Source of the DNA: Clostridia bacterium
GTDB lineage: Bacteria; Bacillota; Clostridia; Lachnospirales; Lachnospiraceae
DNA length: 49,347 nucleotides
Assembly (NCBI GenBank): GCA_910574835.1
Contig: CAJTDE010000033.1
Coordinates: 1 to 49,347 of the forward strand
Direction of reading: 5' to 3'
In this document: positions 1 through 49,347 of the stretch, piece after piece
Layout: every line of letters begins with the position of its first letter
How positions within the stretch are numbered: position 1 is the stretch's first letter
Notes under the pieces: generated by a model
What the model was told of the DNA's origin: nothing
Databases searched by the model: none
What the model saw: only the letters and a program-made list of their open reading frames with translations
Translations under genes and position numbers: made by a program

Positions 1-99
1 TGAGATTTACTATCGTTTTGTAGGAAAAATTGATTAAATAGGCATGGGGAATGTGCCGATTATGGCACTTCCCCGAAACACTGTCTTTAACTCATGTAA

Positions 100-432
100 A
101 GCGGAGATTATTTGATACCAAATTTAATACCCGATCCAGAGCCGGAAGGAGAGTTAAGGAAATTCGGATTGATGCGGAAACATTATCTGAAAGAGTACAA
201 GAGAGGGATTTATTCAGGCTTGTTACTATCTGGCGAATTAAAGAAACATCTGCTCATGATACAGGAACAGGCAGAGGAAAGATTTGATTTGCTGGTGCAA
301 CAGATGGCAGAGAGGGAGGAAGTGACAGAGCAGTTAAAAGTACAGGATCAGATGCTTTGGGTGCGGAGAATGAATAGCATTAGGGCGAGGGCAGAGGAGA
401 TTGTGAGGGAAGAAATCATATACATATTATAA
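100..432 (+). pseudogene. TnpV-like transposon protein, 5'-truncated
   Basis: The frame encodes about 110 residues resembling TnpV, a small protein of unknown role found in Clostridial transposons. Visible family hallmarks are GDYLIPN near the start, HYLKEYKRG, QAEERFDLLVQQMAER and the C-terminal ARAEEIVREEIIY. The usual N-terminus (about ten residues before GDYLIP) is missing in this frame, because an in-frame TAA lies at 97-99. Translation could begin only at TTG 112, which has no convincing Shine-Dalgarno. It therefore looks like a decayed copy and not a working gene. A second scrap of the same gene family lies at 13657-13731. Family assignment is from recalled similarity. Confidence 0.6.
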
Positions 433-439
433 GGATTGG

Positions 440-464
440 AATGGGACGGGTAAACTGTCCCATT
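440..464 (+). terminator. Hairpin after the TnpV remnant
   Basis: A perfect 8-bp stem (AATGGGAC 440-447, GTCCCATT 457-464) with a 9-nt loop lies just after the TnpV stop codon. It is followed by a weakly T-rich stretch. It would insulate the downstream restriction operon. Confidence 0.45.
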
Positions 465-497
465 TGTAAGTTTTATGCAACTTTAAGAAGAATCTAA

Positions 498-526
498 ATG
501 ACAATTTGGATATTTTGTAGTAAAAT
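498..526 (+). promoter_or_regulatory. Predicted sigma-A promoter for the hsdM operon
   Basis: ATGACA (498-503) and TAAAAT (521-526) are separated by 17 nt, placing a start site about 25 nt before the hsdM ribosome-binding site. It is the only good candidate before seven co-directional, closely spaced genes. Confidence 0.45.
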
Positions 527-558
527 TAATTTGGAAAATTATGCAAGGAGGTTGTCTT

Positions 559-2121
559 ATGGTTGACAACAAGAAGGAACAAGAGCGGGATGAGCTTCAC
601 CGTACCATATGGAATATGGCGAATGACCTTAGAGGCAGTGTAGACGGTTGGGATTTCAAACAGTATGTGTTAGGTATGCTGTTTTATAGATATATTTCAG
701 AGAATTTTGTTAAATTTGTAAATGCAGGAGAGGTAGAGGCAGGCAACGACAATTTTGACTATGCAAAGTTAGATGATGAAGTTGCAGAGGAAGCAAGGGA
801 GGATTTGGTGCAGTCAAAGGGATATTTCATTCTGCCAAGCCAGCTATTTTGTAATGTGAAAGAGAAAGCACCAAACAATGAAAATTTGAACGAAACATTG
901 GAAAGTGTATTTAGAAATATAGAAGCTTCCGCACAGGGGCATGACAGCGAGGACGATTTTAAGGGATTGTTTGATGATATTGATGTGAACAGCAATAAAC
1001 TGGGTGGCACTGTAGCTAAGAGAAATGAAAAACTTGTTAAGCTCCTGAACGGTGTTGCGGAGATGAAGTTAGGCGATTATCAGGATAATACCATTGACGC
1101 ATTTGGTGATGCGTATGAGTTTTTAATGGGAATGTACGCTTCCAATGCAGGAAAGAGTGGTGGAGAGTATTATACGCCGCAGGAAGTTTCGGAGCTTCTT
1201 ACAAGAATTACTGTATTAGGAAAGAAAGAGGTCAACAAGGTTTATGATCCGGCTTGTGGGAGTGGTTCGCTTTTGCTGAAATTTGCAAAAGTTTTGGGAA
1301 AAGAAAATGTGCGTCAGGGATTTTTTGGACAGGAAATCAATATTACGACTTATAATCTTTGCCGTATCAATATGTTCCTGCATGATATTGGATATGAAAA
1401 ATTTAGTATTGGTCATGGAGATACTTTGACAGAGCCGTTGCATTGGGATGATGAGCCATTTGAGGCGATTGTTTCCAATCCGCCATACTCTATCAAATGG
1501 GAGGGTGATGATAACCCGATTCTTATTAATGATGAGCGTTTTTCTCCCGCCGGTGTGCTTGCGCCGAAGTCAAAAGCGGACTTGGCATTTATTATGCATT
1601 CCCTGTCATGGCTTGCAACAAATGGAACAGCAGCTATTGTATGCTTTCCCGGTGTCATGTATCGTGGTGGTGCGGAGCAGAAAATCCGTAAATATTTGAT
1701 TGACAATAACTATGTGGAATGTGTGATACAGCTTCCTGATAATCTTTTCTTTGGGACAAGCATTGCCACTTGTATTATGGTGCTGAAAAAGAACAAGGTG
1801 GAAAATAGTACGTTATTTATTGATGCTTCTAAGGAATGTGTGAAGATTACAAATAATAATAAGCTGACTGAGGAAAATATTCATAATATTTTGACAGCAT
1901 ATGAGAAAAGAGAGAATAAGCAATATTATGCAGCGGTAGTGGAAAATGATAAGATTGCGGATAATAGCTATAATCTTTCAGTTTCGTCCTATGTGGAGCA
2001 GGAGGATACAAGAGAGAAGATTGATATTGTGAAATTGAATGCGGAAATAAAGGAGATTGTGGCAAGGGAAGAAAAACTTCGGGTGGAGATTGATAAGATT
2101 ATTGCGGAAATCGAGGAATAG
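559..2121 (+). CDS. hsdM: Type I restriction-modification methyltransferase subunit HsdM
   Basis: Adenine-N6 methyltransferase subunit of a type I restriction-modification enzyme; it methylates the site chosen by HsdS using S-adenosylmethionine. The N-terminal HsdM helical domain (from ELHRTIWNMANDLRG) is followed by the Rossmann methylase: motif I DPACGSGSLL starts near residue 230 and the catalytic motif IV NPPYS near residue 307. The AAGGAGG at 545-551 sits 7 nt before ATG 559, so 559 is preferred over the in-frame ATG at 541, which would overlap the binding site. At about 520 aa the length is normal. It is the first gene of an operon with a RES protein, hsdS and hsdR. All motifs look intact. 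Confidence 0.95.
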   Translation: MVDNKKEQERDELHRTIWNMANDLRGSVDGWDFKQYVLGMLFYRYISENFVKFVNAGEVEAGNDNFDYAKLDDEVAEEAREDLVQSKGYFILPSQLFCNVKEKAPNNENLNETLESVFRNIEASAQGHDSEDDFKGLFDDIDVNSNKLGGTVAKRNEKLVKLLNGVAEMKLGDYQDNTIDAFGDAYEFLMGMYASNAGKSGGEYYTPQEVSELLTRITVLGKKEVNKVYDPACGSGSLLLKFAKVLGKENVRQGFFGQEINITTYNLCRINMFLHDIGYEKFSIGHGDTLTEPLHWDDEPFEAIVSNPPYSIKWEGDDNPILINDERFSPAGVLAPKSKADLAFIMHSLSWLATNGTAAIVCFPGVMYRGGAEQKIRKYLIDNNYVECVIQLPDNLFFGTSIATCIMVLKKNKVENSTLFIDASKECVKITNNNKLTEENIHNILTAYEKRENKQYYAAVVENDKIADNSYNLSVSSYVEQEDTREKIDIVKLNAEIKEIVAREEKLRVEIDKIIAEIEE

Positions 2122-2124
2122 ATT

Positions 2125-2943
2125 TTGGATAGAGAAAAAGAAAATAAATTATTTAAATGTAAATCACTAACTGAATTTTTGACCATGTTCTTTGGATATG
2201 GAATTAATGAGCAGTTGAGTATCTTTGATGAATCTATGACTATAAAAGCAGGAACGTCTTTGTATAGAGCGCGAAAAGACGATGGAAAAACAAATTTTTA
2301 TGATCCTAAACAATGGACTGTGCCTCCTGCCGAATATGTAAAGCAAGGGCGTTTAAATGAAAAGAATAAGCCAGTTTTATATGTAGCTTCTGATGAGTAT
2401 CTATGCGGACGAGAAATAGGACTCAAGGATGGAGATAAATATTATTTAGCGAGATACAAATGTGAAAAAGATTTTTCAGTAGGTACATTATTTTGTAGGC
2501 ATAGTGTGATAAATACAATTCTACACCGGATTGTTATGGCTATGAAAACGGAAAATCTGACGGAAAACGAGAAAATTATTCTACAGAAATATCATATTGG
2601 GGAATATGAAATAAGCATACAAGAAATATTGAATGATTATCTATCTGTTTTTTATATAGACCGATTGATTAAAAATCTTTATGATGTTACGAATAAAATA
2701 GGACGCTTAATACTTCATAATAATGAGAATGGAATTCGCTATTCCTCAGTTTTTGAGCCAATAGAACTGTCTGGAGGAAATACAATATTAACTTTCGACG
2801 GAGAAGAACATGGTAATTATGCATTAACTGAACAAGGAATCAAAAATATTAGGGTTGAGTCTATAGAGAAAAGAATACATAAGCAGGAACACGATTTGTC
2901 ATTAATGATAGAAGTGTTTGCACAGGAGCGAATGAAGAAATGA
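2125..2943 (+). CDS. RES-domain protein embedded in the type I R-M operon
   Basis: A 272-aa protein with features of the RES fold (named for conserved Arg, Glu, Ser), the family whose toxins in RES-Xre pairs degrade NAD+. Visible are SLYRAR (R48), a QGRLN segment (R76) and PVLYVASDEYLCGREIG (Y86, E97), in the expected RES order. Family membership is inferred from this pattern. It starts at TTG 2125, three bases after the hsdM stop, with GAGG at 2113-2116; its end overlaps hsdS by ATGA, so it is translationally coupled within the restriction operon. No partner antitoxin gene is adjacent. It could be a toxic effector restrained by the R-M complex, a nucleotide-sensing accessory, or a cargo gene; none is shown by the sequence. 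Confidence 0.7.
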   Translation: MDREKENKLFKCKSLTEFLTMFFGYGINEQLSIFDESMTIKAGTSLYRARKDDGKTNFYDPKQWTVPPAEYVKQGRLNEKNKPVLYVASDEYLCGREIGLKDGDKYYLARYKCEKDFSVGTLFCRHSVINTILHRIVMAMKTENLTENEKIILQKYHIGEYEISIQEILNDYLSVFYIDRLIKNLYDVTNKIGRLILHNNENGIRYSSVFEPIELSGGNTILTFDGEEHGNYALTEQGIKNIRVESIEKRIHKQEHDLSLMIEVFAQERMKK

Positions 2944-4166
2944 GTAAGTTAGATGAACTGATAAAGGAGTTTTGCCCGAATGGGGTAGAATATAAATTGC
3001 TGTCGGATATTACAATAAAATTTACGGATGGTATGCACACTCTTCCTAAGGATATACGAACAATAGGAGATTATCCTATATTAAGCGCTCAAAATGTGAA
3101 TAATGGTGAGATTGATTTATGCACAACGAAATATGTAATGGATGATATATTTCAAAAAGAAAATAAGCGAACAGATATTCGAAAAGGGGATGTTTTGCTA
3201 ACCATTGTTGGGGCGATAGGCAGAGTTGCTGTCGTGAAAGATAATTTACGGGCGTTGTTTCAAAGAAGTGTATGTGTAATAAAACCAGATAAAAATGTTA
3301 TTATTCCAGAATATTTAGGTTACACATTGAAAGCTACAGTCATACAAAGCTATATGCAGGTCAATGCTCATGGAGCAGCTCAGAAAGGTTTGTATTTAGA
3401 TCAGGTTGGAAAGCTTAGGTTTCCTGTACCTCCTTTGGAGGTACAACGCGAAATAGTCCATATTTTGGACTCTTTCACGTTACTTACAGCAGAACTTACA
3501 GCAGAACTTACAGCTCGAAGGAAGCAATATGAATATTATAGGAATAAGCTTCTGTCTTTTGATACAAAAGTTGCCAGTGTTGTTGAATTGCGGAGTGTTG
3601 TAAAAAAAAGCTGTTCTGGTGCTACACCTGCTAAGGGGAATAGTGATTATTATGAGGGTGGTACAATTCCATGGCTTAGAACACAAGATGTGAGATTTAA
3701 TGAAATATATCAAGTTGATAGTTATATTACTGAACTGGCGGTTGCGGAAACAGGAGTTAAATGGATTTCAGAAAATTGTGTAATTGTTGCTATTTCTGGT
3801 GCAACTGCTGGTAGATGTGCTATTAATAAATTCAGAACTACTACAAATCAGCATTGCCTTAATCTAGAAATTGATGCAGATAAAGCATCATATAAATACA
3901 TATTTTATTGCGTTACTAATAAATTTGATGAACTGATTGCAAAAAAACAAGGGGCTCGCGGAGACCTGAATTCATCGCTAGTTCTTGGGCTTCGAATTCC
4001 ACTTCCATCACTTGAAGTCCAAAACAAAATAGTCAATGTTCTTGATAATTTTGATACAATTTGCTCTGATTTAAATATCGGTCTACCAGCAGAAATCGAA
4101 GCAAGACAAAAACAATATGAATATTATCGTGACAAGTTATTAACGTTCAAGGAGTTGAGTGAATGA
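2940..4166 (+). CDS. hsdS: Type I restriction-modification specificity subunit HsdS
   Basis: Specificity subunit that sets the bipartite DNA target of the HsdM/HsdR complex. The 408 aa show two target-recognition domains (about residues 15-180 and 205-375), each followed by a conserved spacer helix: RRKQYEYYRNKLLSF in the centre and RQKQYEYYRDKLLTF at the C-terminus. The central spacer begins with two exact TAEL tetrapeptides plus a partial third (residues 183-192). Start ATG 2940 overlaps the stop of the RES gene, and its own stop overlaps hsdR, so the three genes are coupled. Length and two-domain layout are normal and no frame disruption is seen. Confidence 0.95.
   Translation: MSKLDELIKEFCPNGVEYKLLSDITIKFTDGMHTLPKDIRTIGDYPILSAQNVNNGEIDLCTTKYVMDDIFQKENKRTDIRKGDVLLTIVGAIGRVAVVKDNLRALFQRSVCVIKPDKNVIIPEYLGYTLKATVIQSYMQVNAHGAAQKGLYLDQVGKLRFPVPPLEVQREIVHILDSFTLLTAELTAELTARRKQYEYYRNKLLSFDTKVASVVELRSVVKKSCSGATPAKGNSDYYEGGTIPWLRTQDVRFNEIYQVDSYITELAVAETGVKWISENCVIVAISGATAGRCAINKFRTTTNQHCLNLEIDADKASYKYIFYCVTNKFDELIAKKQGARGDLNSSLVLGLRIPLPSLEVQNKIVNVLDNFDTICSDLNIGLPAEIEARQKQYEYYRDKLLTFKELSE
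3486..3515 (+). repeat. 12-bp TAEL repeats in hsdS central spacer
   Basis: The unit ACAGCAGAACTT (Thr-Ala-Glu-Leu) occurs twice in perfect tandem (3486-3497, 3498-3509) and is followed by a partial third copy (ACAGCT). In the EcoR124 family the number of TAEL units between the two recognition domains sets the spacer length of the DNA target and changes by recombination or slippage. This copy has the two-repeat form. Confidence 0.85.
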
Positions 4167-7100
4167 GTACATTTAACATGGTTGCTTCCATGAATGAAAG
4201 TACAGTAGTATCTGAATATATACCGGAAAGCAGACGCTCTGACAGTTATCAGAGTGAGGCAGATTTGGAAAATGAGTTTATTCGTATGCTTGTAGAACAG
4301 GGGTATGAATATTTGCCAATTCATACAGAGGCAGATCTGATTGCGAATCTTCGTAAAAAGATAGAACAGCTTAATTCCTGCAACTTTACAGATACAGAAT
4401 GGGAACGCTTTTTTCATAAACACATAGCCAATGCCAATGAAGGAATTGTAGAAAAGACACGCACTATTCAGGAAGATGCAGTAAAGAATATGGAGCGTGA
4501 CGATGGAAGTACGAAGAACATCACACTTTTAGACAAGAAGAATATCCACAACAACCGCCTGCAGGTGATTAATCAATATGAAGTGTCACAGAATGAGGGT
4601 GCAAAGTTTGATAATCGGTACGATGTGACAATCCTTGTAAATGGTTTCCCGCTTATTCATGTAGAATTGAAGCGTAGGGGTGTTGCGATTCGGGAAGCGT
4701 TTAATCAGATTAACCGTTACCAGCGTGATAGTTTTTGGGCAGGAAGCGGATTATATGAATATGTGCAGATATTTGTTATTTCAAACGGAACGCACACGAA
4801 GTATTATTCCAATACTACTCGTTCTGCTCATATTAAAGAGCAGGAAAAGAATACGAATAGAGGTAAAAAGACTAGCAACAGTTTTGAATTCGCTTCTTTT
4901 TGGGCAGATGCAAACAACAAGGTTATTTCTGATCTTGTAGACTATACAAAAACCTTTCTGTCAAAACATACCATTCTAAATGTATTGACAAAATATTGTG
5001 TATTTACTTCGGAGGAATTACTGCTTGTTATGCGCCCGTATCAGATTGCTGCTACAGAGAAAATATTGAATCGTATTGAAATTGCGACGAATTATAAGAA
5101 ATTGGGAACGCTTGAGGCGGGCGGATATATTTGGCATACAACCGGAAGTGGTAAAACTTTAACATCATTTAAGACCGCGCAGTTGGCAAGTCAGCTTGAC
5201 TTTGTGGACAAAGTGCTTTTTGTTGTTGACCGTAAAGACCTTGATTATCAGACCATGAAAGAATATGACCGTTTTCAAAAAGGCGCTGCGAACAGCAATA
5301 CATCAACAGCCATTTTGAAGAAACAGTTAGAGGAGGATGACGCCAAAATTATCATTACCACAATTCAAAAGCTGGATAATTTTATCAGAAGATATAAAGG
5401 GCATGAGGTGTTCAGCAGGCATATTGTTCTGGTATTTGATGAGTGTCATCGTTCTCAGTTTGGAGATATGCATACTGCCATTACCAAGAATTTTAAGAAC
5501 TATCATATTTTTGGTTTTACAGGAACACCAATCTTTGCTGATAATGCTGGAAGTGGAAAGAATGCTGATTTACGCACGACACCACAGGCATTTGGCGATA
5601 AACTTCATACATATACGATTGTAGATGCAATCAATGATGAAAACGTACTGCCGTTCCGTATTGATTATATTAAGACAATTAAGGAAAATGAAGCTTCGCA
5701 TCATAAAGAAAAAGGACAGGATAGGCAAGTATCAGCCATTGACACAGAGAAGGCGCTTTTAGAGCCAAAGCGAATTGCGAAGATTGTAACATATATTTTG
5801 GAACATTTTGACCAAAAGACAAAGAGAAATAGGGAAAGCTTCGATTTTTCTAAGTTGATGAATGTGCAGGAGGTAGCAAGCAGTCAGGCAAAGAATAGGG
5901 ACAGGGTAGAAGAAATAAAAGAGTCTGTCCGCATGAAGGGCTTTAATTCCATATTCGCAGTGAGTTCCATAGATGCAGCAAAATCATATTACACAGAATT
6001 TAAGAGGCAGATGGATAAGCTGCCACAAGCTGCACCTGCAGGACAACCGCACAAACTGAGAGTGGCAACGATATATAGCTATGGGGTAAATGAATCAGAA
6101 AACGATGATTTTGTAGAAGATGAAAATTCAGAAAATACAGACGGACTTGATAAAAGTTCCAGAGATTTTCTTGAAATGGCAATTGATGATTATAACAAGA
6201 TTTTCAAAACCAATTATGATACATCAAGCGATAAATTCCAAAATTATTATAAAGATGTTTCTCTTAGGATGAAAAACAGGGAAATTGATATTTTGATTGT
6301 AGTCAATATGTTTCTTACAGGATTTGATGCAACGACTTTGAATACATTGTGGGTGGATAAGAACCTGAAATATCATGGATTATTGCAGGCATTTTCTAGG
6401 ACAAACCGTATTCTTAATTCTGTTAAGACTTTTGGTAATATCGTATGTTTCCGTAATCTGGAGGAAGAAACAAATAATGCGATTGCACTTTTTGGTGACA
6501 AAGAGGCAGGAAGTGTTGTTTTACTAAAAAATTTTGAAAGTTACTATAATGGGTATGATGAGAATGGGAAACATTTTGACGGTTATGTTGAATTAATAGA
6601 CAAGCTGAAAACTCTTTTTCCGTTGGGAGCATCGTTTGAAGGGGAGAAAGCAGAGAAAGAATTTATTATGCTTTATGGAGCAATTCTCAGAATGAAGAAT
6701 ATTCTTTTCACCTTTGATAATTTTGAGGGAAAGGAAATTTTGTCTGAACGGAATTTTCAGGATTACCAGAGCGAGTATATTGACCTTTATCAGAAATATA
6801 AATCAAAATCAAATGAAAAGAAAGAAAATATCAATGACGATGTGGTATTTGAAATCGAGCTTGTAAAGCAGGTAGAAATTAATATTGACTATATTCTTAT
6901 GCTGGTTAAGAAGTATCAGCAGGATGGAAATCAGAATAAAGAGATTGTTGTAACGATTGAAAAGGCGGTTAATTCCAGTATGAATCTGCGTAGCAAAATG
7001 GAATTGATCAGGAATTTTCTGTCAAGAATCAATGCGCAGACCGAGGTAGATGGAGACTGGAAGAAGTTTGTTGATGAGCAAAGAGAGAATGACCTTGCTG

Positions 7101-7318
7101 CTATTATCAATGAAGAAAAACTAAAGACAGAAGAAACACATAAATTTATAGACAATTCGTTTCGGGATGGCGTGTTGAAAACAACAGGAACGGATATTGA
7201 TGTTATTATGCCTGCAGTGTCACGTTTTGGCGGAGGTAACAGGGGTGAGAAGAAAAAACGGGTTATTGATAGGTTGATGGCGTATTATGAGAAGTATGTG
7301 GAGCTTGTAAATGCGTAA
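4163..7318 (+). CDS. hsdR: Type I restriction endonuclease subunit HsdR
   Basis: Motor and nuclease subunit of the type I enzyme: it translocates DNA with ATP and cleaves away from the recognition site. The N-terminal nuclease domain contains YDVTILVN followed by the HVELKRRG signature (PD-(D/E)XK type, about residues 155-175). Superfamily 2 helicase motifs follow: Walker A TTGSGKT (residues 326-332), DECH (426-429), and FGFTGTP; VVNMFLTGFDA and QAFSRTNR are the later helicase motifs. The 1,051-aa length is normal. ATG 4163 overlaps the hsdS stop (ATGA). The gene appears intact, so the window encodes a complete HsdM-HsdS-HsdR set. Confidence 0.97.
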   Translation: MSTFNMVASMNESTVVSEYIPESRRSDSYQSEADLENEFIRMLVEQGYEYLPIHTEADLIANLRKKIEQLNSCNFTDTEWERFFHKHIANANEGIVEKTRTIQEDAVKNMERDDGSTKNITLLDKKNIHNNRLQVINQYEVSQNEGAKFDNRYDVTILVNGFPLIHVELKRRGVAIREAFNQINRYQRDSFWAGSGLYEYVQIFVISNGTHTKYYSNTTRSAHIKEQEKNTNRGKKTSNSFEFASFWADANNKVISDLVDYTKTFLSKHTILNVLTKYCVFTSEELLLVMRPYQIAATEKILNRIEIATNYKKLGTLEAGGYIWHTTGSGKTLTSFKTAQLASQLDFVDKVLFVVDRKDLDYQTMKEYDRFQKGAANSNTSTAILKKQLEEDDAKIIITTIQKLDNFIRRYKGHEVFSRHIVLVFDECHRSQFGDMHTAITKNFKNYHIFGFTGTPIFADNAGSGKNADLRTTPQAFGDKLHTYTIVDAINDENVLPFRIDYIKTIKENEASHHKEKGQDRQVSAIDTEKALLEPKRIAKIVTYILEHFDQKTKRNRESFDFSKLMNVQEVASSQAKNRDRVEEIKESVRMKGFNSIFAVSSIDAAKSYYTEFKRQMDKLPQAAPAGQPHKLRVATIYSYGVNESENDDFVEDENSENTDGLDKSSRDFLEMAIDDYNKIFKTNYDTSSDKFQNYYKDVSLRMKNREIDILIVVNMFLTGFDATTLNTLWVDKNLKYHGLLQAFSRTNRILNSVKTFGNIVCFRNLEEETNNAIALFGDKEAGSVVLLKNFESYYNGYDENGKHFDGYVELIDKLKTLFPLGASFEGEKAEKEFIMLYGAILRMKNILFTFDNFEGKEILSERNFQDYQSEYIDLYQKYKSKSNEKKENINDDVVFEIELVKQVEINIDYILMLVKKYQQDGNQNKEIVVTIEKAVNSSMNLRSKMELIRNFLSRINAQTEVDGDWKKFVDEQRENDLAAIINEEKLKTEETHKFIDNSFRDGVLKTTGTDIDVIMPAVSRFGGGNRGEKKKRVIDRLMAYYEKYVELVNA

Positions 7319-7341
7319 TAAAATGTTTAAAGGAAATAAAT

Positions 7342-9204
7342 ATGATTTATGATCTTAACGAAGTAGTAGAAATGTTTCGTATGGCAGATGGATTAATATC
7401 TGAAAATCCTACGTTATTGTCAATGTCTACGGATCAGATATTTGATGAGTTGGATGATGGAACTGATAAAATGCGTCATATTCGATGGGGTGTTATGACA
7501 CGTGCTAAAATGAGGGAGTTAAAATCATTTGAGACTCAAGATATCATTGATTTTTTGCTTGCGATTGAAGAACATAATTTATTAGCTGAGTATATTGGAT
7601 TTATTTTGCAAAGTGAATATGATATAAGTCTATTAGAACTTTTACTTGAGGCATATCAGCAAGGAGTGCAAAAACAGATTCTGCCATTTGCTAAAGAATG
7701 TATTGAGTATGAGAAAGATTGTTTTATTGGGCAAATAGATATTATACTGGAATTGATAGATAATATTGGAGAAGGATTAGATAGAAATTTATTTTTAAAT
7801 GGATATGCGTATTTAGTTGTAAGTAAAAAAGAAGAAACATTGATTTTGGAGAAATATACATCAGACTATACAAAGGCATTAGAACAGTTGATAGTAAGAA
7901 TCGCTACTGAGTTATACAGCAAAAAGCGTGAAACTGCGGAGAAATGGTTAGATATATTTTTAAATGAGAAATCGGAACATTGTAGATTGATGGGAGTCGA
8001 GTTTCTCCATAGAAGTATCTTCTTGGATTGCAAATCTTTTGAAAACTATTTTGAATTTGTGGAAGCAAATTTTTGTGATAATAAGGTATTGTGGGAAGCA
8101 TTAATACCTGTATATGCGCAGTATTTATTAAATAAGAATAATGATTTATATAAGGAGAGCGTGAAAAAACGACTTTATGAAATAAAAGATAGTTATTTGA
8201 GAGAGAAAAGAATATTTTTACAATCAATAATGTATTACATACAACAATCTCAAGATATTGTAGATGTGATAGACAAAATAACCAATGTTAGTTTTGAGAA
8301 GGATAGTCAGATATTACAGCAATTAGACTATTATTTAGAATATAAATTTAAAGAAGATACTAATACAGCTATTAAAAAATTATATGATATATATAATATC
8401 AATTTGTATAAATTTAATGAACAGTTTTTGGCGTTGTTACCGCGTACATGTTCATTAATGAAGCAACAAATAAAAAATATAATGACTTTTTGGTGTGATA
8501 AATATTTGTACGGAAAAATTAAGGAATTTCTATTGTCTTTAGACATTTTTGCCCATGTAATTAAATTTGAAGATTTGATATATTTATTTGAGTTAGGGAA
8601 AATGACTAAAAAGGAATTGCTTGATATATTAGAGGGGATTTTGTTATTTACATTTAATGAGAAACGAATTGTTGATCTGGTATTTGGCATATCTGCTTAT
8701 ATAAAAGATAAAGATTTCTTTTTTGAATATTGTCGAGATAACATATATGTTAATTATGCAGGTAAATTAATAGAAAATGCATTTATTTATGCTAAGAGTG
8801 AAAATGAATACCAATCAGATTTAGCGTGTAGATTAGTTGAATATCACGAATTTTTTAAAAAGAAAATTCAACTGGGGTATGAGGATAAGGATTTTATACC
8901 AACGATTGAGCGACAAAGGATATATCAAGAATTAAGGTTTGAACAAAATAGGAAAATAAATGAACAAGCAGAGAAAAATTCTGTCTTTGCAAACATTATC
9001 CAAAGTAGGAAAATGAAATATGGTAAAAGAGTAGCTTTTGTACAAATAAACCGGAATGGAGAATTTTGTTATAATGTAAGTGAGTATGAAAATCATATTG
9101 TGAAAAGAGAATTACCATGTGATTTTATTAATGATCCTATAAAATATAAGCATTTGAAAGAGGAATATTTAAGAGAAAGAGGAAAAAATGAGACTCATAG
9201 TTAA
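7342..9204 (+). CDS. Uncharacterised 620-aa helical protein, first gene of a putative defence pair
   Basis: I do not recognise a family. The 620-aa protein is Lys/Glu/Ile/Leu-rich and appears almost wholly alpha-helical, like a HEAT/TPR-type repeat scaffold. There is no signal peptide, membrane segment or obvious catalytic motif. The C-terminal 80 residues change character (a charged helix, then a short beta-rich stretch around VAFVQINRNGEF). AAAGGAAA at 7329-7336 supports ATG 7342, 23 nt after hsdR. Its 3' end overlaps the next gene by 17 nt, so the two are probably translated together. Codon use is more AT-rich than hsdMSR. Position inside a defence operon suggests an anti-phage role (inference only). 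Confidence 0.8.
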   Translation: MIYDLNEVVEMFRMADGLISENPTLLSMSTDQIFDELDDGTDKMRHIRWGVMTRAKMRELKSFETQDIIDFLLAIEEHNLLAEYIGFILQSEYDISLLELLLEAYQQGVQKQILPFAKECIEYEKDCFIGQIDIILELIDNIGEGLDRNLFLNGYAYLVVSKKEETLILEKYTSDYTKALEQLIVRIATELYSKKRETAEKWLDIFLNEKSEHCRLMGVEFLHRSIFLDCKSFENYFEFVEANFCDNKVLWEALIPVYAQYLLNKNNDLYKESVKKRLYEIKDSYLREKRIFLQSIMYYIQQSQDIVDVIDKITNVSFEKDSQILQQLDYYLEYKFKEDTNTAIKKLYDIYNINLYKFNEQFLALLPRTCSLMKQQIKNIMTFWCDKYLYGKIKEFLLSLDIFAHVIKFEDLIYLFELGKMTKKELLDILEGILLFTFNEKRIVDLVFGISAYIKDKDFFFEYCRDNIYVNYAGKLIENAFIYAKSENEYQSDLACRLVEYHEFFKKKIQLGYEDKDFIPTIERQRIYQELRFEQNRKINEQAEKNSVFANIIQSRKMKYGKRVAFVQINRNGEFCYNVSEYENHIVKRELPCDFINDPIKYKHLKEEYLRERGKNETHS

Positions 9205-10774
9205 AGAATATATATCCCAACTAAAAGAAAAAGACGAACTTGATATATTAATAAGTCAAATATTTGTACAAAAAGGATATATTGCGGATAACCAACCTAA
9301 AACAGGAAATAGGCAATATGGGGTAGATATACAGTTACATAACGATGATGAACTTCTAATGTTTGTAGTAAAGCAGGGGAATATAGATAGGGAGATTTGG
9401 GATGGAGGCATTAATGCTGTTCGTCAAAGCTTGGATGAGATAAAAGATGTTACTATAAAAAATTTGACTACTGAAGAAAAGAAAAAATTAATTAAGATCA
9501 TAGTAGCTACAAATGGACAAAAGGAAGAATCTATTAAATTTAATTGGAATAATTATGTCGATAATAATCGTTTATGGAATGAGATTCCAATAATAATTGA
9601 ATTTATGGGAATTGATGATATTGTTAAAGAAATATTAGACAATTTTTTTAATGAGTATCTGTTTGATTCATCGCTTCATAGTGCGATGAGGAAAGCACTT
9701 TATTTTATTGGAGAGGGTGAATATAAACGAGAATATTATGAAAAAATTGTTGATTCTCTAATTGCAAATTTAAAAGACAATAAGAAGAAAAAGTTTGACA
9801 AAACTTGTGCGACATTGTATTTAGCTAGTCAAATGATTTGCCAGTATGCACATGATAATGGAAATAATAAGATTTCCATTATGGTTTCGGAGTATGTTGT
9901 TATAAAGTATTGGAAATATTTAGCACAAAATAATATGTTAGGAAAGCAGCGATATGTTGAATGGTTACTAAAGTTTTGTAAAAGTTATGAAAAATGGAAT
10001 GATATTTATGTAGAAAAAATTAGAAAGATAGTAGATAAAGAAGTCATATTACCAAATTATAACGTAATAGAAAACCGAGTATTATTATATGAAATATTGG
10101 GATATATAGCATCTTATGGGAATTATCTTATGGGTGTTAAGTCTCAAAAAGCGAAGTTGGTTTTGGATATGATAATTGGTATAATAAATGAATATCCCTA
10201 TTTTGAATACGCTCCATATGATTCAAGTATTGGAATAGTTATAATGGTTTGTAAAATTATGCATTTTTATAATTACGTAGATGGGATTGAAACATTAATG
10301 ACGAACCAAGCATATAGTTTAGTAGAGCATTATAAGTCACAAAGCAAATTTCCGGCACAAACGGACTCCTTTGAAGAAGCGGTAAAGATAGAAGAAAGTG
10401 GTGAAAAGGTAAATTATGAAGTTTCTGCTTTTTGGGGATATTATCTTTTGCTGATAGAGCAAATGAGTTCTAAGGAATTATATGAGTCGATAAAAGAATT
10501 TTTAAAAGTTGATCTTAAGAATGTTTCAAAATGTGTATGGTTTCTGAAAAAAGAGGAGGAGTTTCTTTTTTATGAACCTTTTGCAATGAATATGGCGGGC
10601 GAAGGAATAGAAATTACTATTGAGAAAACCTTTGAAGAGTTTTCTGCTAAAGTGCAATTTATAATGAAACAGTATGAAAAAGATATATTTTCATTTGACG
10701 AATATTCATTTAAAAGCCTAGAAGTAATAATTTGTCATTACTTTGGTTATATTCCAAGAGTAAAGTTTGAATAG
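9188..10774 (+). CDS. Uncharacterised protein with nuclease-like N-terminus, second gene of the pair
   Basis: A 528-aa protein, not recognised by name. The N-terminal 150 residues resemble a restriction-endonuclease-like fold: a helix around DELDILISQIF, then GYIADNQPKTGN, QYGVDIQ (D47) and MFVVKQGNID (K62). The usual Glu/Gln two residues before the Lys is Val60, so activity is uncertain. Residues about 160-528 are helical with no motif I can name. ATG 9188 lies within the end of the previous gene (17-nt overlap), implying obligate co-expression; the following AlbA_2-like gene starts 34 nt downstream. The arrangement of a helical scaffold plus a nuclease-like partner is typical of defence systems, but the function is inferred. 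Confidence 0.8.
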   Translation: MRLIVKEYISQLKEKDELDILISQIFVQKGYIADNQPKTGNRQYGVDIQLHNDDELLMFVVKQGNIDREIWDGGINAVRQSLDEIKDVTIKNLTTEEKKKLIKIIVATNGQKEESIKFNWNNYVDNNRLWNEIPIIIEFMGIDDIVKEILDNFFNEYLFDSSLHSAMRKALYFIGEGEYKREYYEKIVDSLIANLKDNKKKKFDKTCATLYLASQMICQYAHDNGNNKISIMVSEYVVIKYWKYLAQNNMLGKQRYVEWLLKFCKSYEKWNDIYVEKIRKIVDKEVILPNYNVIENRVLLYEILGYIASYGNYLMGVKSQKAKLVLDMIIGIINEYPYFEYAPYDSSIGIVIMVCKIMHFYNYVDGIETLMTNQAYSLVEHYKSQSKFPAQTDSFEEAVKIEESGEKVNYEVSAFWGYYLLLIEQMSSKELYESIKEFLKVDLKNVSKCVWFLKKEEEFLFYEPFAMNMAGEGIEITIEKTFEEFSAKVQFIMKQYEKDIFSFDEYSFKSLEVIICHYFGYIPRVKFE

Positions 10775-10808
10775 AAAAAAGATTAAAAACATATTAAGGT
10801 GGTGTGTT

Positions 10809-12521
10809 ATGCCATATTTTGAATATAGTAAGTCTGTAAAGAATATTGAATATTTTGAAATTCTTGAAATGCTCATGGAACGTTGGGAATATGAGATTGT
10901 TGAATTTAAGGAAGCCAAAGGAGGATATGATACAGATAAAATCGGAAGATATTTTTCTGCCATAAGTAATGAAGCAAATCTGCGTCAGCAGCAATATGGA
11001 TGGCTTATTTTTGGAGTTGGTGAGCAGAATAAGACAAAACAGATAGTCGGAACCTCATTTAAAAAGGGTGATAAAAGTTTACTTGAGCGTTTCAAATATG
11101 AGATTTCCAGAGATACTGCCAATGGAATGACATTTTATGATATTATCGAAATATTTCCGATTGTGAATGGCAAAGAATACCGAGTGCTTATGTTTAAAAT
11201 TCCTGCGGCAGCGACGGGCATTCCAACAGACTGGAAAACGAATTACTATGAACGGGCAGGGGAAAGCCTTGTTGCATTGAAACAGTATAAGATAGACGCG
11301 ATTCGTTCACAGGAACGTAAAGATTGGTCAAAACAGGTGTTAGAAAAGGCAACAATAGAGCATTTGGATAAGACTGCAATAGATTTGGCAAGAGAAAAAT
11401 ATAAAGAAAAAATGAATCAAGAGCATATTTCAGCAGAAGTGGATGCTATGAGTGATGAGCAGTTTCTTACAAAGATTAAGCTCATGATAGATGGTAAAAT
11501 TACACAGGCAGGAATGCTCTTGTTGGGAAATTCTGATTTTGATTATATGTTTCAGACAGCACCGAGTATTATGTGGAGACTGTATGGTGCAGATGGAATG
11601 GATAAAGATTATGCAATTTTTAAGATTCCATTTATCAATGTAGTGGATAAGGTGTTTGCGAAAGTACGAAATCTGACTTATCGTTATATGCCTAATCAGT
11701 TGACACTGTTTCCGATGGAAACAGAGCAATATAATAGTTGGCTAATTCGAGAGCTGCTTAATAACTGTATCGCTCATACGAATTATCAGTTAGGCGGAAG
11801 GATTTATGTGAATGAATTTGAAGACAAAATTAAATTTACGAATCCGGGGGACTTTATTCCACAGAAAATAGAAAATGTGTTGGAAGTAAGCTACAGTCCA
11901 CCATTTTATAGGAATAAACTTTTAGCGGATTCTATGATGGCATTTCATATGATTGATACTGCAACGTTGGGAATCCGCCGCGCGTATAATATTCAAAAGG
12001 CGAAATATTTTCCACTGCCGGACTACAATGTATCTTCGGGGGCACAAGTTGAAGTGACGGTATATGGTAAAACCTTGAATGATAATTATATGCATATATT
12101 GTATGACCATCAGGATTTAGATTTACAGACAGTGTTCTTACTTGATAGGGTTCAAAAAGGTTTAGTGATAGAAAAAGAGGATGTAGACAGATTGCGGGCA
12201 TTGAAGCTGGTAGAAGGTAGGATAACAAGTTTATATTTATCGGCATCGGCAGCTAAAAGCATTGATGAGAGTACAAACTATATTAAAAATAAGGGATTTG
12301 ATGACAAGTATTATAAGGATTTGATTGTTGAATATCTGAAACAGTATAAAAAAGCCAAAAAGAAAGATATTCGGGAATTGTTATGGGATAAGTTGCCAAA
12401 TGTTTTGAGTGATACTCAAAAAGAAAATAAGATTCATAATTTGCTTGCTTCATTGAAAAAGCAAGGAATTATTGGTAAGGATTCCGAAAATCAGCAACAA
12501 TCTAATTGGGTATTAAGGTAA
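10809..12521 (+). CDS. Schlafen/AlbA_2-domain ATP-binding protein (HATPase_c_4), island 1
   Basis: The N-terminal AlbA_2 (Schlafen-like) domain covers EYEIVEFKEAKGG through the GWLIFGVGE segment, a fold seen in nucleic-acid-binding proteins. A GHKL-type ATPase region follows, with RELLNNCIAHTNY as the N-box-like motif and FTNPGDFIP after it. The C-terminus (about residues 470-570) looks like a winged helix. AAGGTGG at 10796-10802 and 7-nt spacing favour ATG 10809, 14 codons inside the longest frame. It is the last gene of the hsd operon. Proteins of this type are often called putative transcriptional regulators, and relatives occur in defence islands; the role here is unproven. A second member lies at 17293-18942 in the same position relative to a tuf fragment. 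Confidence 0.85.
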   Translation: MPYFEYSKSVKNIEYFEILEMLMERWEYEIVEFKEAKGGYDTDKIGRYFSAISNEANLRQQQYGWLIFGVGEQNKTKQIVGTSFKKGDKSLLERFKYEISRDTANGMTFYDIIEIFPIVNGKEYRVLMFKIPAAATGIPTDWKTNYYERAGESLVALKQYKIDAIRSQERKDWSKQVLEKATIEHLDKTAIDLAREKYKEKMNQEHISAEVDAMSDEQFLTKIKLMIDGKITQAGMLLLGNSDFDYMFQTAPSIMWRLYGADGMDKDYAIFKIPFINVVDKVFAKVRNLTYRYMPNQLTLFPMETEQYNSWLIRELLNNCIAHTNYQLGGRIYVNEFEDKIKFTNPGDFIPQKIENVLEVSYSPPFYRNKLLADSMMAFHMIDTATLGIRRAYNIQKAKYFPLPDYNVSSGAQVEVTVYGKTLNDNYMHILYDHQDLDLQTVFLLDRVQKGLVIEKEDVDRLRALKLVEGRITSLYLSASAAKSIDESTNYIKNKGFDDKYYKDLIVEYLKQYKKAKKKDIRELLWDKLPNVLSDTQKENKIHNLLASLKKQGIIGKDSENQQQSNWVLR

Positions 12522-12540
12522 TGTCTTGGGTTGAGTATGG

Positions 12541-12786
12541 TTTACTCAAGATTTTACCCAAGGTTATTCAAGATTTAAACAATTAAAATTGTTGAAAGAA
12601 ACAATCATAGGGTAGCGGGAATAGGTAATACGGAATCGTTATATGAAGTCCGCGTGTAAATCGCCAGCCAATGGCTGGCAATTTAAAGACGAATGATGAA
12701 GATAAATTAACCCAAGCGGTATCCAAGGTTTACCCAAGACTTACTCAAGGTTTATCCAAGCTCGTGCTTCTAAAATGCTTCTAAAA
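12541..12786 (+). repeat. Degenerate 11-bp direct repeats downstream of the AlbA_2 gene
   Basis: Between the AlbA_2 stop and the tuf fragment are two clusters of a TTTAYYCAAGR unit: about three copies at 12541-12575 and five at exact 11-nt spacing at 12707-12761. They are followed by two perfect copies of an unrelated 11-mer, TGCTTCTAAAA (12765-12786). A perfect hairpin (GCCAGCC 12663-12669, GGCTGGC 12673-12679) lies between the clusters. No gene is seen in 12522-12886. The repeats could bind a protein or be decayed repetitive coding sequence. Confidence 0.7.
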
Positions 12787-12886
12787 TTTTTAATAATCAG
12801 AAAAATCAGATGATATTTGGGATAATATAGATAAAAAAATCCCCATTTTATCATGGTTTGCGATACAGACAAACGTACCGTAGCAA

Positions 12887-12940
12887 CGTGAGGGTGGTCG
12901 TACAGTAGGTTCTGGTCGTGTGGCTACGATTATTGAGTAA
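12887..12940 (+). pseudogene. tuf: 3' end of tuf (EF-Tu last 17 codons), copy 1
   Basis: The frame reads REGGRTVGSGRVATIIE and stop, which is the conserved C-terminus of elongation factor Tu. Nothing upstream of the CGT at 12887 matches EF-Tu, so only the tail is present. The same tail begins at the same codon at 19141. This is interpreted as an attachment-site copy left by an element that targets the 3' end of tuf. Confidence 0.85.
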
Positions 12941-12963
12941 TCAGTAAAAAGCTGGATTTTATA

Positions 12964-12994
12964 GGGCTTTCCGAGAAATCGGGAAGCCCTTTTT
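12964..12994 (+). terminator. Rho-independent terminator of tuf, copy 1
   Basis: An 11-bp stem (GGGCTTTCCGA with TCGGGAAGCCC, one mismatch), a GAAA loop and a following run of T. It sits 23 nt after the tuf stop as in a native tuf transcript, and now also ends transcription of the upstream island. Confidence 0.8.
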
Positions 12995-13050
12995 GAAACT
13001 TTGCAAGAACAAAAAAGTGTAAAGCGGTGCCAAAACGGTGCCATAAAAAG

Positions 13051-13096
13051 AACTCCGATGAAAATGGTGCCAAGTTTCATCGGAGTTTGTCTTTTT
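13051..13096. terminator. Bidirectional hairpin terminator
   Basis: A perfect 13-bp stem (AACTCCGATGAAA 13051-13063, TTTCATCGGAGTT 13075-13087) ends with a T-rich tract on the + strand and has a T-run (complement of the A-run at 13046-13049) on the - strand. It lies at the left end of island 2, directly after the tuf repeat and after the stop of the small - strand frame. Confidence 0.6.
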
Positions 13097-13241
13097 ACCA
13101 ACCTTTTATTTGCTTTACCTGTTCTGCTCGCTCTTTGTCTTTGTGGTACTGCAACTTGAACTGTATCGTTTCCACTACTTCCTTTCTTGCTTCATCGTCT
13201 AGCTGATAAAATGAAGTCAACAGGTTATCCACATCGGGCAT
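13095..13241 (-). CDS. Small 48-aa frame, possible C-terminal remnant
   Basis: A 48-codon frame (MPDVDNLLTS... to KQIKGW) that reads like a helical C-terminal tail, with LLTSFYQLDDEARKEVVE resembling the end of XRE-type regulators. No clear Shine-Dalgarno is seen. Its upstream extension is closed by a stop at about 13275, and the + strand gene starting at 13274 covers that area. It is either a genuine small gene or the tail of a regulator lost when the island formed. It ends at the strong hairpin 13051-13087. Confidence 0.3.
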   Translation of the reverse strand: MPDVDNLLTSFYQLDDEARKEVVETIQFKLQYHKDKERAEQVKQIKGW

Positions 13242-13273
13242 ACTATTCACAAAATATCGGGAGGCTTGCTGCT

Positions 13274-13522
13274 ATGGAAGAAGAAATTTTATTTGAAAGG
13301 CTGGCCCGTGAAAGGAATATCACGGTGGAGGAAATGCAGGCGATTATCTCGGCCCGCATTGAGGCCGGAATGAATGACCCTGACCCGGAGAAGCGGGCAC
13401 AATGGGAAAGGATACCTTGCGCCGGGAAGATACCCGCGCCGGAGGAGTGGCTCCGGTATGCGGTAGAGCGAATCGAGGTCGAAGGGCGCAGCGATCTGCT
13501 GCGCTGGTATCCGAACTTTTAG
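13274..13522 (+). CDS. Small Spo0A C-terminal-like protein of mobile elements
   Basis: An 82-aa acidic protein. The run MEEEILFERLARERNITVEEM followed by NDPDPEKRAQWERIP and PAPEEWLRYAVERI recalls the short proteins in Clostridial conjugative elements that are annotated as Spo0A_C (sporulation initiation factor C-terminal) like. GGGAGG at 13259-13264 places the start at ATG 13274; the longer upstream frame has no binding site. Its codons are visibly more GC-rich than the neighbouring island genes, suggesting a different source. A terminator follows at 13573-13616. The function is unknown. Confidence 0.6.
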   Translation: MEEEILFERLARERNITVEEMQAIISARIEAGMNDPDPEKRAQWERIPCAGKIPAPEEWLRYAVERIEVEGRSDLLRWYPNF

Positions 13523-13572
13523 GGGTGTGCATTTTTAAGGCACAGGCTCCGGCCCATAAAGAGAAAATATGA

Positions 13573-13620
13573 AAACAGCGGATTTGCACACCCTATCATG
13601 TGCCTTTCCGCTGTTTTTTC
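13573..13620 (+). terminator. Rho-independent terminator after the Spo0A_C-like gene
   Basis: A 10-bp stem (AAACAGCGGA 13573-13582, TCCGCTGTTT 13607-13616) followed by a T-rich run, about 50 nt after the stop codon. Confidence 0.6.
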
Positions 13621-13656
13621 TTTCCGTTTTGATTGTATTAAAGTTTGTCCCTTGAT

Positions 13657-13731
13657 ATGGGTTGGGTCCAGAAAATGAACAACATTCAGGCGAGGGCGGA
13701 GGAGATTGTGAGGGAAGAGATTATATATTGA
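13657..13731 (+). pseudogene. C-terminal scrap of a TnpV-like gene
   Basis: The frame encodes GWVQKMNNIQARAEEIVREEIIY and stop, matching the tail of the TnpV-like remnant at 100-432 (MNSIRARAEEIVREEIIY) at both protein and nucleotide level. Nothing upstream continues the homology. It is a 3' remnant of a second transposon copy. The rest of 13732-14001 holds no gene that I can support beyond a possible TACAAT -10 at 13929-13934. Confidence 0.7.
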
Positions 13732-14001
13732 CTATAATTTTGAAAGAACGTGGCGGAGGTCATGCTCTTTTGCTATAAGAAAAATGTTGCTTTTGGGGTT
13801 GTTTGATATAGCAATATTTTTACTATATGAAAAACCGACATAGAGCTAGATAAATATGGATTTCATGAAAAATTGAAGAAATCTTCAAGAACTTGTATGT
13901 TTTTGTTTTGTTGTTGAAGGATTTGTGGTACAATTTAGCATAGTAGACTATTGGACGCTGAACTGTATCCAGTTGCAAAATATAAATTGAAGGAAATTCC
14001 A

Positions 14002-14562
14002 ATGATAAGTAAAGAAATCAGCATAAAAATCGGCAAAGCAATAAAAGAAATATGGGTGAAGAACATACCAAAAGATTTTAATGAAGGGTATATTATCAAT
14101 GAAGACTGTTTGAAAATGGCACTCTGTTATCACTTGCGGAGAAAGCTGTCAGCAATTCTAAAGGAAAATGATTTAAGAATATATACAGAGAAATACTTTC
14201 CCGGTATAAAAAAGAAACCAGACATAATCATTGCACAGCTAAGAGATGAGTATGAAGAAAAAAGTCTGTACGCTTCCATCCGGGAAGAAGATGTTGTTGC
14301 ATTATTTGAATTGAAGTTTACAAGTGAAACGGCACAGAGTACAGCGGATTGGATGAAAGATGATTTGAAAAAGCTAAAGTATTATGTACAGAAAAGTAAG
14401 TTTCAGTGTCCTTTGTATTTTGCAGTGATTTATGAAGTGGAGTGCTGGTGGTTACACTGGTTGGATAAACGAAGTACAAATAATTGGGCATCGGGCAGAG
14501 TAACGGAATTGGATGCCGGGTGGATTGATGGAATAATGAATTATGAAGTCCATTCATATTAA
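14002..14562 (+). CDS. PD-(D/E)XK nuclease-like protein
   Basis: A 186-aa protein. KKPDIIIAQL followed by VVALFELKFTSE fits the PD-(D/E)XK nuclease core (Asp in PDII, Glu and Lys in FELKF). The N-terminal helix and CYHLRRKLSAILKENDLRIYTE also fit the fold. GAAGGAA just upstream favours ATG 14002; a TTG at 13951 opens a longer frame without a binding site. It precedes an XRE regulator and a brxA fragment, so it may be a leftover of a defence cluster or a stand-alone effector. The family is not named with certainty; an inactive nuclease fold used for binding is the main alternative. Confidence 0.7.
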   Translation: MISKEISIKIGKAIKEIWVKNIPKDFNEGYIINEDCLKMALCYHLRRKLSAILKENDLRIYTEKYFPGIKKKPDIIIAQLRDEYEEKSLYASIREEDVVALFELKFTSETAQSTADWMKDDLKKLKYYVQKSKFQCPLYFAVIYEVECWWLHWLDKRSTNNWASGRVTELDAGWIDGIMNYEVHSY

Positions 14563-14612
14563 AAGAACAATGAACATTTACAGATTCACATAGATAATAG
14601 AGGAGAAGAAAA

Positions 14613-14849
14613 GTGGACGTTTGTTATAACAAATTATTTAAACTGCTGATTGATAAAGGAATGAAAAAAACAGAGTTTCGTAAGTTGGTTGGTATCAGTG
14701 AAGGAACTCTTGCAAAGCTGTCATATAATAAAAATGTATCAATGGATGTCATAGTGAAAATTTGCAGAAAATTGAATTGTACTGTTGATGAAATACTGGA
14801 CGTATTACCGAGTCCGGTTAATGGGACAGATAAAAGTATAGGATCATAA
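14613..14849 (+). CDS. XRE/Cro-CI-type transcriptional regulator
   Basis: A 78-aa single-domain helix-turn-helix protein: NKLFKLLIDKGMKKTEFRK, then LVGISEGTLAKLSYNKNVS as the recognition unit and IVKICRKLNCTVDEILDV as the closing helices (HTH_26 type). It starts at GTG 14613 after AGAGGAGAAG. Its stop overlaps the following ATG region by one base. It directly precedes the brxA fragment; a small regulator ahead of brxA is a known BREX arrangement, so it may once have controlled that system. Confidence 0.8.
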   Translation: MDVCYNKLFKLLIDKGMKKTEFRKLVGISEGTLAKLSYNKNVSMDVIVKICRKLNCTVDEILDVLPSPVNGTDKSIGS

Positions 14850-14869
14850 TGGAAAGGTGTATATGCACA

Positions 14870-15109
14870 ATGGAAAGAAAGGCGTATAGTGCTGGAGCTA
14901 TAAAGCATTCTTTTTGGTTTATGGAATTTCGGAATGAGGTTAAGTTACGTTCTGAAGGAAAGACCTTTGAAGAAATCAGAGAGTTATGCAAAACCGAAAA
15001 CATATTTGCATCAGTTACACTGGAAAGAGCATTACTAACATACAATGCTGTTACGGCAAGAATTAAGGCATTAGGCGATAGTTTTTACCCAGTTTTTATC
15101 TGTGATTGA
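14870..15109 (+). pseudogene. brxA: brxA (DUF1819, BREX) 5' fragment
   Basis: The first 65-70 residues match BrxA/DUF1819: MERKAYSAGAIKHSFWFMEF, then SEGKTFEEIRELCKTENIF and TLERALLTYNAVTARIKAL. BrxA is normally about 200 aa, but here the frame ends after 79 codons, with the last few residues (YPVFICD) out of character. The break lies near 15085-15095, where a different gene's 3' end begins in another frame. ATG 14870 is preferred over 14849 because the protein family starts at this Met. No other BREX gene (brxB, brxC, pglX, pglZ, brxL) is present, so this is a relic. Confidence 0.7.
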
Positions 15110-15425
15110 TAGATTTGATATGAAATTTGATTCTTCAGCAAGTGATAATATACGTGCAATTTGGTCATATACGTTAGCATTGCTGCAAACATCAGAAAAG
15201 CAAATCGGTAATCATCCTGGAGTCTTAATATTTGATGAGCCAACACAGCATAGTATCGGTGCGGAAGATGCGAATGCATTTTTTAAAAGTATTATTATGC
15301 TAGGGAATAAGTGTCAGGTTATTGTTGGCATTACTGTGAACAATGCTGATATAAAAAATGTAATTTCAAACCTAGAACCGGAGAGGTATAAATATATTCA
15401 TATTGGCGAGAAAGCCTTTGTGTAA
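15093..15425 (+). pseudogene. 3' fragment of an ABC/SMC-like ATPase
   Basis: The frame carries only the C-terminal part of an ATPase: SASDNIRAIWSYTLALL, the Walker B region GVLIFDEPTQHSI and a final beta-hairpin segment ending in HIGEKAFV. The Walker A half is absent. It joins the brxA fragment directly, in a different frame, so an internal deletion probably fused two defence genes. The longest openable frame starts at GTG 15102, with no binding site. Nothing is seen in 15426-15573. Confidence 0.65.
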
Positions 15426-15573
15426 TGCTTGTTTTTGAGATTATCCAAAGGAAAATTTATTAATGGGGCTGCTAGGATTGCTGTATATGTATGAATATAT
15501 TGAGATAATGTCAAAATAGAATTGAGGATGTTGTACTTGGAAATGTAGATATATACGGAAAGGATGACTTTAT

Positions 15574-16083
15574 ATGATATCGCCAGATAAAGTGAGAGCA
15601 GTAGCAAAGAAAAAAGAGAACGAAAATTTTAAGTTTCGCACTTTCTTAAAATGTCATGCAGATGAGAAAGAATTAGACAGGCAATTCCTACACTTACATA
15701 AAGAACTCTTTGCAGACTATGATTGCAGCAAATGCAGAAACTGCTGTAAGATGTATAAAGGGAGCATTCCGACAGAAGATATTGACAGGGATGCACAATT
15801 TCTAGAAATAACACCTGAACAGTTTATTGATACTTACTTGGAAAAAGAAGAGTATGGCATAAACTATCAGACCAAGCATAAACCCTGTGATTTTTTGCAG
15901 GAGGATGGAAACTGTAAATTGGGAAAATGTAAGCCAGATAGTTGTAAGAAATATCCGTATACTGATCAGCCAGAAAGATTATCAAGTTTGCTGAGTATAT
16001 TGGATACGATAGAAATATGTCCAGTAGCTTTTGAGATTTTTGAAAGATTAAAGGAAGAGTATAGATTTAGATTGCATAGATGA
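15574..16083 (+). CDS. YkgJ-family cysteine-cluster protein
   Basis: A 169-aa protein with the zinc/iron-chelating cysteine pattern: CSKCRNCCKMYKG near residues 50-62, then CDFLQ, CKLGKCKPDSCKKYP at about 107-130 and a final CPVAFE. Eight or more cysteines are conserved in YkgJ/CxxCxxCC proteins, which bind a metal or Fe-S cluster; the substrate is unknown. AAAGGATG about 12 nt before ATG 15574 is a weak binding site. It is followed 26 nt later by the DUF2971 gene, and the two may be co-transcribed. The frame is intact. Confidence 0.75.
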   Translation: MISPDKVRAVAKKKENENFKFRTFLKCHADEKELDRQFLHLHKELFADYDCSKCRNCCKMYKGSIPTEDIDRDAQFLEITPEQFIDTYLEKEEYGINYQTKHKPCDFLQEDGNCKLGKCKPDSCKKYPYTDQPERLSSLLSILDTIEICPVAFEIFERLKEEYRFRLHR

Positions 16084-16109
16084 GACTGTAATGGCAGATA
16101 GGAGGCAAT

Positions 16110-17234
16110 GTGAAAGAAACAAATTTCCTACAGGAAGGATTTCGTAAGCCTGAAATTGAAAGACTAGATCCATATTATTATGTATGTGGAGGAAGATATA
16201 CACATGAAGAACTGGATAAAATGACTTGGGAGGAGTTTGGACTTAGAAGGCACGGAAGTATGCCCTCTAAACTATACAAGTATTATTCAAATAAAGTGAT
16301 TGATGGAATAAATTACTCTAAAGAAGCACTGGAGAATAATACGGTATATTTGCAAGAGATTAAAAAATTTGATGATAATTATGATTGTACGTTGTCAATT
16401 AATATAGAAGAATTTGCAAGACTGCGTATAGCGCATTATGCAAAGATATGTGGAATGGAAATAAATGAGGAATGGAGCTATAACAGATATGTGGTAGAAC
16501 TCTCGGCTTTTTTATATAATAAGATGTGTGGCGGAATAGACTTAGAACAAATATTTGGAATTAAACAACTGTCAACACAGGAAGATTATCGAAGGAATAT
16601 CTTTTGTTTGAATTTAAAAACAGTCTTTTTGAGTTGTGAAGGACAAGATAATATTTAGCAAACTGCTTTTTATAAGGCGATTTCAGATGAATATGCTGAA
16701 ATAACAAAGATGATGAATCGTTTTAGAATAGCATGTTTTACTACATCTCCATATATGATTAACATGTGGTCAAACCAATATGCTGACAATAATCAAGGAT
16801 TTTGCATTGAGTATGAAATGCCTGATTTGACTTGCAGAACGGATAAACTATGTAATAACTTATTTCCAGTCATTTATAGCGATGTAAGAACAGATGTATT
16901 AAGTAGATGTTTGGAGTATAGTGAAAAAGAACTGGACGAAGAGTATTTGTCTGCAATTTATAAGTATGGAGTGCTAGCAAAAAGTAAGTCTATGTGGAAA
17001 CCACAGGATGAGTGGCGTTTGGTATCATGTGACAACTTGCTGGCGGATAATTATAACTGTAAATTTTATCCCATTATTAGAGTATACTTAGGCGTGAATA
17101 TGACAAATAATCAGCGGAGAGAAATTATTGATATATGCAAAAGAAAAGGTGTTCCTTATGTTGGAGTTGTTAGAAATAATGAAAGATATCAGATGATGGA
17201 CTGTGAAAAGATGTGCGAAGAATGTATAAAATAA
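16110..17234 (+). pseudogene. DUF2971 protein interrupted by one in-frame amber codon
   Basis: Two frames (16110-16658 and 16710-17234) are parts of one 374-codon frame split only by TAG at 16656-16658; the intervening codons (QTAFYKAISDEYAE) read on in the same frame. Together they show DUF2971 features: LYKYYSNK near residue 53, FTTSPYMINMWSNQYADNNQGFCIEYE, and KSMWKPQDEWRLVS. The start is GTG 16110 with GGAGG at 16101-16105. DUF2971 proteins are common in defence and mobile regions; their activity is unknown. A recent nonsense mutation or sequencing error is the simplest reading; suppression cannot be excluded. Confidence 0.75.
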
Positions 17235-17292
17235 TTTCTTGGCATATCAAATGTTTCGTAAAAATAAAGTAAAATGATAGGAGGGCATATAT

Positions 17293-18942
17293 TTGACAAT
17301 AGCCGAGTTTGAGCAGGTTCTTTCAAAAGGAGAGAATTTAACCGTTGAATTTAAAACATGGATACATGCTAAGGATATGCGGGAGCGCATTTCTTTAGCA
17401 GTAGATGAACTTGTAGCATTTGCCAATGCAAAAGGCGGTACTGTTTATATGGGCGTTGAGGATGATGGAACAGTGACAGGCTGTAACAAATATGATGCAC
17501 AGAGAATTATGGAATCTGTCTATGACAGGACTCGCCCGGCGTTATTTACGGAAATAGAGGTGATTCACTATGAAGGAAAAGATGTACTGGCAATAAAAGT
17601 GGAGAAGGATGGAATGACATATGCCACTTCGGATGGTAGGTGCTTAAAGCGATTAGGCAAGAATTCAAAACCCTATTATCCGGACGAAATGAGTAATAAG
17701 TATGCTTCTATTCAAAGTCCTGACTTTTCAGGGCAGATTTTGGCGGATAGTACAATAGAAGACATAAATGTGCTGGAGATATATAATCTAAAGGAAAAAT
17801 TGAAAGTACGTGATCCGAAATCTTCCTTACCTGAATTGGAAGATATGTCTTTTTTGAGAGATTTAGGATTGATAAAAGAGGATGAAGGTGTTGACAGACT
17901 TACGATTGCAGGATTGCTTTTTGTGGGTAAAGAGACGGCGATTAACCGATTGCTGCCGCAGGCAGAGGTGATATATCTTCATTATTCAACAGACAATATG
18001 GAAGAGTATGATTCCCGGTTGGATTTAAAACAGCCGATAATATCTGTGATTGAACGTTTAACTGAGAAGATACAAAATACCAATAAGATTGTAAATGTAC
18101 AAGTAGGTCTGTTTCGGCTAGAGGTTGAGGACTTCTCGGAAAAGGTATTTCAAGAGGCGCTCTTGAATGCGTTATCACACAGAGATTATCTGAATATGGG
18201 AGCAGTGTATGTAAAGCATTATCCGGATAGAATTGTGATTGAAAATCCGGGTGCATTTCCGGAGGGAGTGAATGAGAAAAATATAATTACACATCCGTCT
18301 ACGCCGAGAAATAAATTGATTGCAGAGACATTACAAAGGCTTAAATATGTGCAAAGGACGGGACAGGGTGTCGATATTATCTTTCGCGAGATGATTTCTT
18401 CGGGGAAACCATATCCGCAGTATTACGCATACAGTGAAGCAGTGTCATTGACCATTTTCAGTGCGATTGACGATGTGAAGTTTGTTAAGTTTATTGCTAG
18501 AGAGCAAGACAAACTGCAAAAGATTCTGCCGTTGCCAGAACTAATGATATTGCGGTATTTGACAGATAATAAAAGAATCATATTGTCGGAGGTTCAGGGA
18601 TTGACGCAGTTACCTATAGCCGAGGCACGAAAAAGCTGTAATAATCTTGTGAAGGATGGTTTGATTGGATTATCTGGTAAGGAGTATATGCTGACAGCTA
18701 AAGTCTATGACGCAATTAAATCAGATGTAGAATACACCCAAGATACCGTGATTCGATATGTAAAAGCCAAAAGTTTGATAGAGGAATATTTGCAGTCTGC
18801 CGAATTTATTACGAATGAAAAAATCCGAGAACTATGTGGATTTACGAGACAGCAGGCTAGAAGTACTTTGGATAGAATGAGGTCTGAAGGAATATTGCGA
18901 TTGGAAGGGCAAGGACGTGTAGCTAAGTATTATAGAAATTAA
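17293..18942 (+). CDS. Schlafen/AlbA_2-domain ATP-binding protein (HATPase_c_4), island 2
   Basis: A 549-aa protein. The N-terminal AlbA_2 domain (residues about 10-125) contains ENLTVEFKTWIH and FANAKGGTVYMGVEDDG. A GHKL ATPase-like region follows, with EALLNALSHRDYLNMG (about 285-300), VIENPGAFPEG and RTGQGVDIIFREM. The C-terminal third carries one or two winged helices (about 405-470 and 490-549, ending GRVAKYYRN). It starts at TTG 17293 with AGGAGGG just upstream. It is not close in sequence to the gene at 10809-12521 but has the same domain order and the same place next to a tuf fragment. Likely a DNA-binding ATPase or regulator; role unproven. Confidence 0.9.
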   Translation: MTIAEFEQVLSKGENLTVEFKTWIHAKDMRERISLAVDELVAFANAKGGTVYMGVEDDGTVTGCNKYDAQRIMESVYDRTRPALFTEIEVIHYEGKDVLAIKVEKDGMTYATSDGRCLKRLGKNSKPYYPDEMSNKYASIQSPDFSGQILADSTIEDINVLEIYNLKEKLKVRDPKSSLPELEDMSFLRDLGLIKEDEGVDRLTIAGLLFVGKETAINRLLPQAEVIYLHYSTDNMEEYDSRLDLKQPIISVIERLTEKIQNTNKIVNVQVGLFRLEVEDFSEKVFQEALLNALSHRDYLNMGAVYVKHYPDRIVIENPGAFPEGVNEKNIITHPSTPRNKLIAETLQRLKYVQRTGQGVDIIFREMISSGKPYPQYYAYSEAVSLTIFSAIDDVKFVKFIAREQDKLQKILPLPELMILRYLTDNKRIILSEVQGLTQLPIAEARKSCNNLVKDGLIGLSGKEYMLTAKVYDAIKSDVEYTQDTVIRYVKAKSLIEEYLQSAEFITNEKIRELCGFTRQQARSTLDRMRSEGILRLEGQGRVAKYYRN

Positions 18943-18950
18943 TGTGTTTC

Positions 18951-19020
18951 AATGCGTTCTAAATGCGTTTTTTTGAGTGGGAGACGCATTTAAAAACGCA
19001 ATGAAAGCGAAACAGACGCA
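18951..19020 (+). repeat. Short ATGCGTT/ACGCAWT repeats downstream of the second AlbA_2 gene
   Basis: Within 70 nt there are two AATGCGTT words and three ACGCAAT/ACGCATT words. TAAATGCGT (18960-18968) and ACGCATTTA (18984-18992) form a perfect 9-bp inverted repeat that could be a terminator-like hairpin. The position mirrors the 11-bp repeats after the first AlbA_2 gene. The remainder to 19140 shows no gene. Confidence 0.5.
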
Positions 19021-19140
19021 ATTTGCTCCGTGATAACAAAAATTCAAAAAACCTCAGATACAAGGTGCATTTCAAAGAAAAAACCACCGAAAAAGCCCTG
19101 AAAATCACACAAAATTACCCCGATTTCCACCACAGAAAAC

Positions 19141-19194
19141 CGTGAGGGTGGACGTACAGTAGGTTCTGGTCGTGTGGCTACTATCATTGAGTAA
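19141..19194 (+). pseudogene. tuf: 3' end of tuf (EF-Tu last 17 codons), copy 2
   Basis: REGGRTVGSGRVATIIE and stop again, starting at the same CGT codon as copy 1. Upstream bases (to 19140) do not continue EF-Tu. The downstream side runs into core-like DNA (kptA), so this copy is taken as the rightmost junction of the tandem islands. Confidence 0.85.
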
Positions 19195-19217
19195 TCAATA
19201 AAAAGTTAGATTTTATG

Positions 19218-19247
19218 GGGCTTTCCTAAGAATAGGGAAGCCCTTTT
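19218..19247 (+). terminator. Rho-independent terminator of tuf, copy 2
   Basis: Stem GGGCTTTCCTA (19218-19228) with TAGGGAAGCCC (19233-19243), AGAA loop and TTTT. Compared with copy 1, the changed stem bases (CGA/TCG to CTA/TAG) are compensated, so the structure is kept. Confidence 0.8.
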
Positions 19248-19343
19248 GAAACTTTGCAACAGTGAAAAAGTTGTAAGCGGTGTCAAAACGGTGCCATAAA
19301 GTAGAAATTTTGTGAAGTTTGGTTATATATTAGAGAAAATTCT

Positions 19344-19440
19344 TTGACATATTTATAGTATAGTATTAATAGATTATAGGGTACTACCAATAGACGGTTA
19401 GCCCAGTATATAAGTGAAACCAGACAGGGCGGCTATTTTT
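19344..19440 (+). ncRNA. Possible short untranslated transcript
   Basis: TTGACA at 19344-19349 is followed at promoter distance by a weak AT-rich -10 (about 19366-19372). Some 60 nt later a short stem (GCCC 19401-19404, GGGC 19427-19430) is followed by GGCTATTTTT. This could specify a small RNA of about 70 nt. No protein frame fits. The evidence is weak and no RNA family is recognised. Confidence 0.2.
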
Positions 19441-19518
19441 GTGATTTATTGCTTCCTTTATTTAAAATACTATATTAGCGACCTATCTACTGCTTCACAA
19501 TGGGCGATAAGGCATATT

Positions 19519-20079
19519 TTATGCCTCAGCCACCCTCTCCAAATACTCAGCCGGCACCTTCTCCACCAGCCAAACCCCATTTTCCGACAAATAAAAAGTA
19601 TACCCATCCTTTACCATTCTACCAGTATCCACCTTAAGCACGCACGGAACCCCATGCCTCATTCCCACCTTCACAGCCGTTTCATAATCCTTCGATAGAT
19701 GAACATAAAGCCTGCTCCCCGCTCTCAGCCCTTCTTTCAAATTCAGAATACTACCCAAAAATCGAGTTGCCGTCCCATGATACAATATATCCGGCGGAAG
19801 AGTTGCTTTTAGTTCCAAATCCACCGCAATACTGTGCCCTTGGTTAGCTCTGATTTTCGTGCCGTCCTCGTTAAAGCTGAACCTCTTTTTATCATTCGTG
19901 CGGACAATTTCCTTTAACATATCCATATCCAGAGCCTTCCCCGCTTTATTTACTCCTTGAATCAGTTCTTCTACATCAGCCCAGCCGTGGTCGTCCAATT
20001 TAATTCCTGCGGCACCAGGATTGTGACGCAGGATCAGGCTGATAAATTTACTTATTTTTTTATAAGCACCATTTTCCAT
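19519..20079 (-). CDS. kptA: RNA 2'-phosphotransferase, Tpt1/KptA family
   Basis: KptA transfers a 2'-phosphate from RNA to NAD+, giving ADP-ribose 1'',2''-cyclic phosphate; in eukaryotes this finishes tRNA splicing, while the bacterial role is unclear. The 186-aa protein shows the family segments KISKFISLILRHNPG, LDDHGWADVEELI, ANQGHSI, LYHGTATRFLGSI and RLYVHLSKDYETAVKVG, including the Arg-His-Asn and YHGT NAD-binding residues. Length is normal. A promoter (TTGATC, 17 nt, TATAAT) lies upstream on the - strand. It is a single-gene unit facing the tuf repeat, and the first core-like gene right of the islands. Confidence 0.93.
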   Translation of the reverse strand: MENGAYKKISKFISLILRHNPGAAGIKLDDHGWADVEELIQGVNKAGKALDMDMLKEIVRTNDKKRFSFNEDGTKIRANQGHSIAVDLELKATLPPDILYHGTATRFLGSILNLKEGLRAGSRLYVHLSKDYETAVKVGMRHGVPCVLKVDTGRMVKDGYTFYLSENGVWLVEKVPAEYLERVAEA

Positions 20080-20210
20080 ACTTATTCCGTCTCCATTTCT
20101 GCTTTTAATACCATATCTTTTATAAAAAGTACTTTTTTGATTTACTAATAACTGCTTTATATTCTTAGCTTACACGATCCGGCACTTGAAGCTCCGCCTT
20201 AATATATTAC

Positions 20211-20239
20211 ATTATATAAAAATACTACACATGGATCAA
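20211..20239 (-). promoter_or_regulatory. Predicted promoter for kptA
   Basis: Read on the - strand: TTGATC (complement of 20234-20239), 17 nt, TATAAT (complement of 20211-20216). It implies a leader of about 120 nt before kptA. Confidence 0.5.
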
Positions 20240-20540
20240 TGCTTTAATTAAAAAGTCATGTTAAGTTGAAAAATGTTGGTGAAAAATGTTAGGCCATGTT
20301 AGGTACGTTAGAAAAAGTTATGTAAGACAAGAATAATGAATCCTCCAAAACAGCCGTATAAATTGCATGAAAAATATAGTAAATATAGAAAGCATAGAAA
20401 ATATTTCCAAAATCACTATAGATTGTTCCAAATCACCATAGATTATTACACAATACCCACAGAGTACATCAAAATACTGAGAAAAAATTTATAAACTCCA
20501 AAATAAAAGTGATATTCCGCCCCCATATCCCGTTCTTATA

Positions 20541-20567
20541 TTGAAGGGCCTTTCAAAACAGTATAAT
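20541..20567 (+). promoter_or_regulatory. Predicted promoter for the sigma/anti-sigma operon
   Basis: TATAAT at 20562-20567 with TTGAAG at 20541-20546 (15-nt spacing) or TATTGA at 17 nt. The 525-nt gap 20080-20604 otherwise holds AT-rich DNA with near-direct repeats (for example TCCAAAATCACTATAGATT and TCCAAATCACCATAGATT around 20405-20445) and no gene. Confidence 0.4.
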
Positions 20568-20682
20568 AATATCTGTCACAGTACACAAATCAATTTACAG
20601 ACACATGCAATTACAGCAGAAAATTGACTTGATACCAATGCACTGTGAGATATATTATGAAACTGAAACAGGAGGTGAGATC

Positions 20683-21159
20683 TTGGAGGACGCAGAATAC
20701 ATAAGGATTGTTCATAAGTATCTGGACACCATATATCGGGTTGCCTTAAGCGGCAGCAAAAACCCTCACGACGCGGAGGACATTGTGCAGAGCACGTTTC
20801 TAAAGCTATTGGAGAATAAGAAGGAATTTCAAGACGAAGAGCACATCCGCAAATGGCTGATACGCGTAACGATCAACGAGGCAAACAGCCTTTGGCGCTC
20901 CTTCTGGAGAAAGAAAGTCATATCTTTTGAGGAGACATTAAAGGAACCGGAGTTCTTCGAGCCGGAGCAAAGCGAACTATTCTGGGCAGTACAAAAATTG
21001 TCCCCCAAATATCGAGAGGTAACATACCTCTACTACTATGAAGAATACAGCATAAAAGAAATTGCGAAGCTTCTTCACATCTCCGAAACAGCCATCCAGA
21101 CCCGCCTGATGCGGGCGCGGGAAAAACTACGAGAACAACTAAAGGAGGCGTGGAAATGA
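20683..21159 (+). CDS. RNA polymerase ECF-type sigma factor
   Basis: A group IV sigma factor that redirects RNA polymerase to stress-response promoters. Region 2 covers YLDTIYRVAL and KNPHDAEDIVQSTFLKLLE; the RKWLIRVTINEANSLWRS segment closes it. Region 4 covers LSPKYREVTYLYYYEEYSIKEIAKLLHISETAIQTRLMRAREKLR. GGAGGTGAGATC directly before TTG 20683 and the family-typical start MEDAEYIR place the start there; a frame open from 20605 adds 26 unlikely residues. At 158 aa the length is normal. It overlaps the next gene (ATGA), whose product probably holds it at the membrane. Confidence 0.9.
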   Translation: MEDAEYIRIVHKYLDTIYRVALSGSKNPHDAEDIVQSTFLKLLENKKEFQDEEHIRKWLIRVTINEANSLWRSFWRKKVISFEETLKEPEFFEPEQSELFWAVQKLSPKYREVTYLYYYEEYSIKEIAKLLHISETAIQTRLMRAREKLREQLKEAWK

Positions 21160-21668
21160 CAGGCGAAAAAGAGAACAGGAAATATTACCAAAACACCTTC
21201 CATGAAGTACATGCTTCCAAGCATCTGTTGAGAAAGGTGGAAGCTATGGGAAAGGAATATAACGAGAAAAAAGGCAGAAAAATATTACACAAAGGCTGCA
21301 TAGCCGCAGCAGTATTAGCAGTAGCGTTGCTCTCCAGTAATATTATTTCTTATGCAGCTACGGGAACCCCCTGGATTATCACAATAACCACATCGGATGG
21401 AAGGGAGCTGCCAACAGAGCCGGGAACCTATGAGCTGGAGGACGGAACCATATACACAGTTAAAAATGCAGTAGAGGAGGAAACAAAGACCATCCCCGCA
21501 GAGAAAGCAGAAACAGAGAAAGGGAAGACAGAGAAAGCGGAAACAGAGAAAGCAGAAACAGATAATACGGAAACGGAAAACGTTGACACAGAAGCATCCT
21601 CCCTAAATTCTATTGTTCTGCCGGGAGAACCCCAAACAGAAGAATCAGATAACAGGATAATAGAATAA
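21156..21668 (+). CDS. Probable anti-sigma factor, single-pass membrane protein
   Basis: A 170-aa protein coupled to the sigma gene by a 4-nt overlap. AAAGGAGG at 21141-21148 selects ATG 21156 over GTG 21150. The cytoplasmic N-terminus (about 43 residues, containing FHEVHASKHLLRKVEAM) resembles DUF4179-type anti-sigma factors and is followed by one membrane segment (CIAAAVLAVALLSSNIISYA). The extracellular part has a short beta-rich stretch and then a low-complexity tail with repeated AETEK units (15-nt repeats at about 21496-21575). Function is inferred from position and topology. Confidence 0.75.
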   Translation: MTGEKENRKYYQNTFHEVHASKHLLRKVEAMGKEYNEKKGRKILHKGCIAAAVLAVALLSSNIISYAATGTPWIITITTSDGRELPTEPGTYELEDGTIYTVKNAVEEETKTIPAEKAETEKGKTEKAETEKAETDNTETENVDTEASSLNSIVLPGEPQTEESDNRIIE

Positions 21669-21686
21669 TAAAAAATAAAATAATAG

Positions 21687-21826
21687 GCTGCCTTACTCCC
21701 TATCCGCCCGATACACGTCAGAAGTACTTCGAAAAAAAGTAAGAGAAGCATTCAATTAAGGCAGCAGACTTAAAAAGGTAAAGAATAAACGCCCTCGGCA
21801 GCTGATAAAAAATCAACTGCCAGGGC
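21687..21826. terminator. Hairpins between the sigma operon and the Bce module
   Basis: GCTGCCTTA (21687-21695) pairs with TAAGGCAGC (21757-21765) across a long loop. A second compact hairpin pairs GCCCT and GGCAG (21791-21801) with CTGCC and AGGGC (21817-21826), broken by single unpaired bases. Neither has a strong T-run. The 396-nt gap 21669-22064 shows no gene. Confidence 0.35.
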
Positions 21827-22064
21827 TTCTTGCCCAGGAAACCTTCCAACCCAAGCCGCTAAAAGACCCCACCAGGAACATCCCTCACGTCTTGCAGGGC
21901 CAGGAAAATTTAAATGACTTTTCCCAATCTTTATAGTATGATGATAAAAACGGTCCGGCGCATTTGAAGAAATTTTGAAGAAAATAACCAAACCTTCAAC
22001 TCACTGCCGACATTAAACAGAACAAAACACAGAACAGAAAACAGAAAGGAACACACAGGCCGAC

Positions 22065-22748
22065 ATGTACCGCATCTATATGATAGAGGACGACCAGGGA
22101 ATCCTGGAAGCAGTAAAAGCAAAAGGCGAAAAATGGGAACTCCAAATCCACGGTGTAAAAAACTTCCGCAAAATCCTCACGGAATTTTCGGAAATACAGC
22201 CCCACCTGGTCATTATGGACATCGGTCTCCCTGCCTTCGACGGATATTACTGGTGCACCGAGCTTCGCAGGCTGTCCAAAGTCCCCATTCTTTTCCTGTC
22301 CTCCGCCTCCGACAACATGAATATGGTTATGGCAATGAGCATGGGCGGCGACGACTTTGTGGCAAAGCCCTTTGATATGGATGTGCTCATTGCCAAGATA
22401 CAGGCCCTTCTGCGCCGCGCCTATGATTTTGCGGCAGTCATGCCCATTGCAGAGCACCGGGGAGCCTTCCTCAACATGGAAAACGGAACCCTCACCTATC
22501 AGGACATCACAATTGATCTGACAAAAAACGAACACCGGATTCTCTGCCTGCTGATGGAAAACAAGGGCCGGATTGTAAGCCGGGAACGCCTTATGGATCT
22601 GCTCTGGGAATCCGACTGCTACATTGATGACAACACACTGACCGTCAACGTAGGCCGCCTGCGGAAAAAGCTTGAAGCCAACGGCCTCTCCGATTTCATC
22701 CATACGAAATTCGGTGCAGGCTATTATATAGGGGAGGAACAGGCATGA
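22065..22748 (+). CDS. Bce-type response regulator (OmpR family)
   Basis: A two-component response regulator: receiver domain with MIEDD at the start and phospho-acceptor Asp52 in LVIMDIGLP, then Lys in FVAKPFD; a winged-helix DNA-binding domain follows (LTKNEHRILCLLM through GRLRKKLEANG and FGAGYYI). At 227 aa it fits BceR/BraR regulators. The kinase gene overlaps it by ATGA, and an ABC exporter follows. It likely activates the transporter genes from sites such as 23765-23800 when antimicrobial peptides are present. Confidence 0.92.
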   Translation: MYRIYMIEDDQGILEAVKAKGEKWELQIHGVKNFRKILTEFSEIQPHLVIMDIGLPAFDGYYWCTELRRLSKVPILFLSSASDNMNMVMAMSMGGDDFVAKPFDMDVLIAKIQALLRRAYDFAAVMPIAEHRGAFLNMENGTLTYQDITIDLTKNEHRILCLLMENKGRIVSRERLMDLLWESDCYIDDNTLTVNVGRLRKKLEANGLSDFIHTKFGAGYYIGEEQA

Positions 22749-23740
22749 CCTTTGTACTTCAATATTTACGGGAGCATATGCGCCTTCTTTTGTCAGACCT
22801 GCTATTTACGGCAATTTTTGCAATCGTATTCTATCTGTATCATCTGCCGCTGTCCGCAGTTCTGTATTCGGCAGCAATCTGTGCCCTGATCGGCAGCATT
22901 TTTCTGGGCAATTCCATGTACCGGGCTTACAAAAAGCACATATTACTGACAAAACTGACAACTCTGCAAAGCAATGTACTGAAACATGAACTGCCGACAC
23001 CAACAACCGCAGCAGAGAGGGACTGCCAGGCGATCATCCAAAAACTGTGCATGGAAATGGAAACCATCGAGGAGCAGTACACACAATCCAATCAGGAAAT
23101 GATCGACTATTTCACCATATGGGTGCACCAAATCAAAACCCCCATTGCCTCTATGCACCTCAACCTGGAAGCCGAGGACACCAGACTTTCCCAGAGATTA
23201 AAATCGGACCTCCTGCACATAGAGCATTATGTGGAAATGGTGCTCACCTATTTAAAAATGGGCGCCGAATCTACGGATTATGTATTTGCCGATGTGAGCC
23301 TGGACAAAATAATCCGGGAGAACATCCGCAAGCTGCGGGGCGATTTTATTATGAAAAAACTGAAGCTTATCTATGAGCCTGTCAGAGAAACAGTTGTATC
23401 CGATGAAAAATGGCTCTCCTTCGTAATAGAACAGCTTCTTTCCAACGCAGTAAAATATACATCCGAAGGCTCCGTTACCATATTTTCCGAAGAACCTAAG
23501 ACGCTCAGCATCCGCGATACGGGGCTTGGCATAGCGACCGGGGAACTTCCGCGGATTTTCGAGAGAGGGTATACAGGAAGCAACGGCCGCCGGGATAAGC
23601 GCGCAAGCGGACTGGGCCTCTTTCTGTGCAAAGAGATATGCAAACGCCTGGGAGCCGAAATCTTCATAACCTCCCGGATTGAGGCAGGCACTACCGTAAA
23701 AATAGATCTAAGCTTCCTAAAGAATCCTATGAATGAATAA
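22745..23740 (+). CDS. Bce-type intramembrane-sensing histidine kinase
   Basis: A 331-aa sensor kinase with two N-terminal membrane segments (about residues 15-35 and 38-58) joined by only a few residues, typical of kinases that sense through their partner ABC transporter. The phospho-acceptor is His128 in WVHQIKTPIASM. The ATPase domain has the N-box FVIEQLLSNAVKYTS, the G1 box IRDTGLGIA and GLGLFLCKEI. It overlaps the regulator gene by 4 nt and is followed 143 nt later by the transporter genes. Confidence 0.93.
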   Translation: MTFVLQYLREHMRLLLSDLLFTAIFAIVFYLYHLPLSAVLYSAAICALIGSIFLGNSMYRAYKKHILLTKLTTLQSNVLKHELPTPTTAAERDCQAIIQKLCMEMETIEEQYTQSNQEMIDYFTIWVHQIKTPIASMHLNLEAEDTRLSQRLKSDLLHIEHYVEMVLTYLKMGAESTDYVFADVSLDKIIRENIRKLRGDFIMKKLKLIYEPVRETVVSDEKWLSFVIEQLLSNAVKYTSEGSVTIFSEEPKTLSIRDTGLGIATGELPRIFERGYTGSNGRRDKRASGLGLFLCKEICKRLGAEIFITSRIEAGTTVKIDLSFLKNPMNE

Positions 23741-23764
23741 TCTTATGTCTATCCGGACGAACTT

Positions 23765-23800
23765 CTTACAAAAATGTTAGAAATCACAGGGAAATGTAAG
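23765..23800 (+). promoter_or_regulatory. Candidate regulator-binding inverted repeats before the Bce transporter
   Basis: CTTACA-AAAA-TGTTAG (23765-23780) is a near-perfect palindrome of the TNACA-N4-TGTNA style bound by Bce-type regulators. A further TGTAAG at 23795-23800 pairs with the first CTTACA. It lies between the kinase and ATPase genes, where the transporter promoter is expected. The assignment is inferred from the pattern and context. Confidence 0.5.
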
Positions 23801-23883
23801 CCGAATGAATGGAATACACTTCCCTTCATTTGTTAGGATAAAGATGCTCAACAGGAATAAATATCAAAAGGAGGCATCTTAAC

Positions 23884-24648
23884 ATGAGTATTTTAGAGGT
23901 AAAGGGACTGAAAAAGATATATACCACACGCTTCGGTTCCAACCAGGTAACAGCCCTTCGAAACGTAACTTTCTCCGTAGAACAGGGGGAATACGTAGCC
24001 ATTATGGGAGAATCCGGCTCCGGGAAAACCACACTGCTGAACATTCTGGCAGCTCTCGATAAGCCCACCGCCGGCTCCGTCCTCCTGAATGGAAAAGACA
24101 TCACAAAAATCTCGGAAAAGCAGCTTGCAAAGTTCCGCAGAAGCAGTCTGGGCTTTGTGTTCCAGGAATTTAACCTTTTGGACACCTTCAGTTTAGAGGA
24201 CAATATCTATCTTCCCTTAGTTCTGGCAGGCGCTCCCTATGAGGAAATGCGCCGAAGACTTATACCCATTGCCAAAATGCTTGGCATCTCGGAGCTTTTA
24301 AGCAAGTACCCTTATGAGGTATCGGGAGGCCAGAAGCAGAGGGCCGCCGTTGCACGGGCGCTTATCACAAAGCCCCAGCTAATTTTGGCAGACGAGCCGA
24401 CAGGCGCATTGGATTCCCGGGCCTCCGACGAGCTTCTGCGTCTTTTCGAAGCCGTAAATGAGAGCGGTCAGACAATTTTAATGGTGACCCATTCGGCCGC
24501 CGCAGCAAGCCGGGCCAAATGCGTTCTGTTTATCAAGGACGGAGAGGTTTTTCATCAAATCTGCCGCGGGGAGGACAGCAGCGAGCAGTTTTATCAAAAG
24601 ATTACGGATACACTGACAATTCTGATGACAGGCGGTGAGCGCAGATGA
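23884..24648 (+). CDS. Bce-type antimicrobial-peptide ABC transporter, ATPase
   Basis: A 254-aa ABC ATPase of the MacB/LolD-like group: Walker A GESGSGKTT, Q-loop FQEFNLLD, signature VSGGQKQRAAVARAL, Walker B LILADEPTGALD and the H-loop His in MVTHSAA. AAAGGAGG at 23868-23875 gives a strong start at ATG 23884. It pairs with the permease gene, which overlaps it by ATGA. With the upstream kinase and regulator it forms a Bce-type module that frees targets such as lipid II-cycle intermediates from peptide antibiotics (function known from the family). Confidence 0.95.
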   Translation: MSILEVKGLKKIYTTRFGSNQVTALRNVTFSVEQGEYVAIMGESGSGKTTLLNILAALDKPTAGSVLLNGKDITKISEKQLAKFRRSSLGFVFQEFNLLDTFSLEDNIYLPLVLAGAPYEEMRRRLIPIAKMLGISELLSKYPYEVSGGQKQRAAVARALITKPQLILADEPTGALDSRASDELLRLFEAVNESGQTILMVTHSAAAASRAKCVLFIKDGEVFHQICRGEDSSEQFYQKITDTLTILMTGGERR

Positions 24649-26711
24649 AAAAGGGAATTTACAGAAGGCTTGCTTTAACGGGAATCAGGAAAAACAGACA
24701 GCTCTATTTTCCGTATCTGCTGTCAGGAATCGTAATGGTGATGGTATTTTACATTCTGGCATTTTTGGCCGCATCCGATATGGTTCACAATCTTCGGGGC
24801 GGGGAAGCCATGACAACGCTTCTTATCTGTGGAGAGGCCCTCATAGGAGTGTTTTCCATCCCCTTTTTGTTTTACACCAGTTCCGCACTTATGAGGAAGC
24901 GTAAAAAGGAATTTGGACTTTATAACATTCTCGGTATGAATAAGGGAAATATCCTGGCAAGCCTTATATGGGAAACCCTGATTACCTACGGAATCGTAAT
25001 GTTCACGGGCATATGCTTCGGTATTCTGTTCTCAAAGATTGGGGAGCTTGGCCTTGTGAATATTATGGAAGAGGAGATAGGCTACCGCATCTACATTGAG
25101 TGGAAAGCGGTTCTCACAGCGCTTGTGCTCTATGGAGGAATTTATATTTTCATTTTCCTCAATATTGCCCTGCAGATCCGGCAGAACAATCCCATAGAGC
25201 TTCTTCACAGCGAAGCGGCAGGGGAGCGCCCGCCCAAAAGCCGCCGGGTACTGGCCGGGGCCGGCCTGATGCTGATCATAGGAGCCTACGCATGGGCGCT
25301 GCGCCTGGAAAATCCCCGTGACGCGATGGTACGGCTTATGGTGATTGCAGGCGTGGTGGTAGTCGGAACCTACCTTCTGTTTATCGCCGGCTCCGTATTC
25401 TTGTGCGGATGGCTGAAAAAGAGAAAGCGCTATTATTATAAGACAGCCCATTTTGTAACCGTATCCTCTCTGTCCTACCGGATGAAGCGAAACGGCGCAA
25501 GCCTTGCCTCTATCTGTATTCTCGCCACGGTAATTTTAGTAGCCCTGGTGGGAACAGCCGGCTTCTATACAGGTGTGGACGATATTATTGGACGCCATTA
25601 TCCTTACGATTTTGGAGCTGTTATAGAGATGGACATATCGGATCAGGAAGAAATAAGCCGAACATACAAGACGGAACTGGAGGCGGCTCTAAAGGATACC
25701 AATGCCGCAGTGTCAAAGACCATAGCGCTTTATGAGGTTGGATTGGATGCGCCTATTGAGAACGGCGTTCTGGATCTGAGCGTTGACATTTACAAAAACG
25801 CGCCCGAGGAGGGCAATGCAGCCGAATGGAACAGATATTTGGAAAATTATATATGTGTGCGTGTGATCTCTCTGGAGGATTATAACCAGCTCTGTCATAC
25901 CTCAGAGGAGTTGGGAGAGAACGAAGTTTTCCTTGCAGGGGGAAAGCGGTCCGGAAAAGCCAAAAGCATCCGCAATTGGGACGGAAGCGAATACACTGTC
26001 AAAAAGACGGTAAAGCAGATGCCGGCGTTATCTGCCTTTGAGCTGTATGGCAGCTATTCCGATATGATGATGGATTACATGGTGCTTGTAGTCCCGGATA
26101 TGAACCGGTTCTGGGATTCCTTCGACGCTGCCGCCTGGAGCACAAAAAATCAGGTCCTGTGCTTCTGGGAATACGGCGTAAGGCTTGCGGAGGAACGGGA
26201 GCGGCAGCTTGTCATTGGGGATGCCTGCGAGGAGCGTATACGGGAATTGTCAGAGGAGGAAAATGCGCCGGGCTATACCTGGTATACAAAGGCGGAAAAA
26301 TGGGCGAAAATGAAAAGTCTTGCCGGAGGAGTCCTGTTCCTGGCTCTTGTTATCAGTACGGTATTTGTCTTTGTCGCCACGCTGATTATGTACTATAAGC
26401 AGATTTCCGAAGGCTATGAGGATCAGAGGCAGTTTTCCGTTATGCGCAAAATCGGCATGACAAAAAGAGAGATACGCCGCAGCATCAATTCTCAGATGCT
26501 GACAGTATTCGGTCTTCCTCTTTTGATGGCGGGCATCCATCTTACCTTTGCCCTGCCGGGCATTTACCAGGTGCTGAAAGCTTCCATATTGGACAACAAG
26601 CCTTTGCTTATTCGGACAGCGGCAGTAAGCTTCTTGCTGTTTGCCGTTGCCTATGCGCTTGTCTATCTGATTACAACCAGAACTTATTTTAAAATTGTGA
26701 ATCGAAAATAA
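24645..26711 (+). CDS. Bce-type ABC transporter permease
   Basis: A 688-aa FtsX-like permease. Membrane segments are clear at about residues 20-40, 55-75, 105-130, 150-175, 200-215, 225-250 and 285-310. A large extracellular domain (about 320-540) follows, and the last three segments lie near 560-585, 615-640 and 655-680. This 7+3 layout with a roughly 200-residue loop is diagnostic of BceB-type transporters, where the loop senses the peptide. The start overlaps the ATPase stop. No disruption is seen. The peptide recognised cannot be told from sequence. Confidence 0.93.
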   Translation: MKKGIYRRLALTGIRKNRQLYFPYLLSGIVMVMVFYILAFLAASDMVHNLRGGEAMTTLLICGEALIGVFSIPFLFYTSSALMRKRKKEFGLYNILGMNKGNILASLIWETLITYGIVMFTGICFGILFSKIGELGLVNIMEEEIGYRIYIEWKAVLTALVLYGGIYIFIFLNIALQIRQNNPIELLHSEAAGERPPKSRRVLAGAGLMLIIGAYAWALRLENPRDAMVRLMVIAGVVVVGTYLLFIAGSVFLCGWLKKRKRYYYKTAHFVTVSSLSYRMKRNGASLASICILATVILVALVGTAGFYTGVDDIIGRHYPYDFGAVIEMDISDQEEISRTYKTELEAALKDTNAAVSKTIALYEVGLDAPIENGVLDLSVDIYKNAPEEGNAAEWNRYLENYICVRVISLEDYNQLCHTSEELGENEVFLAGGKRSGKAKSIRNWDGSEYTVKKTVKQMPALSAFELYGSYSDMMMDYMVLVVPDMNRFWDSFDAAAWSTKNQVLCFWEYGVRLAEERERQLVIGDACEERIRELSEEENAPGYTWYTKAEKWAKMKSLAGGVLFLALVISTVFVFVATLIMYYKQISEGYEDQRQFSVMRKIGMTKREIRRSINSQMLTVFGLPLLMAGIHLTFALPGIYQVLKASILDNKPLLIRTAAVSFLLFAVAYALVYLITTRTYFKIVNRK

Positions 26712-26723
26712 CAGTACTCTTTT

Positions 26724-26751
26724 TTGAATTATTAAAATTTTTTGGTATAAT
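26724..26751 (+). promoter_or_regulatory. Predicted promoter for the C39-like gene pair
   Basis: TTGAAT (26724-26729), 16 nt, TATAAT (26746-26751), with an AT-rich spacer. It gives a leader of about 120 nt containing the hairpin at 26826-26852. Confidence 0.55.
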
Positions 26752-26825
26752 GTAAGAAAATACTTGAGGTTTCCTAAGAAAAAATAAAGAAATTTCGAAT
26801 CCTTGTCTGCAATAATAAAGATAGA

Positions 26826-26852
26826 GTTACTGGTCACGGAGTGAACAGTAAC
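26826..26852 (+). repeat. Palindromic dispersed element, copy 1
   Basis: GTTACTG (26826-26832) and CAGTAAC (26846-26852) are a perfect inverted repeat flanking GTCACGGAGTGAA, whose own TCAC/GTGA arms are palindromic. A related sequence occurs at 41529-41550 in front of hpf. Both lie in 5' leaders. Confidence 0.55.
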
Positions 26853-26882
26853 AGGACAGATTCTATATTGGGGGAAGAGAGT

Positions 26883-28007
26883 ATGAGACAGGATGACAGA
26901 AGACAAAGAAACAGCCGCACGGAAGGAAGCAGCCGGACACGGGGAGAGGGGCAGAGACGCAGCATACAGCAAAGCCGGAATGGAGAGAGATATCAGAGCC
27001 CGGCAGGGATGGAACGTAAGGCAGGGCGGCAAGGCGGAAGCCCGCAGCGCAAGTCGGAACAGGAACGGCAGGAGCAGCGCCGGACACAGGGAAAACAGCC
27101 CTATTCCAGACGCCCGACCGCCGGTTTGTGGCCGGACAGACTGGAAGTAGAACAAAAAAGAGCGCAGGAACGAAGGGAACAGGAGCGGAGAAGAAGGCTG
27201 AAGCTTCAAAAAAAGCGCAGAGCCAAAATCCGCAGGTTTATAGCCCTGTTCACCGCCGCGCTCTTTGGCGTCGCTCTCTTCCTGGCAGTAAAGCTTGTAA
27301 AAAACTGGACGGCAGAGCCGAAAGGAAAAGAAAAAAAGATAGACATTGAAAAACTTGCCGAGGAAGAAGAATATCCGGAAAGTTTATTAAAGCTTTTAGA
27401 GAAAAACCCGGAAACCAAGGATTTCGTAATGAATTATCCCAAGAACAAGGATAAGCATGTGGATATCGATGTGTCAAAGGAAGTAACGCAGGGGAAAATT
27501 CCGCTGTTCCTCCAATGGGACGAGCGTTGGGGCTACGAAACCTACGGCGACGATTTTCTGGCCCTCACCGGCTGCGGGCCTACCTGCCTGTCTATGGTGC
27601 GCTGCGGACTGAGCGGCGACAGTGCCTGGAATCCTTACAAGACAGCCCGCATGGCAGAGAACGGCGGTTACTATGTATCCGGCTCCGGTTCCTCCTGGGA
27701 CTTGATGACGCAGGGAGCGGCCGAGCTTGGACTGACTTATGAGGAAGTCATCTTTGATGAGGAGCATATCAAAGCAACACTGGAGGCAGGCACGCCTATT
27801 ATCTGTGTGGTAGGCCCCGGAGACTTCACGGACAACGGACATTTTCTGGTGCTCACCGGCGTGGACGGGAAGGGAAACATCATCCTCAACGATCCCAACA
27901 GCAAGCTTCGGAGCAAGGAAACCTGGGACATCAATCAATTAATGAATCAGATAAAAAATCTGTGGGCCTACAGCTACCAGGGCACAGAAGGGGAGCAGAA
28001 TGAATAA
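26883..28007 (+). CDS. Membrane-anchored C39-family peptidase-like protein
   Basis: A papain-fold protein of the Peptidase_C39_2 type. The first 118 residues form a very basic, Arg/Gln/Glu-rich cytoplasmic tail; one membrane segment follows (about 119-139, FIALFTAALFGVALFLAVKL). The extracellular domain has Cys231 in TGCGPTC, His in NGHFLVLTGV and the following Asn/Asp in LNDPN. ATG 26883 with GGGGGAAGAG upstream is preferred; a GTG at 26841 lies inside the hairpin. It overlaps the next gene by 8 nt. It probably cleaves a peptide or cell-wall crosslink at the cell surface; no substrate is evident. Confidence 0.8.
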   Translation: MRQDDRRQRNSRTEGSSRTRGEGQRRSIQQSRNGERYQSPAGMERKAGRQGGSPQRKSEQERQEQRRTQGKQPYSRRPTAGLWPDRLEVEQKRAQERREQERRRRLKLQKKRRAKIRRFIALFTAALFGVALFLAVKLVKNWTAEPKGKEKKIDIEKLAEEEEYPESLLKLLEKNPETKDFVMNYPKNKDKHVDIDVSKEVTQGKIPLFLQWDERWGYETYGDDFLALTGCGPTCLSMVRCGLSGDSAWNPYKTARMAENGGYYVSGSGSSWDLMTQGAAELGLTYEEVIFDEEHIKATLEAGTPIICVVGPGDFTDNGHFLVLTGVDGKGNIILNDPNSKLRSKETWDINQLMNQIKNLWAYSYQGTEGEQNE

Positions 28008-28779
28008 GGGTAAAAGAGCCGGGCGGATTCTCCGGGCAATTCTTCCGGTAATTCTGATTTTTCTGTCGTACAGGCTGATAACGCGCAGCGGAGCCGCATA
28101 CCGGGAGTGCCGAAGCGGGGGCGAGCCTTGTGAGATTTATTATCTTCTCAATGTAGACGGTATGAAGGGCCTGGGACATACGGCTCTGATGCTTACGGAT
28201 GAGCAGGGGGAAGGACGCATATTCAGCTACAACGGCATGCAGTATAATCTGCTTCAATGCCTTCTGGGGAAAAGGGGCGTTGGAAAAATGAAGGAATTTC
28301 TTTTGGACAGGGAAGGAGTTAAAGAACTGCTTCGCACAGGCGATCTTCCGGCCGGAGAATATGAGGAATGCAGTAATTTTGACAGGATACTCTGGCGGGA
28401 GATTTCAAGAGAGCAGTACGATAAGATTGTGCAGGCAGCGGCAGTTTATACGGAAACAGGAGAGGCATATGAGGAATTATATGTCTCTTTCTACGAGGTA
28501 TCAGGAGAAGAGACAGAGAAAATCAGGCAGGAAATCGAGGCTTACACACAGAGAGAAGGGATTCCCCTTTATCAGCTTTATACCCACAACTGCGACACGG
28601 CGGCCCGGGAGCTGATGGGAGAGATTGATGAGGAGGTCAGCGGCTACAATGAGTCGGAGGCAAAGCTTACGCCCAACGGCAATTACAGGAATATGTGCCG
28701 GAAACTGGGAGATACCTGGGGGTTCCGGCATTTGGGGGAGGATACTTTCATAGAGACCGTATTGCATTACCTTATATAG
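28000..28779 (+). CDS. Membrane-anchored DUF4105/NlpC-like papain-fold protein
   Basis: A 259-aa protein with an N-terminal membrane anchor (about residues 10-27). The ectodomain has LGHTALMLTDE early and YTHNCDTAARELM late, an order resembling permuted papain-fold proteins (LRAT/DUF4105 type) where His precedes Cys. The assignment is tentative. ATG 28000 overlaps the C39-like gene by 8 nt, so the two surface proteins are co-translated and may act together on the envelope. It is the last gene before the M60 promoter. Confidence 0.65.
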   Translation: MNKGKRAGRILRAILPVILIFLSYRLITRSGAAYRECRSGGEPCEIYYLLNVDGMKGLGHTALMLTDEQGEGRIFSYNGMQYNLLQCLLGKRGVGKMKEFLLDREGVKELLRTGDLPAGEYEECSNFDRILWREISREQYDKIVQAAAVYTETGEAYEELYVSFYEVSGEETEKIRQEIEAYTQREGIPLYQLYTHNCDTAARELMGEIDEEVSGYNESEAKLTPNGNYRNMCRKLGDTWGFRHLGEDTFIETVLHYLI

Positions 28780-28850
28780 AAGCAGCCGGATACCTGAGCC
28801 CGGAAAAGCTTTCCCGAAGAAATAAGGGTTACATAAATTGTCGAAAATAG

Positions 28851-28879
28851 TTGCATTTCCGCGGATTTCATAATAAAAT
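28851..28879 (+). promoter_or_regulatory. Predicted promoter of the M60 protease operon
   Basis: TTGCAT (28851-28856), 17 nt, TAAAAT (28874-28879). The leader of about 130 nt contains pairable segments (AACGGC with GCCGTT near 28899-28926, palindrome GAGAATATTCTC near 28931-28942, CCCTG with CAGG and GGGG near 28951-28977). No riboswitch family is recognised. Confidence 0.5.
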
Positions 28880-29015
28880 AATCCTGTATACTCTCAAAAA
28901 CGGCGGTTTAATTTTCTTTAGCCGTTGATAAGAGAATATTCTCAGCATTCCCCTGTCTTCCTGTGCAGGATCGGGGGGTGAGAGGACTCTAAGAATATAT
29001 GAGGAGAAGGAAAAG

Positions 29016-32000
29016 ATGAAACACAGATTTTCAAGAGTTCTTGCAGGATTACTGGCAATGATACTGGTGGTTTCCTCAGGAAGCGGCACCGTATTTGCCA
29101 AAGCGAATCAGAAGTATGCGGCAGCAGGGGTTATCGGTACGGAAGAACCGGGAAAGACGGGCGCCCCGGAAGGAGATGCGCAGAACCCTGAAAAGGATAC
29201 AACGGAAGGGAAGGAACAAACGCCCGATACGACACCGGAGCAGCCTTCCGGGGATACCACGCCGCCGGCGGGACAGCCGGAGGGGAATGGTTCCGAAGAG
29301 AATGAAGGACAGAATCCGGACGAAAGCGGCCAGGATCAGGAGAATCAGGACAAAGATAAGCTTCCGGAGGACAATGGCAATCCGGACGATACAACTCAAG
29401 ATCCGGATCAGACAGAACCGCTGAAATCGGTTCCCGGTTCCATTGAGGTGCAGATTGTCGCGGGAATCGAAGTTCAGAAGGAACAGAATTTTGAGTTGAC
29501 CTTAGCAGGCTCGGACAAGCATAGCACGAGCATGGTTCTTCCTGCTTCAAAGGGAGAGGGAAACCAGGCGGAGGAAGCACCGGAAGCTTTTGTCCGGTTT
29601 TCGAATTTGAAGAACGGCAAATATACATTAACTATAACCGGCAGAGGTTATGTTCCCTATACGCAGGAGATCGAGGTAGGGAATATGGGCTGCCGGATAC
29701 AGGTCTATACCGGAAGCATACCCCAGATGGACCAGGATAAGCAGCATCCGGGCGTGCTTCGTTACGGCGATGTAAATCAAGACGGTGAGCTGAACAAAAA
29801 GGATGAAGAAGCCATTCTGAATGCGATTGAGAGCGATCCGAACAATACGGGCTGCGATCTCAACGGAGACGGCATTGCGGATCTGCTGGATCTGAACTAT
29901 TTTACCACTTTGAAGGAAGTAGAAAAGAAGCTCTCCTCATTGGAACTGCTGATTCCGGAAGAAGCAATGACTCTGGAGGCGGCAGTCAGCACAAGAGTGG
30001 AAGGGGATCTGAATAATCTCCTGAGCGGAGGAACGGGAAATGTAGGACTTGCCCCGGCAGACGGAGGCTCCATATCCGGAGATACTCCGGTGGCAGTACA
30101 GTTTGATTTTAGCGGCTCGCAGGATGTTGCACTTGGCGGACTTGTAATTCAGTCGCCAAAGAACAGTGAACATGCCATTCAGGAGGGAGAAGTACAGATT
30201 CACTATCTGGATGCCAGTGGTGCGGATAAGTATGAATATGTAAGCTTTTCCGCCCCCAGCAATCTGCGCATGCTGAGCGCTCCGGCTTATGGGGAGAACA
30301 GCGGCTTCAAGGCATCCTGGGATGTCAATGGTGCGCTCTGCATTGACCTGGGAGGACAGATTGCCGTTAAGCATGTGATCCTGAAGATTACAAAAACAGC
30401 CAAGTCCCAGAGCCTTGCGGAGATTTCCAGAGTGGAATTTGTGAATGATATGGAAACCCGGATTCCGGAGCCGACCGCAGATATTCCCGTGGGACTTAAG
30501 GCGGAGCCGGCAAACAAATCCTTTACCATAAGCTGGAACAAAGCCAGCAATGTGACGGGCTACGAAATATCCATTACAAGCGGCGGCAAGACAGAGTTCC
30601 GCAAAACAACTTCAACAAACCTGACCATCAGCCAATTTAATAAAGACAAGCTTAAAAACGGCACCGAATATCTGGTAAGCGTGCGCTCCACCAACGGAGA
30701 GTGGAAGAGCGCATACTGTGACGAAGTTCCGGTAGTGCCCAAAGCAAGCGGAAAGCCCCCCGCACCGGACGGAGTGTCGGTAAAGGGCAGCTATCGAAGC
30801 GTGGATGTGCGGTGGAAGAAGACCGAGGACGCAGACAGCTATAATGTATACTGGAAAGAAGACGGAGAGGCTCAGTTCCAAAAAATTGCAGGAATTGAGG
30901 GTCTCTACTACCAGATTAACGATCTGAAGGACAGTACAAAATATACGGTTTATGTAACGGCAACCAATGAGTTGGGAGAGGGTCCCAAGTCCTTAGAGGC
31001 TTCCGGCAAGACCATAAGCGGACTTATAGACGCAAAGCTTCCGGCTTACCGTCTAATCAACACCTCCAACGGAAGCGGCGTGCTGAGCAATCATATTAAG
31101 GCGGCATCCATAGGCGGAGGCGGCGTTATGGTGGACAGCGCCCTGGATACGGAAAAGAACAGCGCTCTGGGACTTCTTGACAACAACTATGCCTCCTATG
31201 TTCAGAGAGACGACTGGGATTACGGCGGAGCCTATCCGGGCGGCGACAAGGGTATGACTGTGGAACTGGACGGCGTATACGATCTGGGCATGATAGCCTT
31301 TGCGGAGCCTTTGGATCTGGGCGCTTATATGTATGTTACCGTACAATATTGGGACGAGAGCGGTACAAAGCAGACAGTAAAAAATATTACTATGCTGAAA
31401 AAGAGAGCCGCCAACCGGGATTATTATCTCATCAAATTCAAAGATCCGGTCCGTACCTCTAAGATCCAGTTTGGCATTGGAAGGTACAACGGCGGTCTTA
31501 GAAAAACAACCGTATCGGAAATACGTTTTTATGAATATGACAGCATTGAGCAGGATATTATGAACCTGTACGGCGATGATCTTCATATCACGCTCCGGGA
31601 GGATGTAACAAAGGAAACCATTGCTCAGCTTCAGGGGCGTCTGGACACAACGGACCCCGTGAGCGGAGAATACCATCCCGAACGGACGGCGCTTCAAAAA
31701 GAGCTGGATACGGCCAGAAAGCTTCTGGAAACAGGAGGCTTAAACGGTGTTCTCCATGTGAATCCTGAGATTTCCCGAAGCAAGGATGCAGGAATCAGCG
31801 TGGGCGGCATGAACGGATGGCAGCCCCTTGGAGTTACTGCGGCCGCAGGGGATGAGCTTGTGGTCTATGTGGGTCATCCGGGAAAGAAGGAGGGCGCAGC
31901 CACAACCTTAAGTCTGGTATATACACAGCAGCATGCGGAATCCTCCGCCTTAAGCGGCAGTGTAAATCTGAAAATAGGAAGAAATGAAATTAAGGTGGGG

Positions 32001-34457
32001 GATATCTGCTCTACAGATAAGGAACGCGGAGGAGCGCTTTATATTCAATATTCCGGCAGCAGCAGCGATGACGCCTATGCGGTTCGGGTCAGCGGAGGAA
32101 CCAGCTATCCGGTGCTCCGCCTGTATGGTGTGTCCGAGGAAGAAAAAAATCAGCGGATACGGACCTACGTACAGGAGCTGAGCGCCTATGTATCGGATCT
32201 CAGTAAAAAGCATCAGGAGCTTCACGACAGCTCTGAGAATGAGAATGTTAATTATGCATACAATGAGAGGGAGTGTATCCTGAACCTTACGGATATCCAG
32301 ACCGATCAAATGATGTTATCCATTCCGGCCAGCCAGGTACTTGCAGGACTGGGGACAAATCCGGAGGAGCGCCTTTCCAAGACCGTACAGGCGATGGGAG
32401 ACATGCTTACGCTCTTCTATCAGCACAAGGGACTGACCAACTCCTTTGCGGAGGGGACCAACAGCAGCATCATAGACAAGAATCATCTGCCCTACCAGTA
32501 TCTGAATATCCGTTATATGAAGATGTTCGCAGGAGCCTTCATGTATGCGGCGGGAAATCATATCGGTATCGAGTGGAATGAGACAAGCGGAATGATGGGC
32601 GGCGATCCGGTAGTATCCGACGAAAGCGGAAGATATCAGAGTGGCAGATACTACGGCTGGGGAATTGCCCATGAGATTGGTCATAACATCAATCAGGGAG
32701 CTTATGCTCACGCAGAGGTGACAAACAATTACTTTGCGGTACTGGCTCAGGCGAAGGACGACAATAATACGGTTCGTTTCAAATATCCGGAGGTATTCAA
32801 GAAGGTAACCTCCGGGACAGAGGGAGCCGCGGGCAATGTATTTACACAGCTTGGCATGTACTGGCAGCTTCATCTGGCCTATGACCGGGACTACAATTTC
32901 AAAACCTACGGCAATTATGATGAGATTTTCAGCAATTTATTCTTTGCAAGAGTAGACAGCTATGCAAGAGATACAAGCCGGGCGCCGAAGCCGGGCGGAG
33001 TGGCCCTTACCTTGAACGGCGGACGGGAGCAGAATCTGATGCGTCTGGCAAGTGCGGCAGCAGAACGGGATTTAAGTGATTTCTTTATTCGCTGGGGCAT
33101 GAGGCCGGATTCGGAAAGCACAGCCTACATGAAGCAGTTTGAGCCGGAAAAACGTGCTATTTACTATGTGGACGATACGGCCCGGGTTTATGAGATGGAG
33201 CATGCGGGCGGAGACACCTTCACCGGAAAGCAGGTGGTGACGGCAAACGCATCGGCAAATAACAGCCAGGTAACTCTGACGATGACTTATACAGGTTCGT
33301 CTTCCGAGCTTTTACAGGGCTATGAGATTACCCGGGTATTTATAGAAGGCGGACAGGAACGCCGTGAGACAGCAGGCTTTACCCAGACCAATACCTTCAC
33401 GGATCAGGCAGCCTTTGCCGCGAATCATGTGATTCGCTACGAGGTGACGGCTATAGATAAATATTTGAATCGTTCCAATGTATGCCAGGCAGGTACCGTA
33501 AAGATAGAAGGAGACGGCCAGCAGGATAAGAGTGCATGGACGGCTTCCACGAATATGACTTCTCAGGAGGATACGAAGCCCAACGGGACCGAGGAGCTCC
33601 CCTGTGAGAGTGAAACCATATCTGCGGTAACGAAGGTTATTGACGGCAGCACAGGCACGGCTTTCACCGGCACGGCGGAAGCAGAAGATCCGTATATTCT
33701 TCTGGAGCTGAATCAAAGCACACCGGTATCCGCTCTGGAATATACGTTTGCGTCCGGCGGACAGGCAGTAACGGATTATAAGATTGAGATCAGTGAGGAC
33801 GGTCAGGTATACCGGGAGGTAGGAACGGGAACCTTTGCACAGTCGGGCGGAAAGGCGAGAGTCTACTTTACCAACGGCAAGGACAACTGGATCTGCACCT
33901 ATGATGCGGCTTATGTGAAGCTGACGGCAGTAGGGCAGCAGGGACAGAATATCTCTGTGGCAGAGCTTGATTTATATGGTCCTTCGGGAGACAATGTAGA
34001 ATTTATGTCTGCTTCTGACGGACAAAAAGCCATCGGAAAGCTTGCAAGTGATTATCAATACGGTAAGAAAGCGGATGAGAAGATTCCGAAGGGGTCTATC
34101 ATATTTACCGGAAATTATAAAGGAAATCCGGCATATAATGTGGTAGTACTCTATGATGAGGACGGCAATATTGTAGGAGGCACGGACGCAGAGGGAGCAT
34201 TGACAGCTCACCAGATTATTCTGGCGGATGACCCGAAGGATGCATTATTGGGTGAAACCTCTGACGGAACCTGGATTTATTGGATTGAACCCTCCGCAGG
34301 CATTTCAGCCGCAGAGCTTCCGGGGGAGGTGCGCGCGGAGCTATACCGGGTGGACAATGCGCTCACCAATGAAGGACAGCGTTTAGTCAGCGATACGGAG
34401 TTTACGGCCGTACCTCAGACACTGCCGGATATCAACCTTGGAAGCAGTAAAAATTAG
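29016..34457 (+). CDS. Secreted M60-family (mucinase-type) metallopeptidase with dockerin-like module
   Basis: An 1,813-aa exported multidomain protein. In order: signal peptide (1-29, ending VFAKA); acidic Pro-rich linker (about 35-135); beta-sandwich module (about 140-240); dockerin-like calcium segment (about 250-300) with DVNQDGELNKKD and DLNGDGIADLLD; a beta module (about 325-485); two fibronectin III domains (490-575, 578-667); a discoidin-like module (about 685-860); the M60 catalytic region with HEIGH at 1219-1223 and a downstream Glu at 1234; a C-terminal F5/8-type module (about 1500-1660). M60 enzymes cleave mucin-type glycoproteins. There is no LPXTG motif or membrane tail. GAGGAGAAGG supports ATG 29016. 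A cohesin-like protein and a lipoprotein follow. Confidence 0.88.
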   Translation: MKHRFSRVLAGLLAMILVVSSGSGTVFAKANQKYAAAGVIGTEEPGKTGAPEGDAQNPEKDTTEGKEQTPDTTPEQPSGDTTPPAGQPEGNGSEENEGQNPDESGQDQENQDKDKLPEDNGNPDDTTQDPDQTEPLKSVPGSIEVQIVAGIEVQKEQNFELTLAGSDKHSTSMVLPASKGEGNQAEEAPEAFVRFSNLKNGKYTLTITGRGYVPYTQEIEVGNMGCRIQVYTGSIPQMDQDKQHPGVLRYGDVNQDGELNKKDEEAILNAIESDPNNTGCDLNGDGIADLLDLNYFTTLKEVEKKLSSLELLIPEEAMTLEAAVSTRVEGDLNNLLSGGTGNVGLAPADGGSISGDTPVAVQFDFSGSQDVALGGLVIQSPKNSEHAIQEGEVQIHYLDASGADKYEYVSFSAPSNLRMLSAPAYGENSGFKASWDVNGALCIDLGGQIAVKHVILKITKTAKSQSLAEISRVEFVNDMETRIPEPTADIPVGLKAEPANKSFTISWNKASNVTGYEISITSGGKTEFRKTTSTNLTISQFNKDKLKNGTEYLVSVRSTNGEWKSAYCDEVPVVPKASGKPPAPDGVSVKGSYRSVDVRWKKTEDADSYNVYWKEDGEAQFQKIAGIEGLYYQINDLKDSTKYTVYVTATNELGEGPKSLEASGKTISGLIDAKLPAYRLINTSNGSGVLSNHIKAASIGGGGVMVDSALDTEKNSALGLLDNNYASYVQRDDWDYGGAYPGGDKGMTVELDGVYDLGMIAFAEPLDLGAYMYVTVQYWDESGTKQTVKNITMLKKRAANRDYYLIKFKDPVRTSKIQFGIGRYNGGLRKTTVSEIRFYEYDSIEQDIMNLYGDDLHITLREDVTKETIAQLQGRLDTTDPVSGEYHPERTALQKELDTARKLLETGGLNGVLHVNPEISRSKDAGISVGGMNGWQPLGVTAAAGDELVVYVGHPGKKEGAATTLSLVYTQQHAESSALSGSVNLKIGRNEIKVGDICSTDKERGGALYIQYSGSSSDDAYAVRVSGGTSYPVLRLYGVSEEEKNQRIRTYVQELSAYVSDLSKKHQELHDSSENENVNYAYNERECILNLTDIQTDQMMLSIPASQVLAGLGTNPEERLSKTVQAMGDMLTLFYQHKGLTNSFAEGTNSSIIDKNHLPYQYLNIRYMKMFAGAFMYAAGNHIGIEWNETSGMMGGDPVVSDESGRYQSGRYYGWGIAHEIGHNINQGAYAHAEVTNNYFAVLAQAKDDNNTVRFKYPEVFKKVTSGTEGAAGNVFTQLGMYWQLHLAYDRDYNFKTYGNYDEIFSNLFFARVDSYARDTSRAPKPGGVALTLNGGREQNLMRLASAAAERDLSDFFIRWGMRPDSESTAYMKQFEPEKRAIYYVDDTARVYEMEHAGGDTFTGKQVVTANASANNSQVTLTMTYTGSSSELLQGYEITRVFIEGGQERRETAGFTQTNTFTDQAAFAANHVIRYEVTAIDKYLNRSNVCQAGTVKIEGDGQQDKSAWTASTNMTSQEDTKPNGTEELPCESETISAVTKVIDGSTGTAFTGTAEAEDPYILLELNQSTPVSALEYTFASGGQAVTDYKIEISEDGQVYREVGTGTFAQSGGKARVYFTNGKDNWICTYDAAYVKLTAVGQQGQNISVAELDLYGPSGDNVEFMSASDGQKAIGKLASDYQYGKKADEKIPKGSIIFTGNYKGNPAYNVVVLYDEDGNIVGGTDAEGALTAHQIILADDPKDALLGETSDGTWIYWIEPSAGISAAELPGEVRAELYRVDNALTNEGQRLVSDTEFTAVPQTLPDINLGSSKN

Positions 34458-34477
34458 AGCATGTGAATGAGGATTCT

Positions 34478-34516
34478 TAACGGGTCACGGTTCATTCTTT
34501 GGCCGATGACCCGTTA
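34478..34516 (+). terminator. Intergenic 10-bp inverted repeat after the M60 gene
   Basis: TAACGGGTCA (34478-34487) and TGACCCGTTA (34507-34516) are perfectly complementary across 19 nt. There is no T-run, so it may reduce rather than stop transcription into the cohesin-like gene, or stabilise the upstream mRNA. Confidence 0.5.
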
Positions 34517-34539
34517 GGCATACAGCAAGGGAGGCAATC

Positions 34540-35805
34540 ATGAGAAATAAATTCATTCTCTGGCTTGGAATTTCACTTGTCTGTTTCACAGCTTTCGTAC
34601 TGTCAGTGAGGGCCGCGGAGAAGGAAACCGTATCCTTAAACAATGTGAACGGGCAGATCGAGGCTACTCTTGAGCTGCCTGTTGAGGAGAACCCGGACGG
34701 AAGCTTTACTCCGCCCGAGGATATTGTGGCCATACAGCTCAGCTTTCAGATCTCGGGGCCGGGAAGCATCAAAAAAGAGGATGTTTCCTTTGATTTCGGC
34801 AGCGGCATACCGGAGGGAGCAATTCGGGATTACCGTTACCAGGAGGACACGGGAGTTTTAAACATTTACGTTTCCGGCAACAAGAATATTTACAGCAGTA
34901 AAAATATATCCTTGGGGAAGGTAATTGTCAATTCCGATGAAAAAACCACCGTCAAGGTAGTGAAGGACAGCTTTAAGACAGTCAACCGCGCACATGGCAT
35001 GTATGAAGGCGAGGTTAATACCGGGGACGGAGGGCAGACCGTGAACAACGGCAGCTCGGGCGGAAGCAGCGGCGGCGATGACGATGTGGGAGAGATCATG
35101 AGGCCCCCGGAGGAGACGGAAAAGCCGGATGAGGGAAATAATAGCGGAAGTTCGGGTGGAGGAATATTTTCGGACGGAGAGCAGGCAGAAAAGATAGACA
35201 AGAATAAGCCGTTGGCAGGAACTACCGGCAGTGCTAAAAAGATACTGGATGCGGTATTAAAAGGGACGGCAGGCGACGGATCCCTGGAATTGGGTTCTGA
35301 GGATGGAAGCCTTAAAGACGAAGAGTCAAAGGGAGAAGATGAGGAAGATGCGTCCTTGATTCCGGAGGATTCCTTATGGGAGGACGGAGCAAAGCTGTGG
35401 AGAGAAAAAACCGGAGCTATCGGTATGGATGTGTGGACAAAGATATTCTTCGGACTTTTTGCAGGCTCTGCGATAGTTGCCGGAGGAATTGGTATCAGCA
35501 TGGCAGTACGGACTTCCGGTAAACGAAAACGGCGGCGCAGGAATCATGCACATAGAGGAAGAAATGTCTATACATCAGCAAAACAGCGGCCGCAGACAAA
35601 AAAGCGTGAAGCGCCTGTACGAACACGGAGTGAACAGGCAAGAAAGCGTAAAGAACCGACACGTGTACATAGTGAGCTGTCAGGGAGGCGTGAGCAAAAA
35701 GGCCGTACGGCAGGCAGACCCCAAGGCAGGTATTCCCGTCAGGAACAGCCCGTATGGAAGGACAGTAAGAAGACCTATTCCAGAAAAAGGAGAAAAATAA
35801 GCTGA
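34540..35805 (+). CDS. Membrane-anchored protein with cohesin-like ectodomain
   Basis: A 421-aa surface protein: signal peptide (1-26), a beta-rich domain (about 28-160) with VNGQIEATLELPVEENPDG, VAIQLSFQISGPG, VSFDFGSGI and SLGKVIVNS that reads like a cohesin or related Ig-like binding domain, a Gly/Ser/acidic linker (about 165-290), one membrane segment (about 299-320), and a very basic cytoplasmic tail (about 100 residues of Arg/Lys/Gln). GGGAGG just before ATG 34540 supports the start. It lies between the M60 protease, which has a dockerin-like segment, and a lipoprotein. The cohesin call is by pattern, not by search. Confidence 0.65.
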   Translation: MRNKFILWLGISLVCFTAFVLSVRAAEKETVSLNNVNGQIEATLELPVEENPDGSFTPPEDIVAIQLSFQISGPGSIKKEDVSFDFGSGIPEGAIRDYRYQEDTGVLNIYVSGNKNIYSSKNISLGKVIVNSDEKTTVKVVKDSFKTVNRAHGMYEGEVNTGDGGQTVNNGSSGGSSGGDDDVGEIMRPPEETEKPDEGNNSGSSGGGIFSDGEQAEKIDKNKPLAGTTGSAKKILDAVLKGTAGDGSLELGSEDGSLKDEESKGEDEEDASLIPEDSLWEDGAKLWREKTGAIGMDVWTKIFFGLFAGSAIVAGGIGISMAVRTSGKRKRRRRNHAHRGRNVYTSAKQRPQTKKREAPVRTRSEQARKRKEPTRVHSELSGRREQKGRTAGRPQGRYSRQEQPVWKDSKKTYSRKRRKIS

Positions 35806-35808
35806 CCT

Positions 35809-36996
35809 ATGAAGAGTTTAAAGAAGATATGGATTCTGGTAATATGCGGCCTGCTGCTTTTGACAGGATGCAAAAAGGAGGAGGAACCCTCGAATCAGCC
35901 GGAAGAAGCAAAGCAGCAGGAGGGACAAGAGAATACGGAACAGGAGCAGTACGCAGAGGAACCGGAGGATAAAGAACAGGGTCAGGATAGTGTGGAACGG
36001 GAACTGACCAGTGAAGAGCTTCGTAAGTTTACTCAGTGGATCAACCAGGTAAATAATTATGGTTTTTTGCTTTCTGAATATACACAGCCTCAGGATGTGG
36101 ATCTAAGCCAGGTATTCTATATAGGGGCAGGTATTGAAAATACATCTCTGAGTGAGGAAGAAGAAGCGGCATATCTGAAAATTACAGGAGATGAAGAAAT
36201 CTATACGGACTGTACCAGACTGACAACCGATCGGATCAATGAAGTTTTAGAGAAGAAGCTGGGCCTTACCCTGGATGATATGTCCCGGGAATTGTCGTGG
36301 GTCTATCTGCCGGATTCTGACGCATGGGTTTGGCAGCATGGAGATACTAACTATGTGAATTTCACCTGTGTCAGCGGCAGACAGCTGAGTGAGGATACTT
36401 ATGAGTTGGAATGTGTGCCGGGGGACGAGAATTATGAACCGCTGATTCCCTCCTGCCGTCTGACGCTTCAAAAGCACGGAGAGGACTACCGGTTTCTGTC
36501 CAATATCTATACGGCTGGCGTGAAGTATTCCAAAGAGATCTGGAAAATAGAGGAGCAAAGCTTCCATGTGGACTTGGGGGCGCCCTGGGGTGACGTATAT
36601 TTTGCGTCCTATGCGCCGGATAAAAGCGCCTATGGCAATCCGGATGTAACCTTTAGCATTATAAAACCCAGTGACGGGGCGGAGCTTTTTAAGCTCCCTG
36701 CTGTGGTGGAGGAAAATTATCTGAGAAATGAAGTATTCAACCAGATTCAGGCTGTAAGCTTCAAAGACTATGACGGGGATGGGAATACAGATATTATCAT
36801 TATTGTGGAGTATCAGATGACTATCCACACAGAAGAGGGGGATAAACGTCAGGAGGTGCGCCTCTATCGAAGCCGTCCGGAGGAAGGTGACTTTATTCTG
36901 GATATGGATAGGATGGATTATCTTAATATGAATGGCTATAATGACAGAATCGAAACGATTATGGAGCATATTGACAATGCAGGAAGGCCGGAATAA
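35809..36996 (+). CDS. Lipoprotein of unknown function
   Basis: A 395-aa lipoprotein: the signal peptide ends in a lipobox LLTG before Cys21, then an acidic Glu/Gln-rich linker (about 22-65). The rest is a globular extracellular domain I do not recognise. Near residues 322-335 the segment FKDYDGDGNTDIIII looks like a calcium-binding or FG-GAP/VCBS-type loop. The start is 3 nt after the stop of the cohesin-like gene, so the two are co-transcribed. A strong terminator follows at 37073. It may belong to the same surface complex as the M60 protease. Confidence 0.75.
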   Translation: MKSLKKIWILVICGLLLLTGCKKEEEPSNQPEEAKQQEGQENTEQEQYAEEPEDKEQGQDSVERELTSEELRKFTQWINQVNNYGFLLSEYTQPQDVDLSQVFYIGAGIENTSLSEEEEAAYLKITGDEEIYTDCTRLTTDRINEVLEKKLGLTLDDMSRELSWVYLPDSDAWVWQHGDTNYVNFTCVSGRQLSEDTYELECVPGDENYEPLIPSCRLTLQKHGEDYRFLSNIYTAGVKYSKEIWKIEEQSFHVDLGAPWGDVYFASYAPDKSAYGNPDVTFSIIKPSDGAELFKLPAVVEENYLRNEVFNQIQAVSFKDYDGDGNTDIIIIVEYQMTIHTEEGDKRQEVRLYRSRPEEGDFILDMDRMDYLNMNGYNDRIETIMEHIDNAGRPE

Positions 36997-37072
36997 CTTC
37001 GGGAAATGATTACCGGTTATTATGTGAACAGCAATAGGAAATACACAAAGTAAAATCGAGAAAAGAAAGAGA

Positions 37073-37112
37073 GCTGCGGCAGTCATTGAACGAATGATTG
37101 CCGCAGCCTTTT
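37073..37112 (+). terminator. Strong rho-independent terminator of the M60 operon
   Basis: A 15-bp stem (37073-37087 with 37093-37107, GCTGCGGCA.../...TGCCGCAGC, one mismatch) with a 5-nt loop, then CTTTTT. The gap 36997-37185 between the lipoprotein and nagA has no gene. Confidence 0.85.
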
Positions 37113-37185
37113 TATCTTTTCACAGAATTTATAACAAGAAAAATTTATGAGTTCCAGGATACTGACACAGGAATCTTGATTACCA

Positions 37186-38328
37186 TTAGGACAGCTGTGC
37201 CTTGCCCATACAATAAGTTTGCTTTACCTCGTAATTTGCTTCAAGAACAACCAGATCCGCATCCATGCCCACACTTATAAGTCCCTTACGGTCATCGACA
37301 CCAAGGCACCGAGCCGGATTTAAGGTGCAGGAATTGATGGCATAATTAAAGGGAACCATAGCTTCCTCCACCAGAATCCGCAGCCCCTGATTCAGCTTGA
37401 GTGTGGAGCCTGCCAGGGTTTCACTGGGGATTAGGTGAGCGCTTCCGTCAGGATAGATCTCAATTTCATTGCCGCCGAATAGATAACGGGTTCCCGCAGG
37501 AGAGCCTTTAGCCATCAAAGCATCGGATACCATAATGGAATAATCCGGTCCCTTGGACATAAAGAAGTTATTCAAAGCAGCCGTAGTAGAATGATTGCCA
37601 TCGCAGATGATCTCCCCATACATAGTACGGATGCGGTAAGCAGCGCCTACAAGGCCGTTGGCCCGATGATTAAAGGGGGTCATGCCGTTGTATACGTGAG
37701 TCATGGAACGTGCCCCATGCGCATAGGCCATAACTGCCTGCTCATAGGTAGCAGCCGAATGTCCGATGCTTACTGTCACGCCGTGCTCTGTCAGATAATG
37801 AGTCAGGGCAAAATCTTCATCGGCTTCAGTAGCCAGGGTAATATACCGGATATTCCCTTTGGCTGCCTCCTGATAGCGCTGAAATTGCTCAATGGTAGGC
37901 TTTACAATATATTGTTCCGGCTGAGCGCCCTTGTAATCCATATCCAGATAAGGGCCTTCAAAATGAATTCCCAGGATCTCAGCGCCCTCATAGCCATCCT
38001 CCATAACCTTTGCTACATTTGCAACAGCCTTCGTTAACACTTCTTCGCTCTGGGTGATGGTAGTTGGAAGAAAAGCGGTAACCCCTTCTCCTACAATGTT
38101 TTTTGTCCAATTTCTCAATCCTTCCTCGTTGGCGTCATTGGTATCAAAACCATAGGCTCCATGACAATGGATATCCATAAAGCCAGGCACGATCCGCAGA
38201 TCTTGATAATCTACATCTGTCGGCCGGCTTCCGTAGGGAAGGATATCCGCAATTTTACCATCCTTGATATTGAGCATAGCAGCGATAAATTGATCCGCAA
38301 CCCATATTTTTTTACTTTGAATCAGCAT
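37186..38328 (-). CDS. nagA: N-acetylglucosamine-6-phosphate deacetylase
   Basis: NagA removes acetate from N-acetylglucosamine-6-phosphate, feeding amino sugars into glycolysis and wall synthesis. Amidohydrolase hallmarks are the metal site DIHCHGAYG (near residue 52), GIHFEGPYLD, SIGHSAATYEQA, THVYNGMTPFNHR and the catalytic Asp in MVSDALMA. The C-terminal region has the usual ARCLGVDDRKGLISVGMDADLV. At 380 aa the length is typical. AGGAGGG precedes the ATG. It is divergent from the HAD gene and converges on the M60 operon; mucin breakdown would supply its substrate. Confidence 0.95.
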   Translation of the reverse strand: MLIQSKKIWVADQFIAAMLNIKDGKIADILPYGSRPTDVDYQDLRIVPGFMDIHCHGAYGFDTNDANEEGLRNWTKNIVGEGVTAFLPTTITQSEEVLTKAVANVAKVMEDGYEGAEILGIHFEGPYLDMDYKGAQPEQYIVKPTIEQFQRYQEAAKGNIRYITLATEADEDFALTHYLTEHGVTVSIGHSAATYEQAVMAYAHGARSMTHVYNGMTPFNHRANGLVGAAYRIRTMYGEIICDGNHSTTAALNNFFMSKGPDYSIMVSDALMAKGSPAGTRYLFGGNEIEIYPDGSAHLIPSETLAGSTLKLNQGLRILVEEAMVPFNYAINSCTLNPARCLGVDDRKGLISVGMDADLVVLEANYEVKQTYCMGKAQLS

Positions 38329-38363
38329 GTAAAACCCTCCTGTGTTAAAAATATTTTTATTTT

Positions 38364-38369
38364 ATTATA
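38364..38369 (-). promoter_or_regulatory. Predicted -10 of nagA promoter
   Basis: TATAAT on the - strand (complement of 38364-38369), 36 nt before the nagA start, in a very AT-rich tract. No good -35 is visible at 16-18 nt. The divergent HAD gene may use TTGATA (38462-38467), 16 nt, GATACT (38484-38489). Confidence 0.35.
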
Positions 38370-38534
38370 ACACATATTGAGAAATTCGATCGCAGTTTTT
38401 GGGTAAAATGTCTGTTAAAAAATAAATTTATTCATTACAACTTGCAAAGCGGACAAGGCTTTGATAGACTGAACAAATATGTGATACTGCTAAAAGTATA
38501 GCGCAGCAGAGCCGGAATACGAGGAGGAAATATT

Positions 38535-39206
38535 ATGTCAACTGCATATGCACGAGGAGTTATTTTTGATTTTAACGGTACTTTATTTTTTGACACCATT
38601 TTTCATGAAGAAGCATGGCGTGAGATTTTTATAGAGCTTCACGGAGAAACAAAGGAGGCCCCCGGAGATTCGTTTTTTCGTGGTCCGCGAAATGATACGC
38701 TGATTCAGGCAATTGCTCCTAAGATGACCGAGGAAGAGAGACGGCAATGTTCTGTTCGAAAGGAAAGTATCTACCGCAGTATTTGTATGAAAAATCCGGA
38801 GCAGGTGCATTTGGCAGCGGGGGCTGAGGAATTGTTTGAAGACTTGACCCGGAAAAAGATTCCTTTTGCATTGGCGACGGCATCGATTTTGGATAATATT
38901 GATTTTTATTATCGTGAATTTCCTCTGGAAAAGTGGATTAGCCGAGAGCTGTGTGTCTATGATGACGGGAATTATATGAATAAAGGAGAAATGCATCTGG
39001 AAGCGGCTCGAAGGATTGGAGTTCCGCTTTCAGAATGTCTGGTAATTGAGGACAGCCCAAAAGCGATTGCCCATGCGAAAAAAAATGGAGCCGGAATCGT
39101 GATTGGAATTGGAGAGGATGCGGTGCATACGAATTTGCTTGAGGCGGGAGTGGATTACTGCATCCATGATTTTACGGAATTTAATCTTGCGTGGCTGAAA
39201 AGCTGA
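38535..39206 (+). CDS. HAD-superfamily phosphatase (beta-phosphoglucomutase-like)
   Basis: A 223-aa HAD hydrolase with a helical cap (about residues 18-85). Motif I is FDFNGT, so the usual second Asp (DXD) is Asn; motif II is the Thr/Ser in LATASIL; the motif III Lys region includes DGNYMNKGEMHLEAA; motif IV is VIEDSPKAIAHA. Such enzymes dephosphorylate small sugar phosphates or nucleotides. The Asp-to-Asn change affects the general acid/base and may alter activity, though it occurs in some subgroups. GAGGAGG at 38521-38527 supports the start. It is a single gene ended by the hairpin at 39243. Confidence 0.85.
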   Translation: MSTAYARGVIFDFNGTLFFDTIFHEEAWREIFIELHGETKEAPGDSFFRGPRNDTLIQAIAPKMTEEERRQCSVRKESIYRSICMKNPEQVHLAAGAEELFEDLTRKKIPFALATASILDNIDFYYREFPLEKWISRELCVYDDGNYMNKGEMHLEAARRIGVPLSECLVIEDSPKAIAHAKKNGAGIVIGIGEDAVHTNLLEAGVDYCIHDFTEFNLAWLKS

Positions 39207-39242
39207 CGCATCATGTGATCAGTCAGGAATTTGAAAACTAAG

Positions 39243-39274
39243 GGGATGCTGCAAAATAAGACAGCATCCCTTTT
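39243..39274. terminator. Rho-independent terminator between convergent genes
   Basis: GGGATGCTG (39243-39251) and CAGCATCCC (39262-39270), 10-nt loop, then TTTT on the + strand. It probably serves both the HAD gene and, weakly, the opposing gene. Confidence 0.75.
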
Positions 39275-39280
39275 ACCGAT

Positions 39281-40549
39281 TTAAGGGTTCAGTTCTGCAA
39301 TCCGGGATACTCCCACGAATATTTCGGAAATTTTGTACCAGGTGGGATAATCTACCACACCGGTAGCCGGAAGGCCGAAGATAGACTGGAAGGTACGCAC
39401 GGCTTCCTCTGTGGCCGGACCGAAAATCCCATCCTGTGCTATCACAGGCAGAGCAGGATAAGCCTTGGCGATACGATTCAGCTGTTCCTGCATTTGCAGG
39501 ACTTTTTGTCCGCGTGAGCCTACGGATAGATCCGCACCAGGCCAGGAGTAGGGAACACCGGAAATTTCCTCCGCACTGTTGATATAAATACTGCTGCCAT
39601 AATAATTCCGCAGGATTTCAATAGCGGAATATCCCTGTTCTCCTAAATACTGGCTTCCCCACTGACTCATCCAGTTAGGACAGGTAACACGTTTGCCGTC
39701 ACAGTACTGGGTTAGTATGGGCTGCTTAACATTAGGCCGGGACAGATAATTTCCGAACATTTCATCCACAATCCGGGAGATATTTTCAAAGATATTTCTG
39801 CCGTTGATCCATTTATGGTCAAAGGCGGTGGAGGAGGTGATGGTGAAATCGTACCCTTTATTGCGATACCACTCCGTATACACACGATTCAGGGTAAAGG
39901 ACATAATTGCCAGAATATTTGCCCGGATTGCCGCGTCGCTCCAGGTTGCATAGATTTCACTGGAGGCCACATTTTTGATATAATCCTTATACCGTACCCA
40001 GTAATTAACGGCGGAGCTGTCAGTGGGAACGCCGTCGTGTACAATCACATATTCCGGAACAACCACCCGACTTAGAACGATCTCGCCTGTCTCGTTTATA
40101 GGCTTTATTTCTGCCTCTGCGATTTTTGGGGGATAATCTCCGAATAAGGTGTGCGCAGGAATGACAAAGCGCTCATACTCCTGTCCTTCCTGAACGGGAA
40201 GCATCTGAATATTCTGCAGGGCGGTAACCTCGGGGAGAATTTCCGCTCCGGCTACCTCCACAGGCTCATAGCCCGGAGCTGTTACTTCTATAGTGTATTC
40301 GGAATAGGGCTGCTGCTCACTGGGTTCCACGCTGTATTCCAAAGGGGGAGCGGAAAGCTCCAGAGTTTCCGTCTGGCCGGAGGCGTTGGTGGTAACTTCC
40401 TCCAGTTCCCGCTCCGGTTCTCCCGTATAGTAAATAGCTACTTTTGCCCCTGAGATGGGCGTTGCTCCAAGAGCGGATGTAACATTGATTTGCAGACGGC
40501 CTTTATCAGCGGCTTCTGTCTGTGCGGCTTTTATGGGACATTCGTGCAT
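39281..40549 (-). CDS. Peptidoglycan-binding protein with SpoIID/LytB-like region
   Basis: A 422-aa protein without a signal peptide. An N-terminal beta-sandwich (about residues 15-115, carboxypeptidase-regulatory/Cna-like: GRLQINVTSALGATPISGAKV) is followed by a helical central region (about 200-325) reminiscent of SpoIID/LytB-type domains (RANILAIMSFTLNRVY, GYSAIEILRNYYG). A C-terminal PG_binding_1 domain (about 350-410: LQEQLN-like helix, DGIFGPATEEAVRTFQ) completes it. GAGGAA precedes the ATG. Related Clostridial proteins are linked to spore cortex or wall processing; lack of a signal peptide suggests a mother-cell or forespore role. No catalytic motif is certain. Confidence 0.75.
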   Translation of the reverse strand: MHECPIKAAQTEAADKGRLQINVTSALGATPISGAKVAIYYTGEPERELEEVTTNASGQTETLELSAPPLEYSVEPSEQQPYSEYTIEVTAPGYEPVEVAGAEILPEVTALQNIQMLPVQEGQEYERFVIPAHTLFGDYPPKIAEAEIKPINETGEIVLSRVVVPEYVIVHDGVPTDSSAVNYWVRYKDYIKNVASSEIYATWSDAAIRANILAIMSFTLNRVYTEWYRNKGYDFTITSSTAFDHKWINGRNIFENISRIVDEMFGNYLSRPNVKQPILTQYCDGKRVTCPNWMSQWGSQYLGEQGYSAIEILRNYYGSSIYINSAEEISGVPYSWPGADLSVGSRGQKVLQMQEQLNRIAKAYPALPVIAQDGIFGPATEEAVRTFQSIFGLPATGVVDYPTWYKISEIFVGVSRIAELNP

Positions 40550-40610
40550 AAAAATTCCTCATAGTAATTTGTTCTTGTTACAGTTTATGCGGAACGGCTT
40601 ATTTCGTTAC

Positions 40611-40639
40611 TTGTGCCTTTGCGGAAAATATAGTATAAT
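40611..40639 (+). promoter_or_regulatory. Predicted promoter for the hisA-like gene
   Basis: TTGTGC (40611-40616), 17 nt, TATAAT (40634-40639), with a leader of about 80 nt. Confidence 0.5.
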
Positions 40640-40728
40640 TAGCCGGCATATCGAATGAAAATGATAATAAAGCCGGTTATAAATGCGGCAGTACATAGGA
40701 CAGACATATAAAAAGGAGGGAGTTCCCC

Positions 40729-41499
40729 ATGCGTTTTCGACCCTGTATTGATATTCACAACGGAAAAGTAAAGCAGATTGTAGGCGGCAGCCTTACGGAT
40801 GAGTATGATTATGCCAGGGAGAATTTTGTGTCGGAGCAGGATGCGGCCTGGTATGCGAGGCTGTATCAAAAGGATGGCCTGAAAGGGGGACATATCATTC
40901 AGCTGAACGGGAAGGATTCCCCTTATTATCAGGCGACAAAGGCACAGGCTCTTGCCGCTCTTCGGGCATATCCCGGAGGTCTTCACGCGGGGGGAGGCAT
41001 TACGGCGGAGAATGGGGCGGAATACCTGGACGCAGGGGCCTCCCATGTGATTGTGACCTCCTATGTCTTTCGTGACGGGCAGATTTTCTATGAGAATCTG
41101 GAGCGGATGAAGAAGGCTGTGGGAAAGGAAAGACTGGTACTGGACTTGAGCTGCCGGAAGAAGAACGGCGCGTATTACATTGTTACGGACCGCTGGCAAA
41201 GGTTTACGGATGTTCAGGTGACAAAGGAGATTCTTACGGAGCTTGCTTCCTGGTGCGATGAATTTCTTATCCATGCCGTGGATGTGGAGGGAAAGGCGGC
41301 GGGAATTGAAGAGGAGCTTGCGGTCCTTTTGGGAGAATGGCAGGGACTTCCCGTTACTTACGCAGGGGGCGTGGGCAGTATGGAGGATGTACTTCGCCTG
41401 AAAGAACTGGGAAAGGGGCGCCTGGATGTGACGATTGGCAGCGCCTTAAGTCTCTTTGGTGGTTGTATCCCTTACGGAGATGTGGTATACTTGGAATAA
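40729..41499 (+). CDS. hisA: Phosphoribosylformimino-AICAR ribotide isomerase, eukaryotic-type HisA
   Basis: Isomerase of histidine biosynthesis (ProFAR to PRFAR), a TIM barrel. The sequence follows the eukaryotic HIS6 branch: CIDIHNGKVKQIVGGSL, LHAGGGI, HVIVTSYVF, RLVLDLSCRKKNG, EFLIHAVDVEGKAAGI and VTYAGGVGS match yeast-type signatures better than standard bacterial HisA. Predicted catalytic acids are the Asp in CIDIHNG and in VDVEG. At 256 aa the length fits. AAAGGAGGGAG lies before ATG 40729. No other his gene is nearby, so it is a stand-alone unit. Confidence 0.9.
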   Translation: MRFRPCIDIHNGKVKQIVGGSLTDEYDYARENFVSEQDAAWYARLYQKDGLKGGHIIQLNGKDSPYYQATKAQALAALRAYPGGLHAGGGITAENGAEYLDAGASHVIVTSYVFRDGQIFYENLERMKKAVGKERLVLDLSCRKKNGAYYIVTDRWQRFTDVQVTKEILTELASWCDEFLIHAVDVEGKAAGIEEELAVLLGEWQGLPVTYAGGVGSMEDVLRLKELGKGRLDVTIGSALSLFGGCIPYGDVVYLE

Positions 41500-41528
41500 G
41501 ATTCCAGATGCAGAGCGACCTATGACTG

Positions 41529-41612
41529 CTGGTCACAGAGTGAATGGTAATGCTTAAGAGCGTAGATTTGTCCGGTGATTGACCAGGCTTTTCAGGACAG
41601 ATACACCGGACA
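41529..41612 (+). repeat. Palindromic dispersed element, copy 2, and leader hairpin before hpf
   Basis: CTGGTCACAGAGTGAA (from 41529) closely matches CTGGTCACGGAGTGAA at 26830-26845. It is followed by a perfect 9-bp inverted repeat, TGTCCGGTG (41569-41577) and CACCGGACA (41604-41612). Both could fold in the 5' leader of hpf. No gene lies in 41500-41650. Confidence 0.5.
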
Positions 41613-41650
41613 GCATTGAGAATCTGAGAAAAGGTAAAGGAGTTGATTAG

Positions 41651-42175
41651 ATGCGTTATATTATCAGCGGAAAAAACATCGAAGTAACAGAGGGCCTTCG
41701 CACAGCGATTACGGACAAGCTTGGAAAGCTAGAGCGCTATTTTACTCCGGACACAGAGGTACAAGTAACCTTGAGTGTTGAAAAAGAGAGACAAAAGATT
41801 GAAGTAACCATTCCTGTGAAGGGAACGGTGATCCGTTCCGAGCAGGTAAGCAATGATATGTATGTATCGATTGATTTGGTAGAGGAGGTCATTGAGCGTC
41901 AGCTTCGGAAGTACAAGAATAAGCTGGTGCAGAGAGAGCAGGGCGGCGGCAGCTTCCGTCAGGAATTTATAGAGCGTGAGGCAGAGGATGAGGAAGTAAA
42001 GATTATCCGTACCAAGATGTTTGACCGGAAGCCCATGTATCCGGAGGATGCCTGCATTCAGATGGAGATGCTTGGCCACAGCTTCTATGTATTTGTCAAT
42101 GCGGAGACAGATCAGGTCAATGTGGTGTATAAGAGAAAGGGCAATACCTACGGGCTGATGGAGCCGGAGGATTAA
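41651..42175 (+). CDS. hpf: Ribosome hibernation promoting factor, long form
   Basis: A 174-aa long-form HPF. The N-terminal S30AE domain (1-about 100: MRYIISGKNIEVTEGLRTAI, then VTIPVKGTVIRSEQ and YVSIDLVEEVIERQLRKYK) binds the 30S decoding region. A linker and a C-terminal dimerisation domain (about 115-170: IIRTKMFDRKPMYPEDA, HSFYVFVNAETDQVNVVYKR) mediate 100S ribosome formation. AAAGGAG precedes ATG 41651. Its place directly before secA is the usual Firmicutes order. A strong terminator follows. Confidence 0.96.
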   Translation: MRYIISGKNIEVTEGLRTAITDKLGKLERYFTPDTEVQVTLSVEKERQKIEVTIPVKGTVIRSEQVSNDMYVSIDLVEEVIERQLRKYKNKLVQREQGGGSFRQEFIEREAEDEEVKIIRTKMFDRKPMYPEDACIQMEMLGHSFYVFVNAETDQVNVVYKRKGNTYGLMEPED

Positions 42176-42214
42176 GAACTTAAAAATATATCATAAAAGA
42201 TTCTATTGTAAAAT

Positions 42215-42245
42215 GGACAGGGAATGACAGCCCTGTCCGTTTTTT
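42215..42245 (+). terminator. Rho-independent terminator of hpf
   Basis: GGACAGGG (42215-42222) with CCCTGTCC (42231-42238), 8-nt loop, then GTTTTTT. Confidence 0.9.
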
Positions 42246-42318
42246 GAGGGAATCGGGCCGGGCAGCATGTTTCAGTACCTTCTTTTGAATGAGAAACCTG
42301 TACCGTACACAGATTTTC

Positions 42319-42347
42319 TTGAATATTCCCCGGGATAGTGCTACAAT
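42319..42347 (+). promoter_or_regulatory. Predicted promoter for secA
   Basis: TTGAAT (42319-42324), 17 nt, TACAAT (42342-42347), 51 nt before the secA start; secA therefore has its own promoter after the hpf terminator. Confidence 0.6.
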
Positions 42348-42398
42348 ACAAAAATAGGGCCATTATGCCCGGAAAACGAAAAACAGGAGTTTAGTTGG

Positions 42399-44963
42399 AT
42401 GAGTATATTAACGAAAATGTTCGGAACCCACAGTGAGCGTGAGTTAAAGCTGATTTATCCGACAGTTGACAAGATAGAGGCTTTAAGACCCGCTATGATG
42501 GAACTGTCCGATGAGGAGCTTCGAGGGAAGACAAAGGAGTTCAAAGAGCGTTTGGCAGAAGGACAGACGCTGGATGATATACTGGTAGAAGCGTTTGCTG
42601 CCGTGCGGGAAGCCGCAAGGCGTGTTCTTGGGATGGAGCATTACCGGGTTCAGCTGATCGGCGGAATCATTCTTCATCAGGGCCGCATTGCCGAGATGAA
42701 GACCGGTGAAGGAAAAACACTGGTATCCACCCTTCCGGCCTATTTGAATGCACTGGAAGGAAAGGGCGTCCATGTCGTAACCGTCAATGACTATCTGGCG
42801 CACCGTGACGCGGAGTGGATGGGCAAGGTCCATGAGGCTCTGGGTCTGACCGTAGGCGTGGTGCTGAACAGCAACACCAACGATGAGCGCCGGGCAGCCT
42901 ATAACTGCGATATCACCTATGTGACCAACAATGAGCTGGGCTTTGATTACCTTCGCGATAACATGGTCATTTACAAGGAGCAGCTTGTACAGAGAGAGCT
43001 TCACTATGCCATCATCGACGAGGTGGACTCCGTACTCATCGATGAAGCCCGGACACCCCTGATTATCTCAGGACAGAGCGGAAAGTCCACCAAGCTCTAT
43101 GAGATCTGCGATGCTCTGGCTAAGACTATGAAGCGGGGCGAGGCCAGCGGGGAATTTTCCAAGATGAATGCCATTATGGGCGAGGAAATCGTGGAGACCG
43201 GCGAGTTTATCGTCAATGAGAAGGACAAGGTTGTTAATCTCACCGATGACGGCGTGAAGCGTGTGGAGCAGTATTTCCACATTGAGAATCTGGCGGACCC
43301 GGAGAATCTGGAGATTCAGCACAATATAATTTTGGCTCTGCGTGCAAACTATCTGATGTTCCGGGACCAGGATTACGTGGTGAAGGACGATCAGGTTCTG
43401 ATTGTAGACGAATTTACCGGCCGTATTATGCCGGGCCGCCGCTATTCCGACGGACTGCACCAGGCGATTGAGGCAAAGGAGCATGTGAAGGTAAAGCGTG
43501 AGAGCAAAACTCTGGCAAACATTACCTTCCAGAACTTCTTCAATAAATATGGGAAAAAGGCAGGCATGACCGGTACGGCTCTCACGGAGGAGAAGGAGTT
43601 CCGGGAGATCTACGGCATGGATGTTATTGAGATTCCCACCAACCGTCCGGTTGTGCGTAAGGATCTCCAGGACGCCGTGTATAAGACCCGCAAGGAGAAG
43701 CTCTTTGCCGTGGTAAATGCTATCGAGGAGGCGCACAAGAAGGGCCAGCCGGTACTGGTGGGCACCATTACCATTGAGGCTTCCGAAGAGCTGAGCGTAC
43801 TGCTGCGAAGAAGAGGCGTTCCCCACGAGGTATTGAATGCCAAGTTCCATGAGCGTGAGGCGGAGATTGTGGCTCTGGCAGGCCGTCATGGGGCAGTAAC
43901 TATTGCAACCAATATGGCGGGCCGCGGTACGGATATTAAGCTGGACGACGAGGCGAGAGAGGCCGGAGGACTTAAAATCATCGGTACGGAGCGCCATGAG
44001 TCGCGGCGTATTGACAATCAGCTCCGGGGCCGTTCCGGACGTCAGGGAGATCCGGGTGAGTCACGTTTTTACATTTCTCTGGAGGACGATTTGATGCGTC
44101 TCTTTGGTTCCGAGCGTTTAATGGGTATTTTCAATGCCCTGGGCGTGCCGGAGAATGAAGAGATTGAGCATAAGATGCTCTCTGATGCCATTGAGAAGGC
44201 GCAGAAGAAGATCGAGAGCAATAACTTTGGTATTCGTAAGAATCTGCTGGAATATGACCAGGTGATGAATGAGCAGCGTGAAATTATTTACGCGGAGCGC
44301 CGGCGGGTACTCAATGGCGAGAGCATGCGCGACGCTATCTACAAGATGCTGACGGATACGGTGGAGAATACGGTGGACACGCTGATTGGCGATGATCAGG
44401 ACCCGGAGGAGTGGGATCTGAAGGGACTGAACGAGATACTGCTTCCGGCCATTCCCCTGAAGCTGATTACACCGGATCGCATAAGCGGCAAGAAGAAAAA
44501 CGAGTTGAAGCATATGCTGAAGGAGGAGGCTGTCAAGCTGTATGAGCTGAAGGAAGCGGAATTTCCCAATTCGGAGATGCTGCGGGAACTGGAGCGGGTG
44601 TTCCTTCTGAAAGTCATTGACCGGAAGTGGATGGATCACATTGACGATATGGATCAGCTTCGTCAGGGCATCGGCCTGCAGGCATTTGCACAGAGAGATC
44701 CTCTGGTGGAATATAAGCTCAGCGGCTATGAGATGTTCTCTGCCATGACCTCCAGTATCCAGGAGGAGACGGTGCGGATTCTGCTCCATGTGCGTGTGGA
44801 GGAGAAGGCGGAGCGCGAGCAGGTGGCCAAGGTGACGGGAACCAACAAGGATACCAGTCTTGCCAAGGCGCCGAAGAAGCGCGAGAGCGAGAAGATTTAT
44901 CCCAATGATCCCTGTCCCTGCGGAAGCGGTAAGAAGTATAAGCAGTGCTGCGGCAGGAAATAA
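42399..44963 (+). CDS. secA: Preprotein translocase ATPase SecA
   Basis: The ATP-driven motor that pushes secretory proteins through SecYEG. The 854-aa sequence is complete: Walker A in [11 protein letters not shown] (about residue 100), [19 protein letters not shown], the preprotein-binding region, helicase II motifs [11 protein letters not shown] and [13 protein letters not shown], the scaffold helix with [20 protein letters not shown], and a C-terminal zinc finger [14 protein letters not shown] for SecB/ribosome contact. The start follows a moderate GGAG. It is the essential housekeeping SecA. A hairpin (45007-45051) follows. Confidence 0.98.
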
Positions 44964-45006
44964 ATCATTTCAACAATCATTAAAAACCGGAATAAGGAAA
45001 AAGAAA

Positions 45007-45051
45007 ATGGCCATACTCCTAATAAATGGAAATAGAAAGGGGTATGGTCAT
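45007..45051 (+). other. Hairpin between secA and the spore-protein gene
   Basis: ATGGCCATACTCC (45007-45019) pairs with GGGGTATGGTCAT (45039-45051), allowing two G-U pairs, and is followed by TTT. It may terminate secA, but the 3' arm contains the GGGG of the next gene's ribosome-binding site (AAAGGGG 45036-45042), so it could also limit its translation. Confidence 0.5.
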
Positions 45052-45054
45052 TTT

Positions 45055-45291
45055 ATGTCAAAAGCAAAAAAAGTAGATCTGAAGAATCTGGAGCCGGAGG
45101 AGCAGCTCAAATATGAGATAGCCGAAGAGCTAGGGCTTCTGGACAAGGTGGTAGCTGAGGGGTGGAAGTCCCTTTCCGCCAAGGAAACCGGCCGTATCGG
45201 AGGCTTGATGACAAAGAAAAAGAAGGAGATGCAGGCGAAGCTTCAAAAAGAGGACGAAGATCGGGAGCTGTTGATAGAAGAGCTTCTCTGA
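45055..45291 (+). CDS. Small acid-soluble spore protein, alpha/beta type (divergent)
   Basis: A 78-aa protein with the alpha/beta SASP layout: LKYEIAEELGLLDKV (the GPR protease cleavage region, EIA) and GWKSLSAKETGRIGGLMTKK as the second conserved block. Such proteins coat and protect spore DNA. The N-terminus is short and charged; the tail is a Lys/Glu-rich helix. ATG 45055 is 12 nt after AAAGGGG, slightly long. The frame stays open upstream into secA, but the family begins here. It indicates a spore-forming host. Confidence 0.85.
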   Translation: MSKAKKVDLKNLEPEEQLKYEIAEELGLLDKVVAEGWKSLSAKETGRIGGLMTKKKKEMQAKLQKEDEDRELLIEELL

Positions 45292-45313
45292 AGCTTGGAT
45301 TTACGAAGATAAG

Positions 45314-45350
45314 GACAGCCGGGAAATGAGTCTCGGCTGTCTTTATCTTA
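45314..45350. terminator. Terminator between convergent spore-protein and transporter genes
   Basis: GACAGCCG (45314-45321) and CGGCTGTC (45334-45341), 12-nt loop, then TTTATCTTA. Confidence 0.75.
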
Positions 45351-45389
45351 TATTTTACTATATGCAATTGCCGGTATGTCCATTTGACT

Positions 45390-46898
45390 TTAGAAATTAA
45401 TTAGAACTGCTATAATCATCACAATCGAAGCACTCACAAACAAAACTCCCTGCATCTTAATCTGGAATTTTGCCCATTTGCCCCACTCAAGCTTCGCCAC
45501 GCCAAGGGTCCCCAGCAGACATCCGGAAGTCGGTACAATCAGATTGGAGAAGGCATCACCAAGCTGGAAGGCAAGAACGGAGGTCTGACGCGACACGCCC
45601 ACCAGATCTGACAGAGGAGCCATAATCGGCATGGTAAGCGCCGCCTGTCCGGAACCGGAAACCACAAAGAAATTAAATACCGTCTGGAACACATACATCA
45701 GCCATGCGGAGATTACGGCCGGGAGACCCTGCATAGCATTGCTGATACTGTGAAGAATGGTATTGAGCACCGTGGGGGAGGAAGCGTCCGTTCCGCCCAG
45801 GATAATGATAATTCCCTGTGCCATACCAACGACCAGCGCCGCGCCCACCAGATCAGCAGCGCCGCTCTGGAAGGAGGAAGCAATGTCATTTACACGCATA
45901 TCATTCAGCTTGAAAATCACGGCAATAATACCGGACACCAGACCCATTACAAAGAACTGAGAGGCAATCTCCGGAATGTAGAAGCCTTTTTCCACCACGC
46001 CCCATACGGTCCATATCATCGTAGCAAGAATCACCAGAAGAATCAGCTTATGACCCAGACGGAAGTCCGCCTTGGTGCTGTCTTCCTTAAATTCATTCCG
46101 GTAAGCGGCATCGCTGTCATAGGCGACGGAAGCCTTGGGATTCTTTTTGATTTTGGCAGCATAGATCGTAGTAAAGCCGGCTCCGATTCCGGTAAACACA
46201 AACCACAGTACAATACGGAAACCTGCGCCGGAGAGAACGGGAACCTCCGCAATACCTTGGGCGATAGCCAGGCTGAAGGGATTCATCCAGGAAGCGCCGA
46301 AGCCGATCTGAGTTGCACAGTAGGTCACACAGACGCCAATCACCGCATCATAGCCCATAGCGATAAACATGGGTGTCAGAATCATGGCAAAGGGAATTGC
46401 CTCCTCGCCCATGCCAAAGACAGCGCCGCCTAAGGAGAACAGGGCAAACAGAACGGGAATCAGGAACTTTTCGGCTCCCTTGGTTTTTTCAATCATAGCA
46501 AGGATTCCCTGGTCCACGGCCCCTGTTTTCAGAACAATGCCGAAGGCGCCGCCGATAACCAGAATAAAGGCCACAATACCTACGGCGGAACCCCATTTAT
46601 CGCCTACGGTAAGACCTTCAAACACATAGTTGAGAATACCCTGTCCACCGAAGTCTTCCGTGCCGAAGAGAGGCGCGACCTGAGTGATTTTATTTCCATT
46701 TTCATCAACTGCGTATTGGAAGCTTTCCGGATCTAATACGGTCCGGGACTTTTCCTCGCCGTTCAGCATGTAGGTGATTTCCTTTGTCTCATACTGTCCC
46801 AGCGGAACAAACATTGTCAAAACTGCCGCAAACAGGATGACAAAGAAAATAATCACATAGGTATGGGGCATTTGCAGCTTTCTCTTTTTCTCATTCAT
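45390..46898 (-). CDS. YfcC-family membrane transporter
   Basis: A 502-aa integral membrane protein with about 12 membrane segments, similar to the YfcC/C4-dicarboxylate anaerobic carrier group. It opens with RKLQMPHTYVIIFFVILFAAVLTMFVPLG; GGAVFGMGEEAIPFAMILTPMFIAMGYD and GSGQAALTMPIMAPLSDLVGVSRQ are characteristic. Such proteins import amino acids, peptides or organic acids; the substrate is not settled. It is downstream of iadA on the same strand (112-nt gap), and the pairing suggests import of isoaspartyl-containing peptides or export of products (inference). Confidence 0.88.
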   Translation of the reverse strand: MNEKKRKLQMPHTYVIIFFVILFAAVLTMFVPLGQYETKEITYMLNGEEKSRTVLDPESFQYAVDENGNKITQVAPLFGTEDFGGQGILNYVFEGLTVGDKWGSAVGIVAFILVIGGAFGIVLKTGAVDQGILAMIEKTKGAEKFLIPVLFALFSLGGAVFGMGEEAIPFAMILTPMFIAMGYDAVIGVCVTYCATQIGFGASWMNPFSLAIAQGIAEVPVLSGAGFRIVLWFVFTGIGAGFTTIYAAKIKKNPKASVAYDSDAAYRNEFKEDSTKADFRLGHKLILLVILATMIWTVWGVVEKGFYIPEIASQFFVMGLVSGIIAVIFKLNDMRVNDIASSFQSGAADLVGAALVVGMAQGIIIILGGTDASSPTVLNTILHSISNAMQGLPAVISAWLMYVFQTVFNFFVVSGSGQAALTMPIMAPLSDLVGVSRQTSVLAFQLGDAFSNLIVPTSGCLLGTLGVAKLEWGKWAKFQIKMQGVLFVSASIVMIIAVLINF

Positions 46899-47010
46899 AA
46901 TTTCTTTTCTCCAATCCCTTTTTCAGATACCTTACGGAATACCGGCCATTTGATTTAAGAGGGATATGTATGATGACGCGGTCATAAGGTAAATGTGTTT
47001 TTTGAAAACT

Positions 47011-48183
47011 TTACTCAAACGTACCTTTTTTGCAAGGAACGCCCTCCTGAACCATAATCTGTCCCCTGGCAAGAACGGTGTGAACGTGGAGATTGTTTTC
47101 CTCCACAAGCACCAGGTCAGCATCCTTTCCCGGAGCAATCCGTCCCTTGCTGCTTAATTTCAGCAGATCCGCAGGATTGGCGGTCACGGGCTTAAGTGCT
47201 TGTGTAATACCAACCTTTTCCGTAATGATCGCATCCCGCACTTCGCGGTACAGGGAAGTGACCTTTCCCACGCCAAGACCAAGAAATATACCGTCCCTGT
47301 CAAAGATAGGCATACTTCCCTGCCCGTCCGAGGAAAATGTGATCTGATGCTCCGAAACTCCCTGCTCCAGCATAAGCCGAAGACCGGTGCTGGCTTTGAC
47401 TTCATCCTCCTCCAGATAATCCGGGTCGGAGCTGGTGGTCAGATCCACATACCCGCCCAGGGATTTGGCATAGTCAATGCCGTCTTTTAACAGCCGCGTA
47501 CTTCGGTTGATATGGGTGGGAAGCATGTTGGAGGGCGGAATCTCTGTTTCCTCTACCACATATCGAAGGTAGGACAGCATCCGCGGTCCGTCGCCCATAT
47601 GGATATTTACCAGTCCGGCTTTCCCGGAGAGAATCCCGCCTACCCGGGTATCCCCTACAATGTGGGCAAATTCTTCCATCGTGGGCTGAGAGGAGCGGTG
47701 ATCCGAAATGGCAATCTCCCCGCAGCCTATCACCTTGTCAATGAGAATCAGATCATCCACGATATTCTCGGTGAGCGTTCGGACCGGAACCTGGTAGGAA
47801 CCTGTATATATATAAGTAGAGATTCCTTCCTCTTCCAGTCCCCGGGCTTTGGCCAGCAAAGATGCCATATTGCGGGTGGTGCCGTCCGTTCCAAGACAGC
47901 CGACTACCGTGGTTACACCTCCCAGGGTAATATCGGTCAGCATGATCTCCGGTGTCCGGGTGTGGTAGCTGCCCTCTCCGCCGCCGCCCAGAATGTGAAC
48001 ATGACTGTCGATAAAGCCAGGAAACAGAAGCTTTCCTGTTCCGTCAAGGACCTCGACTTCATAGGCGTCCGCCGCGGGGATATTCTCATCGACTTTTAGA
48101 ATACGGGAGTCAGCGATTAAAATATCACGTATACCTAAGCATTCCGGTGCGTATACCAATGCTCCTTTGATGAGCTTTAGCAT
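47011..48183 (-). CDS. iadA: Isoaspartyl dipeptidase
   Basis: A binuclear zinc amidohydrolase that cleaves dipeptides with an N-terminal beta-aspartyl residue, clearing damaged protein. Visible are the metal motif GFIDSHVHILGGGGEG (His-X-His), TTVVGCLGTDGTTR, the Tyr/Ser loop YTGSYQVP, SDHRSSQPT, VNIHMGDG, LPTHINR and the catalytic Asp in FSSDGQGSMP. The 390-aa length is normal. AGGAGGG lies before the ATG. The likely operon partner is the YfcC transporter downstream. A TACAAT -10 is seen about 95 nt upstream on the - strand. Confidence 0.95.
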   Translation of the reverse strand: MLKLIKGALVYAPECLGIRDILIADSRILKVDENIPAADAYEVEVLDGTGKLLFPGFIDSHVHILGGGGEGSYHTRTPEIMLTDITLGGVTTVVGCLGTDGTTRNMASLLAKARGLEEEGISTYIYTGSYQVPVRTLTENIVDDLILIDKVIGCGEIAISDHRSSQPTMEEFAHIVGDTRVGGILSGKAGLVNIHMGDGPRMLSYLRYVVEETEIPPSNMLPTHINRSTRLLKDGIDYAKSLGGYVDLTTSSDPDYLEEDEVKASTGLRLMLEQGVSEHQITFSSDGQGSMPIFDRDGIFLGLGVGKVTSLYREVRDAIITEKVGITQALKPVTANPADLLKLSSKGRIAPGKDADLVLVEENNLHVHTVLARGQIMVQEGVPCKKGTFE

Positions 48184-48399
48184 AGATGCTCCCTCCTTTT
48201 TGAAAAGCGCTCAAGGAAAATTCTCTGTGCTGATTTTGCAACGGATTTTCATGAGTGCCGTACGTTTTAGCTAAGTGTATTGTAACATAAAGGATATGGG
48301 GATGTCCAAAGAAAAGCGAATAAATATACATATCGTAAAATGAAATTTTAAATTCTACTCTTCTTATGAAGAACTGAATTTACTCCCACACAGTTCATA

Positions 48400-48428
48400 T
48401 TTACTCTTTCATACAGAAATGTTATAGT
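48400..48428 (+). promoter_or_regulatory. Predicted promoter of the IS30 transposase
   Basis: TTTACT (48400-48405), 17 nt, TATAGT (48423-48428), just before AAGGAG at 48452-48457 and ATG 48466. Confidence 0.4.
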
Positions 48429-48465
48429 TGTCTCTCCTTCTGACAGCAGTAGAAGGAGAAACTCC

Positions 48466-49347
48466 ATGAGTAAATATATCCCTGGTAACCAGAAACATCT
48501 TACTCTTAATGACCGTATCTATATTGAAAATGAATTGAATAAAGGTACCTCTTTTAAGGATATCGCCAGATTCCTTTGCAAGGACCCTACCACTATTTCA
48601 AAAGAGGTGAAAGCTCACCGTCTTTCTGACTGGTATCATAAAGGCACCTTTTATAATGCCAAGAACTTCTGCATCCACCGCTATCACTGCCGCAAGACCA
48701 ATGCCTGCGGAAAAATCATCCTGTGTGGTGTCAAATGTCCTTCCTGCCCCACCTGCAATCTGACCTGTAAAGATTTCCAGAAGGAACTTTGCTGCCGGTT
48801 GGAAAAGGCCCCTTATGTCTGCAATGGCTGTGACAAAAAGATTAATCACTGTACCATTGCCCACAAATACATTTACAATCCACGTTTTGCTGACAGGAAG
48901 TATCGGGAAAAGCTTCATGATTCCAGAGCCGGCATCAACCTGACCAGGCAGCAGCTCCACCAGAAAGACAGGCTCATATCTCCACTCATTGAGCAGGGAC
49001 AGTCACCCTATCATATCCTGACCAATCATCCGGAACTGGATATGTCTGTCCGTACTATGTACACCTATCTTGATAAGGGGGTTTTTAGTGCCAGAAATAT
49101 TGATTTAAAACGAAAGGTCCGTTTCAAGCCCAGGAAATGCCGCAAAACCCAGATCACAGACCGCTCTGTTTTTACAAACAGGCTGTATCAGGATTTCCGT
49201 TCTCTTGGGTTATCCGCTTTTGTGGAAATGGACACCGTACATTCGTCAAGAGAGTCAAAAAAGACACTGCTGACTTTGTTCTTTACAAAAGAAAAGCTGT
49301 TCCTGGCCTTTCTTATGAACCGTTGTACGAAAGGTGCCGTGCGTCTT
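48466..49347 (+). CDS. IS30-family transposase, 3' end beyond the window
   Basis: An open frame of 294 codons runs off the right edge with no stop. The N-terminal helix-turn-helix is LTLNDRIYIENELNKGTSF with DIARFLCKDPTTISKEV. A cysteine-rich zinc-binding stretch follows (CGVKCPSCPTCNLTCKDF, about residues 85-102), then helices typical of IS30. The catalytic core begins with VEMDTVHSS, whose Asp is the first DDE residue; the other two lie beyond the edge. AAGGAG 8 nt before ATG 48466 supports the start. It is intact as far as it can be read. Confidence 0.9.
   Translation, partial: MSKYIPGNQKHLTLNDRIYIENELNKGTSFKDIARFLCKDPTTISKEVKAHRLSDWYHKGTFYNAKNFCIHRYHCRKTNACGKIILCGVKCPSCPTCNLTCKDFQKELCCRLEKAPYVCNGCDKKINHCTIAHKYIYNPRFADRKYREKLHDSRAGINLTRQQLHQKDRLISPLIEQGQSPYHILTNHPELDMSVRTMYTYLDKGVFSARNIDLKRKVRFKPRKCRKTQITDRSVFTNRLYQDFRSLGLSAFVEMDTVHSSRESKKTLLTLFFTKEKLFLAFLMNRCTKGAVRL

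Follow-up and report, generated by a model that had tools for sequence, protein, structure and literature searches.

Integrative mobilizable elements (IMEs), as described in the available part of a review (PMC5704250), possess a tyrosine integrase and a relaxase, insert site-specifically at the end of a conserved gene and accumulate by tandem accretion. CIMEs (cis-mobilizable elements), treated in the same text, have both ends, are devoid of integration and transfer genes and occur in tandem with other elements. Neither tuf nor elongation factor is mentioned in the main text of this review. In Enterococcus faecium, the borders of the esp pathogenicity island are formed by an imperfect 54-bp direct repeat, the 3' end of rpsI, and in strain U0317 the 5' end of the island is located downstream of tuf, for which the authors, in the accessible part of the paper, invoke a rearrangement and not a tuf-specific integrase (PMC2858755). 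This was the only case of an island end downstream of tuf in the available portions of the literature on tuf/EF-Tu; tufA serves only as a marker in PMC10581047. The window analysed here has 49347 bases and is the entire contig C33 of a draft assembly with 4.63 % contamination. We consider that its repeat region belongs, with a probability of roughly 0.9, to a tandem array of IMEs whose attachment site is the 3' end of tuf. Integrase, a putative relaxase, insertion at a conserved gene end and tandem accretion are shared with the IMEs of the review; the target, tuf, and the carriage of a 17-codon gene end plus terminator by the element set the array apart.

Two direct repeats, 12887-13047 and 19141-19300, are 88.3 % identical in an alignment of 162 columns (E about 1e-48). 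Both begin at the CGT of REGGRTVGSGRVATIIE-stop and extend past TAA across a terminator-like hairpin, whose stem in the predicted fold has 12 bp, and tuf sequence is absent immediately 5' of either repeat. The original prediction of two repeats of about 160 bp that start at the same tuf codon, include stop and terminator and are not preceded by more tuf sequence was thus confirmed. In a search for further tuf tails, the genome proved to contain the tuf 3' end four times, twice as the repeats of the window and once in the single intact tuf. Rfam gave no match in the window between 12800 and 20700, nor in locus L094 between 20000 and 21068.

Table: Features of the tuf-associated region in the window
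Feature	Position	Strand	Basis or remark
Right-hand part of element D	1..12886	+	Pfam/PADLOC; left side cut by contig end
tuf tail 1	12887..12940	+	REGGRTVGSGRVATIIE (17 codons) and TAA; first 11 nt = presumed att core
Terminator-like hairpin with tail 1	12963..12990	+	Fold, -25.1 kcal/mol for 12938-13000
Putative integrase arm-type site GGTGCC-N5-GGTGCC	13026..13042	+	89 nt past last codon of tail 1
xre remnant, left end of island 2	13098..13247	-	Last 50 of 160 residues
Rest of island 2 (element E)	13248..19027	+	No int, xis, rep or mob found
TnpV-like fragment, island 2	13662-13727
Partial BrxA, island 2	14849-15109
CxxCxxCC, island 2	15574-16083
PDC-S31-like, island 2	16110-16658
DUF2971, island 2	16710-17234
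Schlafen/AlbA-type, island 2	17293-18942
Right end of island 2	19028..19140	+	Matches DNA left of tails in L104 (93 %) and L017 (87 %)
tuf tail 2	19141..19194	+	17 codons plus TAA
Left-end remnant of further element F	19192..19456	+	End 19456 read by eye
Terminator-like hairpin with tail 2	19217..19244	+	Fold, -20.9 kcal/mol for 19192-19255
Putative arm-type site, one mismatch	19279..19295	+	88 nt past last codon of tail 2
kptA, flanking gene	19519..20079	-	Pfam
Chromosome-shared sequence begins	20501..21159	+	L017 and L028 match from 20501
ECF sigma gene	20605-21159		Within start of chromosome-shared sequence

The junction of the tails is exact. Each tail comprises the last 17 tuf codons, beginning at CGTGARGGNGG; the identity between tuf and tail was 0.28 at position -1 and 1.0 at positions 0-4 (25 tuf/tail pairs), and the start base was identical in 46 of 46 tails among those listed. 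An ordinary tandem duplication of a tuf-end segment, free of site-specific recombination, would account for two direct repeats spaced 6.25 kb apart. The DNA left of the first repeat is unlike that left of the second, however, and the two match right ends of different elements elsewhere; as the exact junction is common to otherwise different islands, simple duplication was rejected and has a practically negligible probability. Homologous recombination or gene conversion of tuf in place of an integrase agrees with the high protein identity of the tails to tuf ends. This origin is very improbable and was rejected on the boundary, sharp to one base, and on the wobble positions at which tuf and tail of one locus differ; arm-type sites at fixed distances and a clade-specific integrase also speak against it. 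In the mechanism proposed for the IME array, the tyrosine integrase, together with Xis, would recombine the 11-nt core CGTGARGGNGG, starting at tuf codon 379, with the identical core of the element, the crossover presumably falling within this motif. The element would bring the remaining tuf codons, the stop codon and its own terminator, thus tuf would be rebuilt and its old end displaced to the far side, where it would be a target for the integration of a further element. The motif GGTGCC-N5-GGTGCC is a putative arm-type site of the integrase: 49 of 54 occurrences in 1.19 Mb fall at most 250 bp from a tuf or tail end, with 22 of the 34 downstream motifs at +88-90 and all 15 upstream motifs at -120/121.

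The sole intact tuf of the genome is located on contig C7, and a recombinase gene lies next to it, in line with expectation. The element directly behind tuf carries an xis-like gene and genes for a tyrosine integrase, an AAA_25 protein and a relaxase; window positions 12887-13247 are 93 % identical to the tuf end plus the left end of this element. The integrase has a Phage_integrase domain (PF00589, E 7e-24), Arm-DNA-bind_4 and SAM-like domains and the motifs GCRIGEL, HDLRHS, GHKD and TYGHL, which we take to be catalytic. The putative relaxase matched Mob_Pre (E 3e-20) and reached 49.5 bits with the MobV model against a cut-off of 100 bits, the gene being split by an IS. Best sequence matches of the integrase among solved structures were PDB 6emy, 6en0 and 6emz (E 4.5e-14), presumably Int proteins of the Tn1549/Tn916 type. 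Elements of this type are loose in their site choice; the integrase clade described here, in contrast, keeps to one gene end. Among 78 loci with a gene of this integrase family, tuf was upstream of the integrase in 52 and a bare tuf tail in 13, together 65/78, a further observation against a tandem duplication. A tail was downstream of the integrase in 34 of the 78 loci; the integrase lay between tuf and a downstream tail in 25 loci and between two tails in another 5. In the 30 loci with both inside the 10-kb flanks, tuf or tail and the following tail were 6.1-17.7 kb apart. This spacing is small for an ICE. Neither tuf nor tail was upstream in 13 loci, 11 of them with a left flank below 2.5 kb; L051 and L090 have a left flank of 10 kb and no recognised tail, and the left end is altered in L051 and L081. 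Integrases with at least 54 % identity were at tuf or a tail in 4 of 4 cases (61 genomes), those with at most 45 % identity in 0 of 30 within the up to 8 kb searched on each side (Fisher 2e-5), and near these 30 no arm motif was found. The tuf-associated integrases formed a clade with 100/100. Classification as phage satellites (PICI-like) would be compatible with the CHC2 primase and VapE domains in the second element of contig C55 and with VapE matches in 6/78 loci, yet is improbable in view of matches to the C7 Mob in 41/78 loci and to Mob or Rep in 36 of the 46 loci of at least 14 kb, homology being counted anywhere in the locus.

As the window is the whole contig, its left end is the contig end. 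The DNA left of the first repeat had been suspected to be another island in a stack, and element D agrees with this: its right end is 12730-12886, and 12730-12975 matches L124 at 88 %. By Pfam and PADLOC, the part of it in the window carries TnpV, a type I R-M system, an OloAB-like pair and a Schlafen/AlbA-type protein. On the other side, the right repeat was expected to abut core-like DNA; instead it is followed by about 230 bp from the left end of another element, and shared chromosome starts from about 20501. Since 19192-19420 also stands behind tuf tails in L017, L052 and L065, and 19207-19420 in L094, this stretch looks like element DNA. At the equivalent position, L094 and L065 encode a small hydrophobic peptide, presumably toxin-like, that was not found in the element F remnant of the window. 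The adjacent kptA is whole in genome G007, partial in G005 and was not found in the compared stretches of G002 and G004, thus a variable gene and not certainly core.

Island 2 (12887-19140) looks like a CIME-like relic, a decayed member of the tuf array. Attachment sites are present at both ends (tails at 12887 and 19141), and the left end 13047-13247 as well as the right end 19028-19140 match other elements, 19028-19107 also L049 (89 %). In agreement with the prediction, neither Pfam on chosen ORFs nor tblastn with the integrases of C7 and C55 detected a recombinase gene between the repeats; homologues of the C7/C55 integrase, Xis, Rep and Mob gave no match anywhere in the window and were not among the Pfam-scanned ORFs. 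Compared with a complete element, xre is largely gone, and nothing is left of xis, int, rep and mob. The relatives support the suggested decay, as the homology of the left end to other elements breaks inside xre at 13244-13248. Alternatively, island 2 may be an intact element of its own kind, normally mobilised in trans; both ends are kept, and elements of this type with a damaged integrase persist elsewhere, as in ASF492. With only 50 of 160 Xre residues left at the break, followed by a TnpV fragment and a partial BrxA, we regard this as rather unlikely. The CIME-like relic could be mobile only with the integrase of another tuf element. It shares with the CIMEs of PMC5704250, as far as that text was available, both ends, the absence of integration and transfer genes and the tandem position; it differs in that the recombination module was lost by a deletion starting in xre.

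Relatives support tandem stacking as well as an integration in which the copy brought by the element takes the place of the tuf 3' end. At least three tuf or tail sites per contig were present in 9 of 30 chosen genomes, and the single 6.3-Mb contig of ASF492 reads tuf, element, tail, element (xre adjoins the int end), tail. In the assembly of the window's genome, C7 extends beyond its element and, across a multi-copy IS, into DNA that in relatives lies on contigs other than that of tuf, thus we infer the linkage of C7 and C33 and the joining of C7, C55 and C33 in one tuf array. C55 and C33 have no end in common, and in G013 tuf and the core region are on separate long contigs. Pairing by target-site duplications failed for the C7 element and a contig; C24/C12 and C44/C49 could be paired by eye. 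The clean empty site sought in relatives was not found among those compared. Comparison of 20 stretches behind tuf, from genomes in which no clade integrase was found, with 41 after-tail flanks gave six matching pairs, none taken as proof. The best candidate was a gene X (35-38 % identity, no Pfam match) common to the loaded loci L077 and L088 and genome G022, which may itself be cargo. Two pairs joined the ABC-type region of the window with G015 and G011 (24-47 % in short pieces); the pairs L054 with G011 and L109 with G046 were weak. The tail flank of L069 matches several places of one contig (41 relatives of G068) and therefore looks like element DNA. G007 has kptA 4.5 kb from tuf on the same contig. 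Its tuf end and that of G013 share a terminator and were considered as native and element-free; this was rejected, because this terminator proved to be the left end of a different element subtype (G007 against the element left end of L114 or L050: 92 % over about 430 bp), thus neither genome is an empty site. The presumed mobility was also followed in search of excised circles in a phage collection (6 records, 4 examined) and viral contigs (7 loci, 5 scanned): no terminal repeat was present in 5 of 5 whole records (the 4 phage records and L177). Four plasmid records had matches, all below 60 % identity.

The tuf genes of G000 and G007 have 21 differences in the 1134 nt of the body, none in the last 120 nt of these, and 10 differences in the 43 nt after the core. 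Excess divergence after the core is also clear for G005 (10 differences in the 43 nt versus 57 in the body), weaker for G013 and G002 (6 versus 53 and 51) and absent for G012 (3 versus 69). Among the tails, 253 codon differences were synonymous and 16 non-synonymous. In the proposed reading, selection at the protein level continues to act on the silent tails, since each of them is at times a working tuf end. Probably, in many Lachnospiraceae the terminator of tuf and its last 17 codons come from mobile elements and are exchanged repeatedly, and the tuf 3' end is a dedicated hub for IMEs, their relics and defence cargo. The end of an essential gene would here belong to mobile DNA, a clear-cut example whose selection signature can be tested, and the assembly breaks and defence-gene clusters near tuf would be explained. 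With its defined target of 11 nt and its restriction, in the genomes seen, to one essential gene, the integrase clade may help in genetic work on gut Lachnospiraceae and in the automatic finding of element borders.

Both direct repeats of the original prediction are real (88 % identity over 162 columns): in each, the last 17 tuf codons (REGGRTVGSGRVATIIE) are followed by the stop codon and a terminator-like hairpin, and no further tuf sequence precedes them. Such a bare copy is called a tail here. The expected stacking was confirmed with at least three elements in the window: island D left of repeat 1, element E (island 2) between the repeats and a remnant F to the right. The right repeat had been thought to abut core DNA directly, but the element-like sequence of F comes first, and DNA shared with the chromosomes of the relatives G002 and G005 starts near 20501. 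The GC content was 0.26-0.43 in the first 20 kb versus mostly 0.45-0.53 beyond 22 kb.

Features of the window and loci (L) matching them
Feature	Position	Content or match
Defence genes of island D, the preceding island	541-10774	OloA-like (weak, 5e-5) and OloB-like (8e-68) gene pair next to type I R-M genes
Right end of island D	12730-12886	L124
Repeat 1	12887-13047	
Island 2	12887-19140	
Island 2 past xre break		TnpV-like fragment, partial BrxA, PDC-S31-like protein, DUF2971, Schlafen/AlbA-type protein
Right end of island 2	19028-19140	L104, L017, partly L049
Repeat 2	19141-19300	
Left-end remnant of F	19192-19420	sequence after tails in L017, L052, L065, L094
Tandem 15-nt repeat	21469-21588	within ORF 21150-21668, neighbour of ECF sigma gene
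1813-aa protein	29016-34457	Peptidase_M60, fibronectin III, F5/8 type C domains

One gene only in the 133 contigs of this genome, on contig C7, passed the EF-Tu cut-off, and the tuf 3' end occurs four times: once on C7, twice on the window contig C33 and once on C55. The intact tuf looked for outside the window is thus the single gene on C7, with a tyrosine integrase gene in the element directly behind it, and the one further tail is that on C55. Directly after tuf follow an xre-like gene (opposite strand), an xis-like gene, the integrase gene, and genes for a protein of the AAA_25 family and for a Mob_Pre relaxase; the first two names are presumed, with kinship to the C55 gene as one basis. 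The mob gene is interrupted by an insertion sequence with rve and AAA_22 genes, presumably IS21-like. This IS (L013:8986-12456, contig C7) is multi-copy, and its ends are common to 12 other contig ends of the genome. Six-nucleotide target duplications were seen by eye to be common to the contig-end pairs C24/C12 and C44/C49, which offers a way of pairing contigs. The matched part of the C7 DNA past the IS lies, in relatives having it, on contigs other than that of tuf. The opposite end of the IS starts C55 and is followed by a C-terminal mob part; in relatives, 28 match pairs of the two mob parts lay at most 600 nt apart, 24 of them at 54-60 nt in a single frame. From these sequences we infer that the C7 element continues into C55 and terminates at the tail C55:7678, after which comes another element that has xis and integrase genes of its own. 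In its distal part, on C55, the first element holds a divergent second recombinase-like gene (L015:2356-3357; PF00589 just under the cut-off) with no match among 78 integrase loci of the family. No overlap between C55 and C33 was found and C33 starts with a repeat common to C59 and C10, thus the array order tuf, C7, C55, C33 is only what we infer.

The tuf end and left end of the C7 element match window 12887-13247 with 93 % identity, therefore island 2 began as the same kind of element. Besides the tail, its left end beyond 13070 was matched by 37 loci; 36 of these matches break off within xre, at 13244-13248, and that of L108 breaks off at 13179. In L094 the F-like left end is followed by an xre-like match. 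Element left ends in L094 (20447-20548) and L065 (19506-19604) encode a small hydrophobic peptide, not found at the window's copy of that left end; the L094 region had no Rfam match. We take the peptide to resemble type I toxins, possibly as an addiction module. BsuBI/PstI-type R-M and GmrSD-type genes are present on C55; with the genes of island D, the tuf elements thus carry defence genes.

With an alignment of four such integrases as query, 197 relatives were obtained in genome_contigs, and the best 80 (78 loci) were analysed; the named records among these are Clostridia. Upstream of the integrase lay tuf (52 of 78 loci), a bare tail (13) or neither (13). Eleven of the last group have a left flank below 2.5 kb; L051 and L090 have 10 kb, and L090 lies behind a tuf gene and a tail further left on its contig. 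L051 (near 8884) and L081 (near 765) have a common left end, with other sequence in place of the tail's first part. A tail lay downstream of the integrase in 34 of these 78 loci, and the distance from tuf or tail to the next tail was 6.1-17.7 kb (30 loci). The genomes of thirty of these loci, picked for long contigs, were searched with a 74-nt tail sequence, which matched in all 30; nine (G061, G063, G071, G076, G081, G082, G084, G085, G087) had at least three tuf or tail sites on a single contig. In G082, Eubacterium plexicaudatum ASF492, every site lies on one 6.3-Mb contig in the order tuf, element encoding Xis, Int, Rep and Mob, tail, damaged element, tail. The damaged element joins an xre end (from residue 105) to an int end (from residue 293), which is decay of the same kind as in island 2. 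Among 61 genomes around the present one, 34 integrases matched at E 1e-40 or better. All four with at least 54 % identity adjoin tuf or a tail, against none of the 30 with at most 45 % (Fisher 2e-5); around these 30, tuf, tail and arm motif were all lacking in up to 8 kb scanned on each side (less than 4.2 kb upstream, to the contig end, in L229, L234, L239 and L244), and the same scan was positive for all four others. A tree of 103 distinct sequences, from the 106 of 108 loci with enough length and covering 24 of the 30 non-tuf places, put 66 tuf-sited and 13 undetermined integrases on one side of a branch with 100/100 support. The integrases of L229-L258, 35-45 % identical, are sisters sited elsewhere than tuf.

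In 25 loci the identity between tuf and the downstream tail was 0.28 just before the CGT codon, 1.00 on it and 0.88-1.00 over the first 11 nt; past these, third codon positions diverge and the protein is kept. The core CGTGA(A/G)GG(T/C)GG opens all 46 tails printed with 30 nt upstream (of 48; L062 and L103 lie too near a contig end), and the crossover would be placed within it. The motif GGTGYC-N5-GGTGYC is present 54 times across the 1.19 Mb of these loci, 49 times within 250 bp of a tuf or tail end: after 34 of 97 such ends (22 at 88-90 nt) and before 15 of 45 tails (all at 120-121 nt). In the window it lies at 13026 and, with one mismatch, at 19279. Its placement and the Arm-DNA-bind_4 domain of the integrase suggest putative arm-type sites, the exact motif being absent from most sites. 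Between the tuf genes of this genome and its relative G007, 21 of 1134 nt of the body are different (none in its last 120 nt), as are 1 of 11 in the core and 10 of 43 after it (Fisher 4e-8); both tuf tails are element-derived, of different subtypes. Differences after the core versus the body were 10/43 and 57/1134 for G005, 6/43 and 53/1134 for G013, and 6/43 and 51/1134 for G002; G012 (3/43, 69/1134) had no excess after the core. Compared with consensus, the codon differences in 45 distinct tails, chosen by protein similarity, numbered 253 synonymous against 16 non-synonymous, and in 47 distinct tuf ends 252 against 26, where single random changes predict 45 to 117; the counts are not independent events. 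Bare tails, having no gene before them, thus appear to stay coding, which recent displacement could explain in part.

In G007, the kptA and ECF sigma region, 99.3 % identical to the right flank over 8.4 kb, lies behind tuf on one contig, kptA 4.5 kb from tuf; in this close relative the flank is thereby linked to tuf. The join is credible because the intervening IS, presumably ISL3-type, is single copy. G013 has tuf and the core region on separate contigs, thus their order is not constant within the genus. A degenerate tail in G004 (L034:4900-5700, contig C4), with an apparent rpsI end before it (by eye) and an ECF sigma gene after it, is placed in a way pointing to a possible rearrangement between integration hot spots. 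No empty site was found in the relatives; nevertheless, the proposed integration into the 3' end of tuf with the element's own copy holds, from the exact junction, the integrase loci and the relatives.

Searches of the open PMC literature yielded no tuf-specific integrase or integrative mobilizable element (IME), and PMC12884075 no match for tuf; subscription papers or supplementary tables of island databases may list it. The esp island of E. faecium U0317 has one end downstream of tuf, a position that the authors explain by rearrangement (PMC2858755). Cis-mobilizable elements (CIMEs) and accretion are defined in PMC5704250, whose main text does not mention tuf. The system is most probably a stack of IMEs with a CIME-like relic at the end of a gene, a general kind already known, with tuf as the target.
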